A stretch of 64,000 bases of DNA from Epilithonimonas hungarica (lineage in GTDB: Bacteria > Bacteroidota > Bacteroidia > Flavobacteriales > Weeksellaceae): assembly GCF_900102265.1 (NCBI RefSeq), contig NZ_FNBH01000003.1, positions 434,001 through 498,000 of the forward strand, read 5' to 3'. The position numbers and the translations under genes are program-made. Positions 1 to 64,000 of this stretch are shown here, in pieces; position 1 is the stretch's first letter, and each line of letters starts with the position of its first letter. Below the pieces are notes generated by a model. It was not told the origin of the DNA, made no database searches, and saw only the letters and a list, made by a program, of their open reading frames with translations.

Positions 1-35
1 CTCATTTTTCATTTGAACGTTCTTTTTAGAATATG

Positions 36-75
36 AAAAAGGCAGCGAAGCAAACAGTTGCATTGCCGCCTTTTT
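36..75 (-). terminator. Rho-independent terminator of the efflux operon
   Basis: The outer arms AAAAAGGC (36-43) and GCCTTTTT (68-75) pair, with an inner GCAA/TTGC stem. Read on the minus strand the hairpin ends in a T run, ten bases past the stop codon at 85, so it closes the minus-strand operon that begins near 8821. Confidence 0.8.
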
Positions 76-84
76 CTATATTAT

Positions 85-576
85 TTACTGCTTATCTTCA
101 AAAAAAACTTTTATGGCCTTGTCAAGCCTTTCCATATCATGTTCAAACTCTTGTTTGAATGCTGCTGTCACAGCTTTTGTACTGTCACTCAGTTGCTGTG
201 ATTTTGTTTCAAATTTGGAATACCGAAGGCTGAGCTTTTCTTTCTCGGCATCCAGTTCATGCTGCAACTTTTGTTGTTTTGCCTTCAGTCTTTCTTTTTG
301 GGACTTATCCGCTTTTTCTATTTTTAGTTTTAGTTCGTCAATCCGCTTTTGGGTTTCTACAATGGAACTATCAGATTCCGTTTTAAATTTTTCCCAATCG
401 GCCGTAGCTCTTGTGGCAGATTCTTCCCGGGCATCATTTACGGCCTCTTTAACCTCTTTACCCGCTTCTTCGGCATGTTGTTTCGCATTGTCCAGATGTT
501 CTCCGGAATTATTGCCACAACCGGTGGTTGCTACCATAAAACTTAAAGCAGCCACTACATAGAATGTTTTTTTCAT
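85..576 (-). CDS. Coiled-coil lipoprotein
   Basis: A 163-residue protein with a lipoprotein signal peptide: charged MKKT start, hydrophobic stretch and a lipobox ending TTGC, which places the lipidated cysteine at about residue 20. The rest is almost wholly charged helix (rich in K, E, Q and A) from about residue 30 to 160, typical of a long coiled coil. It should be anchored in the periplasm or outer membrane and might brace the envelope or an efflux complex; that role is inference. It is the last gene of the RND operon and follows another coiled-coil gene by 33 bases. No named family is recognised. Confidence 0.75.
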   Translation of the reverse strand: MKKTFYVVAALSFMVATTGCGNNSGEHLDNAKQHAEEAGKEVKEAVNDAREESATRATADWEKFKTESDSSIVETQKRIDELKLKIEKADKSQKERLKAKQQKLQHELDAEKEKLSLRYSKFETKSQQLSDSTKAVTAAFKQEFEHDMERLDKAIKVFFEDKQ

Positions 577-609
577 TGTTAAAACTTTTAAAGTGTTGAT
601 TTTTGAAAC

Positions 610-1230
610 TTAACCAAGTGCTTTTACTGCTTTTTTTAAATGCTCGTAAACTTGACCTATTTCCTTCTTAAAGATTTCGGTCTTAAAATCTGCTTCCTCT
701 TTTTTGTCATTGAGCTTATCGATGATTGCCTTTGCGGATTTTTTGGCTTCCTCTATGCTATGCTTATAAGAATCGGTCAATTCTGCTTTTTTATTCTGTA
801 TGTTTTGTTCCAGTACATCTAACTGTAACTGCGCTTTCTCATAATAAGTGGTGTACAAAAGAAATAATTTCTCCGATGTAGGATTTCTTTTTATTTGTGC
901 CTTTAGATTTTCTGCCGCTTTCAGGATATTTGCTTTACTTTCCTCAAAAACTTCTTCGGCACTTTCCTCCAGGTTTTTTTCAAATTCATCTATTGCAACG
1001 TTGGTCTCCTTAACCCAATCTTGACTGTCCTTATATTCAGATGAAAGTGTGTGTTTTAGATCCTGCAACTTTTCCCTAAACTCTGTTTTCACCTCTTTAA
1101 ATTTGTCTTTTGCTTCGGCTTTACCAAGCGACAACTGTACTGCTAAAGAATCCAGCTCCTGCTGGTCTTTAAGTAGCTGATTGGCAATCTTTACCAAGAT
1201 TGGGCTCTGATTTTCTTTTGAATTTCCCAT
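610..1230 (-). CDS. Cytoplasmic coiled-coil protein, function unknown
   Basis: A 206-residue, highly charged, mostly helical protein starting MGNSKENQ. An in-frame ATG upstream at 1305 would add 25 residues that overlap the end of fabH and look unlike the rest, so the start at 1230 is preferred. There is no signal peptide or membrane segment. Heptad-like K/E/L patterns run from about residue 15 to the end. Position in the operon after fabH and before a coiled-coil lipoprotein suggests a structural or scaffold role, which is inference only. Confidence 0.7.
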   Translation of the reverse strand: MGNSKENQSPILVKIANQLLKDQQELDSLAVQLSLGKAEAKDKFKEVKTEFREKLQDLKHTLSSEYKDSQDWVKETNVAIDEFEKNLEESAEEVFEESKANILKAAENLKAQIKRNPTSEKLFLLYTTYYEKAQLQLDVLEQNIQNKKAELTDSYKHSIEEAKKSAKAIIDKLNDKKEEADFKTEIFKKEIGQVYEHLKKAVKALG

Positions 1231-1292
1231 TGTTTTAAAATTTAAATAATTAATATATATGAACTGATTAAAAAAATATTTCCTTGTTGAAC

Positions 1293-2276
1293 TCACATTC
1301 CCCATTTTAAAAGTGTTGCGCCCCAGGTAAAGCCCGCTCCGAATGCCGTAAGAAGCAACAAATCTCCTTTTTGGAATTTATCCTTATAATCCCACAGACA
1401 TAAAGGGATAGTGGCCGCCGTTGTATTTCCATAATACTGTACATTGCTTATTACACGGCCTGCGTCTATTCCCAATTCTTTCCCGACCGCTTCAATTATC
1501 CGCATGTTAGCCTGATGGGGAATAAGCCAGTCAACATTATCGATGCTAAGTGCATTCTTGTCCAGCAATGCTTTAGAAACGGCTGTCATCTTTTCAATGG
1601 CGTTTCTGAATACGGCACGACCATCCTGCCGGATAAAATGTTTTCTGCTGCCCAATGTTTCCATTGATGCAGGATAAAGAGAACCGCCTCCTTCAATAAG
1701 CAACATTTCCGCTCCATCTCCGTTTCCGCACAGCAGACTGTCCTGTATGCCTGTTTCATCATCAGAAAGTTGCAACAGCACTGCACCCGCTCCATCTCCA
1801 AAGAGGATATTGGTTCTCCTGTCCTGCAAATCGGTCACACTGCTCATCTTGTCGGCTCCTGCTACAATCACATTCCGGTATTTTCTACTCTCAATGAGCG
1901 ATGCGCCCAAAGAAATGGCGTACAAAAATCCTGTACAGGCTGAATTAATATCAAACCCGAAAACATTTTTCAGTCCCAGCTTGCGGCAGACAATATTTGC
2001 CGTGGACGGCATAGGCATATCGGGTGTGCAGGTAGCCACGATAAGGCAGTCTATTTCCTGCAACGACATATCCGTATTTTTCATCAAATCTTCTATTGCC
2101 GGAACAATCATATCCGAAGTAGCCAACTCGTCCGCAAGTATTCTTCTCTCTTTTATCCCGGTACGTTTAATAATCCACTCATTACTGGTATCTGTTATGT
2201 TAGCCAGGTAGTTATTCGTTCTGCGGTTCGTTGGCACAAAACCACCTGTTGCCGTAATTTTAGCTTTTAAATCCAT
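1293..2276 (-). CDS. fabH: Beta-ketoacyl-ACP synthase III (FabH-like)
   Basis: FabH condenses acetyl-CoA with malonyl-ACP to start fatty acid synthesis; relatives make branched or specialised acyl starters. The 327-residue length fits. The Cys-His-Asn triad is visible: nucleophile Cys in NSACTGF (near residue 113), His in PHQANMRI and Asn in YYGNTTAA. The start at 2276 (MDLKAKI) is chosen over an upstream ATG at 2333 because the extension overlaps the preceding small gene and lacks FabH character. It is probably not the housekeeping copy, since it sits inside an RND efflux operon and not with plsX, acpP or fabF. It may supply or remodel acyl chains for an exported or envelope lipid (inference). 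Confidence 0.9.
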   Translation of the reverse strand: MDLKAKITATGGFVPTNRRTNNYLANITDTSNEWIIKRTGIKERRILADELATSDMIVPAIEDLMKNTDMSLQEIDCLIVATCTPDMPMPSTANIVCRKLGLKNVFGFDINSACTGFLYAISLGASLIESRKYRNVIVAGADKMSSVTDLQDRRTNILFGDGAGAVLLQLSDDETGIQDSLLCGNGDGAEMLLIEGGGSLYPASMETLGSRKHFIRQDGRAVFRNAIEKMTAVSKALLDKNALSIDNVDWLIPHQANMRIIEAVGKELGIDAGRVISNVQYYGNTTAATIPLCLWDYKDKFQKGDLLLLTAFGAGFTWGATLLKWGM

Positions 2277-2286
2277 TCTTATTATA

Positions 2287-2526
2287 CTATAAATCCACTT
2301 CGCCCCAATCGGATAGCTGTGCGTGCTGGACACGGTAATATTCTAAAACTCTCATGATTTCTCGAACGGAAAGCAAAGTGTTTGATATTTTAATAATATT
2401 AGTGCTTTCGATAAATTCACACGTTGATCTTGGGCTTATTTCCAGCAGGTCTTCACTAAACCAAAACTCATCCAGCTTTTCCTTGAATGTAACCCTGAAC
2501 CAATAGGTATGTTGATTGACTGGCAT
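2287..2526 (-). CDS. Small protein of unknown function (79 aa)
   Basis: It encodes 79 residues (MPVNQHTYWFRVTF...), mixed alpha/beta in character, with no signal peptide or membrane segment. It sits 12 bases after the TolC gene and 10 bases before fabH on the same strand, and this tight spacing supports it as a real gene. It has several aromatic residues near the N-terminus. No family is recognised. Confidence 0.6.
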   Translation of the reverse strand: MPVNQHTYWFRVTFKEKLDEFWFSEDLLEISPRSTCEFIESTNIIKISNTLLSVREIMRVLEYYRVQHAQLSDWGEVDL

Positions 2527-2538
2527 TTCCTTAATGTT

Positions 2539-3885
2539 TCATCGTCCTGTTACCAGCAGGTAATTGGTTATTGCTGTTTTGTACTGGCTTTTCGCTTCGA
2601 TGAGCTTATCTTCGGTTTCAGCTTTCAAAGCCCGTGCTTCCAACAAATCCGAAAGCTGGATTAAGCCGTTATTGTAACTGTCCTGGTTTACTTTCAGGTT
2701 TTCAATGGTCTGTGCCAAGGTTTCTTCAATCAGGTGCACTTTCTTATCGGCTTCTGTCAGGTCTGTCCACGCTTTTTCCATTTGCAGGTTAAGCAGTCCT
2801 TTGTTATCGTTCAACGTATTTTGCGCGATTTTTTCTTTATACTTCAGCTCATTTAGTTTGTGTTTTCCGCCCCACCAATCAGAGATGGGAACAGACAAAG
2901 AAGCATACACCATTCCGTTAAAAGCGCCTTTCTGGTTACTTTCAAACTGGTCAAGGTAATAGCCAGACAAGCCTACGCCGAAAGTGGGCAGATAATCACC
3001 TTTTTTCAATTGTGTTTCCAGCTTTGCACCCGTTACCGCTTTTTCCAAAAGCTGGTATTCAACACGGTTGGGCAATACCGCGCTATTGGACACGAAATAG
3101 GTTTGGGGAACGGAAAGGTCATTGAGATTATCATCCAAGATGATTTCGGGGTCATATTCCATTCCTATGGTCTGGCATAACTGCATCAGGGATAATTTTT
3201 TTCCGTTTTCCAACTGGGTTTTATTGACCTTCAATTCGCTTTGCTTAATGGTCACTTTCAATACATCATTCTTGATGATGACACCATTTTTGTACGCCGT
3301 ATTGGTCTGGTTATAGAGCGTGTCCAGAAATTTGATATAGTTATCGAGCGTCTTCTGCTTTTCCTGAATAGCGATGACCTGCCAGTATTGTTGCTCTGTT
3401 TTAAGCAACACCTCGTTCTCGGACAATTTTTGCAGCTTTTGCTTTACTTCAATATTCAGGTCGGTCATCTTATTGCCTGTCTTGATTTTCCCACCTGCAT
3501 ACACAGGCTGTAAAACATTGATATAGCCTAATGCCATCTGGTTGAACAAACCAATATTTACATCGGGCATATAGGCAAATTGTGTAGCGTTGCCCAGGTT
3601 GGCAGGGTTTCCATCGTAAACAGGCAGATTGCCACCCTGCATTTTCATTTCCAGCAGCGGGTCGATTGCCTGCATTCCCATTGCCGTGGCACTCACTTTA
3701 GGAAAATAGTTGGTATAGGCCTCTTTCTTTATTTCCTGAGCGGCACCTACCTCTAGTTCGCTGTTTTTCACTTTGCTGTTGTTCTGCAAAGCCAGCGATT
3801 TGCTTTGTTCGAGTGTGAGGTGTGTTTGGGCGTATCCGCTAAGCGAAAAACCCAATGCAAATATTGCTATGATTACCTTTTTCAT
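2539..3885 (-). CDS. TolC-family outer membrane efflux channel
   Basis: A 448-residue outer membrane factor. A signal peptide is visible (MKKVIIAIFALG... ending SGYAQ), followed by long helical repeats typical of the TolC tunnel and the duplicated barrel segments. Such proteins form the trimeric exit duct for tripartite pumps. The start overlaps the end of the patatin gene by four bases (ATGA), so it is translationally coupled. It is expected to work with the RND pump and adaptor encoded upstream in the same operon. Confidence 0.92.
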   Translation of the reverse strand: MKKVIIAIFALGFSLSGYAQTHLTLEQSKSLALQNNSKVKNSELEVGAAQEIKKEAYTNYFPKVSATAMGMQAIDPLLEMKMQGGNLPVYDGNPANLGNATQFAYMPDVNIGLFNQMALGYINVLQPVYAGGKIKTGNKMTDLNIEVKQKLQKLSENEVLLKTEQQYWQVIAIQEKQKTLDNYIKFLDTLYNQTNTAYKNGVIIKNDVLKVTIKQSELKVNKTQLENGKKLSLMQLCQTIGMEYDPEIILDDNLNDLSVPQTYFVSNSAVLPNRVEYQLLEKAVTGAKLETQLKKGDYLPTFGVGLSGYYLDQFESNQKGAFNGMVYASLSVPISDWWGGKHKLNELKYKEKIAQNTLNDNKGLLNLQMEKAWTDLTEADKKVHLIEETLAQTIENLKVNQDSYNNGLIQLSDLLEARALKAETEDKLIEAKSQYKTAITNYLLVTGR

Positions 3886-4661
3886 TCTTGCTTAATTTCT
3901 TTAAGTGTTAAAAATTCTTTTTCGAATTTCTGAGCGTGAGCGTATCCTAATTGATATAATTCATCAATCTTTCTTATGTCAAACGTACTGTAGCCGTTTA
4001 ATTCATCGGGTTGTATATACACATCACAATCTGCTTTTCCATCTACCGTGATACCGGATGTGGCCATGCGGATAATCCTGCTCACCACCCCCGTATAACT
4101 GAATTTTCCCTGATGTTTGTTAAGCGGATTGACATTGATGCCGATGGTTTTATTACAGGAAGCCCTTATTTGCTCCACAGGGAAATTATTCAGCAAACCA
4201 CCATCGCACAGATAAGTATCTTCACCATACAGAACCGGCTGAAATACCAATGGGAAGCAGCAGGAAGCCTTGACGGCAAAAGACAAGCTACCATGGTTGA
4301 AAATCAGGGATTGCGCATTCGTAAGGTCGGTAACTGATACATAAAGTGGTATTTTTAAGCCTTCAAAACTATCGTGTGGAATATGGGTGCGAATAATCTT
4401 TTCAAAACTGTCCGTACTTAATCCTCCACCTTTTAATACGCTCTTATAGTTGAAAAAATGTTCCTTTTTGGCAAATTGGAAAATTTCTTCCGGCGAATAT
4501 CCGGCTGCTATAAACGCTCCGACCAGTGCCCCGGCACTTGCGCCGGAAACGGCATCAGGTTCTATACCCAGCTCCAGCATATACTGTAGTATGCCCAAAT
4601 GAGCTATGCCCCTGAAACCGCCACCGGAAAGTGTAACGCCTATTTTATTGTTCACAATCAT
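3882..4661 (-). CDS. Patatin-like phospholipase
   Basis: A 259-residue RssA/patatin-type acyl hydrolase with no signal peptide. The oxyanion-hole motif GGGFRG lies near residues 13-18, the nucleophile Ser in GASAG near residue 41-45, and the catalytic Asp in DGG near residue 152, completing the Ser-Asp dyad. These enzymes release fatty acids from lipids. It overlaps both neighbours by four bases, so its synthesis is tied to an RND pump and a TolC channel, an unusual partner. With fabH downstream, a lipid-turnover job linked to export is plausible (inference). Confidence 0.88.
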   Translation of the reverse strand: MIVNNKIGVTLSGGGFRGIAHLGILQYMLELGIEPDAVSGASAGALVGAFIAAGYSPEEIFQFAKKEHFFNYKSVLKGGGLSTDSFEKIIRTHIPHDSFEGLKIPLYVSVTDLTNAQSLIFNHGSLSFAVKASCCFPLVFQPVLYGEDTYLCDGGLLNNFPVEQIRASCNKTIGINVNPLNKHQGKFSYTGVVSRIIRMATSGITVDGKADCDVYIQPDELNGYSTFDIRKIDELYQLGYAHAQKFEKEFLTLKEIKQE

Positions 4662-7600
4662 ATCGTTGCATTTTTAGGGCCTTCATTTTTATACGCCAGC
4701 CAATAAATGAGCGGGAGCATGGTAAGAATAAAAACCATGGATATCAGCGTTCCGAAAAAGATGACGGTTCCCATTGGTGCCCACAGTGGACTTTTGCTGA
4801 TAATCATTGGAATAACCCCCATTGATGCTGCCAGACAAGTCAGTAAAATAGGACGCATCCTGCGTTTCCCTGCATCTATACAGGCTTCCAAAACAGGCAT
4901 ATTGTGTTTGTGCCTTAATTCTTCGATATAATCGTACATAATAATACCGTTCCGCACGATGATACCGATCAGGCTTACCAAGCCCAACACCGCCGTAACA
5001 CTGAAATCCAATCCCATGACCCATATACCGAAAGCCGCCCCGAAAATACTGAACGCGGTAGAGGCAAATACCAGCGAAGCCAGGCTTACTTTTTTGAAGT
5101 GGAATACCAGAATGAAAAAGATAATAGCAATGGACATTATTAAAGCCGATACTATTTTAGGGATGGTTTCATCGTTAAAATCTTTTACGCCACCATAGGT
5201 CACCGTGATATTTTTATCTTTGATTTCGTCCTGCATACCATTTACCAGATTTTCGATTTTGGTCTGCATGGCACCTACTTTTTCGCCACGTTTCAAATCA
5301 ATGTAAACCGATAGGGTACGTACACCATTACGGCGAACAATCTGCCCTTCGTTCCACTCGGTAGTTACCTTGGCAACCTGCCTTAACGGTACGGCAGGAG
5401 AGAACAATCCGGAAATGTATTCGTTTTCCACGTCTCCCGCCACGGCATCTTTGTGTTCCCATTTCGATTTGAGCACCACAGGTATCTGGTAATCGTTTTC
5501 CCAAAGGGTGGTAATGGGCAATCCGCCGAAACGTGAAGCCAAGCCTACACCCAGAATGCCTTCGCTTATGCCCAAACGGTTAGATTCTACAGGATTCAAT
5601 GCAACGAGGATATCGGGCAAAACTTCTTCGTAGTTGGTATAGATCCGTATCGGCTCGTCCATTTTCCCGGCTGCTGATTGAATCTTTCCGGCAACTTCCT
5701 TCAGGTCGGCTATGTTGTCGCCGCTTAGTCGCACTTCCACATCGGCATCCACGCCAATCTGGTAATCCAATTGCTTGAACTTTACAAAGGCATTGGGATA
5801 ATAATGGGCATATTTGGTAGCATATTCATCCAGGATTTCCTCTGTTGCTTCGCTTGACTCGGTATTGACGATGAATTGTGCGAAGTTTGAGCCACCGATT
5901 TTAGGGGCATAAGTTGTCTGGAAACGTGGGGACCCACTACCCATAAACGCGGTAATGGATTTTACCCGCTTGTCTTTGCCAAGTACCTGGTTCATGTCGT
6001 TTGCTACCTTTTCGGTTTGCTCCAATGAACTTGCCTGAGGCAGATAGATTTCCACCGCAAATTGGTTGCGCTCGGCAACAGGCATAAGTTTCAGTGGCAG
6101 GTTGATAAACATGGCAACGCCACCGATAACTGACAATACACCTATGAGAAATGATGTTTTGGGGAATTGAAATACTTTCTCCAGTAATTTATCATACACA
6201 AACTGTACATAGTCGAGGAACGATTTGTTCTTTTTGACCTTGGTCTGCTCCGAATGCAATCCTTTGGTAACAATCAAATATTGCAGGTAGGGTACGAAGA
6301 GTACTGCAACGGCAAGGGATACCCCCAGGGTAATAAGTATCGTCCATGGGAACGCCAGGACGAAATCATACATCTGCCCCGTAAGGGTGAACAGAAAAGG
6401 GAAGAACGTAATCCCGATAGCCAGCGTTGCCGACAATATCGCTTTAAAATATTCCTGTGCACTCTCTATGGCAGCATCCCATCTCGGGATTCCCTCATCC
6501 AGCTTTTCCAGGTAACTATCGACAATCACAATAGAATTGTCCACGATCATACCTAAGACTACTACTAATGCCGCCAGCGTAACGGTATTCAGCTCTATTC
6601 CGAAAGCATACATCAATGCCAATGATATAAAAATCGAAACAGGAATGGTGGAAGCAGCAACACCTGCCACACGGATAGGCAACAAGAACATGACCACCAA
6701 TACCACTGCGGCAATGGCTATAGCCAGTTCTTTTAAAAAGGTGTTGATAGAGGCGTCTACTACTTCCGGCTGGTCGGCAATCCGGAACACCTTGACGTCA
6801 TCCGGTAATGTTTTCTCAAACGCTTTCATCACCACTTCCACATCTTTACCATATTGCACGATGTTATAGCCCTCTCGCATTTCGGTGGAAAGGATCAGGC
6901 ATTTTTTGCCATTGCTGATCGTATAGCTTGATGCTTCAGGGTATTCACGCACTACCTGTGCCACATCTTTGAGGCGGATATGATTTCCCTGCGGATCGGA
7001 ATAAACAATTTGTTCTTCCAGATCACGCTCGGAAGAAAAAGGCCGTGTAATATGGATTGGAACCACCATCTCGTCATTATCTATATTCCCAGATGGCCCA
7101 ACCATTCCTTTGGTCAGCAGTGTTTGATATAAACTATAAATGTTGATACCGTAACTCGCTACCTTTTCCTTGTCCACATAAATGCTCAACTGTTCGTTCT
7201 GCACACCATATCGTCGCAGGTTAGAAACCGATTCCACCGTGCGGAGCTTGTTTTCCAACGCTTCCACATAATCTTTAAGCTGGCGATAGGTTTTGGTATC
7301 CGATTCGAGTGCGATTAATAATGCTGAAGTGTCACCGAAATCGTCATTGGCAATGAGTGCCAAAACACCGGACGGCAACTGCATCTTAAAGGTGGACAAT
7401 CCGTGCTTGATTTTCGACCAGACCTCATCTTTGTTCTGTACATCATCATTCAACTCCACGAACACATACACAATGCCGTCACGCGATTGCGAGTAGGTTT
7501 TGGATTTCTTTACTTCTTTGTAGGTAAAGAGAAATTTTTCAAGCGGCTTGGTCAACTGTTCTTCCACTTCTGCCGACGTAGCACCCGGATATACCCCTAC

Positions 7601-7762
7601 CACCACGCCCTGGCGGATGGTGAAAATCGGGAACTCCTGTTTGGGCATTTTGTACAGTGCAAAAAAACCGCAAAGTACAAACGTGCTGATGAGTAACAGT
7701 ACGATTTTGTTATACTTCATAGCCATGGCTATGAGTCCTGTATGTTCTTTTTTATGTTCCAT
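4658..7762 (-). CDS. RND-family efflux pump, inner membrane permease
   Basis: A 1034-residue AcrB/MexB-type proton-driven exporter. It has a membrane segment near residues 14-33, a large periplasmic loop, a TM2-6 cluster with the proton-relay motif VDNSIVIVD near residue 405, a second periplasmic loop and a C-terminal TM cluster. This length and the absence of metal-relay signatures fit the hydrophobe/amphiphile exporter group of Bacteroidetes. It starts nine bases after the adaptor gene and overlaps the patatin gene by four bases. Substrates cannot be read from the sequence. Confidence 0.92.
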   Translation of the reverse strand: MEHKKEHTGLIAMAMKYNKIVLLLISTFVLCGFFALYKMPKQEFPIFTIRQGVVVGVYPGATSAEVEEQLTKPLEKFLFTYKEVKKSKTYSQSRDGIVYVFVELNDDVQNKDEVWSKIKHGLSTFKMQLPSGVLALIANDDFGDTSALLIALESDTKTYRQLKDYVEALENKLRTVESVSNLRRYGVQNEQLSIYVDKEKVASYGINIYSLYQTLLTKGMVGPSGNIDNDEMVVPIHITRPFSSERDLEEQIVYSDPQGNHIRLKDVAQVVREYPEASSYTISNGKKCLILSTEMREGYNIVQYGKDVEVVMKAFEKTLPDDVKVFRIADQPEVVDASINTFLKELAIAIAAVVLVVMFLLPIRVAGVAASTIPVSIFISLALMYAFGIELNTVTLAALVVVLGMIVDNSIVIVDSYLEKLDEGIPRWDAAIESAQEYFKAILSATLAIGITFFPFLFTLTGQMYDFVLAFPWTILITLGVSLAVAVLFVPYLQYLIVTKGLHSEQTKVKKNKSFLDYVQFVYDKLLEKVFQFPKTSFLIGVLSVIGGVAMFINLPLKLMPVAERNQFAVEIYLPQASSLEQTEKVANDMNQVLGKDKRVKSITAFMGSGSPRFQTTYAPKIGGSNFAQFIVNTESSEATEEILDEYATKYAHYYPNAFVKFKQLDYQIGVDADVEVRLSGDNIADLKEVAGKIQSAAGKMDEPIRIYTNYEEVLPDILVALNPVESNRLGISEGILGVGLASRFGGLPITTLWENDYQIPVVLKSKWEHKDAVAGDVENEYISGLFSPAVPLRQVAKVTTEWNEGQIVRRNGVRTLSVYIDLKRGEKVGAMQTKIENLVNGMQDEIKDKNITVTYGGVKDFNDETIPKIVSALIMSIAIIFFILVFHFKKVSLASLVFASTAFSIFGAAFGIWVMGLDFSVTAVLGLVSLIGIIVRNGIIMYDYIEELRHKHNMPVLEACIDAGKRRMRPILLTCLAASMGVIPMIISKSPLWAPMGTVIFFGTLISMVFILTMLPLIYWLAYKNEGPKNATI

Positions 7763-7771
7763 TTTTCGGGA

Positions 7772-8821
7772 TTATTTTTTTACAGTTACCAATGTTCCGT
7801 TACTGATGTTCTGATAACCTGTGGTAATCAGCTGGTCGCCATCTTGCAGACCACTTGTGATCCGTACCCCGTTTTCGGAAAGATTACCGAGCGTTACTTC
7901 TTTGTATACCGCTTTATTTTGCTTGTCTTTGAGCCATACGAAGCGTTTGCCAGAATAGTCTACTTGCACGGCTTTTATCGGAACGATAATGCTGGCACTT
8001 TCCGAATACCTGTTATTTCCCAAATAGGTCCTGCATACCATACCGGGCATAATTTTCCCTGTGGTATTGTTGATTTTTATCTTAATGTCGTAGGTATGTG
8101 AAACCGGATTGGCGGCAACGCCTTTTTCAATGACCTGCCCTTCAAATGTTTCATCATTAAGTGCAGAGATTTTAACCTCGCATTTACTTCCTGTAAGGAT
8201 ACCTGATATTTCGCCTTCGGGGATAGCCGTTTTTACTTTTACGCTACTGATGTCCATAATGTTGAACACAGGTGTTCCGGGCATTACATTGGCTCCCGGT
8301 TCAAGGTAGCGCGTACCGATAACACCGGATTGAGGAGCATATAGATTACCGTCCTGCAGATTTTTACGGGCAATGGCTTCGTTTGCTTTTGCCTGTTCCA
8401 CCTGAGTTTTTATCTCGATAAACTTAATCTCAGGCAGGCTCTTGCTTTCATACATTGCCGACATTCTTTTGTAGGCATCTTCTGCCTGTTTGAGCGTTGC
8501 CAATGTCAGTTCGTGTGCGTTCTTCAGCGAAATGGTATTTAACCTTCCCAATAATTGTCCTTTGGAAACTTTTTGTCCTTCAGTCACATATAGTTGTTCT
8601 ATAGTCCCCACTACAAGAAAGCTGACATCGACTGCATTCTCGCTTTCCACAGTGCCAATGTATTCCTGTGGGTATGCATTGTTATCTGATTTAATCTGTT
8701 GCACATTTACCGGAACTGCTTTGGTTTCGGCTTTCTCTTCCTTGGAAGAGCAGGAAAAAAGGATGAACACACAGGATAAGACGCCGATGTGTTTTGCCAG
8801 GGGAAACGCTGTTTTATACAT
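7772..8821 (-). CDS. RND efflux periplasmic adaptor (membrane fusion protein)
   Basis: A 349-residue lipoprotein adaptor. The N-terminus has a signal sequence with lipobox LFSC, giving the lipidated Cys near residue 24. A split biotinyl-lipoyl domain flanks a helical hairpin (around residues 85-165, GQLLGRLNT and LYAPQSGVIG), followed by beta-barrel and membrane-proximal domains. It links the RND pump to TolC. It is the first gene of the operon and diverges from the AraC gene at 8958, whose product probably controls it. Confidence 0.9.
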   Translation of the reverse strand: MYKTAFPLAKHIGVLSCVFILFSCSSKEEKAETKAVPVNVQQIKSDNNAYPQEYIGTVESENAVDVSFLVVGTIEQLYVTEGQKVSKGQLLGRLNTISLKNAHELTLATLKQAEDAYKRMSAMYESKSLPEIKFIEIKTQVEQAKANEAIARKNLQDGNLYAPQSGVIGTRYLEPGANVMPGTPVFNIMDISSVKVKTAIPEGEISGILTGSKCEVKISALNDETFEGQVIEKGVAANPVSHTYDIKIKINNTTGKIMPGMVCRTYLGNNRYSESASIIVPIKAVQVDYSGKRFVWLKDKQNKAVYKEVTLGNLSENGVRITSGLQDGDQLITTGYQNISNGTLVTVKK

Positions 8822-8852
8822 ATCTCTTTGCTGTTTTAATTTTAAACTGTTG

Positions 8853-8860
8853 CAAAGTTC
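8853..8860 (-). promoter_or_regulatory. Possible -7 element of the RND operon
   Basis: On the minus strand this reads GAACTTTG, one base off the Bacteroidetes -7 consensus TAnnTTTG, about 30 bases before the adaptor start. No convincing -33 element was found, so support is modest. Confidence 0.3.
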
Positions 8861-8924
8861 TGAACAAAAAGCACCTCTGATTAAATCAATTTTTCCTTAA
8901 TGATGTTCAAAAGGTCGGTTTTTG

Positions 8925-8932
8925 TATATTTG
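8925..8932 (+). promoter_or_regulatory. -7 promoter element of the AraC gene
   Basis: TATATTTG is an exact match to the Bacteroidetes -7 consensus TAnnTTTG, 25 bases before the ATG at 8958. Its position argues against an upstream in-frame ATG at 8922, which would place the promoter inside the coding region. Confidence 0.5.
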
Positions 8933-8957
8933 TAGCTTGTATTTATCAGAAATAAAG

Positions 8958-9851
8958 ATGAAAAAAGAAGATTACGGTAAAATCTCCATAGAACACTTTG
9001 CCCGGCAACTTCACGTAAATGTGATAGCAGAAACAAAAGATTTTATTGTCTCCAAAAGCCCCAATGATTTGCGGGAGCATGCATTTGATCTGGACCACCC
9101 ACATATACTGGATGGAATTGCCTTTGTGTTTTGTGTAAAGGGAAATGCCAAGGTGAGGATAAACCTTACGGAACATCACGTGTGTCAAAATACCGTGCTT
9201 ATTGCTGTGCCAAATAGCATTGTTCAGATACTGGAACAGAGCGATGACCTGAAAGTGGAGTTTCTGTTTTTTACGTTCGATTTTATTTCCAACATCAGGC
9301 TGTCCACCCAATTAGGGTATATAGTTAAGGCAGTAGAGGAGCAAGCCTGCCTGCATCTGAACGATGATTCATTCGGGAATTTGCTGGATGTGCACAAGCT
9401 TATTGTAAAACAGTATCAAAAACAGCATGTCGCGTACAGAGAAGAAGTAATCAAGAATTTGCTGTATGCACTTATCTACCAGATATTGCAATTGTACGCC
9501 AGCAGTATGGATAGTACCACTAAAGCGCAAAATAGGAATGAAGATATTCATATGCGGTTTATGGCCTTGCTTTTTGAAAATTACAGAACTGAGCGCAGTG
9601 TGCGGTTCTATGCCGATAAGTTGTTCCTGACACCAAAACATTTTGCAAAGGTTATCAAAGAAACAAGTGGAAAGCCAGTACTGGAGTGGATAGATGAAAT
9701 GGTTATTATGGCAGCCAAGGCATTGCTCAAAAGTTCAGATATGACAGTGGGTCAAATAGCCTTTGAACTGGAATTTGCCAACGCTTCTTTCTTCGGCTCC
9801 TATTTCAGGAAAAGGGTTGGTATGACACCGCTACAGTACAGAGAGAAATAG
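8958..9851 (+). CDS. AraC-family transcription regulator
   Basis: A 297-residue regulator with an N-terminal cupin-like sensor half and a C-terminal AraC DNA-binding domain of two helix-turn-helix units (about residues 190-297, ending TPLQYREK, the usual conserved tail). It is transcribed away from the RND operon across a 136-base gap, the standard layout for a local regulator. It is clearly paralogous along its length to the regulator at 38654-39541, sharing for example RTERSV, FYADKLFLTPKH and ALLKS. The start at 8958 is chosen for promoter position. Confidence 0.85.
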   Translation: MKKEDYGKISIEHFARQLHVNVIAETKDFIVSKSPNDLREHAFDLDHPHILDGIAFVFCVKGNAKVRINLTEHHVCQNTVLIAVPNSIVQILEQSDDLKVEFLFFTFDFISNIRLSTQLGYIVKAVEEQACLHLNDDSFGNLLDVHKLIVKQYQKQHVAYREEVIKNLLYALIYQILQLYASSMDSTTKAQNRNEDIHMRFMALLFENYRTERSVRFYADKLFLTPKHFAKVIKETSGKPVLEWIDEMVIMAAKALLKSSDMTVGQIAFELEFANASFFGSYFRKRVGMTPLQYREK

Positions 9852-9863
9852 GTTTTAGAGAGA

Positions 9864-10589
9864 TCATCTGTCTTTTTTTACTTTAAAAACAGGAATTTCT
9901 TTATCATGATAAAATAGGATTGTCCATTTATTATCCTGAGCTTCTATTTTCCATCTTTTCCTTAATAGCGAAGCTTTTTTCCCGTCATAATCCTCTCTAA
10001 ATATTATATTCCTATCCAAGTAAGATTTTTGAGGTAAATCATCACCACCATAAAAGACAATGATTTCATCATCTTTGATCCAGAATACCTGATGATAAGG
10101 CGTATGACCACCGGAAACCTGATAAAAAATATTTTCATCAATTTTTCCTTTATCACTATAGAGGAACACAACATTTGGAGATGCCAACAATTGATTTAGT
10201 AAAGTATAATCATATTTGTTATCATCCTTGTTTTCCAATGCATAATCCAGTTCTTTGCGTTGAATGAAAATTTTAGCACTAGGAAAATTGAAATTAAAAA
10301 CCTCATTTTTCCAGAATCCTATTCCTCCTATATGGTCCTTGTGTAAATGCGAAATCAATATTTTAGTAATTTGATTTGGTTTTATATTTTCACGAAGCCG
10401 TAATAACTCAGCGGTAGTATTATTAATTTTACCTATTCCAGTGTCCATTAATATATAATCATTGTCAAGAATAATCACAAAAAACTGAATGGCAAACTTT
10501 TCCCTACCATTATTTGAGTCATCCTTTAGAGGTAGAATCTGCTCGTTATTCACGATAAAATCACCTTCTTTTACTATAATAATTTTCAT
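9864..10589 (-). CDS. Metallo-beta-lactamase-fold hydrolase
   Basis: A 241-residue protein with the zinc-binding HLHKDHIGG motif (HxHxDH) near residues 90-98, a metal-binding DTG earlier, and a downstream His in GGHTPYH. The layout resembles N-acyl-homoserine-lactone lactonases and related small hydrolases, but the fold covers many activities. It has no signal peptide, so it is cytoplasmic. It is convergent with the AraC gene, 12 bases apart, with no clear terminator between. The substrate is unknown. Confidence 0.8.
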   Translation of the reverse strand: MKIIIVKEGDFIVNNEQILPLKDDSNNGREKFAIQFFVIILDNDYILMDTGIGKINNTTAELLRLRENIKPNQITKILISHLHKDHIGGIGFWKNEVFNFNFPSAKIFIQRKELDYALENKDDNKYDYTLLNQLLASPNVVFLYSDKGKIDENIFYQVSGGHTPYHQVFWIKDDEIIVFYGGDDLPQKSYLDRNIIFREDYDGKKASLLRKRWKIEAQDNKWTILFYHDKEIPVFKVKKDR

Positions 10590-10778
10590 ATCTTAATTTA
10601 TATGATAATATATGTTATTATATATTAAAGTTGCTAAAATTTAATATAACATTAAATGGTACTTGGTTGGGAACAATATAATTTTATACATCTTAATGCA
10701 AGAAAGATTTCAACCGAGAAAAGGTATTATCTTTTAATTGCATACAGGTTTGTTTATCATTACGCTGAAGATAATTTA

Positions 10779-11106
10779 CTCTATTATAAGCGATTACAAG
10801 TGCTTACCATGTTGATAGGAATGATTACTTCACTGGATTCTTTTTCAAGAATTTTCTAATGAGACTGAAGCTTATCTTCAAAAAAAGATGGCATTCATTA
10901 GCCTTGGAATTTCCAAAGCTTAAGGATTGTCAACAGTTCTCAAAATCGCAAAATGGTTGATCATTTTCAATTGATAATCATCTTGGAAAACTGAAACATT
11001 TATTTCTTGACCAGTAATCTTCTCATAAAAATTCTACTGTGCTTTCAAAATTATTAATAAGTATGGATCCCACGACCGTTTTTAATTTTTCATATTCTAT
11101 TTGTCT
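10779..11106 (-). pseudogene. Decayed VOC/glyoxalase-family gene
   Basis: Minus-strand translation gives a coherent protein broken by frame changes and stops: EKLKTVVGSILINNFESTVE, then after a one-base shift in a T run EFYEKITGQEINVSVFQ and DDYQLKMINHFAILRTVDNP, a stop, ALEIPRLMNAIFF, another shift with EDKLQSH, and ILEKESSEVIIPINMVST. This order (short strand, ESTVEFYEKITG helix, FAILR strand, second half ending in VIIPI) is typical of VOC metalloenzymes. At least two frameshifts and two stops mean it is dead. No intact start was found. Confidence 0.55.
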
Positions 11107-11424
11107 AACTTTGTGACAAATGCATATTATTGTTTCGGTTTAGTCAATAAATTTTCTTTTACTATATAACAAATTTATAAAATAAATACCTACCAATCAG
11201 AAGAATACAAAAAAAATTAGGCTGATAATCTAGTTTAAATTTGGAGTACAGGTTTTTGCAATCCGTTTATGAATTCTATTTGAGATTCATTCAGTTTTTA
11301 CAAAATTCCGGCTTATCTCTGAGCAGATGATAGCTAAAGGCTTGTAGCCATAGTAGAGTTTCAGAATGATTGATCTAACAATTTGGAATGATGTGTAAAT
11401 ATTTATTTTTTTATATTTAAAACT
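11107..11424. other. Non-coding stretch before an AraC gene
   Basis: AT-rich with no credible ORF. The minus strand around 11220-11400 gives fragments with protein-like composition in changing frames (such as LQAFSYHLLRDKPEF and NESQIEFINGLQKP), suggesting more decayed coding sequence, but no family was recognised. Confidence 0.35.
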
Positions 11425-12327
11425 ATGAACAATTATTCCATTAAAAACATTATCACATACAGACAGTTGGATTGGAATATTTCGGAGGATTTTTTGTATC
11501 TCACAGATATTCCTGAAATTTTCGAACCATTTACTATGAAACCTGATTATTTTTCATACGGATTAATAAAATCAGGCAGTATGCTGATAGAAATTGATAG
11601 TAATAAATTTCATATAGACTCACGTTCTCTGCTTGTCTACCGTCCTGATCAGACATTGAAAATACTGGATCTTGCTCCCGGGACCAAGGGGGCATTTGTA
11701 CTTTTTACAAGAAAATTTATTGATTATCTTTTCGAAAGTTTCTTTTCGATCGCTCCACACTCTTTTCTCAAAAGTCAGTTCGGATCACATATTGTCCTGT
11801 CAAAAGCTGACCATAATAAGATGGTCTCCCTTTTTGGCAAAACCATTGATTTTTTAGATGCTTCTGCGACTAAAACTGATCGATGGACGTATTCTGCCAA
11901 GAGTATTCTTTTGGCACTGATTAATGAAACCGATTTCGTTTTAGAGAAATATAAACCCAATATGTATGAATTAAGCCATCGTGAAGCCGAGCTTTCCAAT
12001 CAGTTCAAAAAATTGGTAGGATTAAATTACATAAGTGAGAGAAATATCGATTTTTATGCGGGGAAATTAAATATAAGTCGCAACTACCTTCATAAGCTAA
12101 TAAGAAACCAGTGCAACCAAACGCCTGTTGAAATCATTAATAGTGCTGTGTTGTCCGAAAGTAAATCACTGTTGTCCTATTCAGAGCATACGATAAGTGA
12201 GATTGCAGAAGCAATGGGATTTGAAAGCATTCAATCTTTTAGTAAATACTTTAAAAGACATACTGCCATATCGCCTTCTCTGTTCAGAAAAAAGATATTA
12301 CCTACTCAAAAATCAACAAAGGGGTAA
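11425..12327 (+). CDS. AraC-family transcription regulator
   Basis: A 300-residue protein with a cupin-like N-terminal half and a C-terminal AraC domain: first helix-turn-helix near NIDFYAGKLNISRNYLHKLI (about residues 210-232), second near HTISEIAEAMGFESIQSFSK, then the conserved YFKRHTAISPSLFRKK tail. It precedes two tandem SDR genes on the same strand with a 75-base gap containing its own -7 element, so it probably regulates them from a separate promoter. The ligand is unknown. Confidence 0.85.
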   Translation: MNNYSIKNIITYRQLDWNISEDFLYLTDIPEIFEPFTMKPDYFSYGLIKSGSMLIEIDSNKFHIDSRSLLVYRPDQTLKILDLAPGTKGAFVLFTRKFIDYLFESFFSIAPHSFLKSQFGSHIVLSKADHNKMVSLFGKTIDFLDASATKTDRWTYSAKSILLALINETDFVLEKYKPNMYELSHREAELSNQFKKLVGLNYISERNIDFYAGKLNISRNYLHKLIRNQCNQTPVEIINSAVLSESKSLLSYSEHTISEIAEAMGFESIQSFSKYFKRHTAISPSLFRKKILPTQKSTKG

Positions 12328-12376
12328 TTAATTTCAATATTTGGGTAAGTAAAAACGAGGTTGTTTGGCGTAACTT

Positions 12377-12384
12377 TATCTTTG
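12377..12384 (+). promoter_or_regulatory. -7 promoter element of the SDR pair
   Basis: TATCTTTG matches TAnnTTTG exactly and lies 19 bases before the start codon at 12403. TTG-type bases upstream (12361-12367) are closer than the usual spacing. Confidence 0.4.
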
Positions 12385-12402
12385 ATATAATATATAGAAA
12401 AT

Positions 12403-13173
12403 ATGGGACGTTTAACAGGAAAAACAATTATTGTTACAGGAGGTGCCCAAGGGATTGGATCCTCTATTGTTAAAGCTTACGCAGCAGAAGGAGCACATGT
12501 CATCTCACTTGATATTAACGATGAATTGGGACAAAAAGTAGCCGAGGAATCCGATGGGAACGTAAAATACTTTCGTTGTGATATTTCAAAAAGAACTGAG
12601 GTAGAAGAAGTGTTTCAAAAATCCCTTGAAGCGTCTGGCAATAAATTGGACGTATTGGTCAACGTTGCTGGAATTCAAAAACATTCGGCACCAGAGGATG
12701 TGGAAGAAAGTTTGTTTGAGCTCCTGTATCGCATCAATGTATTAGGTACCATTAATACAAATGGCGTTGCCTACCATCTTATGAAACCACATGGTAAAGG
12801 TACCATCGTAAACTTCGGATCAGAAGCCGGGTTTACCGGCGAGATAAACAATGCATTATATGGGTCAACAAAAGGTGCTGTACACACTTGGACGCGTACC
12901 GTTGCAAAGCAGTGGGGACCTGATGGTATTCGTGTAAATGCAGTATTACCCTATATGATTACTCCTATGTACCAGAAATTCCGAGACGCATTATCTCCCG
13001 AAGATTTGGTGGCACACGATCATGAAACAAAATTGTCCATACCGCTGGGAGGAAAGTTCGGAGATCCCGAAAAAGACCTTGCTCCTGTAATGGTATTTTT
13101 GGCTAGTGACGAATCCCATTTTATTACAGGTCAATTATTTCCGGTAGATGGAGGATTAGTGTCGGTGCGGTAA
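12403..13173 (+). CDS. Short-chain dehydrogenase/reductase (SDR)
   Basis: A 256-residue classical SDR, an NAD(P)-dependent alcohol/ketone oxidoreductase. The cofactor motif TGGAQGIG lies at residues 12-19 and the usual NNAG is NVAG at 87-90. Catalytic Ser140, Tyr153 and Lys157 (YGSTK) are present. Asp37 after beta-2 (SLDI) suggests NAD preference. Its first 22 bases after ATG are identical to those of the next SDR gene, but the proteins differ further on. The substrate is unknown. Confidence 0.88.
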
Positions 13174-13237
13174 ACTATAGCAATATATTCTTGTCATTAT
13201 AAGAACAGAAAAAGTAATTATTTAAATAAAATTTATT

Positions 13238-13984
13238 ATGGGACGTTTAACAGGAAAAATAGCCATCATAACAGGAGCTTCACAAGGAATGGGAGAATCG
13301 CACGCAAGAACATTTGTTGCCGAAGGCGCAAAGGTAGTGCTCACGGATCTGAATGAAGAAAGAGGGAAAGCAATTGCCGAGGAACTGGGTGAAAATGCCC
13401 TTTTTGTAAAACAGGATGTGACTAACGTTGAAGACTGGAAAAAAGTGGTTGCAGAGGCCGAAGCCAAATTCGGATATGTCAATGTATTGGTGAACAACGC
13501 AGGTATATTGGGGCCAATTAAAACCATTGCCGAAATCTCAGAAGCTGAATATCTTAAAGTTATCGAAATCAACCAAAACTCGGTATTTTATGGTATGAAA
13601 TACACGATACCTTCCATGCAGAAGGCGGGTATTGGTTCTATTGTCAACATTTCCTCTGTAGCAGGAATTGTAGCTATTCCAGGGTATCCGAGTTTAGCGT
13701 ACATGGGCAGTAAATTCGCAGTGAGAGGGCTTACTAAAGCTGCCGCGGTAGAATATGGCAAAGAAAACATCCGTGCCAATTCAGTACATCCCGGTTATAT
13801 CAAAACACCAATGATGGTTGAAGCAACAGACGAAGATGGAAGTGGAGCAGCAGATGCTATCCCGTTGGCAAGAATGGCCGATGCAAAAGAAGTAAGTGAT
13901 TTGGTTATCTTTTTAGCTTCTGACGAATCCTCTTTTCTTACCGGTACAGAACAGGTTATTGATGGCGGTATGAGCATCCAGTGA
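13238..13984 (+). CDS. Short-chain dehydrogenase/reductase (SDR)
   Basis: A 248-residue classical SDR with TGASQGMG (12-19), NNAG (86-89), Ser139/140, Tyr155 and Lys159. Asp37 in LTDL suggests NAD use. It is paralogous to the SDR at 29799 in the catabolic operon, sharing the long segment NVLVNNAGI and the INQNSVFYGMKYT block. It may therefore act on the same or a related alcohol (inference). It is cotranscribed with the SDR before it (64-base gap) and ends just before a bidirectional terminator. Confidence 0.9.
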   Translation: MGRLTGKIAIITGASQGMGESHARTFVAEGAKVVLTDLNEERGKAIAEELGENALFVKQDVTNVEDWKKVVAEAEAKFGYVNVLVNNAGILGPIKTIAEISEAEYLKVIEINQNSVFYGMKYTIPSMQKAGIGSIVNISSVAGIVAIPGYPSLAYMGSKFAVRGLTKAAAVEYGKENIRANSVHPGYIKTPMMVEATDEDGSGAADAIPLARMADAKEVSDLVIFLASDESSFLTGTEQVIDGGMSIQ

Positions 13985-14023
13985 TAGCATCTTTCTAAAA
14001 GAACCGGGACATACGGAATAAGG

Positions 14024-14057
14024 AAAACAGGCAGGGTATAACTACCCTGCCTGTTTT
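14024..14057. terminator. Bidirectional terminator between SDR and ohr
   Basis: AAAACAGGCAGGGTA (14024-14038) and TACCCTGCCTGTTTT (14043-14057) pair perfectly over 15 bases around a 4-base loop, with an A run on one side and a T run on the other. It separates two convergent genes and can serve both. Confidence 0.9.
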
Positions 14058-14078
14058 GTGAAATTGCCTTAACGCGAA

Positions 14079-14501
14079 TTAATTGTTTGTTACACTTAGC
14101 TTCACTTCGATATTGCCACGTGTTGCATTGGAATAAGGACAAACCTGGTGTGCTTTTTCCACCAATTGCTGTGCCTCTTCAATGCTTACTCCCGGAATAT
14201 TAACCGCCAACTCCACGGCAAGTCCGAAGCCCCCGTTTTCTATTTGTCCGATACTTACTTGTGCAGTAACTGATGTTTCGCCTGTGGCGGCTTTCGCCTG
14301 TTTGATAACCAGGTTCAGCGCACTGTCAAAGCAGGCTGCATATCCTCCGGCGAACAATTGTTCAGGGTTGGTAAAGTCGTCGTTTGCGCCTCCTAATCCT
14401 TTAGGCATTCTTACTTGTAAGTCCAGCACGCCATTATCTGATTTTACGTGTCCGTTTCTGCCTCCTGTTGCCGTTGCTACGGCTGTGTACATTGCTTTCA
14501 T
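14079..14501 (-). CDS. ohr: Organic hydroperoxide resistance protein (Ohr/OsmC family)
   Basis: A 140-residue thiol peroxidase that reduces organic hydroperoxides in the cytoplasm. The two reactive cysteines are in YAACFDSAL (near residue 55) and QVCPYSNATRGN (near residue 120), the spacing and context of Ohr and not of general OsmC. The length is normal for the family. Its start overlaps the end of the MarR-type gene by four bases (ATGA), so the two form one operon with the regulator first. Confidence 0.93.
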   Translation of the reverse strand: MKAMYTAVATATGGRNGHVKSDNGVLDLQVRMPKGLGGANDDFTNPEQLFAGGYAACFDSALNLVIKQAKAATGETSVTAQVSIGQIENGGFGLAVELAVNIPGVSIEEAQQLVEKAHQVCPYSNATRGNIEVKLSVTNN

Positions 14502-14935
14502 TTTGAATGATTATTTATTTGATTTAAAATTTTATGAGAAATATTTTTTAGGGCTTCCGCTTCTTTCATAGAAATGCCTAATTGTTCAAACATCTTCACA
14601 GGAATACACGCTGCTTTTTTTTTGAGTTTGATCCCGCTTGAAGTCAAAGCAATCTCCACAATCCGTTCATCTATTGCACTTCTTTTCCTTCTGACCAGTT
14701 CTTTTTGCTCCAAGCGTTTTAGCAACGGGGTTAACGTTCCACTGTCCAGCAGCAACTTTTCGCCGATTTGATTGACCGTTTGCTTTCCGCTTTCCCACAA
14801 TACCATTAAAGCTAAATATTGAGGATAGGTAATGTCCAAATCGTCTAATAGTGGCTTATATACTTGTGTAATCTGCCTTGAAACTGCATAAAGCGGAAAA
14901 CATAGTTGCTGTTCTAATTTTAAAGAGTCCTCCAT
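14498..14935 (-). CDS. ohrR: OhrR-type MarR regulator sensing organic peroxides
   Basis: A 145-residue winged-helix MarR protein. The N-terminal LEQQLCFPLYAVSR carries the conserved peroxide-sensing Cys of OhrR (about residue 13), and the tyrosines of the sensing pocket (LYAVSR, YKPLL, YPQYLAL) are present. The wing region is LDSGTLTPLLKRLE. The start at 14935 (MEDSLKLEQ) matches family length better than an upstream ATG at 14977. It should repress its own operon until Cys oxidation. A near-perfect palindrome at 14968-15007 is the likely operator. Confidence 0.93.
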   Translation of the reverse strand: MEDSLKLEQQLCFPLYAVSRQITQVYKPLLDDLDITYPQYLALMVLWESGKQTVNQIGEKLLLDSGTLTPLLKRLEQKELVRRKRSAIDERIVEIALTSSGIKLKKKAACIPVKMFEQLGISMKEAEALKNISHKILNQINNHSK

Positions 14936-14967
14936 TTTATTTCTGTTATTTGGAACAAAGGTAAATA

Positions 14968-15007
14968 TTTTTATCAATTAAATTGCACACAACTTAATTG
15001 ATAAAAA
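14968..15007. promoter_or_regulatory. Probable OhrR operator
   Basis: TTTTTATCAATTAA (14968-14981) is perfectly repeated in reverse as TTAATTGATAAAAA (14994-15007). The 12-base centre continues the symmetry as TTG..CAA. An AT-rich palindrome of AATT and TTAA blocks around TTG/CAA is typical of OhrR boxes. It starts 32 bases before the ohrR start and lies between ohrR and the divergent alcohol dehydrogenase gene. Confidence 0.7.
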
Positions 15008-15158
15008 TTAAAATACAAATAAATGAGTGATAAGTAACTCAAAAACATATTTTAATTAACTGATAGCCAAAGATTAAATCGCGTAAATGTTTTTATTCAA
15101 ACAAATTTTGGATACGATAATCCGAGATTTGGATAGACACATTCGTTGCTGTTTTGTC

Positions 15159-15166
15159 TACTTTTG
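15159..15166 (+). promoter_or_regulatory. -7 promoter element of the alcohol dehydrogenase
   Basis: TACTTTTG matches TAnnTTTG and lies 19 bases before the ATG at 15186. This supports that start over the in-frame ATG at 15087. Confidence 0.45.
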
Positions 15167-15185
15167 TCTTATAAATATTAAGAAT

Positions 15186-16226
15186 ATGATAAAATCACGG
15201 GGTTATGCGGCACAAGATGTCAATAAGAAATTAGCACCTTGGGACTTTGAAAGACGTTCCCTTGGTGAGAAAGATGTTCAAATTCAGATTTGGTATTGTG
15301 GGGTTTGCCACTCGGATCTGCACCAAGTTAGAAATGACTGGGCACCGGGTGTTTTTCCGATGGTGCCAGGACACGAAATTGTGGGGAAAGTAGTGGGTGT
15401 TGGCGATGAAGTTAGCCGATTTAAAGCCGGTGATCTGGCGGGTGTGGGCACCATTGTAGACGCATGCGGACATTGTGAAGATTGTGAAAACGGGCATGAA
15501 CAAACCTGCCACGAAGGAGCGGTGCAGACTTATAATAGTAAAGGAAGAGATGGTTTAGTGACCTATGGAGGTTACTCCGATACGATTGTAGTAAAAGAAG
15601 AATTTGTGTTACACATTTCTGAAAAGTTAAATCTTGCAGGGGCAGCACCTCTTTTGTGTGCAGGTGTTACTACCTGGTCACCCTTGCGCAAATGGCATGT
15701 GGGTAAAGGACACAAGCTGGCGGTCGTTGGTCTTGGAGGATTGGGTCACATGGCCGTAAAATTTGGCGTCGCATTGGGAGCGGAGGTAACAGTATTAAGT
15801 ACGTCGCCCAACAAAGAAGTGGCGGCAAAAGAACTTGGAGCGCATCATTTTATCGTTTCAAAAGACAAAGAGCAAATGCAGTCTGTATTTCGCAGTTTCG
15901 ATTTTATTTTGGATACCGTTGCCAACGATCATGATATTAATCCCTACATTCCCGCACTACGTACCAACGGTGTGTACATTAACGTGGGGCTACCCGTAAC
16001 CCCTTGGCAGATTTCCTCTTTCGCTTTGGCCTGGGGCGACAAAGCAATTACCGGATCGGGTGTAGGTGGATTAAAAGAAACACAGGATATGCTGGATTTT
16101 TGTGCTGAAAATAACATCACCGCAGATATTGAATTAATAGCCATTCAGGACATAAATAAAGCTTTTGAAAGAATGGAAAAGGGAGATGTCCGGTATCGGT
16201 TTGTGATTGATATTGCAACATTATAA
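15186..16226 (+). CDS. Zinc-dependent alcohol dehydrogenase (CAD/YahK type)
   Basis: A 346-residue medium-chain dehydrogenase that interconverts aldehydes and alcohols. Catalytic zinc ligands are the Cys in CGVCHSDLHQ, His-Glu in PGHEIVGKV, and the later Cys in LLCAGVT. The structural-zinc cluster is CGHCEDCENGHEQTC. The Rossmann motif is GLGGLGHMAVK near residue 180. YahK/CAD-type enzymes usually use NADP. It is divergent from ohrR, so peroxide-linked control through the shared intergenic region is possible. The start was moved 33 codons in from the longest frame because the promoter lies in between. Confidence 0.9.
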   Translation: MIKSRGYAAQDVNKKLAPWDFERRSLGEKDVQIQIWYCGVCHSDLHQVRNDWAPGVFPMVPGHEIVGKVVGVGDEVSRFKAGDLAGVGTIVDACGHCEDCENGHEQTCHEGAVQTYNSKGRDGLVTYGGYSDTIVVKEEFVLHISEKLNLAGAAPLLCAGVTTWSPLRKWHVGKGHKLAVVGLGGLGHMAVKFGVALGAEVTVLSTSPNKEVAAKELGAHHFIVSKDKEQMQSVFRSFDFILDTVANDHDINPYIPALRTNGVYINVGLPVTPWQISSFALAWGDKAITGSGVGGLKETQDMLDFCAENNITADIELIAIQDINKAFERMEKGDVRYRFVIDIATL

Positions 16227-16242
16227 TCTGCTGTTTTTAGGT

Positions 16243-16250
16243 TAAATTTG
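16243..16250 (+). promoter_or_regulatory. -7 promoter element of an AraC gene
   Basis: TAAATTTG matches TAnnTTTG just six bases before the ATG at 16257. If used, the transcript would start at or near the start codon, giving a leaderless or nearly leaderless mRNA. Confidence 0.35.
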
Positions 16251-16256
16251 TAAAGA

Positions 16257-17183
16257 ATGAAAAAAGAAAACACCCCGCATATTGTCCGTTCCATTTCTGA
16301 ATTGCATAATTTTTTCGGGCTTAGAGAACCTCGCCACCCGATGATTAGCATATTCCATTTTGAGGATATTTCAAACCATGCACTTGAAAATTTGGAAAAT
16401 TTTGTGCTTGAATTTTACTGGATCGCCGTGAAACAAAATTGTCCGGGAAAAGTAAAGTACGGTCAAGGCTTTTATGATTTTGATGAAGGTGTGATGTCTT
16501 TTGTATCTCCAAAGCAATTGCTCTCCTATATCCGGTCGGATGATGCTATGCCGGAAGGCCTTTGCCTGTGTTTTCATCCCGATTTTTTATTGGGCTATAA
16601 CCTTTCCGGCACAATAAAGGAATATGGTTTTTTTGCTTACGAAATCAACGAGGCTTTGCATCTTTCTAAACAGGAGGAAGATCTGGTGGTAGGTATTTTG
16701 CATCAGATGCAGACTGAATTCAATACCAATATCGATCAGTTCAGCCAGGATGTCATAATGGCTCAGTTGGAATTGTTGTTACAGTACAGCAAACGGTTTT
16801 ACAACCGCCAATTTCTCACCAGGAAACCTGCCAACAGCGAATTGCAAACCCGTTTGGAAGCAATCCTAAATGATTACTTCCGGGATACAAACAAATTGTC
16901 AAAAGGATTGCCCACTGTACAATATGTAGCGCAGCAATTACATGTATCGTCCAATTACCTAAGTGATATGCTGCGAGGAACCACGGGACAAACGACACAG
17001 CAATTCATACAAGATAAGCTCATTGAAAAGGCCAAAGAATTACTTTCCATAACCTCATTGAGCATAAATGAGATAGCCTATCAATTAGGATTTGAATACG
17101 CACCTTCATTTTATAAGTTGTTTAAAAACAAGACCCGGCAAACACCCTTGGAATACAGAAACACCCTGCTCAATCCTAATTAA
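16257..17183 (+). CDS. AraC-family transcription regulator
   Basis: A 308-residue protein with an N-terminal sensor half and a C-terminal AraC domain. The first helix-turn-helix is in VQYVAQQLHVSSNYLSDMLR, the second in LSINEIAYQLGFEYAPSFYK, with the tail TRQTPLEYRN. It follows the alcohol dehydrogenase by 30 bases and may control it or the convergent SDR cluster. Oddly, the last eight codons form the left arm of a 21-base perfect hairpin, so the terminator overlaps the coding sequence. Confidence 0.85.
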   Translation: MKKENTPHIVRSISELHNFFGLREPRHPMISIFHFEDISNHALENLENFVLEFYWIAVKQNCPGKVKYGQGFYDFDEGVMSFVSPKQLLSYIRSDDAMPEGLCLCFHPDFLLGYNLSGTIKEYGFFAYEINEALHLSKQEEDLVVGILHQMQTEFNTNIDQFSQDVIMAQLELLLQYSKRFYNRQFLTRKPANSELQTRLEAILNDYFRDTNKLSKGLPTVQYVAQQLHVSSNYLSDMLRGTTGQTTQQFIQDKLIEKAKELLSITSLSINEIAYQLGFEYAPSFYKLFKNKTRQTPLEYRNTLLNPN

Positions 17184-17203
17184 GCAGGGTGTTTCTGTAT
17201 TCC
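17150..17203. terminator. 21-bp perfect inverted repeat, bidirectional terminator overlapping a CDS
   Basis: The left arm (17150-17170, GGAATACAG...CCTGCT) and right arm (17183-17203) pair over 21 bases without a mismatch around a 12-base loop. The left arm codes for the C-terminus of the AraC regulator and its stop codon lies at the loop edge. The hairpin sits between convergent genes. It lacks a long T run, so attenuation or mRNA protection is an alternative role. Confidence 0.8.
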
Positions 17204-17226
17204 TTTCTATAAAAAAGCACTAATAG

Positions 17227-17994
17227 TTATCTTAAAGTAGAAAACATACCGCCATCTATCGGCACTATGGCACCATAAATGTATTTAGAATCATCAGATG
17301 CTAAAAACAATGACAAATCAGCTACTTCTTTTGGTTCTCCGTATCTTCCAGCAGGAATTTTCTTTAGAGTATCCATAATAGGCGAATTAGGATCATCCAT
17401 GATAACCCCTTTTACCATTGGTGTATTGATTAATCCGGGAACAATTGCATTGGCACGTATTCCGTTTAAACCCCACTCTGCGTTCAATTGTTTGGTAAAA
17501 CCAACCACGGCATGTTTTGAAGATGTATAAGCAATACCACCACCACCACCGATTACAGCAGCACCAGAAGCAATATTTACAATAACTCCATATTTATTTT
17601 CAATCATGTGAGGTAACACTCTTTGGTTAACTTTGTATAGTCCAGTAATATTAATTTCTAAAATTTTATTCCAAAAAGCCTCGTCTGTATCTAATAAATT
17701 CCGAAATTGGTCGTACATACCAGCTGTGTTACATAATATAGAAATTTTTCCAAATGCAGACAATGTATGTGCTATCAGATTATCTATATCTACATTATTG
17801 GTAATGTCCATTTTAAAACCTATTGCATCGCCTCCATTGTCTTTAATTTCTTTAACGACTTCTTGCACTTTTTCTTCGTTCAAATCTCCAAGAGCTACTT
17901 TTGCTCCCTCCTTTGCAAAAAGAAGGGCTTGTTGTTTACCTATTCCTGATGCAGCACCTGTGATAATTGCTGCTTTGTTTTTTAATCTGTTCAT
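17227..17994 (-). CDS. Short-chain dehydrogenase/reductase (SDR)
   Basis: A 255-residue classical SDR with TGAASGIG (12-19), the NNAG site as CNTAG, Ser143, Tyr156 and Lys160 (YTSSK). Asp37 in GDLNE suggests NAD. It is paralogous to the SDR at 30578 in the catabolic operon: both have LLDTDEAFWNK/LLNTDESLWNK-type blocks, GGGGGI before the active Tyr, and the same ending DGG...STLR. It is the last gene of a minus-strand run of three SDRs. Confidence 0.9.
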   Translation of the reverse strand: MNRLKNKAAIITGAASGIGKQQALLFAKEGAKVALGDLNEEKVQEVVKEIKDNGGDAIGFKMDITNNVDIDNLIAHTLSAFGKISILCNTAGMYDQFRNLLDTDEAFWNKILEINITGLYKVNQRVLPHMIENKYGVIVNIASGAAVIGGGGGIAYTSSKHAVVGFTKQLNAEWGLNGIRANAIVPGLINTPMVKGVIMDDPNSPIMDTLKKIPAGRYGEPKEVADLSLFLASDDSKYIYGAIVPIDGGMFSTLR

Positions 17995-18037
17995 GCTTTC
18001 TATTCTTTATTAATTAAATTTTTTGTTTCGTATTTAC

Positions 18038-18832
18038 TTACAAGGCGCTTGGGCTTGTACTTGGATCATAAGATTGTGCATTGGAAACTGCACCACCATC
18101 AATTGGAAGTGTAATTCCTGTAATGAAGCTTGATTTTTCTGAAGACAAGAATAGTACCGCATCAGCTACTTCATCCGACTTTCCAAAGCGATGCATCGGT
18201 TGAGGGGCCATATACATTTCCTGCTCTTCTTTTGGCAAAGCCGATACCATTGGCGTTTCTATTGAACCGGGTGCGATGGCATTGATTCTTATACCGAGAT
18301 TAGCATATTCCCCAGCCGCTGTTTTTGTCAATCCTACTACGGCGTGTTTGGCCGCTACATAGGGACTTGCCAAAGGTGATCCTACCAATCCGGCTTCAGA
18401 AGCGGTATTGACGATAGTTCCACCACCGTTTTTAAGCATGTATTTAATAGCATGTTTCATGCACAGCCATACGCCGATTAAGTCTACATTTAGTATCTGC
18501 TGAAAATCCTTGAGTTCTACGTCCGCCGTAAATCCCGTTTTAATAATGCCGGCATTATTGTGCGTAAAATTTAGACTCCCAAAATTATCTACGGTGAATT
18601 GGACCAATGCTTTTACACTTTCCTCATCAGATACATCTGTAGGGAAGAATAATGCTTCCCCGCCAAAATCTGTAATCAACCGAACGGTTTCTTCCGATTT
18701 TTCCCTCATAGACTCCAAGTCGCTCACAACGACTTTAGCGCCTTCTTTAGCAAATGCAATAGCTGTAGCCCTTCCTATCCCGCCTGCAGCTCCCGTTACG
18801 AAGCCTGCTTTGTTTTCAAATAATTTATTCAT
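18038..18832 (-). CDS. Short-chain dehydrogenase/reductase (SDR)
   Basis: A 264-residue classical SDR with TGAAGGIG (13-20), HNNAG, Ser145, Tyr158 and Lys162 (YVAAK). Asp38 in VSDLE suggests NAD. The C-terminus is extended with a Ser/Pro-rich tail. It is the middle gene of the minus-strand SDR run, 43 bases before the SDR at 17227. The substrate is unknown, and the family includes many glucose-1-dehydrogenase-like and hydroxysteroid-like enzymes. Confidence 0.88.
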   Translation of the reverse strand: MNKLFENKAGFVTGAAGGIGRATAIAFAKEGAKVVVSDLESMREKSEETVRLITDFGGEALFFPTDVSDEESVKALVQFTVDNFGSLNFTHNNAGIIKTGFTADVELKDFQQILNVDLIGVWLCMKHAIKYMLKNGGGTIVNTASEAGLVGSPLASPYVAAKHAVVGLTKTAAGEYANLGIRINAIAPGSIETPMVSALPKEEQEMYMAPQPMHRFGKSDEVADAVLFLSSEKSSFITGITLPIDGGAVSNAQSYDPSTSPSAL

Positions 18833-18887
18833 ATTTATAACCTAAAATTTAACGTAGTCTCAATGTTTTACTTACCATCTATTTTTT

Positions 18888-19646
18888 TTACACTTGATCT
18901 GTTGGCCTTATAACGATTTCGTTGATAGCTACACGTCTTGGATTGGTAACTATGTAGGCAACAGCCTCTGCAACGTCTGCCGCATGCAAGCGTTCAACTT
19001 CACCGAACATAGTCTTAAAACCTTCCCATTGTCCCTCTTTCTGCTCAAAAAGTTCCGTGTCAGTTGCGCCAGGCTCAACGACTGAAAAACGCACGGACTG
19101 TTTGGTGAACTCCTGTCTCCACGCTTCGGAGGCTGCCGTTACGCCAAACTTAGTAGCGTTGTAAATAGCAACCTGTGAAGTAGCAAAACGACCTCCAACG
19201 GATGAAATATTTACCACGTCCGCAACCTCACGCGGACTTGTTGCAACCGCTTCGATAAGGTGTGGCAAGGCTTCTTTGGTGATGTACATCAGCCCTTTTA
19301 GATTGATGTCCACCATCTGTTCCCACTCTGCCAATGGTGATGTCAGGGAGGGGCCGTTTAGCATGACGCCCGCCGCATTTATAAGTGTGTCCAGTCGTCC
19401 AAATTGGGCAAGGGTTTTAGCAATTGCTTCGGAAGCTGCTTCTGCCGACGTAAGGTCTGCTTCGATTAGGAGTGCCTCGCTGCCGATTGTTTCAATTTGT
19501 TGTTTCAATTCTTTAAGCCGTTCAATTCTTCGTGCTACCAGCACCACTTTTGCACCTGCCGAAGCAAGACGGATTGCCGTTGCTTTTCCAATTCCACTGG
19601 AAGCACCTGTAACAAGTGCAACCGTATTGTCTAATCTTTCTGCCAT
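18888..19646 (-). CDS. Short-chain dehydrogenase/reductase (YdfG-like SDR)
   Basis: A 252-residue classical SDR with TGASSGIG (14-21), NAAG, and the YNATK active site. Arg-Arg after beta-2 (LVARRIERL) indicates NADP, unlike its Asp-bearing neighbours. This matches the YdfG/serine-dehydrogenase-like subgroup, which often reduces small carbonyls. First full gene of the three-SDR minus-strand run, with a short Cys-rich reading frame 32 bases upstream. Confidence 0.88.
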   Translation of the reverse strand: MAERLDNTVALVTGASSGIGKATAIRLASAGAKVVLVARRIERLKELKQQIETIGSEALLIEADLTSAEAASEAIAKTLAQFGRLDTLINAAGVMLNGPSLTSPLAEWEQMVDINLKGLMYITKEALPHLIEAVATSPREVADVVNISSVGGRFATSQVAIYNATKFGVTAASEAWRQEFTKQSVRFSVVEPGATDTELFEQKEGQWEGFKTMFGEVERLHAADVAEAVAYIVTNPRRVAINEIVIRPTDQV

Positions 19647-19678
19647 TTTATTTTTTTTAATCCCCTATAAATGATTTT

Positions 19679-19845
19679 TCAAAAATCTGTTACTAATCTC
19701 TGTCCTGTATTTTGATGATAATTTTCCCATAAATCTTTTTTGGAACAAACACAGCAATACAACTTTTCCATATTTACATCATAGTCCAAGATGCCGGTTC
19801 CGGGCATTTGGATTTTTCACAACTTATTTTTTGGGGTTCTGTCAT
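19679..19845 (-). pseudogene. Short Cys-rich reading frames, possibly one frameshifted small zinc-ribbon gene
   Basis: Two overlapping minus-strand frames lie just upstream of the SDR run. The first (19845-19774, 23 aa) has CEKSKCPEPAS. The second (19807-19679, 42 aa) has DYDVNMEKLYCCVCSKK. Joined by one frame change they would give about 60 residues with a Cys-x5-Cys and a CCxC pair, like a small zinc ribbon. Either frame could also be chance. No family was recognised. Confidence 0.3.
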
Positions 19846-20410
19846 AGTAATAATTCTCCACTATACAAAATTCCGTAAAGGGATAGAACTGGAACTATCC
19901 AAATCTCAGAAATAAGTATCCAAAAAAATGATTTTGTAATACATGGTCATTCATCTGCAAGACCAGAATGCCGTTTTGAATAACAAAGTATATAGTGAAG
20001 CCTATTTTATCTTTTAGCCTATATAACAACCAATTATCTTCAAAATTTATAAAATAGCTGAACTCCAATATCAGTGGGTGATTTTTTCATTCTGCAAATC
20101 CGGTAAAACATTCATTGGCTCGCTATCTTACCCGTTCCTATATTCCAGATATGTCATGTTATCCAAAGAACTATCAGACCTGTACTCACTGTAATTCACC
20201 CACAATTTTTCAGTGTTCTCCTTTGTTTCTGTCAAAGATTAAGAACCACCACACCTTTAAATTAAATACTCATTGAGAAAATCCTATTGAGCGATTCTAC
20301 TAATGGTTATGCCATATTGTTAAATTATCAATTTATATTTTTTTAGTTATCTATGATAATTTAACAAGGATTACAGGTTTACTAAAATTATACATTTCTT
20401 ATAAATAAAA
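19846..20410. other. Gene-free region with fragments
   Basis: No intact ORF. The minus strand near 20060-20260 reads as one protein-like frame (ENTEKLWVNYSEYRSDSS, LDNMTYLEYRNG, a stop, then MNVLPDLQNEKITH), possibly a decayed gene. It includes one copy of the 39-base direct repeat shared with the AraC gene at 38654. Confidence 0.4.
20111..20149 (+). repeat. 39-bp direct repeat, left copy
   Basis: It matches 38637-38675 at 37 of 39 positions, the last 31 bases being identical (CTCGCTATCTTACCCGTTCC and the following TATATTCCAGA). In the right copy this is the 3' end of an AraC gene (LEYRNG-stop on the minus strand). The copies are in the same orientation, about 18.5 kb apart, and bracket the catabolic operon. 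Confidence 0.85.
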
Positions 20411-20419
20411 AGAAACTTT

Positions 20420-20455
20420 CCGCTTTTGTACATTAACAGTCCGCTTTTGTACATT
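20420..20455 (+). promoter_or_regulatory. 21-bp-phased direct repeats, probable AraC-type activator site
   Basis: CCGCTTTTGTACATT occurs at 20420-20434 and again, identical, at 20441-20455, a spacing of exactly 21 bases (two helical turns). AraC-family activators bind such direct repeats just upstream of the core promoter. The second copy ends 20 bases before the -7 element of the catabolic operon. Confidence 0.65.
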
Positions 20456-20475
20456 TTTCCATCTACCTATTATTA

Positions 20476-20483
20476 TACTTTTG
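20476..20483 (+). promoter_or_regulatory. -7 promoter element of the catabolic operon
   Basis: TACTTTTG matches TAnnTTTG, 41 bases before the first start codon at 20525. It lies between the direct repeats and the palindrome. Confidence 0.6.
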
Positions 20484-20486
20484 TAA

Positions 20487-20504
20487 AAAGTAAGTACTTA
20501 CTTT
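20487..20504. promoter_or_regulatory. 18-bp perfect palindrome, probable TetR-type operator
   Basis: AAAGTAAGTACTTACTTT is a perfect palindrome placed three bases after the -7 element, over the expected transcription start. A bound repressor would block the operon. This symmetry and size are typical of TetR-family sites. The TetR gene at 36442 is the nearest candidate binder, but its own promoter has a different inverted repeat. Confidence 0.65.
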
Positions 20505-20524
20505 AATAAAAAACAAAAAATAAA

Positions 20525-21373
20525 ATGAAGGTATTTAGCTACAAAAGTGAGGATAAAATAGGGTTAGGTGTGCTTGTTGAAGGTAAAGCTTATGCGGTAA
20601 ATACAAATCAATCCCTGAAAGAATTGATTGAAAAAAACTACTTCGATAAAGATAGTATATCGAAAGTATTATCGCCAGATAGTAAGCCGTTAGATTTTGA
20701 CAGTTTAACATTAACACCTCCTGTGGTGAATCCGGGAAAGATAATCTGCGTAGGGATGAACTATGCCGAACACGTAGCTGAGGCTGGAGGAGATAACAAG
20801 GAAGAGTATCCAACCTTGTTTGTAAGGCTCAGTTCAAGTCTGACAGCCCATAAAGGGCAAATTATTCGTCCTTCCGTTTCCGAACAGTTGGACTTTGAAG
20901 GGGAACTGGTCGTTGTTATAGGTAAAAAAGGGAAACATATTCCAAAAGAAAAAGCGTTAGATCACGTTTTTGGCTACTCTATTTTTAACGATGCTTCGAT
21001 AAGAGACTATCAGTTAAAGATGCCCTTGCTCACTATGGGGAAAAACTTTGACCGGACAGGTTCGTTTGGTCCGTACATCGTTACGGCAGACGAAATACCA
21101 GATGGAGCAGCTAATTTGAAATTAGAGACACGGCTCAATGGACAGGTCGTACAATCTGCCAACACGAAAGATTTGATTTTTGACGTGCCGTATTTAATCT
21201 CGCTTATCAGTGAAGGTATTACACTGGAACCGGGAGACATCATTGTTACAGGTACTCCATCTGGCGTGGGCTGGGGAAGAAAACCCCAGTTATGGATGAA
21301 ACCCGGAGATACTTGTGAGGTAGAAATTGAAAAAATCGGAGTACTGGAAAACAATATTACGGATGAAACCTAA
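20525..21373 (+). CDS. Fumarylacetoacetate hydrolase (FAH) family protein
   Basis: A 282-residue FAH-fold enzyme; relatives hydrolyse, decarboxylate or isomerise 2,4-dioxo acids from ring cleavage. The N-terminal cap is short, and the core starts at PGKIICVGMNYAEH near residue 75. Metal ligands are the Glu pair in LDFEGELVV and the Asp in FNDASIRD. GTPSGVGWG is the usual substrate loop. As first gene of the catabolic operon it fits a step after extradiol ring opening (inference). Confidence 0.9.
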   Translation: MKVFSYKSEDKIGLGVLVEGKAYAVNTNQSLKELIEKNYFDKDSISKVLSPDSKPLDFDSLTLTPPVVNPGKIICVGMNYAEHVAEAGGDNKEEYPTLFVRLSSSLTAHKGQIIRPSVSEQLDFEGELVVVIGKKGKHIPKEKALDHVFGYSIFNDASIRDYQLKMPLLTMGKNFDRTGSFGPYIVTADEIPDGAANLKLETRLNGQVVQSANTKDLIFDVPYLISLISEGITLEPGDIIVTGTPSGVGWGRKPQLWMKPGDTCEVEIEKIGVLENNITDET

Positions 21374-21423
21374 GCAATATTCTGACAAAATAAATTCTTA
21401 ATAAAAAGCAAACAATCAAAATT

Positions 21424-23214
21424 ATGAAAGAAATAAAAGTACCTGTTCTTATTGTCGGAGGTGGTGCATGTGGCCTAACTTCATCCCTTTTACTTTCCGA
21501 CTTGAAAATTGAAAGCCTTTTAGTAGAGCGACACGAAAGTACATCACATTTACCCAAGGCACATTATCTCAACCAACGCACCATGGAAATTCTCCGCCAG
21601 CACGGAGTCGCAGATGACGTGGTGAAAGTCGGTTGCCCGATAGACAATATGGGAAAAATTGTATTCCGCACTTCTTTTGGAGGTGACGGAACCTTAGACG
21701 GTAAAGTGATTTATGAGTTAGACGCATTCGGGGGAAGAAGCTTGAAAGAAAAATATGCCAAAGACGGTCCCATTCTTTCCAATAACTATCCTCAATTCAG
21801 ATTTGAACCGCTTTTGAGAAAACACGCAGAAGATAGAAAATATGGTCAGCTGTTGTTTAGTCACGAGTTGATAGAATTTAATCAAGATGATAATGGTATA
21901 ACCGCTACCATTACCAATAAAAAAACAAATGAAACCTTTGTGGTAAAAGCAGATTATATGATTGCTGCCGACGGTGGAAAAACAATAGGAAAAAAACTGG
22001 GTGTAAAAATGGAAGGTCCAACCAATATATTGAATATGGTCAGTACCCATTTTTCAGCGGAATTGCACAAATATTGGGACGAGGAAACACTGCTTACCTT
22101 CCTGACTAATCCAGAGGGTGGTGACTCATGGAGCAGTGGTGCCATGGCTAAAATGGGTCCCAGCTGGGATAAATCAGAAGAATATGTGATTCATTTTATG
22201 TTTCGACCAGATGACCCAACCGAATTCACAAAAGAAAATATGGTGCCAAGAGTACGTCAATTACTGAAAGTACCTGACGATTTAGAAATAAATGTACATG
22301 CCATAAGCAGCTGGATATTAGAGGGTGTTCTGGCAGACAGGTATCAGTTCGACAGAATCTTCATAGCCGGAGATGCTGCACACCGCCATCCGCCTACGAC
22401 CGGTTTGGGAATGAATACAGCCATTCAGGATGCCCACAACCTGGCTTGGAAATTAGCACTGGTATTGAAAAACAAAGCTGATAAATCATTGCTGGATACC
22501 TATGAAAAAGAAAGAAGACCTATTGGCATGCGTAATGTAGACTGGGCCATGTTCACTTTCTTGAATCACTTTGTAATGGATGCCGGAATAGGCTTGGTAC
22601 CCGGAGCACCTGTAGAACAAAATAAAGTAGCATTCGAAGTCCTTTTTTCCGATACCCCGATGGGAAGAACCAGAAGACAACGCGTAAAAGAAACCTTTGA
22701 TACACAACGTACCGAATGCCAGGCACACGACTTGGAAATGGGTTTTGTATATGAAGATGGTGCTGTTATTCCGGATGGAACGGATACCCCTCTGAGTGAT
22801 CCGATGGGTTGTGAATACATCCCCACTACAAGACCGGGACACAGATTACCGCACAGTTGGCTGAAATCTTCGGAAAAAGAAGTTTCTACCCACGATTTTA
22901 CCGGAGCATCTGAGAATTTTGTATTGATAACAGGTGAAAAAGGTGATAAATGGATAGACGCAGCTCAGAAGTTAATTAAAGAAACAGATCTGAATATTGA
23001 GACCGTAAAAATAGGAAAAGATACAGGTTGGAATGATAAATCCGGTTATTGGGCACTATATGGCGGCATCAACGATGACGGGGTCGTAATCGTAAGACCG
23101 GATAATCATATTGCTTTCCGTACCGCTTGTATTTCCGAAAATCCATATCAAACTTTAGAATCAGCATTTGCCCGATTATTGGGAATTTCTGTTTCCGAAA
23201 CGGCTCAAGCCTAA
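21424..23214 (+). CDS. FAD-dependent aromatic-ring hydroxylase (PheA/TfdB family)
   Basis: A 596-residue class A flavoprotein monooxygenase using NAD(P)H and O2 to hydroxylate phenol-like rings. The FAD motif GGGACGLTSS lies near residues 11-20 with acidic end LLVERHE. GDAAHRHPPTTGLGMNTAIQDAHNLAWKLA near residue 320 is the second FAD motif; a C-terminal thioredoxin-like extension (about 440-596) fits the phenol hydroxylase group. With the dioxygenase-like gene downstream, it probably makes a catechol-type substrate. Confidence 0.9.
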   Translation: MKEIKVPVLIVGGGACGLTSSLLLSDLKIESLLVERHESTSHLPKAHYLNQRTMEILRQHGVADDVVKVGCPIDNMGKIVFRTSFGGDGTLDGKVIYELDAFGGRSLKEKYAKDGPILSNNYPQFRFEPLLRKHAEDRKYGQLLFSHELIEFNQDDNGITATITNKKTNETFVVKADYMIAADGGKTIGKKLGVKMEGPTNILNMVSTHFSAELHKYWDEETLLTFLTNPEGGDSWSSGAMAKMGPSWDKSEEYVIHFMFRPDDPTEFTKENMVPRVRQLLKVPDDLEINVHAISSWILEGVLADRYQFDRIFIAGDAAHRHPPTTGLGMNTAIQDAHNLAWKLALVLKNKADKSLLDTYEKERRPIGMRNVDWAMFTFLNHFVMDAGIGLVPGAPVEQNKVAFEVLFSDTPMGRTRRQRVKETFDTQRTECQAHDLEMGFVYEDGAVIPDGTDTPLSDPMGCEYIPTTRPGHRLPHSWLKSSEKEVSTHDFTGASENFVLITGEKGDKWIDAAQKLIKETDLNIETVKIGKDTGWNDKSGYWALYGGINDDGVVIVRPDNHIAFRTACISENPYQTLESAFARLLGISVSETAQA

Positions 23215-23224
23215 AAACGAATTC

Positions 23225-23626
23225 ATGACACAAGTAATAAAAAATACAGGAATTCAAACGCTTGAAAAATTTTCTACTGCATTCAAAGAAAAAGATGGAG
23301 CAAAAATTAAACAACTCTATCATGATGACGTAAGAATATGGCATGGTAGTACTCGACAGTCGCAGGATAGAGAAGATAATGTAGCATTTCTCTCCAACGT
23401 TTTCGATTTGGCTAATAACATCGAATATATAAACATTAAAAGACATGCAATTGATGGAGGTGCGGTGCAGCAACATACCTTAGTAGGAACATTTAAAGAC
23501 GGTACCGAAATGCCTTCGTTGGAAGCATGCTTGGTAGTAAAGGTAAATCAGGAAGGTCTCATAACTGAAATTGATGAATATTTTGATGCTTCACAGTTCG
23601 GTGAAGTATGGAAACGATTAGCATAA
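23225..23626 (+). CDS. NTF2/SnoaL-like protein
   Basis: A 133-residue alpha+beta cone protein: two helices (GIQTLEKFSTAFKEKDGAKI), then YHDDVRIWHGSTRQ and strands ending LITEIDEYFDASQFGEVW. The fold houses cyclases, isomerases and small hydrolases acting on hydrophobic ring compounds. The start at 23225 (MTQVIK) is preferred since the longer frame overlaps the hydroxylase. The gap to that gene is ten bases. Exact reaction unknown. Confidence 0.8.
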   Translation: MTQVIKNTGIQTLEKFSTAFKEKDGAKIKQLYHDDVRIWHGSTRQSQDREDNVAFLSNVFDLANNIEYINIKRHAIDGGAVQQHTLVGTFKDGTEMPSLEACLVVKVNQEGLITEIDEYFDASQFGEVWKRLA

Positions 23627-23656
23627 CATTTAGTTCAACATTAAAAAGATAAAACG

Positions 23657-24364
23657 ATGAGCACGCAAAATGAATATATAGGATCAGCTAAAGTACTGGC
23701 ACTCATTCCCAAAAGGAAAGATTTTACCGACGAAGCCTTTCATGACTACTATCGTCATCCGCACGGTACGTTGGGAAATCCGATTTCCACGATGAGGCGG
23801 TATGTGCAAAGCCACCAGATCCATACCGATTATTTAGACAATTCTCAGTCTAAATACGGAGCAGTAGCCGAATTGTGGTTTGATAGCCTGAATGATGCTT
23901 CTACTTTCAGAGAACACCCCATTATGGTAGACCACGTTATTGATGACGAACCCAATTTCGTAGATCTGGATAACCTGCAGTTTCTGCTCACCAAGGAAGA
24001 CGTTGTGTATTCAAATCCTAAAGCAGGAACCGGATTATCGGCTGCTGATATGCTATTTTCTCCGGAAAACAGGCCAATATCTACTAAACTATTGCACTTC
24101 ATTGGTAAAGAACACACAGAGTGGATTTCTGATGAAGATGAAAGTTTAGGATTAAGAATCGGAGCCCTGCGCCACGTAAGGTGCATACCTACTGCAGACG
24201 TCTTAGATGAAAACGCTGCTTTCATTGGAGTACGTGAGCTATGGTGGCCGACCCGAACCGCGTTTCAAAAAGGCGTCGAGGCAGATAAAGAGGCTTTTGA
24301 AAAGCTGATTAAAAAAACGGAAGGCTGCCATATCTTGTTGGCACAGGCAGAAAGATGGCGGTAA
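23657..24364 (+). CDS. EthD-domain protein
   Basis: A 235-residue protein beginning with an EthD-type ferredoxin-like fold: LALIPKRKDFTDEAFHDYYR then HPHGTLGNPISTMRRYVQSH. The middle has another similar half (ELWWPTRTAFQKGVEADKEAFEK), so it is likely a tandem dimeric alpha/beta barrel. EthD proteins occur in ether- and polyketide-degrading clusters; some relatives are decarboxylases or cyclases. No catalytic assignment can be made from the sequence. Confidence 0.78.
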   Translation: MSTQNEYIGSAKVLALIPKRKDFTDEAFHDYYRHPHGTLGNPISTMRRYVQSHQIHTDYLDNSQSKYGAVAELWFDSLNDASTFREHPIMVDHVIDDEPNFVDLDNLQFLLTKEDVVYSNPKAGTGLSAADMLFSPENRPISTKLLHFIGKEHTEWISDEDESLGLRIGALRHVRCIPTADVLDENAAFIGVRELWWPTRTAFQKGVEADKEAFEKLIKKTEGCHILLAQAERWR

Positions 24365-24483
24365 TTAGTGTTCAATAAAGAAAACCGAATGAATCAAATT
24401 GAATTAATCAGTAGTCCATCATTACATACCATTCGGTAGAGCAATAAAAAAACTAAATAATTAATAATTCAAAACGTAAAGCA

Positions 24484-24897
24484 ATGGCTGATATAGAAAA
24501 AAACAAAGAAATCGTCCGCAAAGCGGCACAGTACCTCAATGACAGATCGGTAGATAAATTATTGGATCTGCTTGGCGATGCGGAAGGCTCGTGGTCTATT
24601 CCATTCCGTTCTGACAAATTTTCCTTTGGCGGTTTCAAAGACAAGGCAGCATTCAGGGAAATCATCAGCGGATTTCTGGGCGGATTCAGCGAATTTAAAT
24701 TTGAAATTAAAAATCTGACGGCGGAAGAAGACCGCGTGGTAATGGAAGCGGAATCACAGGGCAAAGGACCGGGTTCGGCATCCTACAAAAACAATTACTT
24801 ACTGATTTTCTTTATCAAAAACGGGAAAATTCATACGGTAAGAGAACGATTCGACCCTTTTGAAGTACTGGAATATGTAAGCCAGTTTCCATCTTAA
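24484..24897 (+). CDS. NTF2/SnoaL-like protein
   Basis: A 137-residue NTF2-fold protein: helix KNKEIVRKAAQYLNDRSV, loop GDAEGSWSIPF, FGGFKDKAAFREIISGFLGGF, then strands ending YKNNYLLIFFIKNGKIHTV. It resembles SnoaL-like ketosteroid-isomerase-type enzymes. It is the second such gene in the operon; the two are not close relatives. An inverted repeat ACCGAATG/CATTCGGT lies in the 119-base gap before it (24384-24391 and 24430-24437). Confidence 0.8.
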   Translation: MADIEKNKEIVRKAAQYLNDRSVDKLLDLLGDAEGSWSIPFRSDKFSFGGFKDKAAFREIISGFLGGFSEFKFEIKNLTAEEDRVVMEAESQGKGPGSASYKNNYLLIFFIKNGKIHTVRERFDPFEVLEYVSQFPS

Positions 24898-24969
24898 TCA
24901 GCTAAAACTTTAAGTGAACGAGCGAAATCAACAATTAAAACAGTTATAAATTTATTTAATCCAAGTAGT

Positions 24970-25566
24970 ATGTCAAGCAATAAAATAATCAAACCAAAAC
25001 TTCATCATGTAAACTTCAATACCAATAAGTTACAAGAAATGATCGATTGGTATGCCTTAGTATTAGGCATGAAAGCAAATTTTCAAAGTTCTGCGGCAGC
25101 ATTCCTTTCCAATGACGAATCAAATCACAGGATTGCAATGATAAACACGCCGCAATTAGATGATGATCCCAACAGATACCAGCACATTTCGTTTCAACAC
25201 CACGCGTACGAATACGACTCACTCAATGATTTGTTAGATACCTACTTTAGACTAAAAGAACACGGAATTGTTCCCTTATTCAATTTAGATCACGGATTGA
25301 CCACTTCTATGTATTATGTAGATCCTGACAGGCACATGGTCGAGCTGCAAATTGATAATCACGAAGATTGGGCTGCATCTACCATTTTTTTACAAACCTC
25401 TGAGGATTTCAGAGCAAATCCTATTGGAGTAGAATTTGTGCCGGAAGAAATGAAAGCTGATTTGGATTCAGGCTTAAGTTTAAAGGAAATTCATAAAAAA
25501 TCCTATGCGGGAGCTTACAAGCCTGAAACGCCTTTTGATTTTAGCCACCTGACCACCGCATTGTAA
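24970..25566 (+). CDS. Extradiol-dioxygenase-like VOC protein
   Basis: A 198-residue VOC-fold metalloenzyme. Candidate Fe(II) ligands of type I extradiol dioxygenases are His in LHHVNF (near residue 15), His in FQHHAYEY (near residue 78) and Glu in MVELQIDN (near residue 129). Such enzymes cleave catechol rings with O2 (meta cleavage). Here a single VOC unit, not the usual two-module enzyme, is seen, with a C-terminal tail. It pairs naturally with the hydroxylase and FAH-type gene upstream. Confidence 0.85.
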   Translation: MSSNKIIKPKLHHVNFNTNKLQEMIDWYALVLGMKANFQSSAAAFLSNDESNHRIAMINTPQLDDDPNRYQHISFQHHAYEYDSLNDLLDTYFRLKEHGIVPLFNLDHGLTTSMYYVDPDRHMVELQIDNHEDWAASTIFLQTSEDFRANPIGVEFVPEEMKADLDSGLSLKEIHKKSYAGAYKPETPFDFSHLTTAL

Positions 25567-25617
25567 CCAATCCGGATTGACAGAACATTTGTAAGTCTAT
25601 AACGAATTAAACGAATT

Positions 25618-25905
25618 ATGTTTTTAATTAACGTCATTAACAAAAAAGCTCCTGAAGAAGCTGAAAAATATATAACAGAACACCGGGAGTTTTTGGATCA
25701 GTGCTATGAGAAAAAAAAGTTTGTAGCATCCGGAAGAATCGGGTCTCCAGCCCAGGGATTCATCATTGCCTATAATTGCAGCCGCATTGAATTGGAGCAC
25801 CTCCTACAGGAAGATCCGTTGGCTGTACACGATGTGGTAGAGTACAATATTACAGAGTATAACCCTACTAAGTATGCAGCAGAATTTGAACAATTTATAA
25901 AATAA
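25618..25905 (+). CDS. YciI-family small protein
   Basis: A 95-residue dimeric alpha/beta-barrel protein of the YciI/muconolactone-isomerase-like fold: short beta strand FLINVINKKAP, helix with EHREFLDQCYEKKKF, strand VASGRIG, and DPLAVHDVVEYNITEYNP. Relatives include lactone isomerases and dehalogenases of ring-degradation routes. The gap to the ligase gene after it is 23 bases. Confidence 0.82.
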   Translation: MFLINVINKKAPEEAEKYITEHREFLDQCYEKKKFVASGRIGSPAQGFIIAYNCSRIELEHLLQEDPLAVHDVVEYNITEYNPTKYAAEFEQFIK

Positions 25906-25928
25906 TAAATTAATCGATTTTAGGAATA

Positions 25929-27911
25929 ATGAGTTTAAACAGGGAAAACAATATTTTGTGGGAAGCTACAGAGTCATTCAATAATGGTTCTGAGATGGCT
26001 CGTTTTATTGATTGGCTCAAATCTGAAAAGCAACTCATTTTTAATGATTATGAATCTTTATGGCAGTGGTCGGTAGACAGTAATGATCAGTTTTGGCTTT
26101 CCCTGTGGGAGTTCTACGAAGTGATTTATGAAGGAGTAATAGAACAGGTTGTAACAACTGACAGTATGCCCGGAGCCAACTGGTTTACGGGTACAATCCT
26201 GAATTACGCAGAACATATTTTCAGAAATGCTGCCGATACCAGACCTGCACTTATCTACAGTGATGAAGCGGGCGAAATCCATGAAATGAGTTGGAGGGAG
26301 TTAAAAAGCAAAGTGGCTACCTTACAACATTTTCTACTCAAAGAAGGAGTGCAGGAAGGCGATCGGGTGGCGGCTTTTTTGTGCAACACACCGGAAGCTA
26401 CCATCGCAATGCTGGCTACCGTTTCCATCGGTGCAGTCTGGTCGATGTGTTCTCCCGATTTTGGAACACACAGCGTGCTGGATCGGTTTAACCAGATAGA
26501 GCCTACCGTTTTGATTGCCACCACAGGTTACTCTTACAACGGTCGAAACTACAACAAATCGGAAGCTGTTACGGAAATCGCACAACAGCTCCCCTCTCTA
26601 AAACATTTGCTTCTTACGGGTCAAGACAATACAATAGCTCCCCAATCGTTTTCTATACCCGTTTCTGTATGGGAAGAAGTGGTCAATACAGAACATGATT
26701 GCGTACTCCATTTTAAAAGAGTTCCGTTTAGTTCTCCGCTTTGGGTGCTGTATTCTTCGGGTACCACCGGTATTCCTAAAGCCATAACACAAAGTCATGG
26801 AGGTATTTTACTGGAGCATTTTAAATTTTTGGGATTGCATGGAAATGTACAACCAGGCGACCGGTATTTCTGGTATTCTACAACGGGTTGGGTTATGTGG
26901 AATATATTGCAGTCCTCCATGCTTTTAGGAGCAACGGCAGTACTGTACGAAGGCAGTGTCTCCTACCCTTCAATGAGTAAGTTGTGGGATTTAGCCGAAT
27001 CTGTTCAGCTCACTACTTTTGGAGTCAGTGCATCGTATATTCATTCCTGTATGAAAAAAGGCATCAGCCCAAAGGAAACGCATGATTTATCTTCACTGAA
27101 ATGTATTGGTTCTACCGGTTCAGTTCTTTCTCTAAGCGGTGCTCAATGGATCTACGAACACGTAAAAAAAGATGTATGGCTGGCTTCTGTAAGCGGAGGT
27201 ACGGATATATGCAGTGGATTTGTGGCAGGAAACCCGATGCTTCCCGTCTATGCCAATGCCTTACAATGCAAAGCATTGGGTTGCGGGTTATATGCTTATG
27301 ATGAAAATGGAATTCCGGTAATGAACGAGCAGGGAGAAATGGTTATTACCAAGCCAATGCCATCAATGCCTATCTATTTTTGGGGAGAAAAAGATGGAAA
27401 ACGTTACCACGAAAGTTACTTTGATACCTATCCCGGAGTATGGCGGCATGGTGATAATATCATCATCTATGAAAATGGTTCGGTTGAAATAACAGGCCGG
27501 TCAGATGCCACATTAAACCGAATGGGCGTGCGTATCGGTACCAGTGAAATCTATCAGTCTGTGGAAAAAAATCCCGAAATAAAAGATAGTCTGGTGGTGA
27601 ATATCGAGTTGGAGAACGGAGGGTTTTATATGCCTTTGTTTGTGGTATTAAACGACAAATCGGCACTTACGGAAGATTTGAAAACAAAAATAAAGAAAGC
27701 ACTGCGGTCAGAATATTCGCCAAGGCACGTACCGGATGAGATCATCGAAGTAAAAGAAATCCCATATACCTTAAGTGGTAAAAAAATGGAAATTCCCGTA
27801 AAAAGAATATTAAAAGGCGACGCGATTGACAAAGTATCTAGCAGAGATGCAATGAAAAACCCGGATTCGCTGATAGTTTTTCAGCAATTGCATAACAAAG
27901 ATCATCAATAG
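25929..27911 (+). CDS. Acetoacetyl-CoA synthetase-like acyl-CoA ligase
   Basis: A 660-residue ATP-dependent acid-CoA ligase of the acetoacetyl-CoA synthetase group. The AMP-binding motif YSSGTTGIPKAITQSHGG lies near residue 275-290, the A8 hinge with TGRSDATLNRMGVRIG near 525, and the catalytic Lys in LSGKKMEIPVK near 625. Length and the N-terminal WxxL-type region fit acetoacetyl-CoA synthetase. The real substrate may be another 3-oxo acid. A 44-base near-copy of its 3' end is found at 31386, just before the thiolase. Confidence 0.9.
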   Translation: MSLNRENNILWEATESFNNGSEMARFIDWLKSEKQLIFNDYESLWQWSVDSNDQFWLSLWEFYEVIYEGVIEQVVTTDSMPGANWFTGTILNYAEHIFRNAADTRPALIYSDEAGEIHEMSWRELKSKVATLQHFLLKEGVQEGDRVAAFLCNTPEATIAMLATVSIGAVWSMCSPDFGTHSVLDRFNQIEPTVLIATTGYSYNGRNYNKSEAVTEIAQQLPSLKHLLLTGQDNTIAPQSFSIPVSVWEEVVNTEHDCVLHFKRVPFSSPLWVLYSSGTTGIPKAITQSHGGILLEHFKFLGLHGNVQPGDRYFWYSTTGWVMWNILQSSMLLGATAVLYEGSVSYPSMSKLWDLAESVQLTTFGVSASYIHSCMKKGISPKETHDLSSLKCIGSTGSVLSLSGAQWIYEHVKKDVWLASVSGGTDICSGFVAGNPMLPVYANALQCKALGCGLYAYDENGIPVMNEQGEMVITKPMPSMPIYFWGEKDGKRYHESYFDTYPGVWRHGDNIIIYENGSVEITGRSDATLNRMGVRIGTSEIYQSVEKNPEIKDSLVVNIELENGGFYMPLFVVLNDKSALTEDLKTKIKKALRSEYSPRHVPDEIIEVKEIPYTLSGKKMEIPVKRILKGDAIDKVSSRDAMKNPDSLIVFQQLHNKDHQ

Positions 27912-28019
27912 AGCTCCACATATAACGGACTAAATATCAGATAAACGCGATAAATCAACGGTTTTGTATTAAAAAACAGTTTGTTCTTCGTTCAAATGGG
28001 TAACAATTTAAAATAAGAA

Positions 28020-29705
28020 ATGATGAAAGAGAATCAAGAAATAAAAGAAGTGGATGTGCTGATTATCGGGTCAGGACCTGCCGGTCTTACTTGTGCAACC
28101 GTAGCTGCACAAAAAGGCTTACGTGTTCTGTTAGTCGAAAAAGCACCGGTTTTCGGAGGAACAGCAGCACAATCCGGAGGTGCTATATGGATTCCCAACA
28201 ACCCGGTGCAACCACAGGTTGGGATAGAGGATAATCATACAAGTGCCGAAACATATTTAAAAAACGTACTGAAGGATAAATACGATTCCGAGCTTATAAA
28301 TGCATTTTTACAATCCGGTCCTGAAATGGTTTCCTATATGGAAAAAAACACGCCTGTAAAGTTTAGCACCTTTAGATTTCCTGATTATTTCCCCGATGAG
28401 GAAGGTGCCTCTTGGGGACGCTCTCTTTTTTCTATATCGTTTGATGGAACTGTACTTGGCTCATTTGTCAAAAAAGTACGTTTGCCAATTATCGGTTATT
28501 CCACCGCATTTGGCACTATGCAGGTTTCGGCTATGGAAGCGGGGGTGTTTACAAGCGTTTTTAAAAATGCAAAATCATTTTTTACGGTTACGGGACGTTT
28601 CTTTCAATACCTGTGGCATTTAATTCGCTTTGGGAAAGGTGCTCATCTGGCCAATGGAAATGCATTAATTGGTCGATTAGTCAAGTCCAACGTAGATGCT
28701 AAGGTAGAAATGTGGCATAATGCTCCGGGATTGAGCCTGATACAAAATAAAGACCGGGTAGAAGGTGCTATGGTAGAATACAAAGGAGTACCTGTAAAAG
28801 TTATTGCAAAAAGAGGTGTTGTTGTCGCAAGCGGAGGATTTGGGGCTAATCCGCATTTAAGAGAAAAATACTACTTGAAACCGGAAGGACATTTAAACGC
28901 AAATCCGGAAGAAAATGTTGGAGATGGTATTTTAGCTGCTTTGGCTGTAGGTGCTGCTATGGGTGAGAAGAAAGAAGACCAGGCTGTATGGGCTCCTACT
29001 TCGGTGCTTAAATTCAAAGACGGTACTTATCGCCGCTATCCACACTTTGGTCCGGACCGTGCCAAACCCGGGCAGATTATTGTAGATATCAGCGGAAAAA
29101 GATTTGCTAATGAAGCAGCACCTTATGTGCCATTTGTACACACAATGAAAGAAAAGGACATCAATACTGCTTTTCTGATAGCAGACAGCAGAGCAAGAGC
29201 TAAATATGGTCTTGGTTTCGCTCTTGCAAAACCGTACCCGGATTTGGGATTTTCAAAATCAGGATACCTGATAAGTGCACCCACCATTAAAGAGCTTGCA
29301 CACAAATTGAATATCAGTGCAGAAGCACTGGAAGAAACTGTAAAAACCTACAATGAACACGCTAAACAAGGCCATGACCCGGAATTTCATAAAGGAGAAA
29401 ACAGCTATGACGCCAGCCAGGGAGATCCGCAGCATAAACCCAATGCAAATGTTGGTCCTTTGGAAAAAGCCCCATTTTATGCGGTCAAAATTCACCCGGG
29501 AGATGTCAACAGTTGTGTGGGTATAAAAATTAATAAAAATGCACAGGCGGTTAATGAACAGGGAGAAGCAATCGAAGGGCTCTATGCCATCGGAGTAGAT
29601 TCAAACAGTATTTTTCAGGGAGTTTATCCGGGAGGCGGATCCGGTATCGGTCCGGCAATGACATTCGGATACAGAGCCGCACTGCATTTGGCAGATAATA
29701 AATAA
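28020..29705 (+). CDS. FAD-dependent 3-ketosteroid dehydrogenase-like flavoprotein
   Basis: A 561-residue flavoprotein of the fumarate reductase/KstD group. The N-terminal FAD motif GSGPAGLTCATVAAQKG is near residues 17-33 and the next block FGGTAAQSGGAIWIPNN is characteristic of 3-oxosteroid-1-dehydrogenases and related acyl-dehydrogenases. The C-terminal FAD block GSGIGPAMTFGYRAALHLA is present. It likely removes hydrogen across a C-C bond next to a keto group on a ring. Steroids are only one possible substrate class. Confidence 0.85.
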   Translation: MMKENQEIKEVDVLIIGSGPAGLTCATVAAQKGLRVLLVEKAPVFGGTAAQSGGAIWIPNNPVQPQVGIEDNHTSAETYLKNVLKDKYDSELINAFLQSGPEMVSYMEKNTPVKFSTFRFPDYFPDEEGASWGRSLFSISFDGTVLGSFVKKVRLPIIGYSTAFGTMQVSAMEAGVFTSVFKNAKSFFTVTGRFFQYLWHLIRFGKGAHLANGNALIGRLVKSNVDAKVEMWHNAPGLSLIQNKDRVEGAMVEYKGVPVKVIAKRGVVVASGGFGANPHLREKYYLKPEGHLNANPEENVGDGILAALAVGAAMGEKKEDQAVWAPTSVLKFKDGTYRRYPHFGPDRAKPGQIIVDISGKRFANEAAPYVPFVHTMKEKDINTAFLIADSRARAKYGLGFALAKPYPDLGFSKSGYLISAPTIKELAHKLNISAEALEETVKTYNEHAKQGHDPEFHKGENSYDASQGDPQHKPNANVGPLEKAPFYAVKIHPGDVNSCVGIKINKNAQAVNEQGEAIEGLYAIGVDSNSIFQGVYPGGGSGIGPAMTFGYRAALHLADNK

Positions 29706-29798
29706 ACGATCAAGTCCGGTTTCTTAATTGGGGTGTTATAAACCATTTAACTTATTGATATTTGATTTGATAAATTTTTACAATTATATCTTAAAATT

Positions 29799-30554
29799 AT
29801 GAGTAGATTAAAAGACAAAGTTGCCATTGTAACAGGAGGTGCACAAGGTATAGGTGAAGCCACGGTACGTGCATTTATTGCAGAAGGTGCTTCCGTAGTA
29901 TTAACAGACTTAAATGAAAAAAAAGGCGTCGAGCTCGTTAAGGAATTAGGGCAAAATGCTTTTTTCATCAAGCATGATGTTTCTAATACGGAAGATTGGG
30001 AAAGAGTAATTTCTCAAACCGAAGCTCAGTTTGGCTATGTTAATGTTTTGGTTAATAATGCAGGGATTTTTGGTCCGGTTGCCAAAGTGGTTGATTTGGA
30101 CAAAAAAGATTATCTCAATGCCATCAATATTAACCAAAACAGTGTGTTTTACGGAATGAAATACACCGTTCCTTCCATGCTTAATGCAGGTAAAGGTTCA
30201 ATTGTAAACCTTTCCTCAATGGCCGGGATTGCAGCAGTAAACGGATTTCCAAGCGTAGCTTATGTTTCCGCTAAGTTTGCAGTAAGAGGAATGTCTAAAG
30301 CAGTAGCCGTTGAATATGCAGATAATAATATTCGGGTAAATTCTGTACATCCGGGATTCATTAAAACCCCTATGTCTGCCGCTGCTTTTACAGAAGATGA
30401 TGTTATGAAAGAATTAGCTTCTAAATATGTGCCTCTGAAAAGGTGGTCTGAAGCATCGGAAGTTGCATCACTAAATGTATTTTTAGCATCCGACGAATCT
30501 GCATACATCACAGGAACAGAACTTATTATAGACGGAGGAGTTACTGCCAGTTAA
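29799..30554 (+). CDS. Short-chain dehydrogenase/reductase (SDR)
   Basis: A 251-residue classical SDR with TGGAQGIG (12-19), NNAG, YVSAK and Asp37 (NAD). It is paralogous to the SDR at 13238, which ends with the same DGG block and shares the GYVNVLVNNAGI stretch. It lies in the operon 93 bases after the flavoprotein and 23 bases before another SDR. Confidence 0.9.
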   Translation: MSRLKDKVAIVTGGAQGIGEATVRAFIAEGASVVLTDLNEKKGVELVKELGQNAFFIKHDVSNTEDWERVISQTEAQFGYVNVLVNNAGIFGPVAKVVDLDKKDYLNAININQNSVFYGMKYTVPSMLNAGKGSIVNLSSMAGIAAVNGFPSVAYVSAKFAVRGMSKAVAVEYADNNIRVNSVHPGFIKTPMSAAAFTEDDVMKELASKYVPLKRWSEASEVASLNVFLASDESAYITGTELIIDGGVTAS

Positions 30555-30577
30555 TTTAATTTTTAAATAGTATAAAA

Positions 30578-31342
30578 ATGGGAAAGTTAAAAAATAAAGT
30601 TGCTATCATAACAGGTGCAGCATCCGGTATTGGAAAAGCACAGGCTTTGCTTTTTGCAAAAGAAGAAGCAAAAGTCGTAGTAGTGGATTTAAACCTTGAC
30701 GGTATCCAAGATACGGTAAGTGAAATCAAAGCAAAGGGTGGCCAAGCGATAGGCGTTCAGGCCAACTTGACTAATGATGATGACATATCCAATTTGGTAG
30801 AAAAGGTCATTTCTGAATATGGAGAAATATCCATATTATTAAATACTGCCGGTCTTTTTGATCAGTACAAAAGTTTATTGAATACTGATGAAAGTTTATG
30901 GAATAAGATGTTGGATGTAAATATTACCAGTTTATATAAGATTACAAGCAAGGTATTACCACATATGCTGGAAAAGAAATTTGGTGTTATTGTAAACATA
31001 GCTTCGGGAGCCGGCTTAATTGCGGGTGGTGGTGGTATAGGCTACACCTCGACAAAACATGCGGTCATTGGATTTACAAAACAATTGAACTTTGATTATG
31101 GTACACAGGGAATACGTGCTAATGCTATAGCTCCTGGTTTGATAGAAACTCCTATGGTAAAGGCCGTTATTGACGATCCGAATTCAGGCGTAATGGATGC
31201 CGTAAGTAAACTTCCTGCTGGAAGATACGGTCAACCTGGTGAAGTTGCTGATTTGAGTCTTTTTCTCGCATCAGATGATTCTCGCTACATATATGGTGCA
31301 GTAGTGCCTATTGACGGAGGTTTACTTTCTACTTTAAGGTAA
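30578..31342 (+). CDS. Short-chain dehydrogenase/reductase (SDR)
   Basis: A 254-residue classical SDR with TGAASGIG, NTAG, YTSTK and Asp37 (NAD). It is paralogous to the SDR at 17227, including the ending DGGLLSTLR. A decayed copy of the ligase 3' end lies right after it, so the SDR pair may have been inserted between the ligase and thiolase genes (inference). Confidence 0.9.
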   Translation: MGKLKNKVAIITGAASGIGKAQALLFAKEEAKVVVVDLNLDGIQDTVSEIKAKGGQAIGVQANLTNDDDISNLVEKVISEYGEISILLNTAGLFDQYKSLLNTDESLWNKMLDVNITSLYKITSKVLPHMLEKKFGVIVNIASGAGLIAGGGGIGYTSTKHAVIGFTKQLNFDYGTQGIRANAIAPGLIETPMVKAVIDDPNSGVMDAVSKLPAGRYGQPGEVADLSLFLASDDSRYIYGAVVPIDGGLLSTLR

Positions 31343-31385
31343 CACAGCTAATATTCATTAAGCAGATTCTTCCCATTCACTGACT

Positions 31386-31429
31386 GACAAAATATCCAGC
31401 AGAGATGCAATGAAAAATCCGGATTCGCT
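31386..31429 (+). repeat. Remnant of an acetoacetyl-CoA synthetase 3' end
   Basis: It matches 27828-27871 at 41 of 44 positions. In frame it reads DKISSRDAMKNPDSL, versus DKVSSRDAMKNPDSL in the intact ligase, and the frame continues to a stop at 31465. The differences are at synonymous or conservative sites. It is the tail of a second, otherwise lost, ligase gene or of a duplication event. Confidence 0.85.
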
Positions 31430-31475
31430 CAATTTTTTCAGTTCTTTCAAAACAACAGTAAAATAAAACAACAAA

Positions 31476-32660
31476 ATGGCAAATAAAGTAATTATCGCAG
31501 GAGTGGGAATGACACCCTTTTCATCTCCCAAAGCAGGTATTCCTTATACACAATTGGGAGCAGATGCTGCCCGTATGGCATTGAAAGATGCCGGTATAGA
31601 TTATGATAAAATCCAGCAGGCATACGTGGGCTGGGTATACGGAGATTCTACCGCAGGACAAGCCGTGCTGTATGATTTAGGGCTGACAGGTATTCCCATC
31701 ATCAATGTCAATAACAATTGTGCAACAGGATCATCCGCCCTGTTTCTTGCCCGTCAGGCAGTAGAAAGTGGTGTAGTAGAATGTGCACTGGCATTAGGTT
31801 TTGAACAGATGTCCCCGGGTGCTTTGGGCAGTGTGTTTAATGACAGGGTTACGCCTTTGTCACGCTTTGAATCCATCGTGGAAGAGCAATTCCCCGAGGC
31901 AAAAGAAGTACCTATGGCGATTAAATTGTTTGCAGCAGCCGGATATGAATACCAGGAAAAATATGGTACTGAAACCGAAATCTTTGCCCGTGTACGCAGC
32001 AAAGCCAGTCAGCACGCCATCCATAATGAACGTGCTATCTTCAGAAAGCCGGTTTCGGTAGAAGAAGTAATGCAATCCCCATCCATATTTTTGAACGTGA
32101 CCCGTTTGCAGTGTTGTCCGCCTACCTGTGGTGGAGCTGCCGTAGTTGTTTGTACCGAAGCATTTGCCAGAAAAAACGGGCTAAAACAAAAGGCTGTCAT
32201 ATTGGGTCAGGCATTAACCACCGATTATCCGGGAACGTTTTATGATCATTCTATGATGAAAGTGGTAGGTTACGACATGACAAAAAGTGCCGCAGATAAA
32301 GTATATGAGCAGGCAGGATACGGACCCGGTGATGTAGATTTGGTTGAATTGCACGATTGCTTTACAACCAATGAAATCATTACATACGAGGCACTTGGTC
32401 TGTGTGAGGAAGGAGGAGCAGCGAAATTTGTATTGGACGGAGATAATACTTATGGAGGAAAAGTGGTAACGAATCCATCCGGAGGATTACTTTCAAAAGG
32501 ACACCCTTTGGGAGCAACAGGACTTGCCCAAATCAGCGAGTTGGTATGGCAGCTTAACGGAGAAGCGGGTGACAGACAGGTTGAAAATGCCCGAATAGCC
32601 TTACAGCATAATATCGGTATCGGTGGAGCTTGTGTGGTAACGATGCTGGGAAAAGCATAA
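31476..32660 (+). CDS. Thiolase (SCP2/lipid-transfer-type acetyl-CoA acyltransferase)
   Basis: A 394-residue thiolase. The nucleophile Cys is in NNNCATGSSAL (near residue 80). HDCFTTNEI and GHPLGATG carry the catalytic His residues and QHNIGIGGACVV holds the C-terminal Cys. The HDCFT signature places it in the SCP2-thiolase group, which handles branched, cyclic or steroid-like 3-oxoacyl-CoAs. It should cleave the CoA thioester made by the ligase upstream. The ligase remnant lies in its 133-base leader. Confidence 0.9.
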   Translation: MANKVIIAGVGMTPFSSPKAGIPYTQLGADAARMALKDAGIDYDKIQQAYVGWVYGDSTAGQAVLYDLGLTGIPIINVNNNCATGSSALFLARQAVESGVVECALALGFEQMSPGALGSVFNDRVTPLSRFESIVEEQFPEAKEVPMAIKLFAAAGYEYQEKYGTETEIFARVRSKASQHAIHNERAIFRKPVSVEEVMQSPSIFLNVTRLQCCPPTCGGAAVVVCTEAFARKNGLKQKAVILGQALTTDYPGTFYDHSMMKVVGYDMTKSAADKVYEQAGYGPGDVDLVELHDCFTTNEIITYEALGLCEEGGAAKFVLDGDNTYGGKVVTNPSGGLLSKGHPLGATGLAQISELVWQLNGEAGDRQVENARIALQHNIGIGGACVVTMLGKA

Positions 32661-32676
32661 ATAGAAAAATTTCATT

Positions 32677-33747
32677 ATGTCAGCATTATTCAGTCCTTTA
32701 CAAATTAAAGATGTACAATTTAAAAACAGAATAGCCGTATCTCCTATGTGCCAATATTCGGCTGAGGATGGTTTTGCAAATGATTGGCACCTGGTACATT
32801 TGGGAAGCAGAGCTGTGGGAGGAGCCGGATTGATTATGATGGAAGCTACCGCTGTTTCAGAATCAGGAAGAGGTACTCCTGCCGATTTGGGAATCTGGAA
32901 AGACGAACACATTTCGTTTCTTAAATGCATTACCACTTTTATAGACGAAAATGATGCTGTAGCAGGCATACAGCTGATACATGCCGGAAGAAAAGCCAGC
33001 CGGAATGTTCCTTGGAAAGAAAATATTCCCTTAGCCCGTGCAGATGGCGGTTGGCAGGTGTATGCACCCAGTGCCATACCTTTTGGAGAAAACAGTCCGG
33101 TACCCGAAGCATTGACAAAAGAGCAGATTGCTGAAATTGTAAAAGACTTCGGGAAAGCGGCCTTAAGAGCACAAAAAGCAGGTTTTAAGGTATTGGAAAT
33201 CCATGCCGCACACGGTTATCTCATTCACGAATTTTTATCCCCTGTTTCCAATCAGCGTATAGATAAGTATGGCGGTTCGTTTGAAAACCGGATACGTTTT
33301 TTATTAGAAATAATCGAGGAAATACATAAAAACTGGCCGCAGAATCTTCCTTTATTTGTAAGGATTTCAGCTACTGATTGGTTATCTGAAGGCTGGAATG
33401 AAAATGATTCTGTGGCTTTAGCAGTCATTTTAAAAACGAAAGGAGTAGATCTCATAGATTGTTCTACCGGAGGGATTCTTCCGACTGTTTCCATACCCGT
33501 AGAGCCATTGTATCAGGTAAAGTTTGCTGATATAATAAAAAAGGAATCGCTGATAAAAACGGCTGCTGTTGGTTTGATAACCTCTGCCATTGAAGCAGAA
33601 GCAATTGTAAAAAACGAGCAGGCCGATTTGGTTTTTATTGCCAGAGAATTGCTCAGAAATCCTTATTTTCCAATTGTTGCAGCACAAGAATTAGGTGTAG
33701 ATCTAACCTGGCCAAATCAGTATGCAAGGGCTAAACTCAGAAAGTAG
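32677..33747 (+). CDS. Old Yellow Enzyme-type NADH:flavin oxidoreductase (YqjM-like)
   Basis: A 356-residue FMN ene-reductase, last gene of the catabolic operon. The YqjM signature Cys is in SPMCQYSAEDG (near residue 25), active His pair in IHAAHGYLIHEF (near residue 175), and an Arg-rich C-terminal end. It reduces activated C=C bonds of enones. It follows the thiolase by 16 bases. Together with the KstD-like gene it suggests both oxidation and reduction of ring or enone bonds in the route. Confidence 0.9.
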   Translation: MSALFSPLQIKDVQFKNRIAVSPMCQYSAEDGFANDWHLVHLGSRAVGGAGLIMMEATAVSESGRGTPADLGIWKDEHISFLKCITTFIDENDAVAGIQLIHAGRKASRNVPWKENIPLARADGGWQVYAPSAIPFGENSPVPEALTKEQIAEIVKDFGKAALRAQKAGFKVLEIHAAHGYLIHEFLSPVSNQRIDKYGGSFENRIRFLLEIIEEIHKNWPQNLPLFVRISATDWLSEGWNENDSVALAVILKTKGVDLIDCSTGGILPTVSIPVEPLYQVKFADIIKKESLIKTAAVGLITSAIEAEAIVKNEQADLVFIARELLRNPYFPIVAAQELGVDLTWPNQYARAKLRK

Positions 33748-33999
33748 CCTCAATCAGAACAAAACTGACAAAAAATCAGCAGACTCGAAAATAAAAAATG
33801 AAATTATTGACTAAACAAAGTGGCGTTACTATCAAAACCATAAACCCTCATGTTTAAAGAATTTCTGATTTGGATTATAGTTCAATAACATTTTGAAACA
33901 ATAGGTTTAGATTAAATCTATTTACGTAATATCAATAATACCAAAAACATCGTTTTTTGTTTTTTTTAGAAGTAAGATTTATATAATTTTTTAGTTGCA
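33748..33999. other. Short gene-free stretch after the catabolic operon
   Basis: AT-rich with no ORF or clear terminator hairpin. It separates the convergent end of the catabolic operon from the aspartic protease gene. Confidence 0.5.
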
Positions 34000-35208
34000 T
34001 TACAACTTCTTGATTTCAACATTCTTGATTTCTCCCGTTTTAACGTCTTTCAATACAAGTAATGCCGTTTTTTTATCAATTTTATTATTAGATTTTACTA
34101 TCTCACAAAAGTCCATATTTTGATAATCAATAGTATCAAATTTTAAAATTTCGTCTCCTACATTTACTTTATTTTCTAAAGTTGTATCCCAAATAATTCC
34201 TACAACAGCTCTCTCATTTTCAATTATAGGGTCGACCGCCCATACACCTCTCTCTAAATTTATTTCTGAGATGTTTTCATAAGGTTCTATGTAAAACTTT
34301 TTATTTTTATAGTCTAATGTTACTTTTCCATAATTTAGAATTTCTGAACCAAATCTCGATGTTGTATAAGTTGTTTTTGTAGTTATGTTATTTAACTTTA
34401 AACCATTTACTTCTAATATTGGAATATTAACTGCATAATTGGTCATTTTTTCTGCTGTTCCGTGTAGTCCTGCCGAAAAAGATCCGTTATTTTCTGCTAA
34501 AGTTCGAATTATATCTAGTTCAGAAATGATATGCTTGTAAGCATCGATTGATAGTAAATACAAACCATCATCACCAGTATCGAATAGAATTTTTTCGTTA
34601 GCAACAAATTTTCCTTTTTTTAATTTAATCTGTACAAATGGATTACTCTGATGAGATCTCAATTCCATATCATTTGAATTTTTCTTTTTTAAATTTAATG
34701 ATTTAGGATTATCGGAAAGTGTAATTGTTTTCTCTTTAGAATTAAACTGTATTACGGAATTACGAAGCAAATTGCTGCCAATAATACCTTCTACATCAAA
34801 ACATTCAAAAAGCATTCTTGAATCTTTTGATACCAAAGCAGGAATATCTTTAAAAACCAGTTCATTAAGTTTCGTCTCAGATAGAGAAACAACCTTTAGG
34901 CTGTCTTTCAGTCCTGATTGGTCAATTACTTCGACTGCTCCTAATAATTTTGGATTTATTTCAGAATATAAATTTTCTGTAATAATTGTTGATGCCCCTG
35001 TATCAAGGATGAATTTTCTACTCTTTTTATTAATAACTACTTCTATTATAATTTTTCCTTTGACTTGCTTGTAAGGAATTGTTGTCAGATATTGTTTTTG
35101 CTCTACATACCCTTGGTTGGCATTAACTGTATTTTGAGCGTACAACAATGTATTAGATAGTAAGAAGAATGAAAATAAAAGCCACTTAAATTTTACCGTT
35201 TTATTCAT
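34000..35208 (-). CDS. Retropepsin-like aspartic protease with C-terminal PDZ-like domain
   Basis: A 402-residue protein with a signal peptide (KFKWLLFSFFLLSNTLLYAQ). Two aspartyl motifs are visible: FILDTGASTI near residue 68 and LFDTGDDGLYLL near residue 210, as in the tandem pepsin-like proteases of Bacteroidetes. The C-terminal third, with VGDEILKFDTIDYQNM, looks like a PDZ domain. It is probably a periplasmic or surface protease. It is convergent with the catabolic operon and has no partner gene. Confidence 0.82.
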   Translation of the reverse strand: MNKTVKFKWLLFSFFLLSNTLLYAQNTVNANQGYVEQKQYLTTIPYKQVKGKIIIEVVINKKSRKFILDTGASTIITENLYSEINPKLLGAVEVIDQSGLKDSLKVVSLSETKLNELVFKDIPALVSKDSRMLFECFDVEGIIGSNLLRNSVIQFNSKEKTITLSDNPKSLNLKKKNSNDMELRSHQSNPFVQIKLKKGKFVANEKILFDTGDDGLYLLSIDAYKHIISELDIIRTLAENNGSFSAGLHGTAEKMTNYAVNIPILEVNGLKLNNITTKTTYTTSRFGSEILNYGKVTLDYKNKKFYIEPYENISEINLERGVWAVDPIIENERAVVGIIWDTTLENKVNVGDEILKFDTIDYQNMDFCEIVKSNNKIDKKTALLVLKDVKTGEIKNVEIKKL

Positions 35209-35282
35209 TAGGTTAGAGTTAAAAATAGAAATGATTATTCAAATTTATGAATAATCATCATTTCTATATAATTATATTTGTT

Positions 35283-35318
35283 AAAAGGCAAAACGAATAC
35301 CAACTCCAAGAATCAATT
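35283..35318 (-). pseudogene. C-terminal scrap of an outer membrane protein
   Basis: The minus strand reads LILGVGIRFAF then a stop, the typical last beta strand of an outer membrane barrel (terminal Phe). An in-frame stop lies two codons upstream, so only about a dozen codons remain. Low confidence because it is so short. Confidence 0.35.
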
Positions 35319-35340
35319 TTTAGCAAACAGCACGATAATG

Positions 35341-35369
35341 GCAAAGTTGACAAGTGACTTTGCTTTTTT
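35341..35369 (+). terminator. Orphan Rho-independent terminator
   Basis: GCAAAGT (35341-35347) pairs with ACTTTGC (35357-35363), followed by six T residues. It faces the plus strand but no plus-strand gene ends near it; it seems left from a lost or replaced gene. Confidence 0.6.
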
Positions 35370-35465
35370 ATATTTTGAACAGACAAAAGACTAAAAATAA
35401 GGGAATCCACTAATAAAAGGTTTTGTAAGATTGAGGGTTAAAGTTTAACGTGCAATTTTTTTTTA

Positions 35466-35473
35466 TATATTTG
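35466..35473 (+). promoter_or_regulatory. -7 promoter element of the CPBP gene
   Basis: TATATTTG matches TAnnTTTG and lies 113 bases before the ATG at 35587. The implied leader is long and holds a hairpin (AGCCTTAC with GTGAGGCT near 35535-35558). Confidence 0.45.
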
Positions 35474-35586
35474 GTGTTTGCTGCTTAACCAGAAAGTTCT
35501 TACTCCTTAAGTCTGCAATTTCGCAAAGCCTTACTTTTAGTGGTGAGGCTGCCAAAAAAACACTCAAATTCCAAAACCTAGACAAA

Positions 35587-36217
35587 ATGAGCCAATTAGT
35601 AAATGAAATTATTTCGACAAGTATTCAAGTTGCAGTTTTTACTTTGATACCTTTTATATTCTTTCTTTTCAGAAAAAGCAAAAAAACTACATTTCTAAAC
35701 TATATTGGGCTTTATAAACCAACATCCAAGTCTATAGCTTACGCACTCATAACATCGATTTTATTTCTTTTGAGTGGATTGGTATTAATTTTTTATTGAT
35801 GAAAGTATAAAGCAAGCCGTTTTGTCGCCACCAAGTGTGACTGGAATTTTACGAAAAATGGGGGTAGATGGAATTTCGATAATCATTCTTCTAATAGTAG
35901 CCATATTCAAAACATCATTTGCTGAAGAAATTTTATTTAGAGGATTTATTGCGAAACAATTAATAAACAAAATTGGTTTTAATGCAGGAAACCTTATACA
36001 AGCTATAATATTTGGGTTTATTCACTTACTTTTATTTTGGGCATTAACTAAAACAACAATCATTTTTCTTTTATTAAGTTTCCTGTTTTCTTTTATTGCT
36101 GGGTGGACTATTGGGTATATAAAAGAAAAATATGCTAATGGAAGTATAATACCTGGCTGGATTGCTCACGCAACAGGAAATATTCTTTCTTATTTTATTA
36201 TTGCATTCATTATTTAA
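35587..36217 (+). pseudogene. Frameshifted CPBP-family intramembrane protease
   Basis: Two frames make one protein. The first (35587-35799) has membrane segments ending LLSGLVLIFY; the second (from about 35792 to 36217) continues ESIKQAVLSPPSVTG and carries the CPBP motifs FAEEILFRGF (EExxxR), GFIHLLLFW and WIAHATGN. They are joined by removing one T from the run at 35789-35794. The full product would be about 209 residues. It is either a true frameshift, phase variation in a homopolymer, or a sequencing error. Confidence 0.8.
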
Positions 36218-36417
36218 ATTAAAACAAAGTATCAAAAAAGAAGTACTACCGCTAACATTGGTTTTTCAAAAAAGCAGGTTAAAGTACAAACTTCATTTTT
36301 TTTCATATACCAAATTCGGAGCTGCTGTTTATATCTATATTGTGGAAAGGATATTTAAATTGTTCGGTTTCAACAGAAAAATACCCTGAAGTGACTTTAA
36401 TTAAAAGGTAAAATAAG

Positions 36418-36425
36418 TAAATTTG
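36418..36425 (+). promoter_or_regulatory. -7 promoter element of the TetR gene
   Basis: TAAATTTG matches TAnnTTTG, 16 bases before the GTG start at 36442. Confidence 0.5.
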
Positions 36426-36440
36426 TATCAAAAATACAAA
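36422..36440. promoter_or_regulatory. Inverted repeat over the TetR promoter, likely autorepression site
   Basis: TTTGTAT (36422-36428) and ATACAAA (36434-36440) are perfect inverted repeats around a 5-base centre. They overlap the -7 element and end one base before the GTG start, so a bound dimer would block transcription or translation start of the TetR gene. Confidence 0.5.
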
Positions 36441-36441
36441 A

Positions 36442-36993
36442 GTGACGAAAAAAGAGAGCTTGGTATATGCTGCAATGGAATTATTTGCTGAGAATGGATT
36501 TGAAAAAACTTCAACTGCAAATATTGCCAAACGGGCTCAGGTGTCCGAAGCACTTATATTTAAACATTTTACCAATAAAGACGGTTTGTTGGATGCGGTT
36601 TTAAAACAAGGTTATGCCGATGTTTTAAAATCAAATAAGAATATGTTAGAGTCAAAAGATCCGCTTTCTTTCGTACATCGGGTAATTGAGCTGCCCTATG
36701 TGCTTTATCTCAAGCACCCCTTATTTTGGAAAATGCAGGCACAGTTGCAGACACATCCCAAAGCCAATCATGCACAGGAACATTTTGTAAAACCTGTAAA
36801 ATCGATATTAGCCAATTCACTACGGAATTTGGGATACAGTAACCCGGATAAAGAATCCGAACTGATATTAACCGTTGTGGACAGCGTCTGGAAAAAACTG
36901 GCAGTAGATGATAATTTCAATATCGGAGCCAAAGATTTGATTAAATATATTCAGGATAAATATACCATAGAGATAAAGCAGGAAAATAAATAA
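36442..36993 (+). CDS. TetR-family transcription repressor
   Basis: A 183-residue TetR protein. The N-terminal helix-turn-helix is ELFAENGFEKTSTANIAKRAQVSEALIFKHF (about residues 14-44); the rest is the all-helical ligand domain. The start codon is GTG, and an in-frame ATG 24 residues later would remove half of the DNA-binding domain. It lies 2.7 kb after the catabolic operon and may repress it through the palindrome at 20487 (inference). Confidence 0.85.
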   Translation: MTKKESLVYAAMELFAENGFEKTSTANIAKRAQVSEALIFKHFTNKDGLLDAVLKQGYADVLKSNKNMLESKDPLSFVHRVIELPYVLYLKHPLFWKMQAQLQTHPKANHAQEHFVKPVKSILANSLRNLGYSNPDKESELILTVVDSVWKKLAVDDNFNIGAKDLIKYIQDKYTIEIKQENK

Positions 36994-37105
36994 CTTTTTA
37001 GCTCGTTTATGGTTTCTACATAATTAATGTAAAAAGATTAATTATTTATACAAAAGAAATTTAAATAAAAAAATATATCTTTAAAGTTGGTATAAAGTTA
37101 TCTGT

Positions 37106-37993
37106 ATGTCAAGGCTTAAATCAATAAAATCTGTTCCTAATTATCTCGAAGGTAAGATAATTAGCGAGCCTGTACATGATTATATCAGGATAAAAACATT
37201 TGAGGAAATAGAAAGTTTTCAGGTTGCACACATTCCTCATTTTCATGAACTGCTTTATCAGTTTTGTTATATCACTGAAGGAAGTTATACTATCGAAATT
37301 GAATCAAATAAATACCTTCTTGCCAAGAATACCATCCTGTTACTCAAACCGGGAGTGATACATGCTTCTTTTGAACACTCCAAAGATCTGCAAGGTTACA
37401 TCATTCATTTTAGCCACGATTTTTTTTCATTGTATGCAAGTGTTAATAATTTTTTTAAAGATTTCATGATGAAGGATTATTCGGTTTTCTTTCTGACTGA
37501 ACAGCTTATGGATGAAGATGCACAGTTTTTCAGAATGATTTTTAAAGAAATGACCAATGATTATAAGAGTCCTGAATATATGAAAAATGAGCTGTTGAAA
37601 TCTTTTCTGAACATATTATTGCTAAAAATGTATGAATCATATGAAATTGTTCAGCATTCCCAGTCAAATTCAGCGGCTACTTTATTTATGAAATTTTTAA
37701 ATCTTCTTGACATCCATATAAGAAAATGGAATAAAGTCAGTCAGTATGCGAAAGTGCTTAATATATCTACCGATTACCTGAATAAAATAGCAAAACAGGA
37801 AGGAAACAGGAAAGCGGGAGAAATAATAAGGGATAAACTTGTTTTGGAAGCACAAAGAGAACTGATTTATACAGACAAAAATATATCGGAAATAGCATAC
37901 CAGTTTAATTTTACCGATACATCTCATTTCTGGAAAGTATTCAAAAAAAATGCTGGATTATCTCCCAAAGAATACAGAGAGAAGTTTAAGTGA
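37106..37993 (+). CDS. AraC-family transcription regulator
   Basis: A 295-residue regulator. The N-terminal half has a cupin-like domain with FHELLYQFCYITEGSYTIEIE; the C-terminal AraC domain has WNKVSQYAKVLNISTDYLNK and ISEIAYQFNFTDTSHFWK, ending KNAGLSPKEYREKFK. It follows the TetR gene by 112 bases. It is a candidate for the activator that binds the direct repeats at 20420 (inference). Confidence 0.85.
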   Translation: MSRLKSIKSVPNYLEGKIISEPVHDYIRIKTFEEIESFQVAHIPHFHELLYQFCYITEGSYTIEIESNKYLLAKNTILLLKPGVIHASFEHSKDLQGYIIHFSHDFFSLYASVNNFFKDFMMKDYSVFFLTEQLMDEDAQFFRMIFKEMTNDYKSPEYMKNELLKSFLNILLLKMYESYEIVQHSQSNSAATLFMKFLNLLDIHIRKWNKVSQYAKVLNISTDYLNKIAKQEGNRKAGEIIRDKLVLEAQRELIYTDKNISEIAYQFNFTDTSHFWKVFKKNAGLSPKEYREKFK

Positions 37994-38010
37994 ATTAATA
38001 TAAATTGCAA

Positions 38011-38436
38011 ATGGAATTCCCCAAAGACAATAATGTAGTTATACTCTGTGCTCAAGGAATGGACTTTGAAGGACAAGGGAAACCTGAAGAAGCAAGCACA
38101 CTTTTTCTCCAAGCTTGGAGCGAAGCAACAAATGACTTTGAAAAATTTACTTCGGCCCATTATGTAGCTCGTCATCAAAAAAGTGTTAATGACAAATTAA
38201 AATGGGACGAAACAGCTTTAGAGTTGGCTTTAAGAATAAATAACGACACTGTTAAAGGGGCTTTATCTTCATTATATTTAAATATTGCCAAATGCTATGA
38301 AGATTTAAATGACTATGAAAACGCAAAAACGAACTATGAATTAGCACTTTCATTTACAAACTTATTGCCCGACAACGGATATGGCAATATGGTAAAAAGT
38401 GGAATAATGAAGGGCATAGAAAAAGTGACAAAATGA
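38011..38436 (+). CDS. Tetratricopeptide-repeat-like protein
   Basis: A 141-residue all-helical protein. Two TPR-like helix pairs are visible: CAQGMDFEGQGKPEEASTLF near residues 12-32 and LYLNIAKCYEDLNDYENAK near 90-110, with the classic A/G and Y positions. TPR units mediate protein binding. The start is taken at ATG 38011, not the TTG two codons upstream. It has a 17-base gap to the AraC gene and is likely cotranscribed. Confidence 0.72.
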   Translation: MEFPKDNNVVILCAQGMDFEGQGKPEEASTLFLQAWSEATNDFEKFTSAHYVARHQKSVNDKLKWDETALELALRINNDTVKGALSSLYLNIAKCYEDLNDYENAKTNYELALSFTNLLPDNGYGNMVKSGIMKGIEKVTK

Positions 38437-38636
38437 AATTTACTATACAAGCATACGGAAAAAAAGATAATAACAAACATAACATGTATTGGCAAAATGG
38501 CGGGCGGAAGCACTAAAGTTAATCTTTCTTTAAAAGCAAAAGCCAACTTTTTTTGAAAGCGAATAAGTCGCTACTATTATTAAATATACTCATAATTTTA
38601 TTAGGCTTTCCATTGCAAAATTAGCAAAAACTATTC
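38437..38636. other. Gene-free stretch before the right direct repeat
   Basis: No ORF; it holds a GGCGGGCGG patch near 38499 and short A/T runs. Nothing recognisable was found. Confidence 0.4.
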
Positions 38637-38675
38637 TTCATTACCTCGCTATCTTACCCGTTCCTATATTCCAGA
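38637..38675 (+). repeat. 39-bp direct repeat, right copy
   Basis: It is the partner of 20111-20149. Its last 22 bases are the stop and final codons of the AraC gene at 38654 on the minus strand. Confidence 0.85.
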
Positions 38676-39541
38676 GGTGTCAGCAATACACGTTTTTTAA
38701 AATAGTTGGAGAAGAACGAAGCATTGGCAAAATGTAGCTCATCTGCAATATTGCCTATTTGCATATCTGTACTTTTTAATAATGCTTTAGCTGACAGCAC
38801 CACCATATCATCAATCCATGCAGAAACAGTTTTGCCACTTACCTCTTTTACCACACGAGACAGATGCTTGGGCGTTAAAAACAATTTGTCTGCATAAAAC
38901 TGAACACTCCTTTCCGTCCTGTGATGCTCATAAAGCAAACGCAAAAAGCTCTCAAAAAGCTGATAGCTCCGGGACATTCTACCTTTCTCGCCTGAACTGT
39001 TATATTCCAAATAAAGGCGTATCAATTCATAAACGAGTGCGTACACCAAATTCTTAATTGCCTCAGTTTGGTACAGTGTATTATTCTTTTCGCAAAGTCT
39101 GGCAATAGAGGTGTGAAGACGTAATAATTCCCAAAAATCGTCTCGTTTTAGTTGCAGGCAGGCATTACGGTCTATGACCTTGAAAATATCATTGATGGAA
39201 TTAACTAATTTCATCTCCGATATAAAATCAATCGGAAAAAACAGCACCTTAATGGAGAGGTCTTTACTTTCCTCCAGAAACTGCACCACATAATTGGGAA
39301 GCAGCACCGTTACCGAATGTTCCGACACAAAATATTCCTGGACATTTACCCTTAACCGCACACTTCCTTTCAGGCAAAAGGCAAATGCTACGCCTTCACT
39401 TACGTGGGGGTGCATAAAATCCAATGAGTAATTCTGAATAGCAGCTGTCTTTTTGGATATGGCAATAGCACTGACGCCGGTTATGAAATCAGGCTGTTGA
39501 GAAAAGCTCTCAATGGATAGTATGTTAGAGGGTTCATTCAC
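38654..39541 (-). CDS. AraC-family transcription regulator
   Basis: A 295-residue regulator paralogous to that at 8958: same length of sensor domain, shared RTERSV, FYADKLFLTPKHLSRVVKE, ALLKSTDM and ANASFFSNYFKKR blocks. The C-terminal AraC domain spans about residues 190-295. It is divergent from the flavoprotein gene at 39756 and probably controls it. Its 3' end is the site of the 39-base direct repeat, as expected if an element integrated or recombined there. Confidence 0.87.
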   Translation of the reverse strand: MNEPSNILSIESFSQQPDFITGVSAIAISKKTAAIQNYSLDFMHPHVSEGVAFAFCLKGSVRLRVNVQEYFVSEHSVTVLLPNYVVQFLEESKDLSIKVLFFPIDFISEMKLVNSINDIFKVIDRNACLQLKRDDFWELLRLHTSIARLCEKNNTLYQTEAIKNLVYALVYELIRLYLEYNSSGEKGRMSRSYQLFESFLRLLYEHHRTERSVQFYADKLFLTPKHLSRVVKEVSGKTVSAWIDDMVVLSAKALLKSTDMQIGNIADELHFANASFFSNYFKKRVLLTPLEYRNG

Positions 39542-39586
39542 AATTACGGTTTCTCAGTTATAGGATATGATATATTTTTCGCTTTC

Positions 39587-39594
39587 CAAAGATA
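39587..39594 (-). promoter_or_regulatory. -7 promoter element of the AraC gene
   Basis: On the minus strand TATCTTTG matches TAnnTTTG, 46 bases before the ATG at 39541. Confidence 0.45.
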
Positions 39595-39661
39595 GTAATA
39601 AATAAGAGATATTGAACATTTATTGCGTTGTTTTGGTAATCCATTAACGACAACAGCTTTC

Positions 39662-39669
39662 TAACTTTG
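39662..39669 (+). promoter_or_regulatory. -7 promoter element of the flavoprotein operon
   Basis: TAACTTTG matches TAnnTTTG. A perfect 12-base palindrome GTGTTGCAACAC follows at 39688-39699, near +20 of the transcript, and may bind a regulator. Confidence 0.5.
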
Positions 39670-39755
39670 CTAAGTTGTAAACCAGTTGTGTTGCAACACT
39701 ATTCTACGCAGATTAAGAATAGTAATTAAAAAAATCACGAAAAGATGCCATATAA

Positions 39756-41075
39756 ATGGAAACAAAATTTGATGCATTAGTTATAGGTGCTGGCACTGGC
39801 GGAATGTGTGCCGCTGCAAGATTAGCTCACAAAGGATATAAGACCCTGCTTGTGGAAACCCACGACCGTGTTGGTGGAAGGGCTTCCACCCGAGAAGTGG
39901 ACGGATTTCTATTGAATACTGGGGCATTGGTCATTGAGATAGGCGGAGCCGTGGAACAGACATTGAACGATGTGGGCGTAAAACTGAACTTATTTGTTCC
40001 TAAACCGGCAACGGAACTTTTGATAGGTAATAAACATTTGAATGCGGACGGTGGGTTTGTTGGATGGATTCGCAATCAGGCACCAAACATTTTAAATTTT
40101 ATCACAAAGATACTTCCGCCTTTCAAACCTAAAAAGGGAGAATCTACCGCAGAGTGGTTAAGGAAATTCACTAAAAGCAAATTCATCCACGGAGCTGTAT
40201 CCAATGTTATCGGTGCCATGTTTGCAGCCAGCAGTGAAGATTTACCTGCTGATGTTTTTCTGCATTATTTCACCAAAGGTTCTGCATTCAAGAAAATAGG
40301 GCTTGCGCCTGGCGGAACTGTTGAGGTATGGAAGTCACTGCTACCCGTTATCGAAAAAAATGGAGAAGTTTGGCTAAGCTCTTCGGTAAAAAAACTGACG
40401 TTTAATGAACATGGCTTGGTAAATGGTGCAGAAATAGAACGCAATGGAAAAATAGTAACCATCTCAACCAATGTGGTGGTCAGCAATGCAGGTCCCTGGG
40501 CTACCGTACAAATGGCTGGGGAAGAACATTTTCCGAAAGGTCATTATCAAAAGATTGAGAGAGAAAACAGGCCTGCTGCCATTATTACCATTCATTTCGC
40601 AAGCCAAAAGCCATTGGCTAAATTCGAGGGGTTGGCACTTGCGGCCAAAACACACAGAATGGTTTACGCAGGCAATTTCAGCCAGCCGGAGCAGAAAAGA
40701 TGCCCCCCAGGCTGGTATTTATATTGTGCCGCATCCGTACCCAAACCCGCCATTGGCGAGTTTGATTTGGAAGAAGAAAAACGCTTGCTGATTCAGGACA
40801 TCAAAGATTATTTTCCCGGTTTTGAAGAGCACGGAAAAATTCTGGCAATTGATGTAACTGCCCACGAATGGCCTGCACAAAGGGCTGTTACCGGCTTTGA
40901 TCAGCCGATGCAAACGCCCGTTAAAAACCTTTGGGACGTGGGCGATGGTGCAAAACCCTGGGGCGAAGCAGGCACGGTAGCCTGTGCCAAAGGTGCCAAA
41001 ATTATAGTTGATGAAATTTCGGAAAGATTTCCGGTTAAGACAGCTATTCCCATGCCTGTTCCCGGCAAACATTGA
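39756..41075 (+). CDS. Phytoene desaturase-like FAD/NAD-dependent oxidoreductase
   Basis: A 439-residue flavoprotein of the amine oxidase/phytoene desaturase family. The FAD motif GAGTGGMCAAARLAHKGY is near residues 9-26, followed by TLLVETHDRVGGRAS. The C-terminal FAD motif is GDGAKPWGEAGT near residue 398. The usual carotenoid genes crtB, crtY and crtZ are not nearby, so the substrate may be another lipid or polyene. It heads a plus-strand trio with a membrane protein and an AAA ATPase. Confidence 0.85.
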   Translation: METKFDALVIGAGTGGMCAAARLAHKGYKTLLVETHDRVGGRASTREVDGFLLNTGALVIEIGGAVEQTLNDVGVKLNLFVPKPATELLIGNKHLNADGGFVGWIRNQAPNILNFITKILPPFKPKKGESTAEWLRKFTKSKFIHGAVSNVIGAMFAASSEDLPADVFLHYFTKGSAFKKIGLAPGGTVEVWKSLLPVIEKNGEVWLSSSVKKLTFNEHGLVNGAEIERNGKIVTISTNVVVSNAGPWATVQMAGEEHFPKGHYQKIERENRPAAIITIHFASQKPLAKFEGLALAAKTHRMVYAGNFSQPEQKRCPPGWYLYCAASVPKPAIGEFDLEEEKRLLIQDIKDYFPGFEEHGKILAIDVTAHEWPAQRAVTGFDQPMQTPVKNLWDVGDGAKPWGEAGTVACAKGAKIIVDEISERFPVKTAIPMPVPGKH

Positions 41076-41112
41076 TAATATCTAATAGCATATACAAATA
41101 AAATAAATAATT

Positions 41113-41859
41113 ATGGACGATAAATTTTATAGAAAGCTGCAATTGTGGGCAGCTTGGTGTGGGATTCTGTATTGTGTCATTTACGGGGGAACGGTTATTA
41201 TCTATCCACATAATGTACCACCGCCTGACCCTACTTTTACAGCACAGGAACTAGTTGATAATTTCTATTTGAAATACCAATCCCAAATCCTTTTGGGACA
41301 GTCATTATCCGTGGCAACAGGCATCTTATTCCTGCCTTGGGCTGTACAAATGACACTGTTGATGTGGAAAAGAGAACCTATACCCTTGCTGGCACTGATT
41401 CAGCTTGGTGGCGGTATTCTTACTACCTGGGTTTCTATGCAACCGCCTGTAATGTGGGCTTGGTGTGCTGAAAATGCAGGTATTGTAAGTCCGGAGCTAA
41501 TTAAAATGAATCATTTCCAAGGGTGGTATTTTTTCAATATGACCTATTGGGCAACGACGATAGAATACATTGCCATATTTATATTTGTGATGAAAGACAA
41601 GCAAAAACCGGCTATCATGCCTAAATGGTGCGCTTGGTTGGCATTGCTTACAGGGTTGGCTTTCATTCCTGAAACAATGTTGCCATATCATAAAACAGGC
41701 ATTTTTGCTATCAACGGTTACTGGAACTTCCACACTGCGTTTCTGATGTTTTTCATATTTACCGGCGCATCGAGCATTTATATGATTAAGAATATCAAGA
41801 AAGTAAAAATTGCGGCGGCTCCGGGAATTGGACAGGCCATCGGACGTAGCCAGTTTTAA
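41113..41859 (+). CDS. Multi-pass membrane protein of unknown function
   Basis: A 248-residue integral membrane protein with about six hydrophobic segments (near residues 15-32, 55-78, 90-108, 138-158, 170-188, 205-228) and many Trp and aromatic residues at the interfaces. There is no signal peptide beyond the first segment. It lies 37 bases after the flavoprotein gene, which suggests a joint job on a membrane substrate. No family was recognised. Confidence 0.7.
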   Translation: MDDKFYRKLQLWAAWCGILYCVIYGGTVIIYPHNVPPPDPTFTAQELVDNFYLKYQSQILLGQSLSVATGILFLPWAVQMTLLMWKREPIPLLALIQLGGGILTTWVSMQPPVMWAWCAENAGIVSPELIKMNHFQGWYFFNMTYWATTIEYIAIFIFVMKDKQKPAIMPKWCAWLALLTGLAFIPETMLPYHKTGIFAINGYWNFHTAFLMFFIFTGASSIYMIKNIKKVKIAAAPGIGQAIGRSQF

Positions 41860-41882
41860 CATCAATATAATTACAGAACGGA

Positions 41883-44015
41883 ATGGGGGATAACAGCTCA
41901 TTGACCTTTACTATCCATTCCACTTTATCATCGGGTGGAATGGATAATGAGGTTTTGTTGAATCCAATAGATTTGGCTGCCTATGGATGGAATAAAAGTG
42001 ACAGCATTATCATAACAGCAGAAGCAAAAGCGGCAGCCCGCCTTACTGCGAACAGCAGTATCCCGCAGGGGAATGTTTCACTTGGACAATTGCTTTTGGA
42101 AAGCATAGGAGCTTCTGTTGCCGATAAAATAACGATCGACAGCGTTTCCGTACAATCTGCGGAGCGTATTGTATTTGCAGTGATTGGAGGAGAAACCAAC
42201 CATCAGGAAAGCCATAGCAGTACTTTTTCACGGCTTTTTGGTAATGGAGAAAATAATATTCCCCGCATGGTTTCTACGCCGGATTTGAAAACTGTCAGTA
42301 ACCGCACGTTCATTAACGGTAACCAGATAGAATACGGTGGTTTTAGGTTAAGGGTCATTGAAACAGCACCGGAGGGTGCAGTTACGGTAAATTCCAAAAC
42401 GGCTATTACCGTCATCAACCCGCAGGATAAAAAAACATCTTATCACGATATAGGCGGGCTTTCCACCGAAATTGCCCGCATTAGGGAAATGGTGGAGCTA
42501 CCTTTGCTTCACCCTGAAATTTTTTCACGCCTTGGTGTAGATGCTCCCCGAGGCTTGTTACTTTACGGACCACCCGGCTCCGGCAAAACTTTGATTGCAC
42601 GAGCTATTGCACAACAAACGAATGCACAGTTCCTGAACATCAACGGACCTGAAATCATCCAGAAACATTACGGAGAATCGGAAGAGATGTTGCGTAAAGT
42701 TTTTGAAGAAGCAGCAAAATATCCTGCCTCTATTTTGTTCATTGATGAAATAGATGCGCTTGCCCCCAACAGGGAAACGGTACTCGGAGAACTCGAAAAG
42801 CGTGTGGTTGGTCAGCTTTTGGCGTTGATGGATGGTGTGACCTCACGCGGACGAATGTTTGTAATGGGGGCAACGAATTTACCCAATAATGTTGACCCTG
42901 CTTTACGCAGGCCGGGAAGGCTCGACCGTGAAATCCCGATTAATCCGCCCACCAAGGCAGGACGTTTGGAAATCCTCAAAATACACACTCGTTTTATGCC
43001 CTTGGCAGCAGATGCTAATTTGGAAAGAGTTGCCGCAGTTACCCACGGTTTTCTCGGTGCTGATTTAGCGGCACTTTGCCGTGAAGCAGGTATGGCCTGT
43101 GCCCGTGAAGCAGGAACGGGCATACAACAGAAACCGTTGTTTGTGCATTTTAATCATTTTCTAACGGCACTTTCCGATTTTCGTTTGTCCACAATGCGGG
43201 AGCTTTCTACCGAAATCACAGAAACCCGGTGGGAAGACATCGGCGGTCTTGAAGAACAAAAGCAGCAACTAAAAGAGGCATTGGATTGGCCATTGATTTA
43301 CGGTTCCCGCTTTGAATATGCAAATGCCTATGCGCCCAAAGGAATTTTACTGACAGGCGAATCCGGAACCGGAAAAACATTATTGGCACAAGCCGTTGGT
43401 TCTACAACGGAAGTGAATTTTATTGTGGCGAGAGGTCCAGAATTATTATCCAAATGGGTGGGCGAATCCGAAAGAGGTATTCGTGAAGTTTTCCGCAGAG
43501 CGAGACAATCAGCACCATCCATTATTTTTTTTGATGAAATTGATGCAATTACGCCCAAGCGTGGCAACAGCACAGGAGATGGTCAAATCGGGGATAGAAT
43601 GGTCGGGCAGTTTCTGTTAGAACTCGATGCGCTTGACCGCAATTCAGGTGTAGTGGTATTGGCCGCGACCAACCGTCCCGATATTCTCGATTCTGCATTG
43701 CTAAGACCAGGACGGTTTGACCTTATTGTCAACCTGCCTAAGCCAGATCGAGAAACGAGGTTATCTGTTCTCAAAGTTCATTCCCTCCAAAGCCCGCTTA
43801 ACGATGATGTGGATTTAGTTAAACTGGCTGAAGAAACTGATGGATTGAATGGTGCTGAACTTGCAGCTTTATGCCAACAAGCAAAAATGCTTGCCATCAG
43901 GTCCTCGGTTGAAAAACAACCTGGAGAATCTTTTACGCCGTTTACCATTGGAGCTGGGCATTTTGAGAGTGCATTAGCAATCATCCGCAGAAGCCAGACA
44001 ATAGATAAAAAATAA
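41883..44015 (+). CDS. Cdc48/p97-like double AAA+ ATPase
   Basis: A 710-residue protein with the architecture of Cdc48/VAT: an N-terminal double-psi-barrel-like substrate domain (about 1-180), D1 with Walker A GPPGSGKT near residue 230, Walker B LFIDEIDA near 282 and Arg finger in RRPGRLDRE, then D2 with GESGTGKT near 490, FFDEIDAI near 546 and LRPGRFDL. It should unfold or extract proteins using ATP. Cdc48-type proteins are sparse in bacteria. It starts 23 bases after the membrane protein gene. Confidence 0.9.
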   Translation: MGDNSSLTFTIHSTLSSGGMDNEVLLNPIDLAAYGWNKSDSIIITAEAKAAARLTANSSIPQGNVSLGQLLLESIGASVADKITIDSVSVQSAERIVFAVIGGETNHQESHSSTFSRLFGNGENNIPRMVSTPDLKTVSNRTFINGNQIEYGGFRLRVIETAPEGAVTVNSKTAITVINPQDKKTSYHDIGGLSTEIARIREMVELPLLHPEIFSRLGVDAPRGLLLYGPPGSGKTLIARAIAQQTNAQFLNINGPEIIQKHYGESEEMLRKVFEEAAKYPASILFIDEIDALAPNRETVLGELEKRVVGQLLALMDGVTSRGRMFVMGATNLPNNVDPALRRPGRLDREIPINPPTKAGRLEILKIHTRFMPLAADANLERVAAVTHGFLGADLAALCREAGMACAREAGTGIQQKPLFVHFNHFLTALSDFRLSTMRELSTEITETRWEDIGGLEEQKQQLKEALDWPLIYGSRFEYANAYAPKGILLTGESGTGKTLLAQAVGSTTEVNFIVARGPELLSKWVGESERGIREVFRRARQSAPSIIFFDEIDAITPKRGNSTGDGQIGDRMVGQFLLELDALDRNSGVVVLAATNRPDILDSALLRPGRFDLIVNLPKPDRETRLSVLKVHSLQSPLNDDVDLVKLAEETDGLNGAELAALCQQAKMLAIRSSVEKQPGESFTPFTIGAGHFESALAIIRRSQTIDKK

Positions 44016-44101
44016 AACAGTATTCTCAATACCTATAATAATTTTCAATATCCTAAATAATCAAAGGATATATTCAATCCTTTTCCGATTAAAAATACTG
44101 A

Positions 44102-44932
44102 ATGAAAGAATATTTTAATGAAATTTACACCAAACTCAACGATGCTATTGTTGAACTTTCTTTAGAATCTGAAAACCAGATTTCATTATCTGAAAATGTA
44201 ATTTGTAAAATTCTTGAAACCCTAAGTGATTTAAAAAAGTATGTACTGAAACTTGATTTCAAAAATCAGGAAGAGGAAATTTATTTCTTCAAAGAATTAA
44301 AGCCTAAAATCGTTTCCCTTCTGATATACCATAATTCGATATACAAAATTGAAACTAAGAAGCCTTATGGTGGAAATAAAAGCATTAAAAAATACCTGAA
44401 CAACGAACTATCCAAGCTCAAAAGATATTTTGACAACAATCTTGAATTTTACAAATATTACAGGACGAACAGCACCTATCTTGACCATAAATACTTTGTT
44501 CGCGGTAAACACGACATCAAATTGAGTTTGGATAGTTACAGCTTTGAGGCAGACCAATGTTTTTCTACTTCCCACGACTATAAAGTAGCCAAAATAATTG
44601 CCAATGACCAGATTCAGGTCTATTTAGAAGACTACCTCTATAATGCAAAACCGATAAACAAATCAATAGATTCAACAATTTTAAATTGGACGGGCAGTAA
44701 AACTGCTCTGATTGAATTAATTTATGCTTTGCATTCTTTTGGGGTTTTTGATAATGGGAATACGGATATTAAACTAATAGCGAAATCCGTTGAAACACTA
44801 TTTAATATTGACTTAGGAGATTTCTATCATACTTTTTTGGAGATTCGGAACAGGAAAATAAACCGCACAAAATTCCTCGATGCCTTACGAGAGAGCTTAG
44901 TCCGGAAAATGGATGAGCAAGATGAGAAATAG
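44102..44932 (+). CDS. rteC: RteC-family conjugative-element regulator
   Basis: A 276-residue basic, mostly helical protein resembling RteC, which activates excision and transfer genes in CTnDOT-type elements of Bacteroidetes. It is recognised by overall length and by blocks such as YYRTNSTYLDHKYFVRGKHD, WTGSKTALIELIYALHSFG and the C-terminal FLEIRNRKINRTKFLDALRE. This supports the left part of the window being (part of) an integrative and conjugative element. No integrase or transfer genes are visible in the window. Confidence 0.82.
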   Translation: MKEYFNEIYTKLNDAIVELSLESENQISLSENVICKILETLSDLKKYVLKLDFKNQEEEIYFFKELKPKIVSLLIYHNSIYKIETKKPYGGNKSIKKYLNNELSKLKRYFDNNLEFYKYYRTNSTYLDHKYFVRGKHDIKLSLDSYSFEADQCFSTSHDYKVAKIIANDQIQVYLEDYLYNAKPINKSIDSTILNWTGSKTALIELIYALHSFGVFDNGNTDIKLIAKSVETLFNIDLGDFYHTFLEIRNRKINRTKFLDALRESLVRKMDEQDEK

Positions 44933-44965
44933 GATAAGTAGTCATAGGTCTAATTCTATTTTTTG

Positions 44966-44973
44966 TATATTTG
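44966..44973 (+). promoter_or_regulatory. -7 promoter element after rteC
   Basis: TATATTTG matches TAnnTTTG, 31 bases before the mini-ORF ATG at 45005. Confidence 0.45.
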
Positions 44974-45004
44974 CTATTGAGTTATTATAGGAATAATACG
45001 GAAA

Positions 45005-45076
45005 ATGAATGCAGTAAGCACCATTACTAAATCGTTACCTACTACGACAACTTACCTCGTAAACTGCTCTTTATAA
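45005..45076 (+). CDS. Thr-rich mini-ORF, possible leader peptide or truncated gene
   Basis: A 23-codon frame (MNAVSTITKSLPTTTTYLVN and three more residues) lies 31 bases after a good -7 element. Six of 23 residues are Thr, four of them in a row. A small hairpin AAGCT/AGCTT followed by T residues begins at its stop codon (45075-45092), reminiscent of an attenuator. No downstream gene of Thr synthesis is seen. It may instead be the 5' end of a gene cut at the element boundary. Confidence 0.35.
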   Translation: MNAVSTITKSLPTTTTYLVNCSL

Positions 45077-45110
45077 GCTGCTTTAGCTTTTTCTAACGTT
45101 TTTTATTAAA

Positions 45111-45315
45111 AAAACAACTTGTTTAAACTCAAACTCAACTTGTATTCTCTCAAAACAACTCGTTTAAACTAAAGTACAACTTGTATTCTCTCAACACAAC
45201 CCGATTAGACTAAGACACAATTTGTTTTTTCTCAAAACAACTCGTTTAAACTAAAACACAACTTATATTTGTTCCAAACGAACTGTTTAAACTAAAACAC
45301 AATTTGCATTTTCTC
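45111..45315 (+). repeat. Five tandem 41-bp repeats
   Basis: Units start at 45111, 45152, 45193, 45234 and 45275, each exactly 41 bases with no indels. All share AACAAC or a variant, a GTTTAAACT core (palindromic GTTTAAAC), CACAA(C/T)TTG-like bases and an ending TTCTC-like stretch. Units 2 and 4 are most alike, and unit 3 is the most diverged. There are no unique spacers, so it is not a CRISPR array. It could bind an initiator, relaxase or regulator. Confidence 0.9.
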
Positions 45316-45353
45316 CTGGATATTACAATCTTATTTTTCTCATTCAACGACAG

Positions 45354-45410
45354 TTTCTGCCTGTTCATCGAACACCAATTGATTTTGAAATTTGCTGAAT
45401 GTAGCTTTAC
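45354..45410 (+). promoter_or_regulatory. Shared promoter/operator block, copy 1
   Basis: TTCTGCCTGTTCATCGAAC lies 38 bases before TAGCTTTAC (45402-45410). The same two elements with the same 38-base offset occur at 47693-47749 before the bicupin gene (TTTTGCCCATTCACCGAAA, then TAGCTTTACA). Probably a common -7 type element and a common upstream regulator site. Confidence 0.55.
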
Positions 45411-45452
45411 ACCATCAAATTAACATATACAAACAATTAAACTTTAAACATT

Positions 45453-46010
45453 ATGGAAATCATTCAAACACCAGAAAATGCATTATCTCACTCTACAGTT
45501 ACAGCGATTATCAATGCCCCAATCGAAAAAGTAAACATCGCAGATTGGTTACTCAATCTTCCCGATGCCGAATATCAAAGATGCTCAACGCAGCACATCG
45601 GAGCGGCTATTTCTACCACTTTTGACGGCGAACCGGTTTCTTTGAACGTTGAAACAATCGGAGATGCTTTGATGGTTCAGCATTATGTTGCGGTAGAACA
45701 CCGTCCGGATTACTGCAGAATGTTATCAATTTCAGATTCTATTACTCAGAACGGACGTACAAAAGTTCAGGTTTTATGGGAACTGAAAGCCACAAAAATT
45801 GATGATAACACGACGTTGTACACCAACGAAATTCACGCAACAGCAACTCCTGAAATGTTCGAATACTTAAAAGAACACAACGTGAATTTTGCTGATGCCG
45901 CTGCTTCAAGACAAGCTGCTTCTGACGCCCATAACCACGAAGAAACGCCCAATTTTGCAAAAAGTATCGAAAACAAAGCGTTGACCGGAAAATATAATCA
46001 ACCTTTTTAA
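45453..46010 (+). CDS. SRPBCC-like protein of unknown function
   Basis: A 185-residue soluble protein. Its early part, TAIINAPIEKVNIADWLLNL, and later strand-rich part resemble START/SRPBCC ligand-binding proteins; the C-terminal 40 residues are polar and His-rich. There is no signal peptide. It heads an operon with the lipocalin-like and quinone oxidoreductase genes and shares its promoter block with the bicupin gene. Family assignment is tentative. Confidence 0.55.
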   Translation: MEIIQTPENALSHSTVTAIINAPIEKVNIADWLLNLPDAEYQRCSTQHIGAAISTTFDGEPVSLNVETIGDALMVQHYVAVEHRPDYCRMLSISDSITQNGRTKVQVLWELKATKIDDNTTLYTNEIHATATPEMFEYLKEHNVNFADAAASRQAASDAHNHEETPNFAKSIENKALTGKYNQPF

Positions 46011-46060
46011 TTTAAAGACATAATGAGCGTATTTCGGTACGCTTATTTCATTTTAACATT

Positions 46061-46504
46061 ATGAAAACACTATTTAATAAACTCTTAGGAACTTGGACCT
46101 TGGTAGAACTCATTGAAGTTCCTGTCAATGGCGGAGAAATTACCTATCCGATGGGCGAAAATCCGAAAGGATTGATTATTTACAATCCTAACGGTTATAT
46201 GTCGGCACAAATTATGGATACGCACCGGGAAAACTTTTATCAGGAACATTGGACCAATGCCACTCCGGAAGAATATACACAGGAAGGTTCAACCTATCTT
46301 GCGTATTCGGGGCCGTTCAAAACGGATGATGAAAAACAGCTGGTGAGCCACACGATGTACATCTCTCTTTTTCCCAATTGGACGGGGCAAACGCAGAATA
46401 GAATCGTTATCTTTAAAGATGGTTTTCTGCATCTTGAAAGCGAGAAACCGTTCACCAGCAATTCGAGGTTGGTGACTCACAAACTAACCTGGAAGAGAGT
46501 TTGA
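46061..46504 (+). CDS. Lipocalin-like domain protein
   Basis: A 147-residue beta-barrel protein opening LLGTWTLVELIEVPVNGGEI and later GLIIYNPNGYMSAQIMD, the pattern of bacterial lipocalin-like proteins in redox and polyketide loci. There is no signal peptide. It probably binds a small hydrophobic ligand. It lies 50 bases after the SRPBCC-like gene and 28 bases before the oxidoreductase. Confidence 0.8.
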   Translation: MKTLFNKLLGTWTLVELIEVPVNGGEITYPMGENPKGLIIYNPNGYMSAQIMDTHRENFYQEHWTNATPEEYTQEGSTYLAYSGPFKTDDEKQLVSHTMYISLFPNWTGQTQNRIVIFKDGFLHLESEKPFTSNSRLVTHKLTWKRV

Positions 46505-46532
46505 AATGAATCTGATATTAAAATTAAAAGAA

Positions 46533-47501
46533 ATGAAAGCAATAGTTGTTACAAAACCTGGAGGTCCTGAAGTATTGAAATTACAGGATTACACGACTCC
46601 CGAAATATCTGGAGACGAAGTCTTAATCGAAGTGAAAGCCGCAGGAATCAACCGTCCGGATGTTTTCCAGCGTGAAGGCAATTATCCTGCTCCAGATGGA
46701 GTTGTAGCCGATATTCCTGGACTGGAAGTTGCCGGAACTATTGTAAAATGCGGACCTGACGTCGTAGATTTCACCGTTGGAGACAAAGTTTGTGCACTTC
46801 TTGCAGGTGGCGGTTACGCAGAATATGTCGCTGTGAGGGAAGGTCAATGTTTACCAATCCCGGCAGATTTAAGTTTTGCTGAGGCGGCAAGCTTACCGGA
46901 AACAGTCTTTACAGTTTGGTCTAATGTTTTTCAGAGAGGAAATCTTCAACCAGGAGAAACCCTTTTACTCCACGGTGGAAACAGCGGAATTGGAATCACA
47001 GGTATTCAGATTGCTCACGCTTTGGGTTCAAAAGTAATTGTCACAGTAGGTTCTGATGAAAAAGGCCAGAAATGTCTTGAACTCGGCGCAGATTCATACA
47101 TTAATTATAAAACACAGAATTTTGAAACCGAACTTCAAAAAGAAGGTGTAGATGTTATTCTGGATATGATTGGGGGTGATTATCTGGCCAAAAACATCAA
47201 TATTCTAAGACCTGAAGGCAGATTGGTTCACATCAATGCGGTAAGTGGCAGTAAGGTTGACCTGGACATTTGGAAAGTGATGATAAAAAGACTTACTATC
47301 ACAGGAAGTACTTTGAGAAGCCGGGAATATGAGTTTAAAAAACAGCTGGCCAAAGAGATTCAGAAAAATGTCTGGCCTTTGATAGAATCTAAACAGTTCA
47401 GACCTGTTATTTTTAAAACATTTTCTTTTTCTGAAGCTTCAGAAGCGCACCGATTGCTTGACGACGGTTCGCATACAGGGAAGATTATTCTAGTGAGATA
47501 A
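46533..47501 (+). CDS. NAD(P)H:quinone oxidoreductase (zinc-independent MDR)
   Basis: A 322-residue medium-chain reductase lacking zinc-ligand clusters, as in QorA. GHS motif-like HGGNSGIGITGIQIAHALGSK near residue 150 is the NADP site. Such enzymes reduce quinones or enones. The start at 46533 (MKAIVVTKPGG) is the family norm; an ATG at 46506 would add nine residues. Confidence 0.9.
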   Translation: MKAIVVTKPGGPEVLKLQDYTTPEISGDEVLIEVKAAGINRPDVFQREGNYPAPDGVVADIPGLEVAGTIVKCGPDVVDFTVGDKVCALLAGGGYAEYVAVREGQCLPIPADLSFAEAASLPETVFTVWSNVFQRGNLQPGETLLLHGGNSGIGITGIQIAHALGSKVIVTVGSDEKGQKCLELGADSYINYKTQNFETELQKEGVDVILDMIGGDYLAKNINILRPEGRLVHINAVSGSKVDLDIWKVMIKRLTITGSTLRSREYEFKKQLAKEIQKNVWPLIESKQFRPVIFKTFSFSEASEAHRLLDDGSHTGKIILVR

Positions 47502-47535
47502 AATGATAGTTTAATAATAATCTAAATCGAATTTT

Positions 47536-47569
47536 AATCCTTCTCAATTCAAATTGTGAAGGATTTTTT
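47536..47569 (+). terminator. Terminator after the quinone oxidoreductase
   Basis: AATCCTTCTCAATT (47536-47549) pairs with AATTGTGAAGGATT (47552-47565) with one mismatch around a 2-base loop core, then a T run. Confidence 0.75.
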
Positions 47570-47692
47570 ATTAATAAAATGGACGTCGTTAGGAATCTTA
47601 ATCGATAAAATTCAAATTGAAAGTCTATTATCTCTCATCTATTTTCCTTACTCCAAAAACATCAACTATTCCTTTCAAATTCCCACCGACTC

Positions 47693-47749
47693 ATTTTGCC
47701 CATTCACCGAAAAACACTTCAAAATTCTTTGATTCCGGGGTAGCTTTAC
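47693..47749 (+). promoter_or_regulatory. Shared promoter/operator block, copy 2
   Basis: TTTTGCCCATTCACCGAAA precedes TAGCTTTACA (47741-47750) by the same 38-base offset as copy 1 at 45354. It drives the bicupin gene and probably the genes after it. Confidence 0.55.
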
Positions 47750-47795
47750 AGTAGAAATAAAGACAAACTATCATTAATCACAAAAACTTATCATT

Positions 47796-48842
47796 ATGAA
47801 TACTGCATCATTAAGTTTCAAATACGAATTAGAAAAAAAAGAACCAAGAACCAACGATGGCGGAACTACAAGAGGTGCTTCCGTAAAAGATTTCCCTGCT
47901 TCTATAGGCATTGCCGGCGTTTCTATGAGACTGCAACCGGGAAGTATGCGAGAATTGCACTGGCACGCGAATGCAGCTGAATGGGCTTATGTGATTTCGG
48001 GAACAGTTCGTACAACGATTATTCATCCGGACGGACACAGCTACACAGATAATTTTGAACCCGGCGACGTTTGGTATTTTCCAAAAGGTTATGGTCACTC
48101 GATTCAGGCGACGGGAACGGAAGAATGTCATTTTATTTTGATTTTTGATAACGGTAATTTTTCTGAAGACCACACCTTCAGTGTAACCGATTTTGTTTCA
48201 AGTGTACCACCTGAAATAGTGGCTCAGAATTTAGGCTTAACTTTAGAAGAAGTGGCAGCTTTACCTCAGAAAGAAGCGTATTTCGCATCGGGAATTGTTC
48301 CGGATGAAATGTCTTTTGTTGCAGCTGCAAGACCTGATGAATCGGATATTGAATTAACCAGTTTTCACCGTTATCCTTTGCATTCTCAACAACCGAGAAT
48401 TGTTCCGGGCGGAGGTTTGCAGAGATTGGTAACGAGTAAAGAATTCCCCATCAGCAGCACAATGTCGGGTTCTATTTTGGAATTGCAGCCGGGTGCTTTG
48501 AGAGAAATGCACTGGCATCCGAATGCGGACGAATGGCAATATTTTATTTCAGGACAGGCGGAGATGTCGGTTTTTTTGGCAGAATCTACCTACGTCACAG
48601 AGCAGTTCAGTGCAGGAGATGTGGGTTACGTTCCGATGGGAGCTGGGCATTACATCAAAAATACAGGCGACACAGTTTGCCGGATTCTGATAGGATTCAA
48701 CAGCGGAAAATATGAATCAATTGACTTAAGCGAATGGCTTTCCGGAAATCCGAAAGATGTTGTCATAACGAATTTCGGTTTGAAAGAAGGTGAAATTGAA
48801 AAATTCCCGACTGAGAAAGTTTTCATTCAGCCTAAGAAATAA
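47796..48842 (+). CDS. Bicupin, oxalate decarboxylase-like protein
   Basis: A 348-residue protein of two cupin domains. Each holds the metal motif: HWHANAAEWAYVISG in the first half (near residue 52) and HWHPNADEWQYFISG in the second (near residue 240), with later GHSIQ and GHYIKN His residues. This is the oxalate decarboxylase/oxidase superfamily; substrate specificity is not proven. There is no signal peptide. It leads an operon with a membrane protein, peroxiredoxin and DsbA-like gene. Confidence 0.85.
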   Translation: MNTASLSFKYELEKKEPRTNDGGTTRGASVKDFPASIGIAGVSMRLQPGSMRELHWHANAAEWAYVISGTVRTTIIHPDGHSYTDNFEPGDVWYFPKGYGHSIQATGTEECHFILIFDNGNFSEDHTFSVTDFVSSVPPEIVAQNLGLTLEEVAALPQKEAYFASGIVPDEMSFVAAARPDESDIELTSFHRYPLHSQQPRIVPGGGLQRLVTSKEFPISSTMSGSILELQPGALREMHWHPNADEWQYFISGQAEMSVFLAESTYVTEQFSAGDVGYVPMGAGHYIKNTGDTVCRILIGFNSGKYESIDLSEWLSGNPKDVVITNFGLKEGEIEKFPTEKVFIQPKK

Positions 48843-48867
48843 GATTTGAACGAAATTTCTCGAAATA

Positions 48868-49569
48868 ATGGATAATTCTGTCATTAAAACAAACACTTCC
48901 ATTTCATCTGAATCGATTAAGATGCAAGAGAAATTAGCCCTATTTTTAGCTTTTATTGCCGGATATATCGATGCAACAGGATTGATACAATGGAAAACGT
49001 ACGTCTCTTTTATGAGTGGAAATACTACTTCACTGGGAGCAGCCATTTCAACAGGTAAATCTGAAATCATTATTACATCAGTTACAGTCATAAGTTGTTT
49101 TTTATTAGGAATTTACGCCGGAACCTGCCTTTCATTATGGAAGAGGATTAAGAACCAAATATTAACATTTTATATAGTTTCCGTAATTCTTATTTTCTAT
49201 TCGATAATTGCTTATTTTTATGATATTAATAATTTGTTATCCATTGCAATTGTCGGATTTTCAATGGGAATGATGAACACAATTGTGACTTCTGTCGGAA
49301 ATCAAAAAGTGAACACAGATTTCGTGACCGGAACTTTGAACAGCCTGGCAAGGAACACTGCAATGCTGATGATGACTGAAAATAAAGCAGAAAAAAAAGA
49401 ATACACATCCAATGCTGTTCATCTTTTGCTGTTGTGGATTGGCTTTTTATCAGGCGCATCTATTGCCCCTTTCCTACTCGATTATTTTGGAAAATGGACT
49501 TTGAATTTTCCTGCTTTATTACTGATGACTTGCGGATTATTGATTTCAAAAATTAACTCTAAAAACTAA
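48868..49569 (+). CDS. YoaK/DUF1275-family membrane protein
   Basis: A 233-residue membrane protein with about six hydrophobic segments. The family opening LALFLAFIAGYIDATG and the following FMSGNTTSLG motif identify the YoaK (DUF1275) family, whose role is unknown. It lies 25 bases after the bicupin gene. Confidence 0.85.
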   Translation: MDNSVIKTNTSISSESIKMQEKLALFLAFIAGYIDATGLIQWKTYVSFMSGNTTSLGAAISTGKSEIIITSVTVISCFLLGIYAGTCLSLWKRIKNQILTFYIVSVILIFYSIIAYFYDINNLLSIAIVGFSMGMMNTIVTSVGNQKVNTDFVTGTLNSLARNTAMLMMTENKAEKKEYTSNAVHLLLLWIGFLSGASIAPFLLDYFGKWTLNFPALLLMTCGLLISKINSKN

Positions 49570-49573
49570 TATT

Positions 49574-50035
49574 ATGTTACAGAAAAACGATATTGCTCCA
49601 GATTTTACCTTATATGCAACGCCCGACCAGAAAATTACACTTTCAGAATTCAAAGGAAGGAATGTCATTCTCGCTTTTTATCCTGCCGACTGGAGTCCGG
49701 TTTGCAGCGACCAGATGGCTTTGTACAATGAAACTTTGAAGTTCTTTCATAAATATGATGCCGAAATATTCGGAATTTCTGTAGACAGCAAATGGTGTCA
49801 TCTGGCATTTTCTCAATCAAGAAATTTACATTTTCCTTTGCTGGCAGACTTTGAAGCCAAAGGAGAAATCGCTAAAAAATACGGTGTTTATGACGAGGAA
49901 GAAGGTGAATGTAAACGCGCACTGTTCGTCATCAACAAAGATGGCATCATCGAATGGAGTTATCTGTCACCAACGGCCATCAATCCTGGCGCAGACGGAA
50001 TTTTAGACGCTTTAGAAAACCTTAACACAAAATAA
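49574..50035 (+). CDS. Peroxiredoxin (AhpC/BCP type)
   Basis: A 153-residue thiol peroxidase. The peroxidatic Cys is in FYPADWSPVCSDQM (near residue 47), within the usual P-x3-T/S-x2-C setting, and SVDSKWCHLAFSQ follows. A later Cys in GECKRALF could resolve. It reduces H2O2 and organic peroxides. It lies four bases after the YoaK gene. Confidence 0.92.
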   Translation: MLQKNDIAPDFTLYATPDQKITLSEFKGRNVILAFYPADWSPVCSDQMALYNETLKFFHKYDAEIFGISVDSKWCHLAFSQSRNLHFPLLADFEAKGEIAKKYGVYDEEEGECKRALFVINKDGIIEWSYLSPTAINPGADGILDALENLNTK

Positions 50036-50038
50036 ATT

Positions 50039-50554
50039 ATGTCACTAAAACCAAACGTCAGCCAAGCTGACCACGCACAAGGCAACTTAGACGCCGACCT
50101 TGTCATCGTAGAATACGGAGATTATCAATGTCCATATTGCGGCGCTGCTTATCCGGTTCTGAAGGAATTAATGAAAGAATTTGGAAGTCAAATCAAATTT
50201 GTTTTCAGAAACTTTCCATTGTCTGAAATGCATCAGTATGCAAGACCGGCAGCCATCGCAGCAGAAGCAGCCAATCTTCAAGGGAAATTCTGGGAAATGC
50301 ATGATGCGATTTATGAAAATCAAAGAGATTTGAATGAAAACTTACTGATGAAGCTTGCGGAACAATTAAAACTTAATATTCCTCAATTTGAAAAGGATTT
50401 GGATAGTACTGAATTGGCAGACAAAGTAGATTCAGATTTTGAAAGCGGAATTATGAGCGGCGTGAACGGAACACCTTCTTTCTTCGTGAATGGGAAGAAA
50501 TTCGATGGTGGCGCAGAAGACCTTTTGGAATTGGTAAGGGAAAACGTGAACTAA
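50039..50554 (+). CDS. DsbA-family thioredoxin-fold protein
   Basis: A 171-residue thioredoxin-fold protein with a CPYC active site in YGDYQCPYCGAAYPV (near residue 38) and the cis-Pro in GVNGTPSFFVNGK. There is no signal peptide, so it may work in the cytoplasm, like some DsbA-like proteins tied to peroxiredoxins. It starts three bases after the peroxiredoxin stop codon. Confidence 0.9.
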   Translation: MSLKPNVSQADHAQGNLDADLVIVEYGDYQCPYCGAAYPVLKELMKEFGSQIKFVFRNFPLSEMHQYARPAAIAAEAANLQGKFWEMHDAIYENQRDLNENLLMKLAEQLKLNIPQFEKDLDSTELADKVDSDFESGIMSGVNGTPSFFVNGKKFDGGAEDLLELVRENVN

Positions 50555-50587
50555 TACCGAATCTGCAGCCCGACTTGAGTGGAGCTC

Positions 50588-50653
50588 TTTTTTGTCATTG
50601 CGATTGTACAAAAGTTCTACAGATTGCTTCATTTTGTTCGCAATGACAAAAAA
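50588..50653. repeat. REP-like dispersed hairpin
   Basis: TTTTTTGTCATTGCGA (50588-50603) and TCGCAATGACAAAAAA (50638-50653) are 16-base perfect inverted repeats. GTCATTGCGA...GCAATC...TCGCAATGAC is a form I recall for REP-like repeats in several bacteria. It can also terminate the preceding operon in either direction. Confidence 0.75.
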
Positions 50654-50712
50654 AGCGGGAACGGAAGGCGGATAAAGCTGCCCAAAATAAAAATTATCAA
50701 AAATGTACGATT

Positions 50713-50726
50713 TTAACCTAGGTTAA
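50713..50726. promoter_or_regulatory. 14-bp perfect palindrome before the hydrolase gene
   Basis: TTAACCTAGGTTAA is a perfect palindrome 22 bases before TACATTTG (50749-50756), a match to the -7 consensus. It probably binds the regulator of the alpha/beta hydrolase gene. No regulator gene is next to it. Confidence 0.5.
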
Positions 50727-50748
50727 GATGGATTGAATTTTGCCAACC

Positions 50749-50756
50749 TACATTTG
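50749..50756 (+). promoter_or_regulatory. -7 promoter element of the hydrolase gene
   Basis: TACATTTG matches TAnnTTTG, 62 bases before the ATG at 50819. Confidence 0.5.
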
Positions 50757-50818
50757 CTAAAGAATTAAGACAACAAAATATTAAAATAAATTAATCACAA
50801 CATTAAAAAAATTAAATT

Positions 50819-51640
50819 ATGAGCACACTAAAATTAAAAGACGGAACAGAGATTTTTTACAAAGACCAAGGCGAAGGACCAGTTTTGATGTTTCACCACG
50901 GATGGCCTTTATCATCAGACGATTGGGATGCGCAGGTAATTTTCTTCCTTCAAAGAGGTTACAGAGTGGTGACGCACGACAGAAGAGGTCACGGCCGTTC
51001 CAGCCAGGATATTTACAATCACACGATTGAGCAATATGCTTCTGACGCAGCGGAGTTAGTAGAATTCCTTGACCTGAAAGATGTGGTTCACATCGGTCAC
51101 TCAACAGGTGGTGGTGAAGTGATCCGTTATGTAAATAAATATGCGAATGGAAGGGCGAAAAAAGCAGTTTTAATCAGTGCTGTTCCGCCAATTATGGTAG
51201 CAAGTGATGAAAATCCTGATGGTGTGCCGATGTCGGTTTTTGATGGCATCAGAGACCAGACTTTGAACAACAGACAGCAGTTTTACATCGATTTGACTTT
51301 CCCTTTCTACGGCTACAACAGAGAAGGTGCAGACGTGAAGGAAGGTGTACAAAGAAACTGGTGGAGACAAGGAATGATGGGCGGAATCGTGGCTCATTAC
51401 GACGGCATCAAAGCGTTTTCTGAGACTGATTTCAGAGATGATTTGAAGAATGTTGATATTCCTGTTTTGGTGCTTCACGGTGAAGACGACCAAATTGTGC
51501 CTTATCAAAATGCTGCTTTGAAATCAATTAAATTATTGAAAAACGGAACTTTAAAAACCTATCCTGGTTTCCCTCACGGAATGCCGACTACGGAAGCTCC
51601 CACGATTAATAAAGACCTTTTGGAGTTTATTGAGGCTTAA
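50819..51640 (+). CDS. Alpha/beta hydrolase (non-heme chloroperoxidase-like)
   Basis: A 273-residue cytoplasmic hydrolase. The nucleophile Ser is in HIGHSTGGGEV (near residue 97), Asp in HGEDDQIVP (near 224) and His in PGFPHGMPTT (near 252). The FHHGWPLSSDDWD opening and length match the perhydrolase/non-heme chloroperoxidase group, which in vitro makes peracids. The true substrate is unknown. It is a single gene with its own promoter and terminator. Confidence 0.9.
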   Translation: MSTLKLKDGTEIFYKDQGEGPVLMFHHGWPLSSDDWDAQVIFFLQRGYRVVTHDRRGHGRSSQDIYNHTIEQYASDAAELVEFLDLKDVVHIGHSTGGGEVIRYVNKYANGRAKKAVLISAVPPIMVASDENPDGVPMSVFDGIRDQTLNNRQQFYIDLTFPFYGYNREGADVKEGVQRNWWRQGMMGGIVAHYDGIKAFSETDFRDDLKNVDIPVLVLHGEDDQIVPYQNAALKSIKLLKNGTLKTYPGFPHGMPTTEAPTINKDLLEFIEA

Positions 51641-51660
51641 CTGGCAATAATATATTACGT

Positions 51661-51695
51661 GAAAAGCCGAAAAATGATTGATTCTTCGGCTTTTC
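51661..51695 (+). terminator. Terminator of the hydrolase gene
   Basis: GAAAAGCCGAA (51661-51671) pairs with TTCGGCTTTTC (51685-51695), followed by a T-rich stretch. Confidence 0.85.
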
Positions 51696-51836
51696 TTTTA
51701 TAAGGAATTGTTTGTCCTGTTAAAGTTTTATCCGAAAGAATCTTCGGTTTTGTTTTGTGAAATCCCTTTCGAGAAGCAGGCAAGTCCTAAAAAAACTGCA
51801 AAAATGTAACCTTTAGAATTCATATTAATTGGGTAT

Positions 51837-52988
51837 CTAGTTTATAGTTTTAATTAAATATTTTATCCTTAAAATCAACAGAAATTCAAAAATAATCCAT
51901 AGAATGACCAGATGAATAACAGAATTCAGATTATCGGCGAGTGAACCTCCGGATTGTACGATTGAGATGTATGTTTTCAAAAACGGAGAAGTTGGTAAAG
52001 TATCAGACAACATCTGAACAAACTTCGGCAAAGCCTGATACGGCATAGAATATCCTGTGATTAAAAAAATCGGATAAGACGAAAATACCAAAACCTGAAA
52101 AGCAAAAAGTTTGGTCTTGAAAAAGCTTCCTATCAACATTCCGAAGACAATGATTGTCGCAATAAATAATGCTGAAATAACAGCCAAATCAAAATAATTC
52201 CCTCTAATCTCAACTCCGAAAACGGAAAAATTCACGATTGAAAAAAACAAACCGAAAATCATAAATGCAAAGAAATAAAGCAAACTTTTCCCGAAAATCA
52301 TTTTAGAAATACTTTGCCTTGAAATTTGATAAAGATTCAATAATTTATTTTCCTCTCTTTCAGAAGTAAAAGCCGCTGCAACGCCTATCAAAAGTGTTTG
52401 CTGTAAAATAATCGCCAATAATCCCGGCAAAAGAAACGAACCATATGTCATCCCCGAATTATAAAGCGGACGATAATCCATATTAATCGGATTGGTCATT
52501 TTCATAGATTCATCCTCTCCCATTCCTTGTTTGTTGAAATACGTTTTTCTCACACCCGCTCCAACCGTCAGACAAACTTTGGTAACCGTACTTAGCAAAT
52601 CGCTGGAAGGCAAAAACCTTGAGGCATTCAGGACCAGATTCACATTGGTTTGTTTTTGCGATAAAATAGCTTTTTCAAAACCGGACTGAATATAAAAATA
52701 CCCCTGAACTTCTCCCTGATACATTTTCTCCTGAGCGTCATTAATATCAGAGCTCGGGATAATTTCTATCATCGGCGTCGAATCAAATTGCTCCGTCAAG
52801 GTTCTGGAAATCGCAGTTCCGTCGTTATCAATCAAAGCCAGTTTTACTTTTTCTTCGCCTTTATTCAAATAAATACTTCCGTACATAAATGCATAAAGAA
52901 TCGGTGCCAAAAGCAAAATCAGAAACAGGCTCGAATCTTTTGAAACGTTCCTGAGTTCTCTTTTCAATATGTCGAAAATCTCTTTCAT
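51837..52988 (-). CDS. ABC-2 type transporter permease
   Basis: A 383-residue permease of the ABC-2/YhhJ type: N-terminal membrane segment (LFLILLLAPILYAFMYGSIY), a large extracytoplasmic domain (about 45-175) and five or so C-terminal membrane segments. It overlaps the second permease gene by four bases, and they are similar in layout. Last gene of an export operon. No ATPase gene is seen with it. Confidence 0.88.
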   Translation of the reverse strand: MKEIFDILKRELRNVSKDSSLFLILLLAPILYAFMYGSIYLNKGEEKVKLALIDNDGTAISRTLTEQFDSTPMIEIIPSSDINDAQEKMYQGEVQGYFYIQSGFEKAILSQKQTNVNLVLNASRFLPSSDLLSTVTKVCLTVGAGVRKTYFNKQGMGEDESMKMTNPINMDYRPLYNSGMTYGSFLLPGLLAIILQQTLLIGVAAAFTSEREENKLLNLYQISRQSISKMIFGKSLLYFFAFMIFGLFFSIVNFSVFGVEIRGNYFDLAVISALFIATIIVFGMLIGSFFKTKLFAFQVLVFSSYPIFLITGYSMPYQALPKFVQMLSDTLPTSPFLKTYISIVQSGGSLADNLNSVIHLVILWIIFEFLLILRIKYLIKTIN

Positions 52989-54151
52989 ACACGATTTTCT
53001 TTAAGATATTGATTAATTTTTTTCTGAAAAAATACAATGCTCAAAGGAAACGTCAATCCAATAAAAACCAGTAATTTGAAAATTTCCGGAGTTGCATAAG
53101 ACAACGGAAGTTCCATAAAATAGAGTTTGATGAATCCGTCCAGGAAATGCGTATAAGGCATTATGTCCGCATAAAACCGGTCGTACCAAGGCATTGCCCA
53201 TCTCGGAAATGTAAAACCACTGAAAACAAAAGCCGGCGAAGTGAAAAACAGAGCAACATCCGTCACAAAAAGAAGATTATTGGAAATCGCGGAAAGCATC
53301 ATTCCAATCCCGATGCAAGCTAACGACATCAACGTGTAAATCAGAAAAAAATTGAAATCGGTTTTGGGTTTTCCCAATTCATAAACAGGAAAAACAACGT
53401 AAGCCACCAACACAAAAAGTATCCACGAAATGCAAAGATGAGCCAACATTTTCCCGACTACAATCTGCGAAGATGAAGTTGAAATCTTCAAAAGTTCGTC
53501 GATTGTATTTCTTTTAAATTCAAGATTTAAAATTAAAACCGATGCTACAACCAAAGCCATTTGAAGCCCGACCGTAATCAATCCCGGCGTGAGATACATC
53601 TGATAATTAAAATCCGGATTGTACAATGTTGTTGTATTCAACTTTATAGGCTGAACCAGCGTGTTTGCTTTCTCAGCTGACATTCCTTGCTTTTCAGCTT
53701 TTTGAAGAACGACCGCCAGTCCACCTTTGATAATAACTTCGGCAGCACCTTTATAAATCATTTTCGCAGGAACCAGATATGCTCCGTTGGTATAAAGTGT
53801 AATATTGGACTGATGATTTTTCTTGACATCAGATTCCATATTTTTTGGAAAATGAACTGCACCGAAGATTTTGCCTTCTTTCATCAATTTTTCAATTTCT
53901 GCATTGCTGTGAACCGTTTGAGTAAATTGAATAAACTCATTATGCTCCATCATATCGGTCAGCATACGGGAAACCTGAGATTGGTCTTCGTCCCAAACTG
54001 CCATCGGAAGTTCTTTCGCAAATTGTTTCTGATAAATAAATCCGTAAAAAAGAAAAATAATTGGTGGAATGACCAGCAAAATCACATAAAAATTCGGAAT
54101 CGAAAAAATCCGTTTCCACTCCCGAATCATAATTTGGCTGATGGTTTTCAA
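52985..54151 (-). CDS. ABC-2 type transporter permease
   Basis: A 388-residue permease like its neighbour: N-terminal segment (VILLVIPPIIFLFYGFIY), extracytoplasmic domain, then C-terminal membrane segments. The pair probably forms a heterodimer that exports drugs or lipids with the HlyD and TolC proteins encoded upstream. A nested hairpin element separates it from the HlyD gene. Confidence 0.88.
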   Translation of the reverse strand: MKTISQIMIREWKRIFSIPNFYVILLVIPPIIFLFYGFIYQKQFAKELPMAVWDEDQSQVSRMLTDMMEHNEFIQFTQTVHSNAEIEKLMKEGKIFGAVHFPKNMESDVKKNHQSNITLYTNGAYLVPAKMIYKGAAEVIIKGGLAVVLQKAEKQGMSAEKANTLVQPIKLNTTTLYNPDFNYQMYLTPGLITVGLQMALVVASVLILNLEFKRNTIDELLKISTSSSQIVVGKMLAHLCISWILFVLVAYVVFPVYELGKPKTDFNFFLIYTLMSLACIGIGMMLSAISNNLLFVTDVALFFTSPAFVFSGFTFPRWAMPWYDRFYADIMPYTHFLDGFIKLYFMELPLSYATPEIFKLLVFIGLTFPLSIVFFQKKINQYLKENRV

Positions 54152-54205
54152 TGGTTTTATTTATTTGATTTAGTTTTCTTTTAAATTTATAACAAAATAG
54201 TTTTT

Positions 54206-54313
54206 ACCACATAGACACATAGCTTTTTGTGAGAATTAAGAAAAAATAGTTGCTTTTTATATTCTATTTTTTCTTTTTCATTGAGATTTCAAATTTCTAT
54301 GTGTCTATGTGGT
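54206..54313. repeat. Nested hairpin element (MITE/REP-like)
   Basis: ACCACATAGACACATAG (54206-54222) and CTATGTGTCTATGTGGT (54297-54313) are perfect 17-base inverted repeats. Inside, AAGAAAAAATAG (54238-54249) and CTATTTTTTCTT (54264-54275) form a second stem. It sits within an operon. I recall the ACCACATAGACACATAG form as frequent in chryseobacteria; not verified here. Confidence 0.75.
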
Positions 54314-54345
54314 TTTAACAATTTTTCACAGGTACTAAATATTCT

Positions 54346-55341
54346 TTAATCAAAAATCAATTGTGCTGTCATTCCCGAACGAAGCCCTTTTATCGAACTT
54401 GCATTCTCAGGTTTCACTTTTATCTGAAAAGTTCTCAGCTCAAATTCGCCGTTTTGTTTTTCAGGAACCCAATCTGCATAACCCAAAGCCGGAGCTAAAT
54501 CTGAAATCACACCTTTCACTTCTTCCGGCGTACAACCCGGGATTTTCATTTTTACAATGCTTCCTTTGTCAATTTTGGACATTTGATTTTGACGGATATT
54601 GAATTTCACAAAAAGCGAATTGTCTTTCTGAATGGTCATCATCGGATAACCCGCATTCACCATTTCTCCTTTGTTGGAAATCATTGTGGAAATTTTTCCG
54701 GAAGCTGGTGCTTTTATAGAAGCATTATCTTTGATTTCTTTTGCCAATTCATCTGCACCTTTTGCCTGATTCAGAATAGCCTGAGCCGAATTTTTAAGTT
54801 CCTTATTATTTCCGCGTTGCAATAGTTGAACGTTGAGATTTGCGGTTTCCAGCTCCTTTTGAGCCGCTTTATATTTAAAATAAATCACATCTCTCTCCTG
54901 TCCGGAAATCACACCTTCCGAATAAAGATTCTGAAAACGGGTGTAGGTTTTATTCATCAAATCCATTTGTTGTTTGGCGATTTGCTGAAGATTCTCCGCT
55001 GATTTCAAAACTTCCGGTTCTACGCCACGATTGATTTTATCCAATTGATTCTGGGCAACCGTAACCGCTTCCGACATTTGCGACTGAATGGTTTCTATTT
55101 CTGAAGTTTTCATTTGGGCAACAACCTGACCTTCTTTCACTTCATCACCTTCTTTCACCAATAAATCAACCACTCTTCCCGGCAAAGAAGCGGAAACATC
55201 TACAAATTCTGCATCCACCATTCCGATGACAGTTTCTTTATTATTCTCTGAGGATTTATTTTGAAAAAGATAAATCAAGGCAATAACCAACACCATAATC
55301 GGAATAAAAACTGCCCAGTAATTTTTTATAAAGTTTTTCAT
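54346..55341 (-). CDS. HlyD-family membrane fusion protein
   Basis: A 331-residue adaptor with an N-terminal membrane anchor (WAVFIPIMVLVIALIYLF), a biotinyl-lipoyl half (GRVVDLLVKEGDEVKEGQVV), a long helical hairpin (about 80-200) and the second lipoyl half (IKAPASGKISTM), then a beta-barrel. It links the ABC-2 permeases to TolC. It starts 12 bases after the TolC gene ends. Confidence 0.9.
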   Translation of the reverse strand: MKNFIKNYWAVFIPIMVLVIALIYLFQNKSSENNKETVIGMVDAEFVDVSASLPGRVVDLLVKEGDEVKEGQVVAQMKTSEIETIQSQMSEAVTVAQNQLDKINRGVEPEVLKSAENLQQIAKQQMDLMNKTYTRFQNLYSEGVISGQERDVIYFKYKAAQKELETANLNVQLLQRGNNKELKNSAQAILNQAKGADELAKEIKDNASIKAPASGKISTMISNKGEMVNAGYPMMTIQKDNSLFVKFNIRQNQMSKIDKGSIVKMKIPGCTPEEVKGVISDLAPALGYADWVPEKQNGEFELRTFQIKVKPENASSIKGLRSGMTAQLIFD

Positions 55342-55353
55342 CTTGTTATCAGT

Positions 55354-56784
55354 TTAAGGAATGTAATTGGTAATATTTTCGACGTTTCCTGTGATATAAA
55401 AATAAGTTGCAATCACAGTTTGATAAGCCACTAAAGACGTGTAATACAATTTTTCGGCTTCATATTGGAGTTGCAAAGCGTCATTTACATCTTTTACGGA
55501 AGAAAGGCTGTTTTCCATTCTCTTTCTTACCATTTCCGTGGTCGTATAAGTTTGTTTTCTTGCTGCATCAAAAGTTTCGCTCTGTTCTTTGAAACTGATT
55601 AATTTATTCTCAGAAATTTTGGTTGCCAAATCCACAGATTTTTGTTTCTGATCAATCAAAAGGTCAGCTTCTTTTATCAAAGATTGTGAAGCTAGATTTT
55701 TGGATTTCCTTTCCGGGTCAAAAAGTGTCCATTGCATTTCTATCCCGACTAGCCAAGGCGGCGTGATGAGCGGAAGGTCATTTCTGAAAAACTGATAATT
55801 TCCAATCGCGAAAATGTTTGGTCTGGAAAGAGATTTGGTAATATTATGAGTCGTTTCCGCTTCTTTCTTTTTACTTAATAATAATTTTAAATCTGCATTT
55901 TTTTCTGATGAGGAGAAATTGGGAACTTCAATATTTTCATTCAGTTCTTCATTGATTTCTATTGGCTCCTCAAGCGAAATTCCCATTAGATCTTTCAAAG
56001 TCAAAAGTGCGTTTTCTTTTTCGAGTTTCAGGTTTTTAAGATTGGTTTCGCCCTGAAGCTTCGTAATATTTGACCAGTTTTTAAGATAAGGCGGGATGAT
56101 TTCAGCTTTCAGAAGACTTTGTGCATATTTCTCATTATTTTCAAGAGATTCAACGATTTTTTCCTGTTTTTGAATCATCGAATTGAGATACATCACCTGA
56201 ATATAATTCAATGAAATATTATAGGCTGTAAGGTCTTGCGAAGATTCCAGATTCGCTTTTCCGCTTTCTACCTGTTGTCTCGAAAGTTCTTTTGCAGCAT
56301 TGAGTTTTCCGCCCAAGTAAATCGGTTGACGAGCGAGAATTCCCGCCAAGAAATAACTTTGTTTTGCAATCGCAGGATTGTAATTGGGATAAACCGCACT
56401 TATAATATCTTTGGAAGTCTGATAGATCACATTCTGAACTTGCTGAGGAAGTGGATTTCCTGTAATCTGTTGATAAATGGCATTGGCTGAAGATGCACTT
56501 TGAGTAGCTGAACCTTCTACAATTCCATCTTTTACTTGCTGAAGATTGATTTTAATAGGTTCTCCGATGTAATTGTATCCACCAAGAAAATCGACTTTCG
56601 GAAGATTATTGTTTTTGTTGGATTGCAGAAGTTTTTCACGGGTTTCCAAAGATTGCTCCGCCAGCTTTATAACGACATTATTTTGCTTTCCTTTTTCTAT
56701 ACATTCCTTCAATGTATATTGCTGACAAAGCATTTTGGAAGAAAAAATCAGAAATGAGGCAAGTAGAATTTTCCTGAATCTCAT
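55354..56784 (-). CDS. TolC-family outer membrane efflux protein
   Basis: A 476-residue outer membrane channel with signal peptide (RKILLASFLIFSSKMLCQ), long helical pairs and two strand segments. It is the first gene of the TolC-HlyD-ABC2-ABC2 operon. An imperfect palindrome CATTTTG/CAAAATG spans 56831-56849 near the promoter and might be a regulator site. Confidence 0.9.
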   Translation of the reverse strand: MRFRKILLASFLIFSSKMLCQQYTLKECIEKGKQNNVVIKLAEQSLETREKLLQSNKNNNLPKVDFLGGYNYIGEPIKINLQQVKDGIVEGSATQSASSANAIYQQITGNPLPQQVQNVIYQTSKDIISAVYPNYNPAIAKQSYFLAGILARQPIYLGGKLNAAKELSRQQVESGKANLESSQDLTAYNISLNYIQVMYLNSMIQKQEKIVESLENNEKYAQSLLKAEIIPPYLKNWSNITKLQGETNLKNLKLEKENALLTLKDLMGISLEEPIEINEELNENIEVPNFSSSEKNADLKLLLSKKKEAETTHNITKSLSRPNIFAIGNYQFFRNDLPLITPPWLVGIEMQWTLFDPERKSKNLASQSLIKEADLLIDQKQKSVDLATKISENKLISFKEQSETFDAARKQTYTTTEMVRKRMENSLSSVKDVNDALQLQYEAEKLYYTSLVAYQTVIATYFYITGNVENITNYIP

Positions 56785-57033
56785 AATTTTAATATTTTCT
56801 GCAAAAACTAATTTATCATTGAGAACCCAACATTTTGGAATTCAAAATGATGAAAGAAGAAAAACAGAGATAACTTTCATATCATTAATATATATGAATT
56901 TTCACTTCCTTAAAGATAATTAAAAAATAATCAAAACATAAATAATAATTGCGTTTTGATATGATATTCATAATTAAAAAAAATAAAACTATTAATTCAA
57001 CTATAAACAAATGAGCAATAATGAGTTTTGGGG

Positions 57034-57411
57034 CTAAGAAGAAATCTTATGATGAATCCATTTCAAAACTTTCTTCTCCAGATCTTCAAGGTCAAAAGGC
57101 TTTGGAACATAATCATCTGCCTTTGCTTCATTTGCCAAAGATGCAATATCATTATTAGCCGTAATATAAATCACGGGGATACTTTTGTAATCGGGATGAG
57201 CCTTCAGAAGTTTTGTAGCTTCTACTCCACCAATTACCGGGATCCAATTATCCATAATAATCACATCGGGTTGAAAGTCTGACACTTTTTGGATAATATC
57301 GTCAGCAGTTTCAGAAACCTCAACCTCGTATCCCAAGTCGTTCAGAACAATAAAAATCACTTCTAGAATTGAAGTTTCATCATCAAAGATCAGGATTTTT
57401 TTCTTGCTCAT
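57034..57411 (-). CDS. Single-domain response regulator
   Basis: A 125-residue receiver domain: acidic pair in FDDETSI, phospho-Asp in DVIIMDNW (near residue 53), Thr in ITAN and Lys in PKPFDLEDL. No output domain. It is the last gene of the signalling operon, 23 bases after cheB. Confidence 0.9.
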   Translation of the reverse strand: MSKKKILIFDDETSILEVIFIVLNDLGYEVEVSETADDIIQKVSDFQPDVIIMDNWIPVIGGVEATKLLKAHPDYKSIPVIYITANNDIASLANEAKADDYVPKPFDLEDLEKKVLKWIHHKISS

Positions 57412-57434
57412 AATTTTATAATCGTATTTATTTA

Positions 57435-58007
57435 TTATAGTTTATTTAATTTTATTGAAAGATTTTCGGGTGTGATAATTTCATCATATTTAATGATCTC
57501 CATTGCCATCTTGGGCATATAATTGACTTCTGCTGTTTCCGGGTCCTGAATCCAAATTTGCCCTCCCATTCTTTCAATATGTTTAAGTCCCTCAACGCCA
57601 TCGGAATTAGCGCCAGACAATAATATAGCAAGAAGATTTTTACTAAAAATTTCTCCAGCCGAACTAAAAGAAACATCAATGGAGGGACGAGAATAGTTAA
57701 GTTTTTCCGATCGGTCCAGAGACATCGTTTGTTTATCATCAAACAAAAGATGGAAATCTGCCGGAGCCAGATAAATATTATTATTTTCAATTTCTGCCTT
57801 ATCGTCAATTTCTGTAACCTTAATAACAGAAAATTGCTGTAATAATGTTGGTAAAATATTCAGTCCTGAGGCCTTACGATGTAAAACAATGACGATTGCA
57901 AACTTTATGGGTTCATCCAGATCTTTCAACATACCTAGTATAACCGGCAAACTACCTGCAGATCCGCCAATAATTACTAATTCTATGTTAAAACCTGATT
58001 CTTGCAT
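57435..58007 (-). CDS. cheB: CheB-type protein methylesterase domain
   Basis: A 190-residue stand-alone CheB catalytic domain: Ser in IIGGSAGSLP (near residue 14), His in VIVLHRKASG (near 40) and Asp in SGANSDGVEGL. No receiver domain is fused. The start at 58007 (MQESGFNIEL) leaves one base after the cheR stop; the longer frame would overlap cheR. Without a chemoreceptor gene here, it probably acts in a non-chemotaxis kinase pathway. Confidence 0.88.
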   Translation of the reverse strand: MQESGFNIELVIIGGSAGSLPVILGMLKDLDEPIKFAIVIVLHRKASGLNILPTLLQQFSVIKVTEIDDKAEIENNNIYLAPADFHLLFDDKQTMSLDRSEKLNYSRPSIDVSFSSAGEIFSKNLLAILLSGANSDGVEGLKHIERMGGQIWIQDPETAEVNYMPKMAMEIIKYDEIITPENLSIKLNKL

Positions 58008-58008
58008 T

Positions 58009-58839
58009 TTATAATTGCTCCGTTTTTTTCCAGATGCGCTGGTCATCGATCTGATGATATTGCTTTCCCAGATCTGAAAACCGCAAAGTTTCCTTGGACC
58101 CAAGCGCAAGATATCCAAGATTTTCCAAACTATTGTCGAACAGTTTGAACACGCGCTCTTGAAGCATCCGGTCAAAATAAATTAAGACATTCCTACAAAT
58201 AATCAGTTGAAAGCTGTTGAATGAACTATCCGAAACTAAATTATGTGTAGAAATGATCATTTTCTTCTGAAGCGATTTATCAAATCTTGCGACATCATAA
58301 TTGGCGGTATAATATGTTGAAAAATCTTCTTTACCTCCTGAAAGCTGGTAATTCTCCGAATATAACTTCATCTGCTGAAGAGGAAAAACGCCTGCACGTG
58401 CTGTCTCCAAAACAGATGGATTAATATCTGTCGCGTAGATCAGACTTTTATCATACAATCCCGCTTCTTTTAGCAGAATCGCTACAGAATAAGCTTCTTC
58501 TCCCGTAGAACATCCCGCCAGCCAAATTCTGATGAGCGGATAGGTCCCCAATTGTGGTAATATCTTTTCCCTAAGACCTAGAAAAAAATCAGGATCACGA
58601 AACATCTCTGTTACGTTGACCGTAATTTCTTCCACAAAGCGTTTCAAATAATCCTGGTCATTGATAATTGTGTACCTTAATTCTGCAAAACTGGCAAACT
58701 TATCAATGACACAGATCCTGTTTATTCTCCTTTTGAAAGAAGCTTTGCTGTACATCGAGAAATCGTAACCATACAGATCATAAATATCTTTTATCAGATA
58801 TTCTAATTCTTCATCTTTAACAATACTGGGCTCTAACAT
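58009..58839 (-). CDS. cheR: CheR-type protein glutamate methyltransferase
   Basis: A 276-residue SAM-dependent methyltransferase. The N-terminal all-helical domain (about 1-80) has FSMYSKASFKRRINR; the SAM motif is WLAGCSTGEEAYSVAI (near residue 110), then ATDINPSVLETARAGVFP. Its start codon overlaps the stop of the response regulator (ATGA). It pairs with cheB. Confidence 0.9.
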   Translation of the reverse strand: MLEPSIVKDEELEYLIKDIYDLYGYDFSMYSKASFKRRINRICVIDKFASFAELRYTIINDQDYLKRFVEEITVNVTEMFRDPDFFLGLREKILPQLGTYPLIRIWLAGCSTGEEAYSVAILLKEAGLYDKSLIYATDINPSVLETARAGVFPLQQMKLYSENYQLSGGKEDFSTYYTANYDVARFDKSLQKKMIISTHNLVSDSSFNSFQLIICRNVLIYFDRMLQERVFKLFDNSLENLGYLALGSKETLRFSDLGKQYHQIDDQRIWKKTEQL

Positions 58840-59201
58840 CAGGAAACTTTTTCTATAACATTCAATAATTGATCCACATCGATCGGTTTCTTGATATAAT
58901 CTGCAGCACCTGCATCAATACATTTTTGATGATCTTCTTCCATTGCCTGTGCTGTAACAGCAATGATGGGAATGTGATCAAGTTTATCGATCTTCCTGAT
59001 CATCCCAATGGCCTGATAACCATCAATATCAGGCATCATCATGTCCATCAAAACGAGACCTATATTATCGTTCTTTAATTTATCAATGGCTTCTTGTGCA
59101 CTCAAAGCAGTTTTAATATCAAATCCTCTGGCTTTCAAAGTCAATTTGAGAGCAAAGATATTCCTTGGATCGTCATCAACAATCAAGATTTTCTTATTCA
59201 T
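58839..59201 (-). CDS. Single-domain response regulator
   Basis: A 120-residue receiver domain: DDD near residues 9-11, phospho-Asp in LVLMDMMMPDIDGYQ (near 55), Thr in AVTAQ and Lys in KKPIDVDQ. The start at 59201 (MNKKILIVDDD) is the family norm. It closely resembles the third receiver of the hybrid kinase just upstream (shared DMMMP, KPIDV/KPVDI, DQLL), and may be a duplicated copy of it. Confidence 0.9.
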   Translation of the reverse strand: MNKKILIVDDDPRNIFALKLTLKARGFDIKTALSAQEAIDKLKNDNIGLVLMDMMMPDIDGYQAIGMIRKIDKLDHIPIIAVTAQAMEEDHQKCIDAGAADYIKKPIDVDQLLNVIEKVS

Positions 59202-59211
59202 CCTATCACTA

Positions 59212-62200
59212 TTAGCTTTCATACAACCAAACACGCAGAAGTGACAGCAACTGATCGATATCAACAGGTTTTGTAATGTAATCCGAAGCTCCTGCCTGAA
59301 TGCATTTGTCACGATCTCCAATCATCGATTTTGCTGTAACTGCAATAATTGGCAAATCTTTGAAATCCGGCATTTTTCTGATTTCCCTGATGGTATCATA
59401 GCCATCCATTTCCGGCATCATCATGTCCATCAAAATAACATCTATGTCGGGATTTTCCTCTATTTTATCAAGCGCTTGTTTCCCATCCATTGCCAGAACG
59501 ACCTCAACTTTGTATTTTTCGAGAGCTTTTGACAGAGAAAAGATATTCCTTACATCATCATCTGTTATCAATATTTTTTTACCACTTAAAGTTTCAGTTA
59601 GAGTTCCTAAATTTTTAACTCTTCCAGATTCACCGGATTGGTTATTTTCTTCCACCAAATGAAGGAACAGACTTATCTCATCCAATATCCTTTGGTAAGA
59701 GTGAGCTGTTTTTACAACAATTGAATCAGCATATTGTTTGATCTTAAGTTCTTCGGATTGGGTCAAATTACGTTCGGTAAAAATAATGACCGGCAGATTC
59801 TCCAGACCTTCATAACTTTTGATCCTTTCAACAATCTGATAGCTGCTTCCTCTTGCCGAGCCAACATCAACGATCACACAATCCACATTATCTTTTTGAA
59901 AAGCTTTTACACTATCCTCCACGTTATTTTCTACAGACAAAGATATGTTGTAATTCCCAAGGAAATATGATAACGCTTTAGCGTGTTGAGCGTTTTCTTC
60001 CACGATCAATACTTTTTGCGGCGAGCGTTTTAATGCATCTTCAATCTTTTTGAATACATTATTCATCTCTTCAATTGCTACCGGTTTATCAATAAAATCA
60101 ATAGCACCTCTCATGAGACTTTCTCTTTTAGCTTGTAGAGAAGACATCATATGAACAGGAACAGGTCTGGTCTGGCTATTGGTTTTTAAATCATTCATAA
60201 CCTGCCAACCATCTTTGACCGGCAATTGGATATCAAGCAAAATAGCTACGGGCTTATATTCCAAGGCTGCAGGAAGTGCATAATCTCCTCTTACAATGAT
60301 AACCGCCTTATAATCATTGACATGCGCATACTTCAAAAGTGCTTTTGCAAAATGTGTATCATCTTCAATTATCAAAATGACCTTATCGCCTTTCGAAATA
60401 TTATTTCGATCATCCTCTATCTCTTCAGGGATTTCTAGATGCGCTATTGAAGCTATATTTTGATCATCTGTTTCAATGATTGTTTTAATTTCTTCTACAT
60501 CCTGGGAAATCACATCAATCAAGCTTTGTTCATTGGAAATAATTCCCGAAGAATCTGATGGTTGTTTCGGAATGATCAGACTGAATTCGCTTCCCTTTCC
60601 TGATTCGCTTTCAAGTGTAATTTTCCCTCCCAGAAGTTTCGCTATCTCACGACTAATGGAAAGTCCCAGGCCTGTTCCTCCAAATTTTCTTTGTGTAGAA
60701 CCATCAGCTTGTTGAAAAGCTTCGAATATCAGTTTCTGTTTCTCTTCAGGAATTCCCATTCCAGTATCTTTAACTGAGAAAACAATAAATTCGGAATTTT
60801 TAGGACAATCATAAATATTCAGATCGACTGAACCTTCTTTGGTAAATTTGAAGGCATTAGAAAGTAAATTTCTTAATACCTGATCTAATCTTAAACGATC
60901 GGTGCTCAGAGTTCTAGTTATAGAATCATCCAGATATATATTGAATTGAACGCCTTTCTCCTTAACGATCGGCATAAAAAGATTCTTGAGATCTCTGGTA
61001 ACATCATCCAGTAAAATCGGTTCATTGACCAGATTCATTTTTCCGGATTCTATCTTCGCAAGATCGAGGATCTCATCTATCAATGTCAGGAGACTTGTCC
61101 CAGAACTTTGGATCACTTTTGCAGATTCTATCTGATCTTCATTCAGGTTTTCTTCCGGATTTTCTGCCATCAAGCGGGACAACAGAAGAATGGAATTAAG
61201 AGGTGTTCTTAATTCGTGGGACATATTTGCCAGGAACTCAGATTTGTATTGCGTACTAAGTGCCAGTTCCTCTGCTTTCTTCTGTATCTCGATATTTCGT
61301 TCGGCAATCAAATGATTTTTTTCCTCTAATGCTTTTGAGCGCTCCTCCAACTCAGTATTGGTCTGCAGAAGTTCTTCCTGCTGAACTCTCAGCTCTTCTT
61401 CCGAAGCCTGAAGCTTCTGAGTTTGGGCCTCCAACTCTGTGTTGAGATTTTCCAATTCGGCATGCTGAACCTGTAATTCTTCAGATTGAGCTTGGGTTTC
61501 TTCTAATAATCGTTGTTCCTTTTCACGGCTTCTAGCTGCACTGAGAGCTGTTGCTATATTTCTGGCCCCTTCATTGAAATAATCTATTTTTACTGCATCA
61601 AAATTATGGGTAGCACCTAACTCCAATATCCCGAAAATTTGTCTTCCCAACATGATTGGAACTAAAATAATGCCTTGGATCCTGATTTTGCTGCTTGCAA
61701 AACTTGCCACAAAGTCTTTATCACCAAGATCATTGAATACATTTGTCTTTTCCTTGACAAATGTTTGCCCAACCATCCCTTCGCCAGGTAAGAAGCTTTT
61801 CTTCATATATTCCTCAAGCCCGAAAGCTTTATATAACCTCAGCCTCTCATCTTCATAAAGATATATAGCTCCGTTGACACAGTCTGCGTAGGAAACAAAA
61901 TGGTCCAGCGCATTATCTGTAACCTCTTTTACGGTTTTGTTCCCAACAAGAGATTCATTAAGTAATACCAGTCCTTTTTGTCTCCATTCATTTTCATTGA
62001 TCTGTTCAAAAGAAGTTTTCAAAGATTGAGTCATATAGTTGAGTGATTCTACTATATCTGCCAACTCATCTTCTCCTCTGTCCGACAATCTCACACTATA
62101 ATCACCACTTGCTACCTTGCTTGTGACCTGTTTAATAATACTTACCCTTTTAGAGATCTCCAGATCTTTAGCCATTAATTCTTTTTCCAGTCTATCTCTT

Positions 62201-62820
62201 CGGATAAGGTCGTTTCTCAGTCTTGTGTAGAAAAAAATAGTAACAACCACAGCAGTAATCGCAGAAAAAATAATGAATAAAACGGTTGTGCTGGAAGAAT
62301 TATTAAGTGCTTTATTTTTAATAACCAATTGACTTTCTTCATATTTGACAAAGTCTGCAACTATTTGGCGGCATCTATCCATATAGACCTTACTGGAAGT
62401 TATCTGCTCTTGTGTCATTGGTAAACCATTGCGTCTATTGATAACAAACTGTCTTAGGTTTTCCATGCTATTATTGGCATTTTGCTGCAGGTCTTCGACT
62501 CTTTTCAATTGCAGTTTATCCGTTATTTCTATTTCTTTTGCTCTATCTATAGCTTTTGCATATTCAGAAACGCTTCTGTTGTAGGGCTCCAAAAAAGATT
62601 CTTTACCGGTCAATTGATAACCTCTATTCCCTGTCTCTGCGTCCAAAAGAGCTATTAGAACATCTTTAACCGCAGTTATAGAACGCCGGCTTTGAGAAGA
62701 TTTTTCACGGTTGTTCATCTGATTCTGAATACTCAGATATGAAGCTAATGAACTCGCAAGTAATATCAAGAGAGATAAACCAACGCCGAATTGCAGATTA
62801 CGTATAATTTTTTTTGGCAT
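59212..62820 (-). CDS. Hybrid histidine kinase with CHASE3, GAF and three receiver domains
   Basis: A 1202-residue sensor. TM1 near residues 10-28, CHASE3 (about 37-180, ETGNRGYQLTGKESFLEPYN), TM2 (about 175-197), HAMP, GAF (about 285-435), coiled coil (435-520), HisKA with phospho-His in NMSHELRTPLNSI near 532, HATPase with NLLSNAFKFT and GTGLGLSIS, then three receivers with Asp near 860 (LLDIQLP), 986 (VIVDVGS) and 1130 (LMDMMMPEMDGY). The middle receiver keeps Asp and Lys but has EEN instead of the acidic pair. It starts five bases after the previous kinase gene. Confidence 0.92.
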   Translation of the reverse strand: MPKKIIRNLQFGVGLSLLILLASSLASYLSIQNQMNNREKSSQSRRSITAVKDVLIALLDAETGNRGYQLTGKESFLEPYNRSVSEYAKAIDRAKEIEITDKLQLKRVEDLQQNANNSMENLRQFVINRRNGLPMTQEQITSSKVYMDRCRQIVADFVKYEESQLVIKNKALNNSSSTTVLFIIFSAITAVVVTIFFYTRLRNDLIRRDRLEKELMAKDLEISKRVSIIKQVTSKVASGDYSVRLSDRGEDELADIVESLNYMTQSLKTSFEQINENEWRQKGLVLLNESLVGNKTVKEVTDNALDHFVSYADCVNGAIYLYEDERLRLYKAFGLEEYMKKSFLPGEGMVGQTFVKEKTNVFNDLGDKDFVASFASSKIRIQGIILVPIMLGRQIFGILELGATHNFDAVKIDYFNEGARNIATALSAARSREKEQRLLEETQAQSEELQVQHAELENLNTELEAQTQKLQASEEELRVQQEELLQTNTELEERSKALEEKNHLIAERNIEIQKKAEELALSTQYKSEFLANMSHELRTPLNSILLLSRLMAENPEENLNEDQIESAKVIQSSGTSLLTLIDEILDLAKIESGKMNLVNEPILLDDVTRDLKNLFMPIVKEKGVQFNIYLDDSITRTLSTDRLRLDQVLRNLLSNAFKFTKEGSVDLNIYDCPKNSEFIVFSVKDTGMGIPEEKQKLIFEAFQQADGSTQRKFGGTGLGLSISREIAKLLGGKITLESESGKGSEFSLIIPKQPSDSSGIISNEQSLIDVISQDVEEIKTIIETDDQNIASIAHLEIPEEIEDDRNNISKGDKVILIIEDDTHFAKALLKYAHVNDYKAVIIVRGDYALPAALEYKPVAILLDIQLPVKDGWQVMNDLKTNSQTRPVPVHMMSSLQAKRESLMRGAIDFIDKPVAIEEMNNVFKKIEDALKRSPQKVLIVEENAQHAKALSYFLGNYNISLSVENNVEDSVKAFQKDNVDCVIVDVGSARGSSYQIVERIKSYEGLENLPVIIFTERNLTQSEELKIKQYADSIVVKTAHSYQRILDEISLFLHLVEENNQSGESGRVKNLGTLTETLSGKKILITDDDVRNIFSLSKALEKYKVEVVLAMDGKQALDKIEENPDIDVILMDMMMPEMDGYDTIREIRKMPDFKDLPIIAVTAKSMIGDRDKCIQAGASDYITKPVDIDQLLSLLRVWLYES

Positions 62821-62824
62821 ACGA

Positions 62825-64000
62825 TTAATTTAATGGTAATGTAAAATAGAATGTGGAACCTTCGTTGACCTCACTGGAAACACCGATAGTTCCGTCGTGC
62901 TGTTCAATGATCTCTGAACATATAAATAGACCAATTCCCAGACCTTGAAATTGCACAGAAGATTCTTCCACGCGATAGAATTTTTGAAATACGGAAGGCT
63001 GTTTATATTCCGGGATTCCGATTCCGAAATCTGTTACACTGACTCGGACATTTTCTTCATCAATGAAGGTAGAAACAAAGATCTGATGATTGTCGGGAGA
63101 ATATTTGATGGCATTACTCAAAAAATTGAGCAATACCTGTTCTATTCTCATTTCATCAAGAGGAATCAGAATATCAGGTTTTGGTCCGTGACGTTCAATT
63201 TTAATTTTATCGCTATCGTGTGTTTGTAAAATCGTGTCAATTGAATTTTGAATGACAGATTCAAGATTGGTAGGTTTCTTATTGATTTTTAGTTTACCAT
63301 TTTCGATTTTGGAAACATCAAGAAGGTCGGTAATTAAACTGTTAAGTTTCTCGATCTGGATCAGAACTTTGTCCACATAATTTTTTTCCGGACTTTCTGG
63401 ATCAAATTTAAGCTTGCGGTCCATCAGCTGAACATAAGCTTTTATACTTGTCAGAGGTGTTTTCAGTTCGTGGCTTGCAATACTTAAAAACTCATCTTTC
63501 TCTTTTTCGATTTTCTTTTGATCCTCGATATCTGTAAAAGTTCCGACCCAGTTTTTAATGGTTTCATTTTCAAAGACAGGTGTCATTCTGAGCAGGTGAT
63601 ATCTAAAGCTGTTGGATCTCAAATGTTTGATCCTGACCTCTAGTTCAAGAGGTTTATGTTTTTTTTGAGACCTTTCAAACTCTTTCAAAATATCTTTGTC
63701 ATCAATATGAGTTTCCGGGAACAATGATTTGGAGTTAGAATAATCATACCATTTTGCATTCACGAATGTCACTTGACCATCTTTGTCCAAAGTAAAGGCA
63801 ATCTGCGGCAAAGCTTCCAGCATCAGATGAAAATGGTCGATCTCCGATTTCATCACTACCTGGGACTCTCTTCTGCCTTTCACTTCCAATTCCAGATTCT
63901 GATGATTTTTTTTGAGTGCGAGACTGTTTTCCTGAAGATTATAAAAGGTTTTAACTTTAAGCATCAGGATCTCCGGATCGATTGGTTTTGTAACATAATC
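62825..64000 (-). CDS. REC-PAS sensor histidine kinase, 5' end outside window
   Basis: At least 391 residues in frame. The frame runs to the window edge with no stop. The last residues there, DYVTKPIDPEIL, are the end of a receiver domain (conserved Lys), so the true protein begins outside the window. A coiled coil, a PAS domain (about MLEALPQIAFTLDKDGQVTF), HisKA with SHELKTPLTSIKAY, and HATPase with NLLSNAIKYS and LGIGLFIC follow. It is the first visible gene of the signalling operon. Confidence 0.9.
   Translation of the reverse strand, partial: DYVTKPIDPEILMLKVKTFYNLQENSLALKKNHQNLELEVKGRRESQVVMKSEIDHFHLMLEALPQIAFTLDKDGQVTFVNAKWYDYSNSKSLFPETHIDDKDILKEFERSQKKHKPLELEVRIKHLRSNSFRYHLLRMTPVFENETIKNWVGTFTDIEDQKKIEKEKDEFLSIASHELKTPLTSIKAYVQLMDRKLKFDPESPEKNYVDKVLIQIEKLNSLITDLLDVSKIENGKLKINKKPTNLESVIQNSIDTILQTHDSDKIKIERHGPKPDILIPLDEMRIEQVLLNFLSNAIKYSPDNHQIFVSTFIDEENVRVSVTDFGIGIPEYKQPSVFQKFYRVEESSVQFQGLGIGLFICSEIIEQHDGTIGVSSEVNEGSTFYFTLPLN

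Follow-up and report, generated by a model that had tools for sequence, protein, structure and literature searches.

A putative thirteen-gene operon for ring degradation in Epilithonimonas hungarica

Gene content and layout

The window, a 64,000-nucleotide stretch of the Epilithonimonas hungarica genome (contig NZ_FNBH01000003.1, positions 434,001 to 498,000), contains a run of 13 genes, all on the plus strand, that spans 20525-33747 (Table 1). None of the 13 open reading frames (ORFs) has an internal stop. The intergenic gaps range from 10 to 133 nt and are, from gene 1 to gene 13, 50, 10, 30, 119, 72, 51, 23, 108, 93, 23, 133, and 16 nt. A Pfam family that matches the label given in the sequence-only reading passes its gathering score for 13/13 genes. 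ORFs, gaps and Pfam scores thus all agree with that reading's description of thirteen plus-strand genes of the named families with short gaps. From strand and spacing we infer that the 13 genes form one transcript. No terminator-like site was found on the plus strand from the end of the last gene to position 35000. These sequences are best read as a catabolic operon whose products hydroxylate a ring, cleave it in extradiol fashion and degrade what results through CoA-dependent steps. The same order of events (hydroxylation, meta cleavage, then CoA-dependent breakdown) had been put forward earlier, and it is supported by residues that align with active sites in the VOC, FAH, KstD-like and thiolase proteins.

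Table 1. Features of the putative operon and its promoter region, in positions of the window.
Feature	Position	Strand	Evidence
Tandem direct repeat	20414..20455	+	Period 21 nt; 16-nt core TCCGCTTTTGTACATT identical in both copies
TACTTTTG box	20476..20483	+	Fits Bacteroidota -7 box TAnnTTTG
Perfect 16-nt palindrome AAGTAAGTACTTACTT	20488..20503		At expected transcript start
Gene 1, FAH-family hydrolase	20525..21373	+	PF01557 240 bits
Gene 2, FAD-dependent aromatic-ring monooxygenase	21424..23214	+	PF01494 315 bits, PF21274 52 bits
Gene 3, NTF2/SnoaL-like protein a	23225..23626	+	PF12680 32.6 bits (scanned with one extra 5' codon); ATG at 23225
Gene 4, EthD-domain protein, 235 aa	23657..24364	+	PF07110 54.5 bits
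Gene 5, NTF2/SnoaL-like protein b	24484..24897	+	PF12680 41.7 bits
Gene 6, one-domain VOC protein, 198 aa	24970..25566	+	PF00903 57 bits, one Glyoxalase domain
Gene 7, YciI-like protein	25618..25905	+	PF03795 27.6 vs 24 bits
Gene 8, acetoacetate-CoA ligase	25929..27911	+	TIGR01217 799.4 vs equivalog cut-off 520.9 bits
Gene 9, KstD-like flavoprotein dehydrogenase	28020..29705	+	3-oxosteroid 1-dehydrogenase 7p18, E 8e-90, nearly full length
Gene 10, SDR oxidoreductase	29799..30554	+	59% identical to SDR 13238-13984
Gene 11, SDR oxidoreductase	30578..31342	+	68% identical to SDR 17227-17994 (minus strand)
Degenerate copy of ligase-gene 3' end	31382..31455	+	84% identical to 27824-27898 over 75 aligned columns
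Gene 12, SCP2-type thiolase	31476..32660	+	PRK08256 subfamily 646.4 vs cut-off 436 bits
Gene 13, Old Yellow Enzyme (OYE), NamA/YqjM class	32677..33747	+	NF010047 440.5 vs 431 bits; PDB relatives

Promoter region

The promoter region upstream of gene 1 had been called compound, and it is so in the literal sense: an exact tandem repeat, the TACTTTTG box and a perfect palindrome are all present. The Bacteroidota -7 box is TAnnTTTG, and the TACTTTTG before gene 1 is its sole plus-strand occurrence outside the 13 genes within 19601-34000. The TTTG upstream of TACTTTTG sits 26 nt away, and none was found at the usual distance, for which spacings of 17-23 nt were scanned. A generic sigma-70 scan gave 51 sites vs 41.8 expected. 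In the 3.96-Mb genome the tandem repeat occurs once, even when as many as 3 mismatches are tolerated across its two copies, and so does the palindrome when 1 mismatch is tolerated. Perfect 16-nt palindromes are not rare as such (4 in the window vs ~1.5 expected from composition), and the other three all lie inside ORFs. We propose that the repeat copies are half-sites for an activator, presumably of the AraC type, and that the palindrome is the operator of a repressor, presumably of the TetR type.

The ring-opening core

The nearest solved relative of the monooxygenase is named 2,4-dichlorophenol 6-monooxygenase (E 1e-106). The protein scores 343 and 281 bits on the RdmE and DnrF aklavinone 12-hydroxylase models, short of their cut-offs (700 and 650).

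The VOC protein is proposed to be an extradiol ring-cleavage dioxygenase. Across 11 aligned sequences, its own among them, H13, H53, H77, Y115, and E125 do not vary and H108 is almost fully conserved. With residue roles assigned from the BphC spacing, the type I extradiol features are present: metal ligands H13, H77, and E125, and catalytic H53, H108, and Y115. A VOC fold is predicted (mean pLDDT 86.7). By sequence, its closest relatives of solved structure are FosA/FosB and one protein that bears the name glyoxalase, and the best fold matches are 9u42 and FosA/FosB, with a query-normalised TM of at most 0.53 among the 50 matches listed. The extradiol enzyme LapB is at rank 47 of these 50 (TM 0.27). 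FosA-type enzymes share the His-His-Glu metal site, so the triad alone is no proof of dioxygenase activity.

The FAH protein is a candidate acylpyruvate-type C-C hydrolase. Residues H83, E86, E125, E127, D156, and K173 are invariant in six aligned sequences, including its own, and the acylpyruvase FAHD1 is among its PDB matches (E 8e-32), though not the top match. It falls under the cut-off of all 7 NCBIfam models matched. The FAH family also takes in hydratases, isomerases, and decarboxylases.

CoA steps and ring-modifying genes

The ligase is proposed to activate a 3-oxo acid. The thiolase matches SCP2-thiolase type 1 (6hsj, E 2e-136), and C82, H293, and H343, presumably the catalytic Cys/His residues, are aligned. 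The degenerate ligase tail sits between gene 11 and the thiolase gene, so that ligase gene and tail bracket the KstD-SDR-SDR block. Because this tail precedes the thiolase gene, the layout suggests that the operon was assembled modularly.

In the KstD-like protein Y123, Y369, Y536, and G540 align with PDB KstD sequences, so that the Tyr-Tyr-Tyr-Gly site is present; we take these to be the four KstD catalytic residues. It remains under every cut-off in the best 25 of 95 NCBIfam families (best 561.6 vs 747). Profile scores do not discriminate for the two SDRs: at E 1e-30 gene 10 matches 124 NCBIfam families and gene 11 matches 126, and each scores above the cut-off of PRK07231, a subfamily named 'glucose 1-dehydrogenase'. 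The EthD protein, a proposed dehydratase, is 39-46% identical to proteins in 10 plasmid records, and one of those inspected adjoins linC. No PDB relative was found for it at E 1, and its single-sequence fold prediction is uninformative (pLDDT 32). NTF2/SnoaL-like protein a, for which no convincing PDB relative was found, is a candidate dehydratase or isomerase. Protein b is 40% identical to a protein adjoining the monooxygenase on the Novosphingobium plasmid pSA1. A YciI gene is also present at Rhodococcus koreensis and Ktedonobacteria loci.

Distribution and related loci

No second genome with the full 13-gene-type combination was found among the genomes examined. In the host lineage the VOC gene occurs in this genome only (1/395 in the phylum sample, 1/23 in the genus sample), and the EthD, monooxygenase, and KstD-like proteins had no match outside it in the lineage samples at the E-value limits searched. 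The four proteins are thus unusual in the lineage, as had been expected. Beyond it, FAH and monooxygenase matches adjoin the VOC gene in 14/20 VOC loci examined and are missing from 6/20. Because the trio recurs in this way, the FAH-monooxygenase-VOC core is of a known, fde/ifc-like kind. The sequence-only reading, whose author knew of no such route in Bacteroidetes, is supported as to rarity in the lineage, and the aromatic or polycyclic compound that it proposed as substrate is one possibility.

The ligase accompanies the core in 3/20 loci, all on Rhodococcus plasmids (R. koreensis R85, Rhodococcus sp. USK10, and R. rhodochrous pNit). We know of no characterisation of these cassettes. They resemble the window operon in ligase (42-45% identity by tblastn), FAH (35-39%), and VOC (34-38%), and their monooxygenases, at 52-59% by tblastn, are the closest among the sequences aligned (52-60% in the alignment, with 60% for USK10). 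The R. koreensis cassette also shares SDR and YciI genes, and that of R. rhodochrous SDR and NTF2 genes; at E 1e-3 the stretches retrieved gave no KstD, EthD, SCP2-thiolase, or OYE match. The annotated ligase gene overlaps the FAH gene by 13 nt in R. koreensis (locus 12501-12513) and by 4 nt in R. rhodochrous (11976-11979). Carboxyltransferase and biotin carboxylase genes lie downstream of the USK10 ligase, and the R. rhodochrous and Paraburkholderia D15 loci have genes annotated as 2-oxo acid dehydrogenase in their vicinity. Such neighbors would be in keeping with a 2-oxo acid and an acyl-CoA as products. Several cassette relatives adjoin transporter genes.

EthD and full-length KstD matches occur together at 1/20 loci, on plasmid pSA1 of Novosphingobium resinovorum SA1. 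This plasmid shares FAH (42%), VOC (46%), EthD (46%), KstD-like (40%), monooxygenase (46%), and NTF2 (40%) proteins and several SDRs, all within ~24 kb, with an SCP2-thiolase match (31%) farther along. It differs from the window operon in that its genes run in several directions and include Rieske oxygenases, and no ligase or OYE match was found in the stretches examined.

Proposed pathway

We give about an even chance to one regulated catabolic operon with a five-step route, of which we infer all reactions, their order, the substrate class, and the control. Observed directly are the layout, families, and residues, the recurrence of the genes for steps 2 to 4, and the FAH-ligase coupling in Rhodococcus. 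First, an oxygenated alicyclic ring, such as that of a cyclohexenone or 1,3-diketone, would probably be adjusted or aromatised to give a phenol; the SDRs, the KstD-like protein and the OYE would take part in this, with the EthD and NTF2-like proteins in the role of dehydratases. The FAD monooxygenase would then hydroxylate the phenol in ortho position to a catechol or trihydroxybenzene, and the one-domain VOC enzyme would cleave the ring in extradiol mode. The cleavage product would be acylpyruvate-like because the ring bore a further oxygen, and from it the FAH hydrolase would release a 3-oxo acid along with pyruvate or a homologous 2-oxo acid, a split with a precedent in the orcinol route. 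Finally, after activation of this 3-oxo acid by the acetoacetate-CoA ligase, cleavage by the SCP2-type thiolase would yield acetyl-CoA and an acyl-CoA. Control would lie with an activator of the AraC type and a repressor of the TetR type. Besides the gene layout and the related loci, the sub-cut-off scores on cyclohexanecarboxylate-pathway models and the known EthD-domain and NTF2-like dehydratases Hsh3 and Hsh2 (PMC12175502) speak for this proposal. The 6/20 VOC loci that lack FAH and monooxygenase, the restriction of the ligase to three Rhodococcus loci, and the FosA/FosB-like relatives of the VOC protein weigh against it. Nor does it readily account for the YciI protein, the OYE, or the need for three flavoenzymes.

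A more ambitious version, that this is a laterally acquired, modular, self-contained operon taking an oxygenated alicyclic natural product, aromatised by the SDR, KstD-like, EthD, and NTF2-like proteins, through a resorcinol-type phenol to acetyl-CoA from one dual-controlled promoter, is possible but doubtful. It sets an alicyclic-to-acetyl-CoA route in a phylum without another carrier in the samples searched.

If the proposed route is true, one-domain extradiol cassettes extend to a lineage with no other carrier in those samples, and acetoacetate-CoA ligase becomes tied to ring cleavage, acting after the FAH hydrolase, through a gene link that recurs in Rhodococcus. Where such clusters contain EthD and NTF2-like genes, these would gain a testable dehydratase role, and the promoter, which brings along both a tandem and a palindromic site, could be used as a sensor for the operon's compound.

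Alternative explanations

The operon could instead serve to break down the A ring of a flavonoid or isoflavone in the manner of the fde/ifc sets, with hydroxylation at C-8 by the monooxygenase, cleavage of the A ring by the VOC protein, and the OYE, SDRs, and flavoprotein acting on the C ring. Monooxygenase, VOC, FAH, and NTF2 genes are found in the legume-root Variovorax EBFNA2, and a Streptomyces relative has FAH, VOC, and monooxygenase genes with one for an Asp/Glu racemase. However, the window monooxygenase is closer to those of the ligase-carrying Rhodococcus cassettes than to that of EBFNA2 (31% identity), and the Pfam scan found no cupin (IfcD1/IfcD2-type) gene among the 13 operon genes. 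We regard this explanation as unlikely.

Rather unlikely, too, is a transcript with unrelated functions, in which core genes 1-8 were joined later by a KstD-SDR-SDR-thiolase-OYE block for something else. The bracketing by the degenerate ligase tail and the Rhodococcus cassettes, which carry the core without KstD, EthD, or OYE matches, would fit such a history, but the genes lie on one strand behind a single promoter-like region, with no second TAnnTTTG outside genes, and KstD, EthD, and core relatives are co-located in Novosphingobium.

Steroid or bile-salt modification and degradation, with the KstD-like, SDR, EthD, NTF2-like, and SCP2-type thiolase proteins acting on the nucleus or side chain, is improbable. 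The KstD homology is nearly full length, with the four presumed catalytic residues kept. Degradation by the 9,10-seco route is marked by a two-domain HsaC-type dioxygenase and the alpha/beta hydrolase HsaD, whereas the VOC protein here has one domain and the hydrolase is of the FAH family. Of three steroid-pathway marks tested, the KstD site is present, and KshA and HsaC/HsaD in the cluster were not found. KshA_C (PF19298) had 0 matches in the genome at E 0.001, a probe that is weakly validated because only 1/14 control genomes matched, and that below the cut-off. On the side of steroids, purified EthD-domain Hsh3 is a 7beta-hydroxysteroid dehydratase and NTF2-like Hsh2 is a hydroxysteroid dehydratase (PMC12175502).

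Biosynthesis or tailoring of an aromatic polyketide-like metabolite by SnoaL-type, EthD, RdmE-like, and SDR enzymes would account for those families and for the sub-cut-off RdmE/DnrF scores, but it is very improbable, as no polyketide synthase was seen among window ORFs of at least 120 aa (read by eye and in part profile-scanned), the FAH, acetoacetate-CoA ligase, and thiolase genes indicate breakdown, and transporter genes adjoin several cassette relatives.

Comparison with characterised pathways

Both the fde set for naringenin and the ifc set for isoflavones center on a monooxygenase and a ring-cleaving glyoxalase-family protein (PMC11069340), with the ifc cluster in Variovorax and the fde naringenin genes in Herbaspirillum (PMC11069340; PMC11303751). 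The window operon likewise encodes an FAD monooxygenase and a glyoxalase-family protein together, a likeness by family description. It also holds the ligase, KstD-like, EthD, SCP2-type thiolase, and OYE genes, set beside fde/ifc by description only. The likeness between Hsh3 and the window EthD protein is one of domain name, each in a ring-degrading context (PMC12175502).

With the ChcB/ChcC aromatisation of cyclohexanecarboxylate the window shares, by NCBIfam models, the pair of an SDR and a KstD-like flavoprotein. Equivalog cut-offs are not reached by the KstD-like protein (442 vs 900 for ChcC2, 298 vs 1000 for ChcC1), nor is the cut-off of ChcB1 by gene 10 (232 vs 400), and no Chc model is among the best 25 of the 126 NCBIfam families for gene 11. 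The orcinol pathway consists of a monooxygenase step, extradiol cleavage, and acylpyruvate hydrolysis. At the level of description only, the window operon is like it in these types of reaction.

Gene content and layout of the operon

The window corresponds to positions 434001-498000 of contig 9 in a genome of 3.96 Mb that is 100% complete with 0.1% contamination. As the sequence-only reading had described, thirteen plus-strand genes with short gaps follow one another, spanning 20525-33747; none has an internal stop, and the spaces between them measure 10 to 133 nt (FAH, FAD monooxygenase, NTF2-like, EthD, NTF2-like, VOC, YciI, ligase, KstD-like, two SDRs as genes 10 and 11, thiolase, OYE). The gene-family labels assigned in that reading also held, each of the 13 genes passing the gathering score of a Pfam family that fits its label. 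Three proteins exceed more specific cut-offs: the ligase that of the acetoacetate-CoA ligase equivalog (799.4 vs 520.9 bits), which identifies it as such, the thiolase that of PRK08256 (646.4 vs 436) and the OYE that of NamA (440.5 vs 431). The KstD-like protein passes no cut-off among the best 25 of 95 NCBIfam families and resembles a solved 3-oxosteroid 1-dehydrogenase over nearly its whole length (E 8e-90). A single-sequence structure model of the EthD protein was unusable.

The operon is real, catabolic and probably functional, and the kind of core that it has is already known. A recent foreign origin or contamination was rejected, as the operon shows no compositional sign of either (GC 41.7% and GC3 35.9% vs 39.7% and 39.2% in 14 chosen window ORFs; RSCU correlation with the same ORFs 0.97). 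There are no tRNA genes in the window.

Proposed ring cleavage and the upstream block

In an alignment of 11 VOC sequences, that of the window included, H13, H53, H77, Y115 and E125 never vary and H108 hardly does. Their spacing agrees with that of the metal-binding and catalytic residues in type I extradiol dioxygenases, in BphC numbering. The predicted structure has a VOC fold (mean pLDDT 86.7). Because the best solved matches in the fold search are 9u42 and FosA/FosB, the fold does not separate dioxygenase from FosA-like chemistry. Six aligned FAH sequences, again including that of the window, share invariant H83, E86, E125, E127, D156 and K173, which match the dyad and metal site of the acylpyruvase FAHD1. 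FAHD1 is among the PDB matches of the FAH protein (E 8e-32), but twelve of the sequences listed rank above it, and the names of several of these are those of isomerases or decarboxylases.

The link between FAH and ligase suggests an acylpyruvate-like acid as the ring-cleavage product. This acid would be split into two products, a 2-oxo and a 3-oxo acid, the second of which would then be activated and thiolysed. Thymol and orcinol routes are the models considered, and the proposed cleavage sequence follows the orcinol scheme; no paper giving genes for that scheme was recognised among the matches listed in open-licence PMC text.

The upstream block is read as a candidate for alicyclic ring oxidation and dehydration. 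This reading draws on gene 10 and the KstD-like protein, which score below cut-off against cyclohexanecarboxylate-pathway models; each SDR, though, hits more than a hundred models, and no such model is among the best 25 of gene 11. It draws also on Hsh3, a purified EthD-domain enzyme with hydroxysteroid dehydratase activity, whose counterpart Hsh2 is NTF2-like (PMC12175502). Finally, on the Sphingomonas sp. MM-1 plasmid pISP1 a relative of the EthD protein (43%) directly follows linC, which is annotated as a dichlorocyclohexadienediol dehydrogenase gene (locus L018, 7221-8681); this adjacency is the third ground for the reading.

A flavonoid route of the fde/ifc kind (PMC11069340, PMC11303751) is retained as a less likely rival to the proposed sequence. 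A steroid route as the main reading is set back by the lack of a KshA_C match in the host genome at E 0.001, the FAH-type hydrolase and the one-domain VOC protein.

Promoter region

The features upstream of the operon and the nearby regulators are collected in the table.

Repeats, putative promoter elements and neighboring genes of the operon (positions within the window)
Feature	Position	Strand	Location or basis
Exact tandem repeat, 2 copies of TCCGCTTTTGTACATT, period 21 nt	20419-20434, 20440-20455		Upstream of operon
TACTTTTG, TAnnTTTG match	20476-20483	+	Upstream of operon
Perfect palindrome AAGTAAGTACTTACTT	20488-20503		Upstream of operon
AraC-family genes	16257-17183, 37106-37993		Pfam
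TetR-family gene	36442-36993		Pfam
AraC-type genes	8922-9851, 11425-12327		Similarity or reading
AraC-type gene	38654-39541	-	Similarity or reading
46-nt repeat (91%)	20111-20156, 38637-38682		Upstream of operon; 3' end of AraC-type gene 38654-39541
Inverted repeat, 25 nt, 96%, 4-nt loop	17150-17203		Junction of convergent AraC and SDR genes
Five SDR genes	12403-13984, 17227-19646		Upstream of operon
Degenerate 3' end of second acetoacetate-CoA ligase gene	31382-31455		Between gene 11 and thiolase gene

The tandem occurs at a single place in the genome with up to 3 mismatches allowed, and no other 16-mer of the window recurs exactly at a distance of 19-23 nt; its 21-nt period is reminiscent of AraC-type half-sites. 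On the plus strand from 19601 to 34000, TACTTTTG is the only TAnnTTTG outside the 13 genes, with 8 others inside them. TTTG is absent at the usual distance from it, which would fit an activator-dependent promoter. The palindrome is likewise found once in the genome (up to 1 mismatch), and is unremarkable by itself, as the window holds 4 such perfect palindromes vs about 1.5 expected.

Five AraC-type regulator genes lie within 31 kb, two recognized by Pfam and three by similarity or reading. The upstream copy of the 46-nt repeat reads MTYLEYRNG vs LTPLEYRNG in the AraC-type gene, and appears to be what remains of a former regulator gene. The inverted repeat is probably a bidirectional terminator.

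Distribution, probable assembly history and conserved neighborhoods

At E 1e-20 the VOC protein was found in 1/197 genomes of a family sample, 1/395 of a phylum sample and 1/23 of the genus, each time in the host genome itself, and at 1e-10 the EthD protein in 1/395 of the phylum sample; these samples overlap, and all except the genus were drawn from larger groups. The monooxygenase (1/148 of a family sample at 1e-100, 1/395 of an order sample at 1e-90) and the KstD-like protein (1/395 of a class sample at 1e-90) were searched with strict limits, so weaker relatives are possible, and in the order and class samples at most three candidates per genome were scored in the rows shown. A VOC pattern scan of genome contigs gave six loci at 37-50% identity, five from actinobacterial groups and one from Ktedonobacteria; none is titled as a Bacteroidete, the scan covering close relatives and possibly omitting records near the host genome. 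The protein also occurs in 18 plasmid records, 14 of which were compared (H2, H8, H9 and H17 were omitted as apparent near-duplicates by organism, coverage and score).

The full gene combination was not found elsewhere in the genomes and loci searched. No paper describing it was recognised in open-licence PMC text with particular terms, which does not imply that it is undescribed; an excerpt of the pinoresinol paper PMC12607616 held nothing relevant to the operon. Because composition carries no foreign signature, the case for lateral acquisition would rest on two points: the distribution is patchy, and the monooxygenase is 60% identical to a Rhodococcus protein.

The degenerate ligase tail matches 27824-27898 at 84% over 75 columns (E 1.4e-17), so that the KstD-SDR-SDR block is bracketed by the intact ligase gene and this tail. 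The bracketing points to a probable modular assembly of the operon, a second ligase gene having once preceded the thiolase. Gene 10 is 59% identical to the neighboring SDR at 13238-13984 and gene 11 is 68% identical to that at 17227-17994. These close paralogues are two of the five upstream SDR genes, which may share the operon's pathway.

FAH and monooxygenase were both matched (E 1e-3) in 14 of the 20 VOC loci (6 genome contigs and 14 plasmid records), which have unequal flanks and include several short contigs; some matches are weak, as in L003 (FAH 31%, monooxygenase 24%, both partial). The pair is missing at this threshold from L005, L008, L013, L019, L032 and L033, the loci without matches being from Priestia, two Agrobacterium, Rhizobium and contigs L005 and L008. 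In a small contrast at E 1e-3, a FAH match is absent from both EthD-anchored loci (L017, L018) and from the KstD-anchored L020; the monooxygenase-anchored L012 has one at 30%.

A plasmid of Paraburkholderia sp. D15, a lichen isolate, carries VOC, FAH, NTF2, 2-oxo acid dehydrogenase and FAD monooxygenase genes and an acyl-CoA-dehydrogenase-family/flavin-reductase pair (locus L031, 5857-16946). Lichens contain resorcinols, which would be natural test substrates.

The acetoacetate-CoA ligase is found in three of the 20 VOC loci, all Rhodococcus plasmids, and in two of these the annotated ligase gene overlaps the FAH gene. The Novosphingobium plasmid pSA1 holds relatives of FAH, VOC, EthD, KstD-like, SDR, NTF2-like and monooxygenase proteins within about 24 kb.
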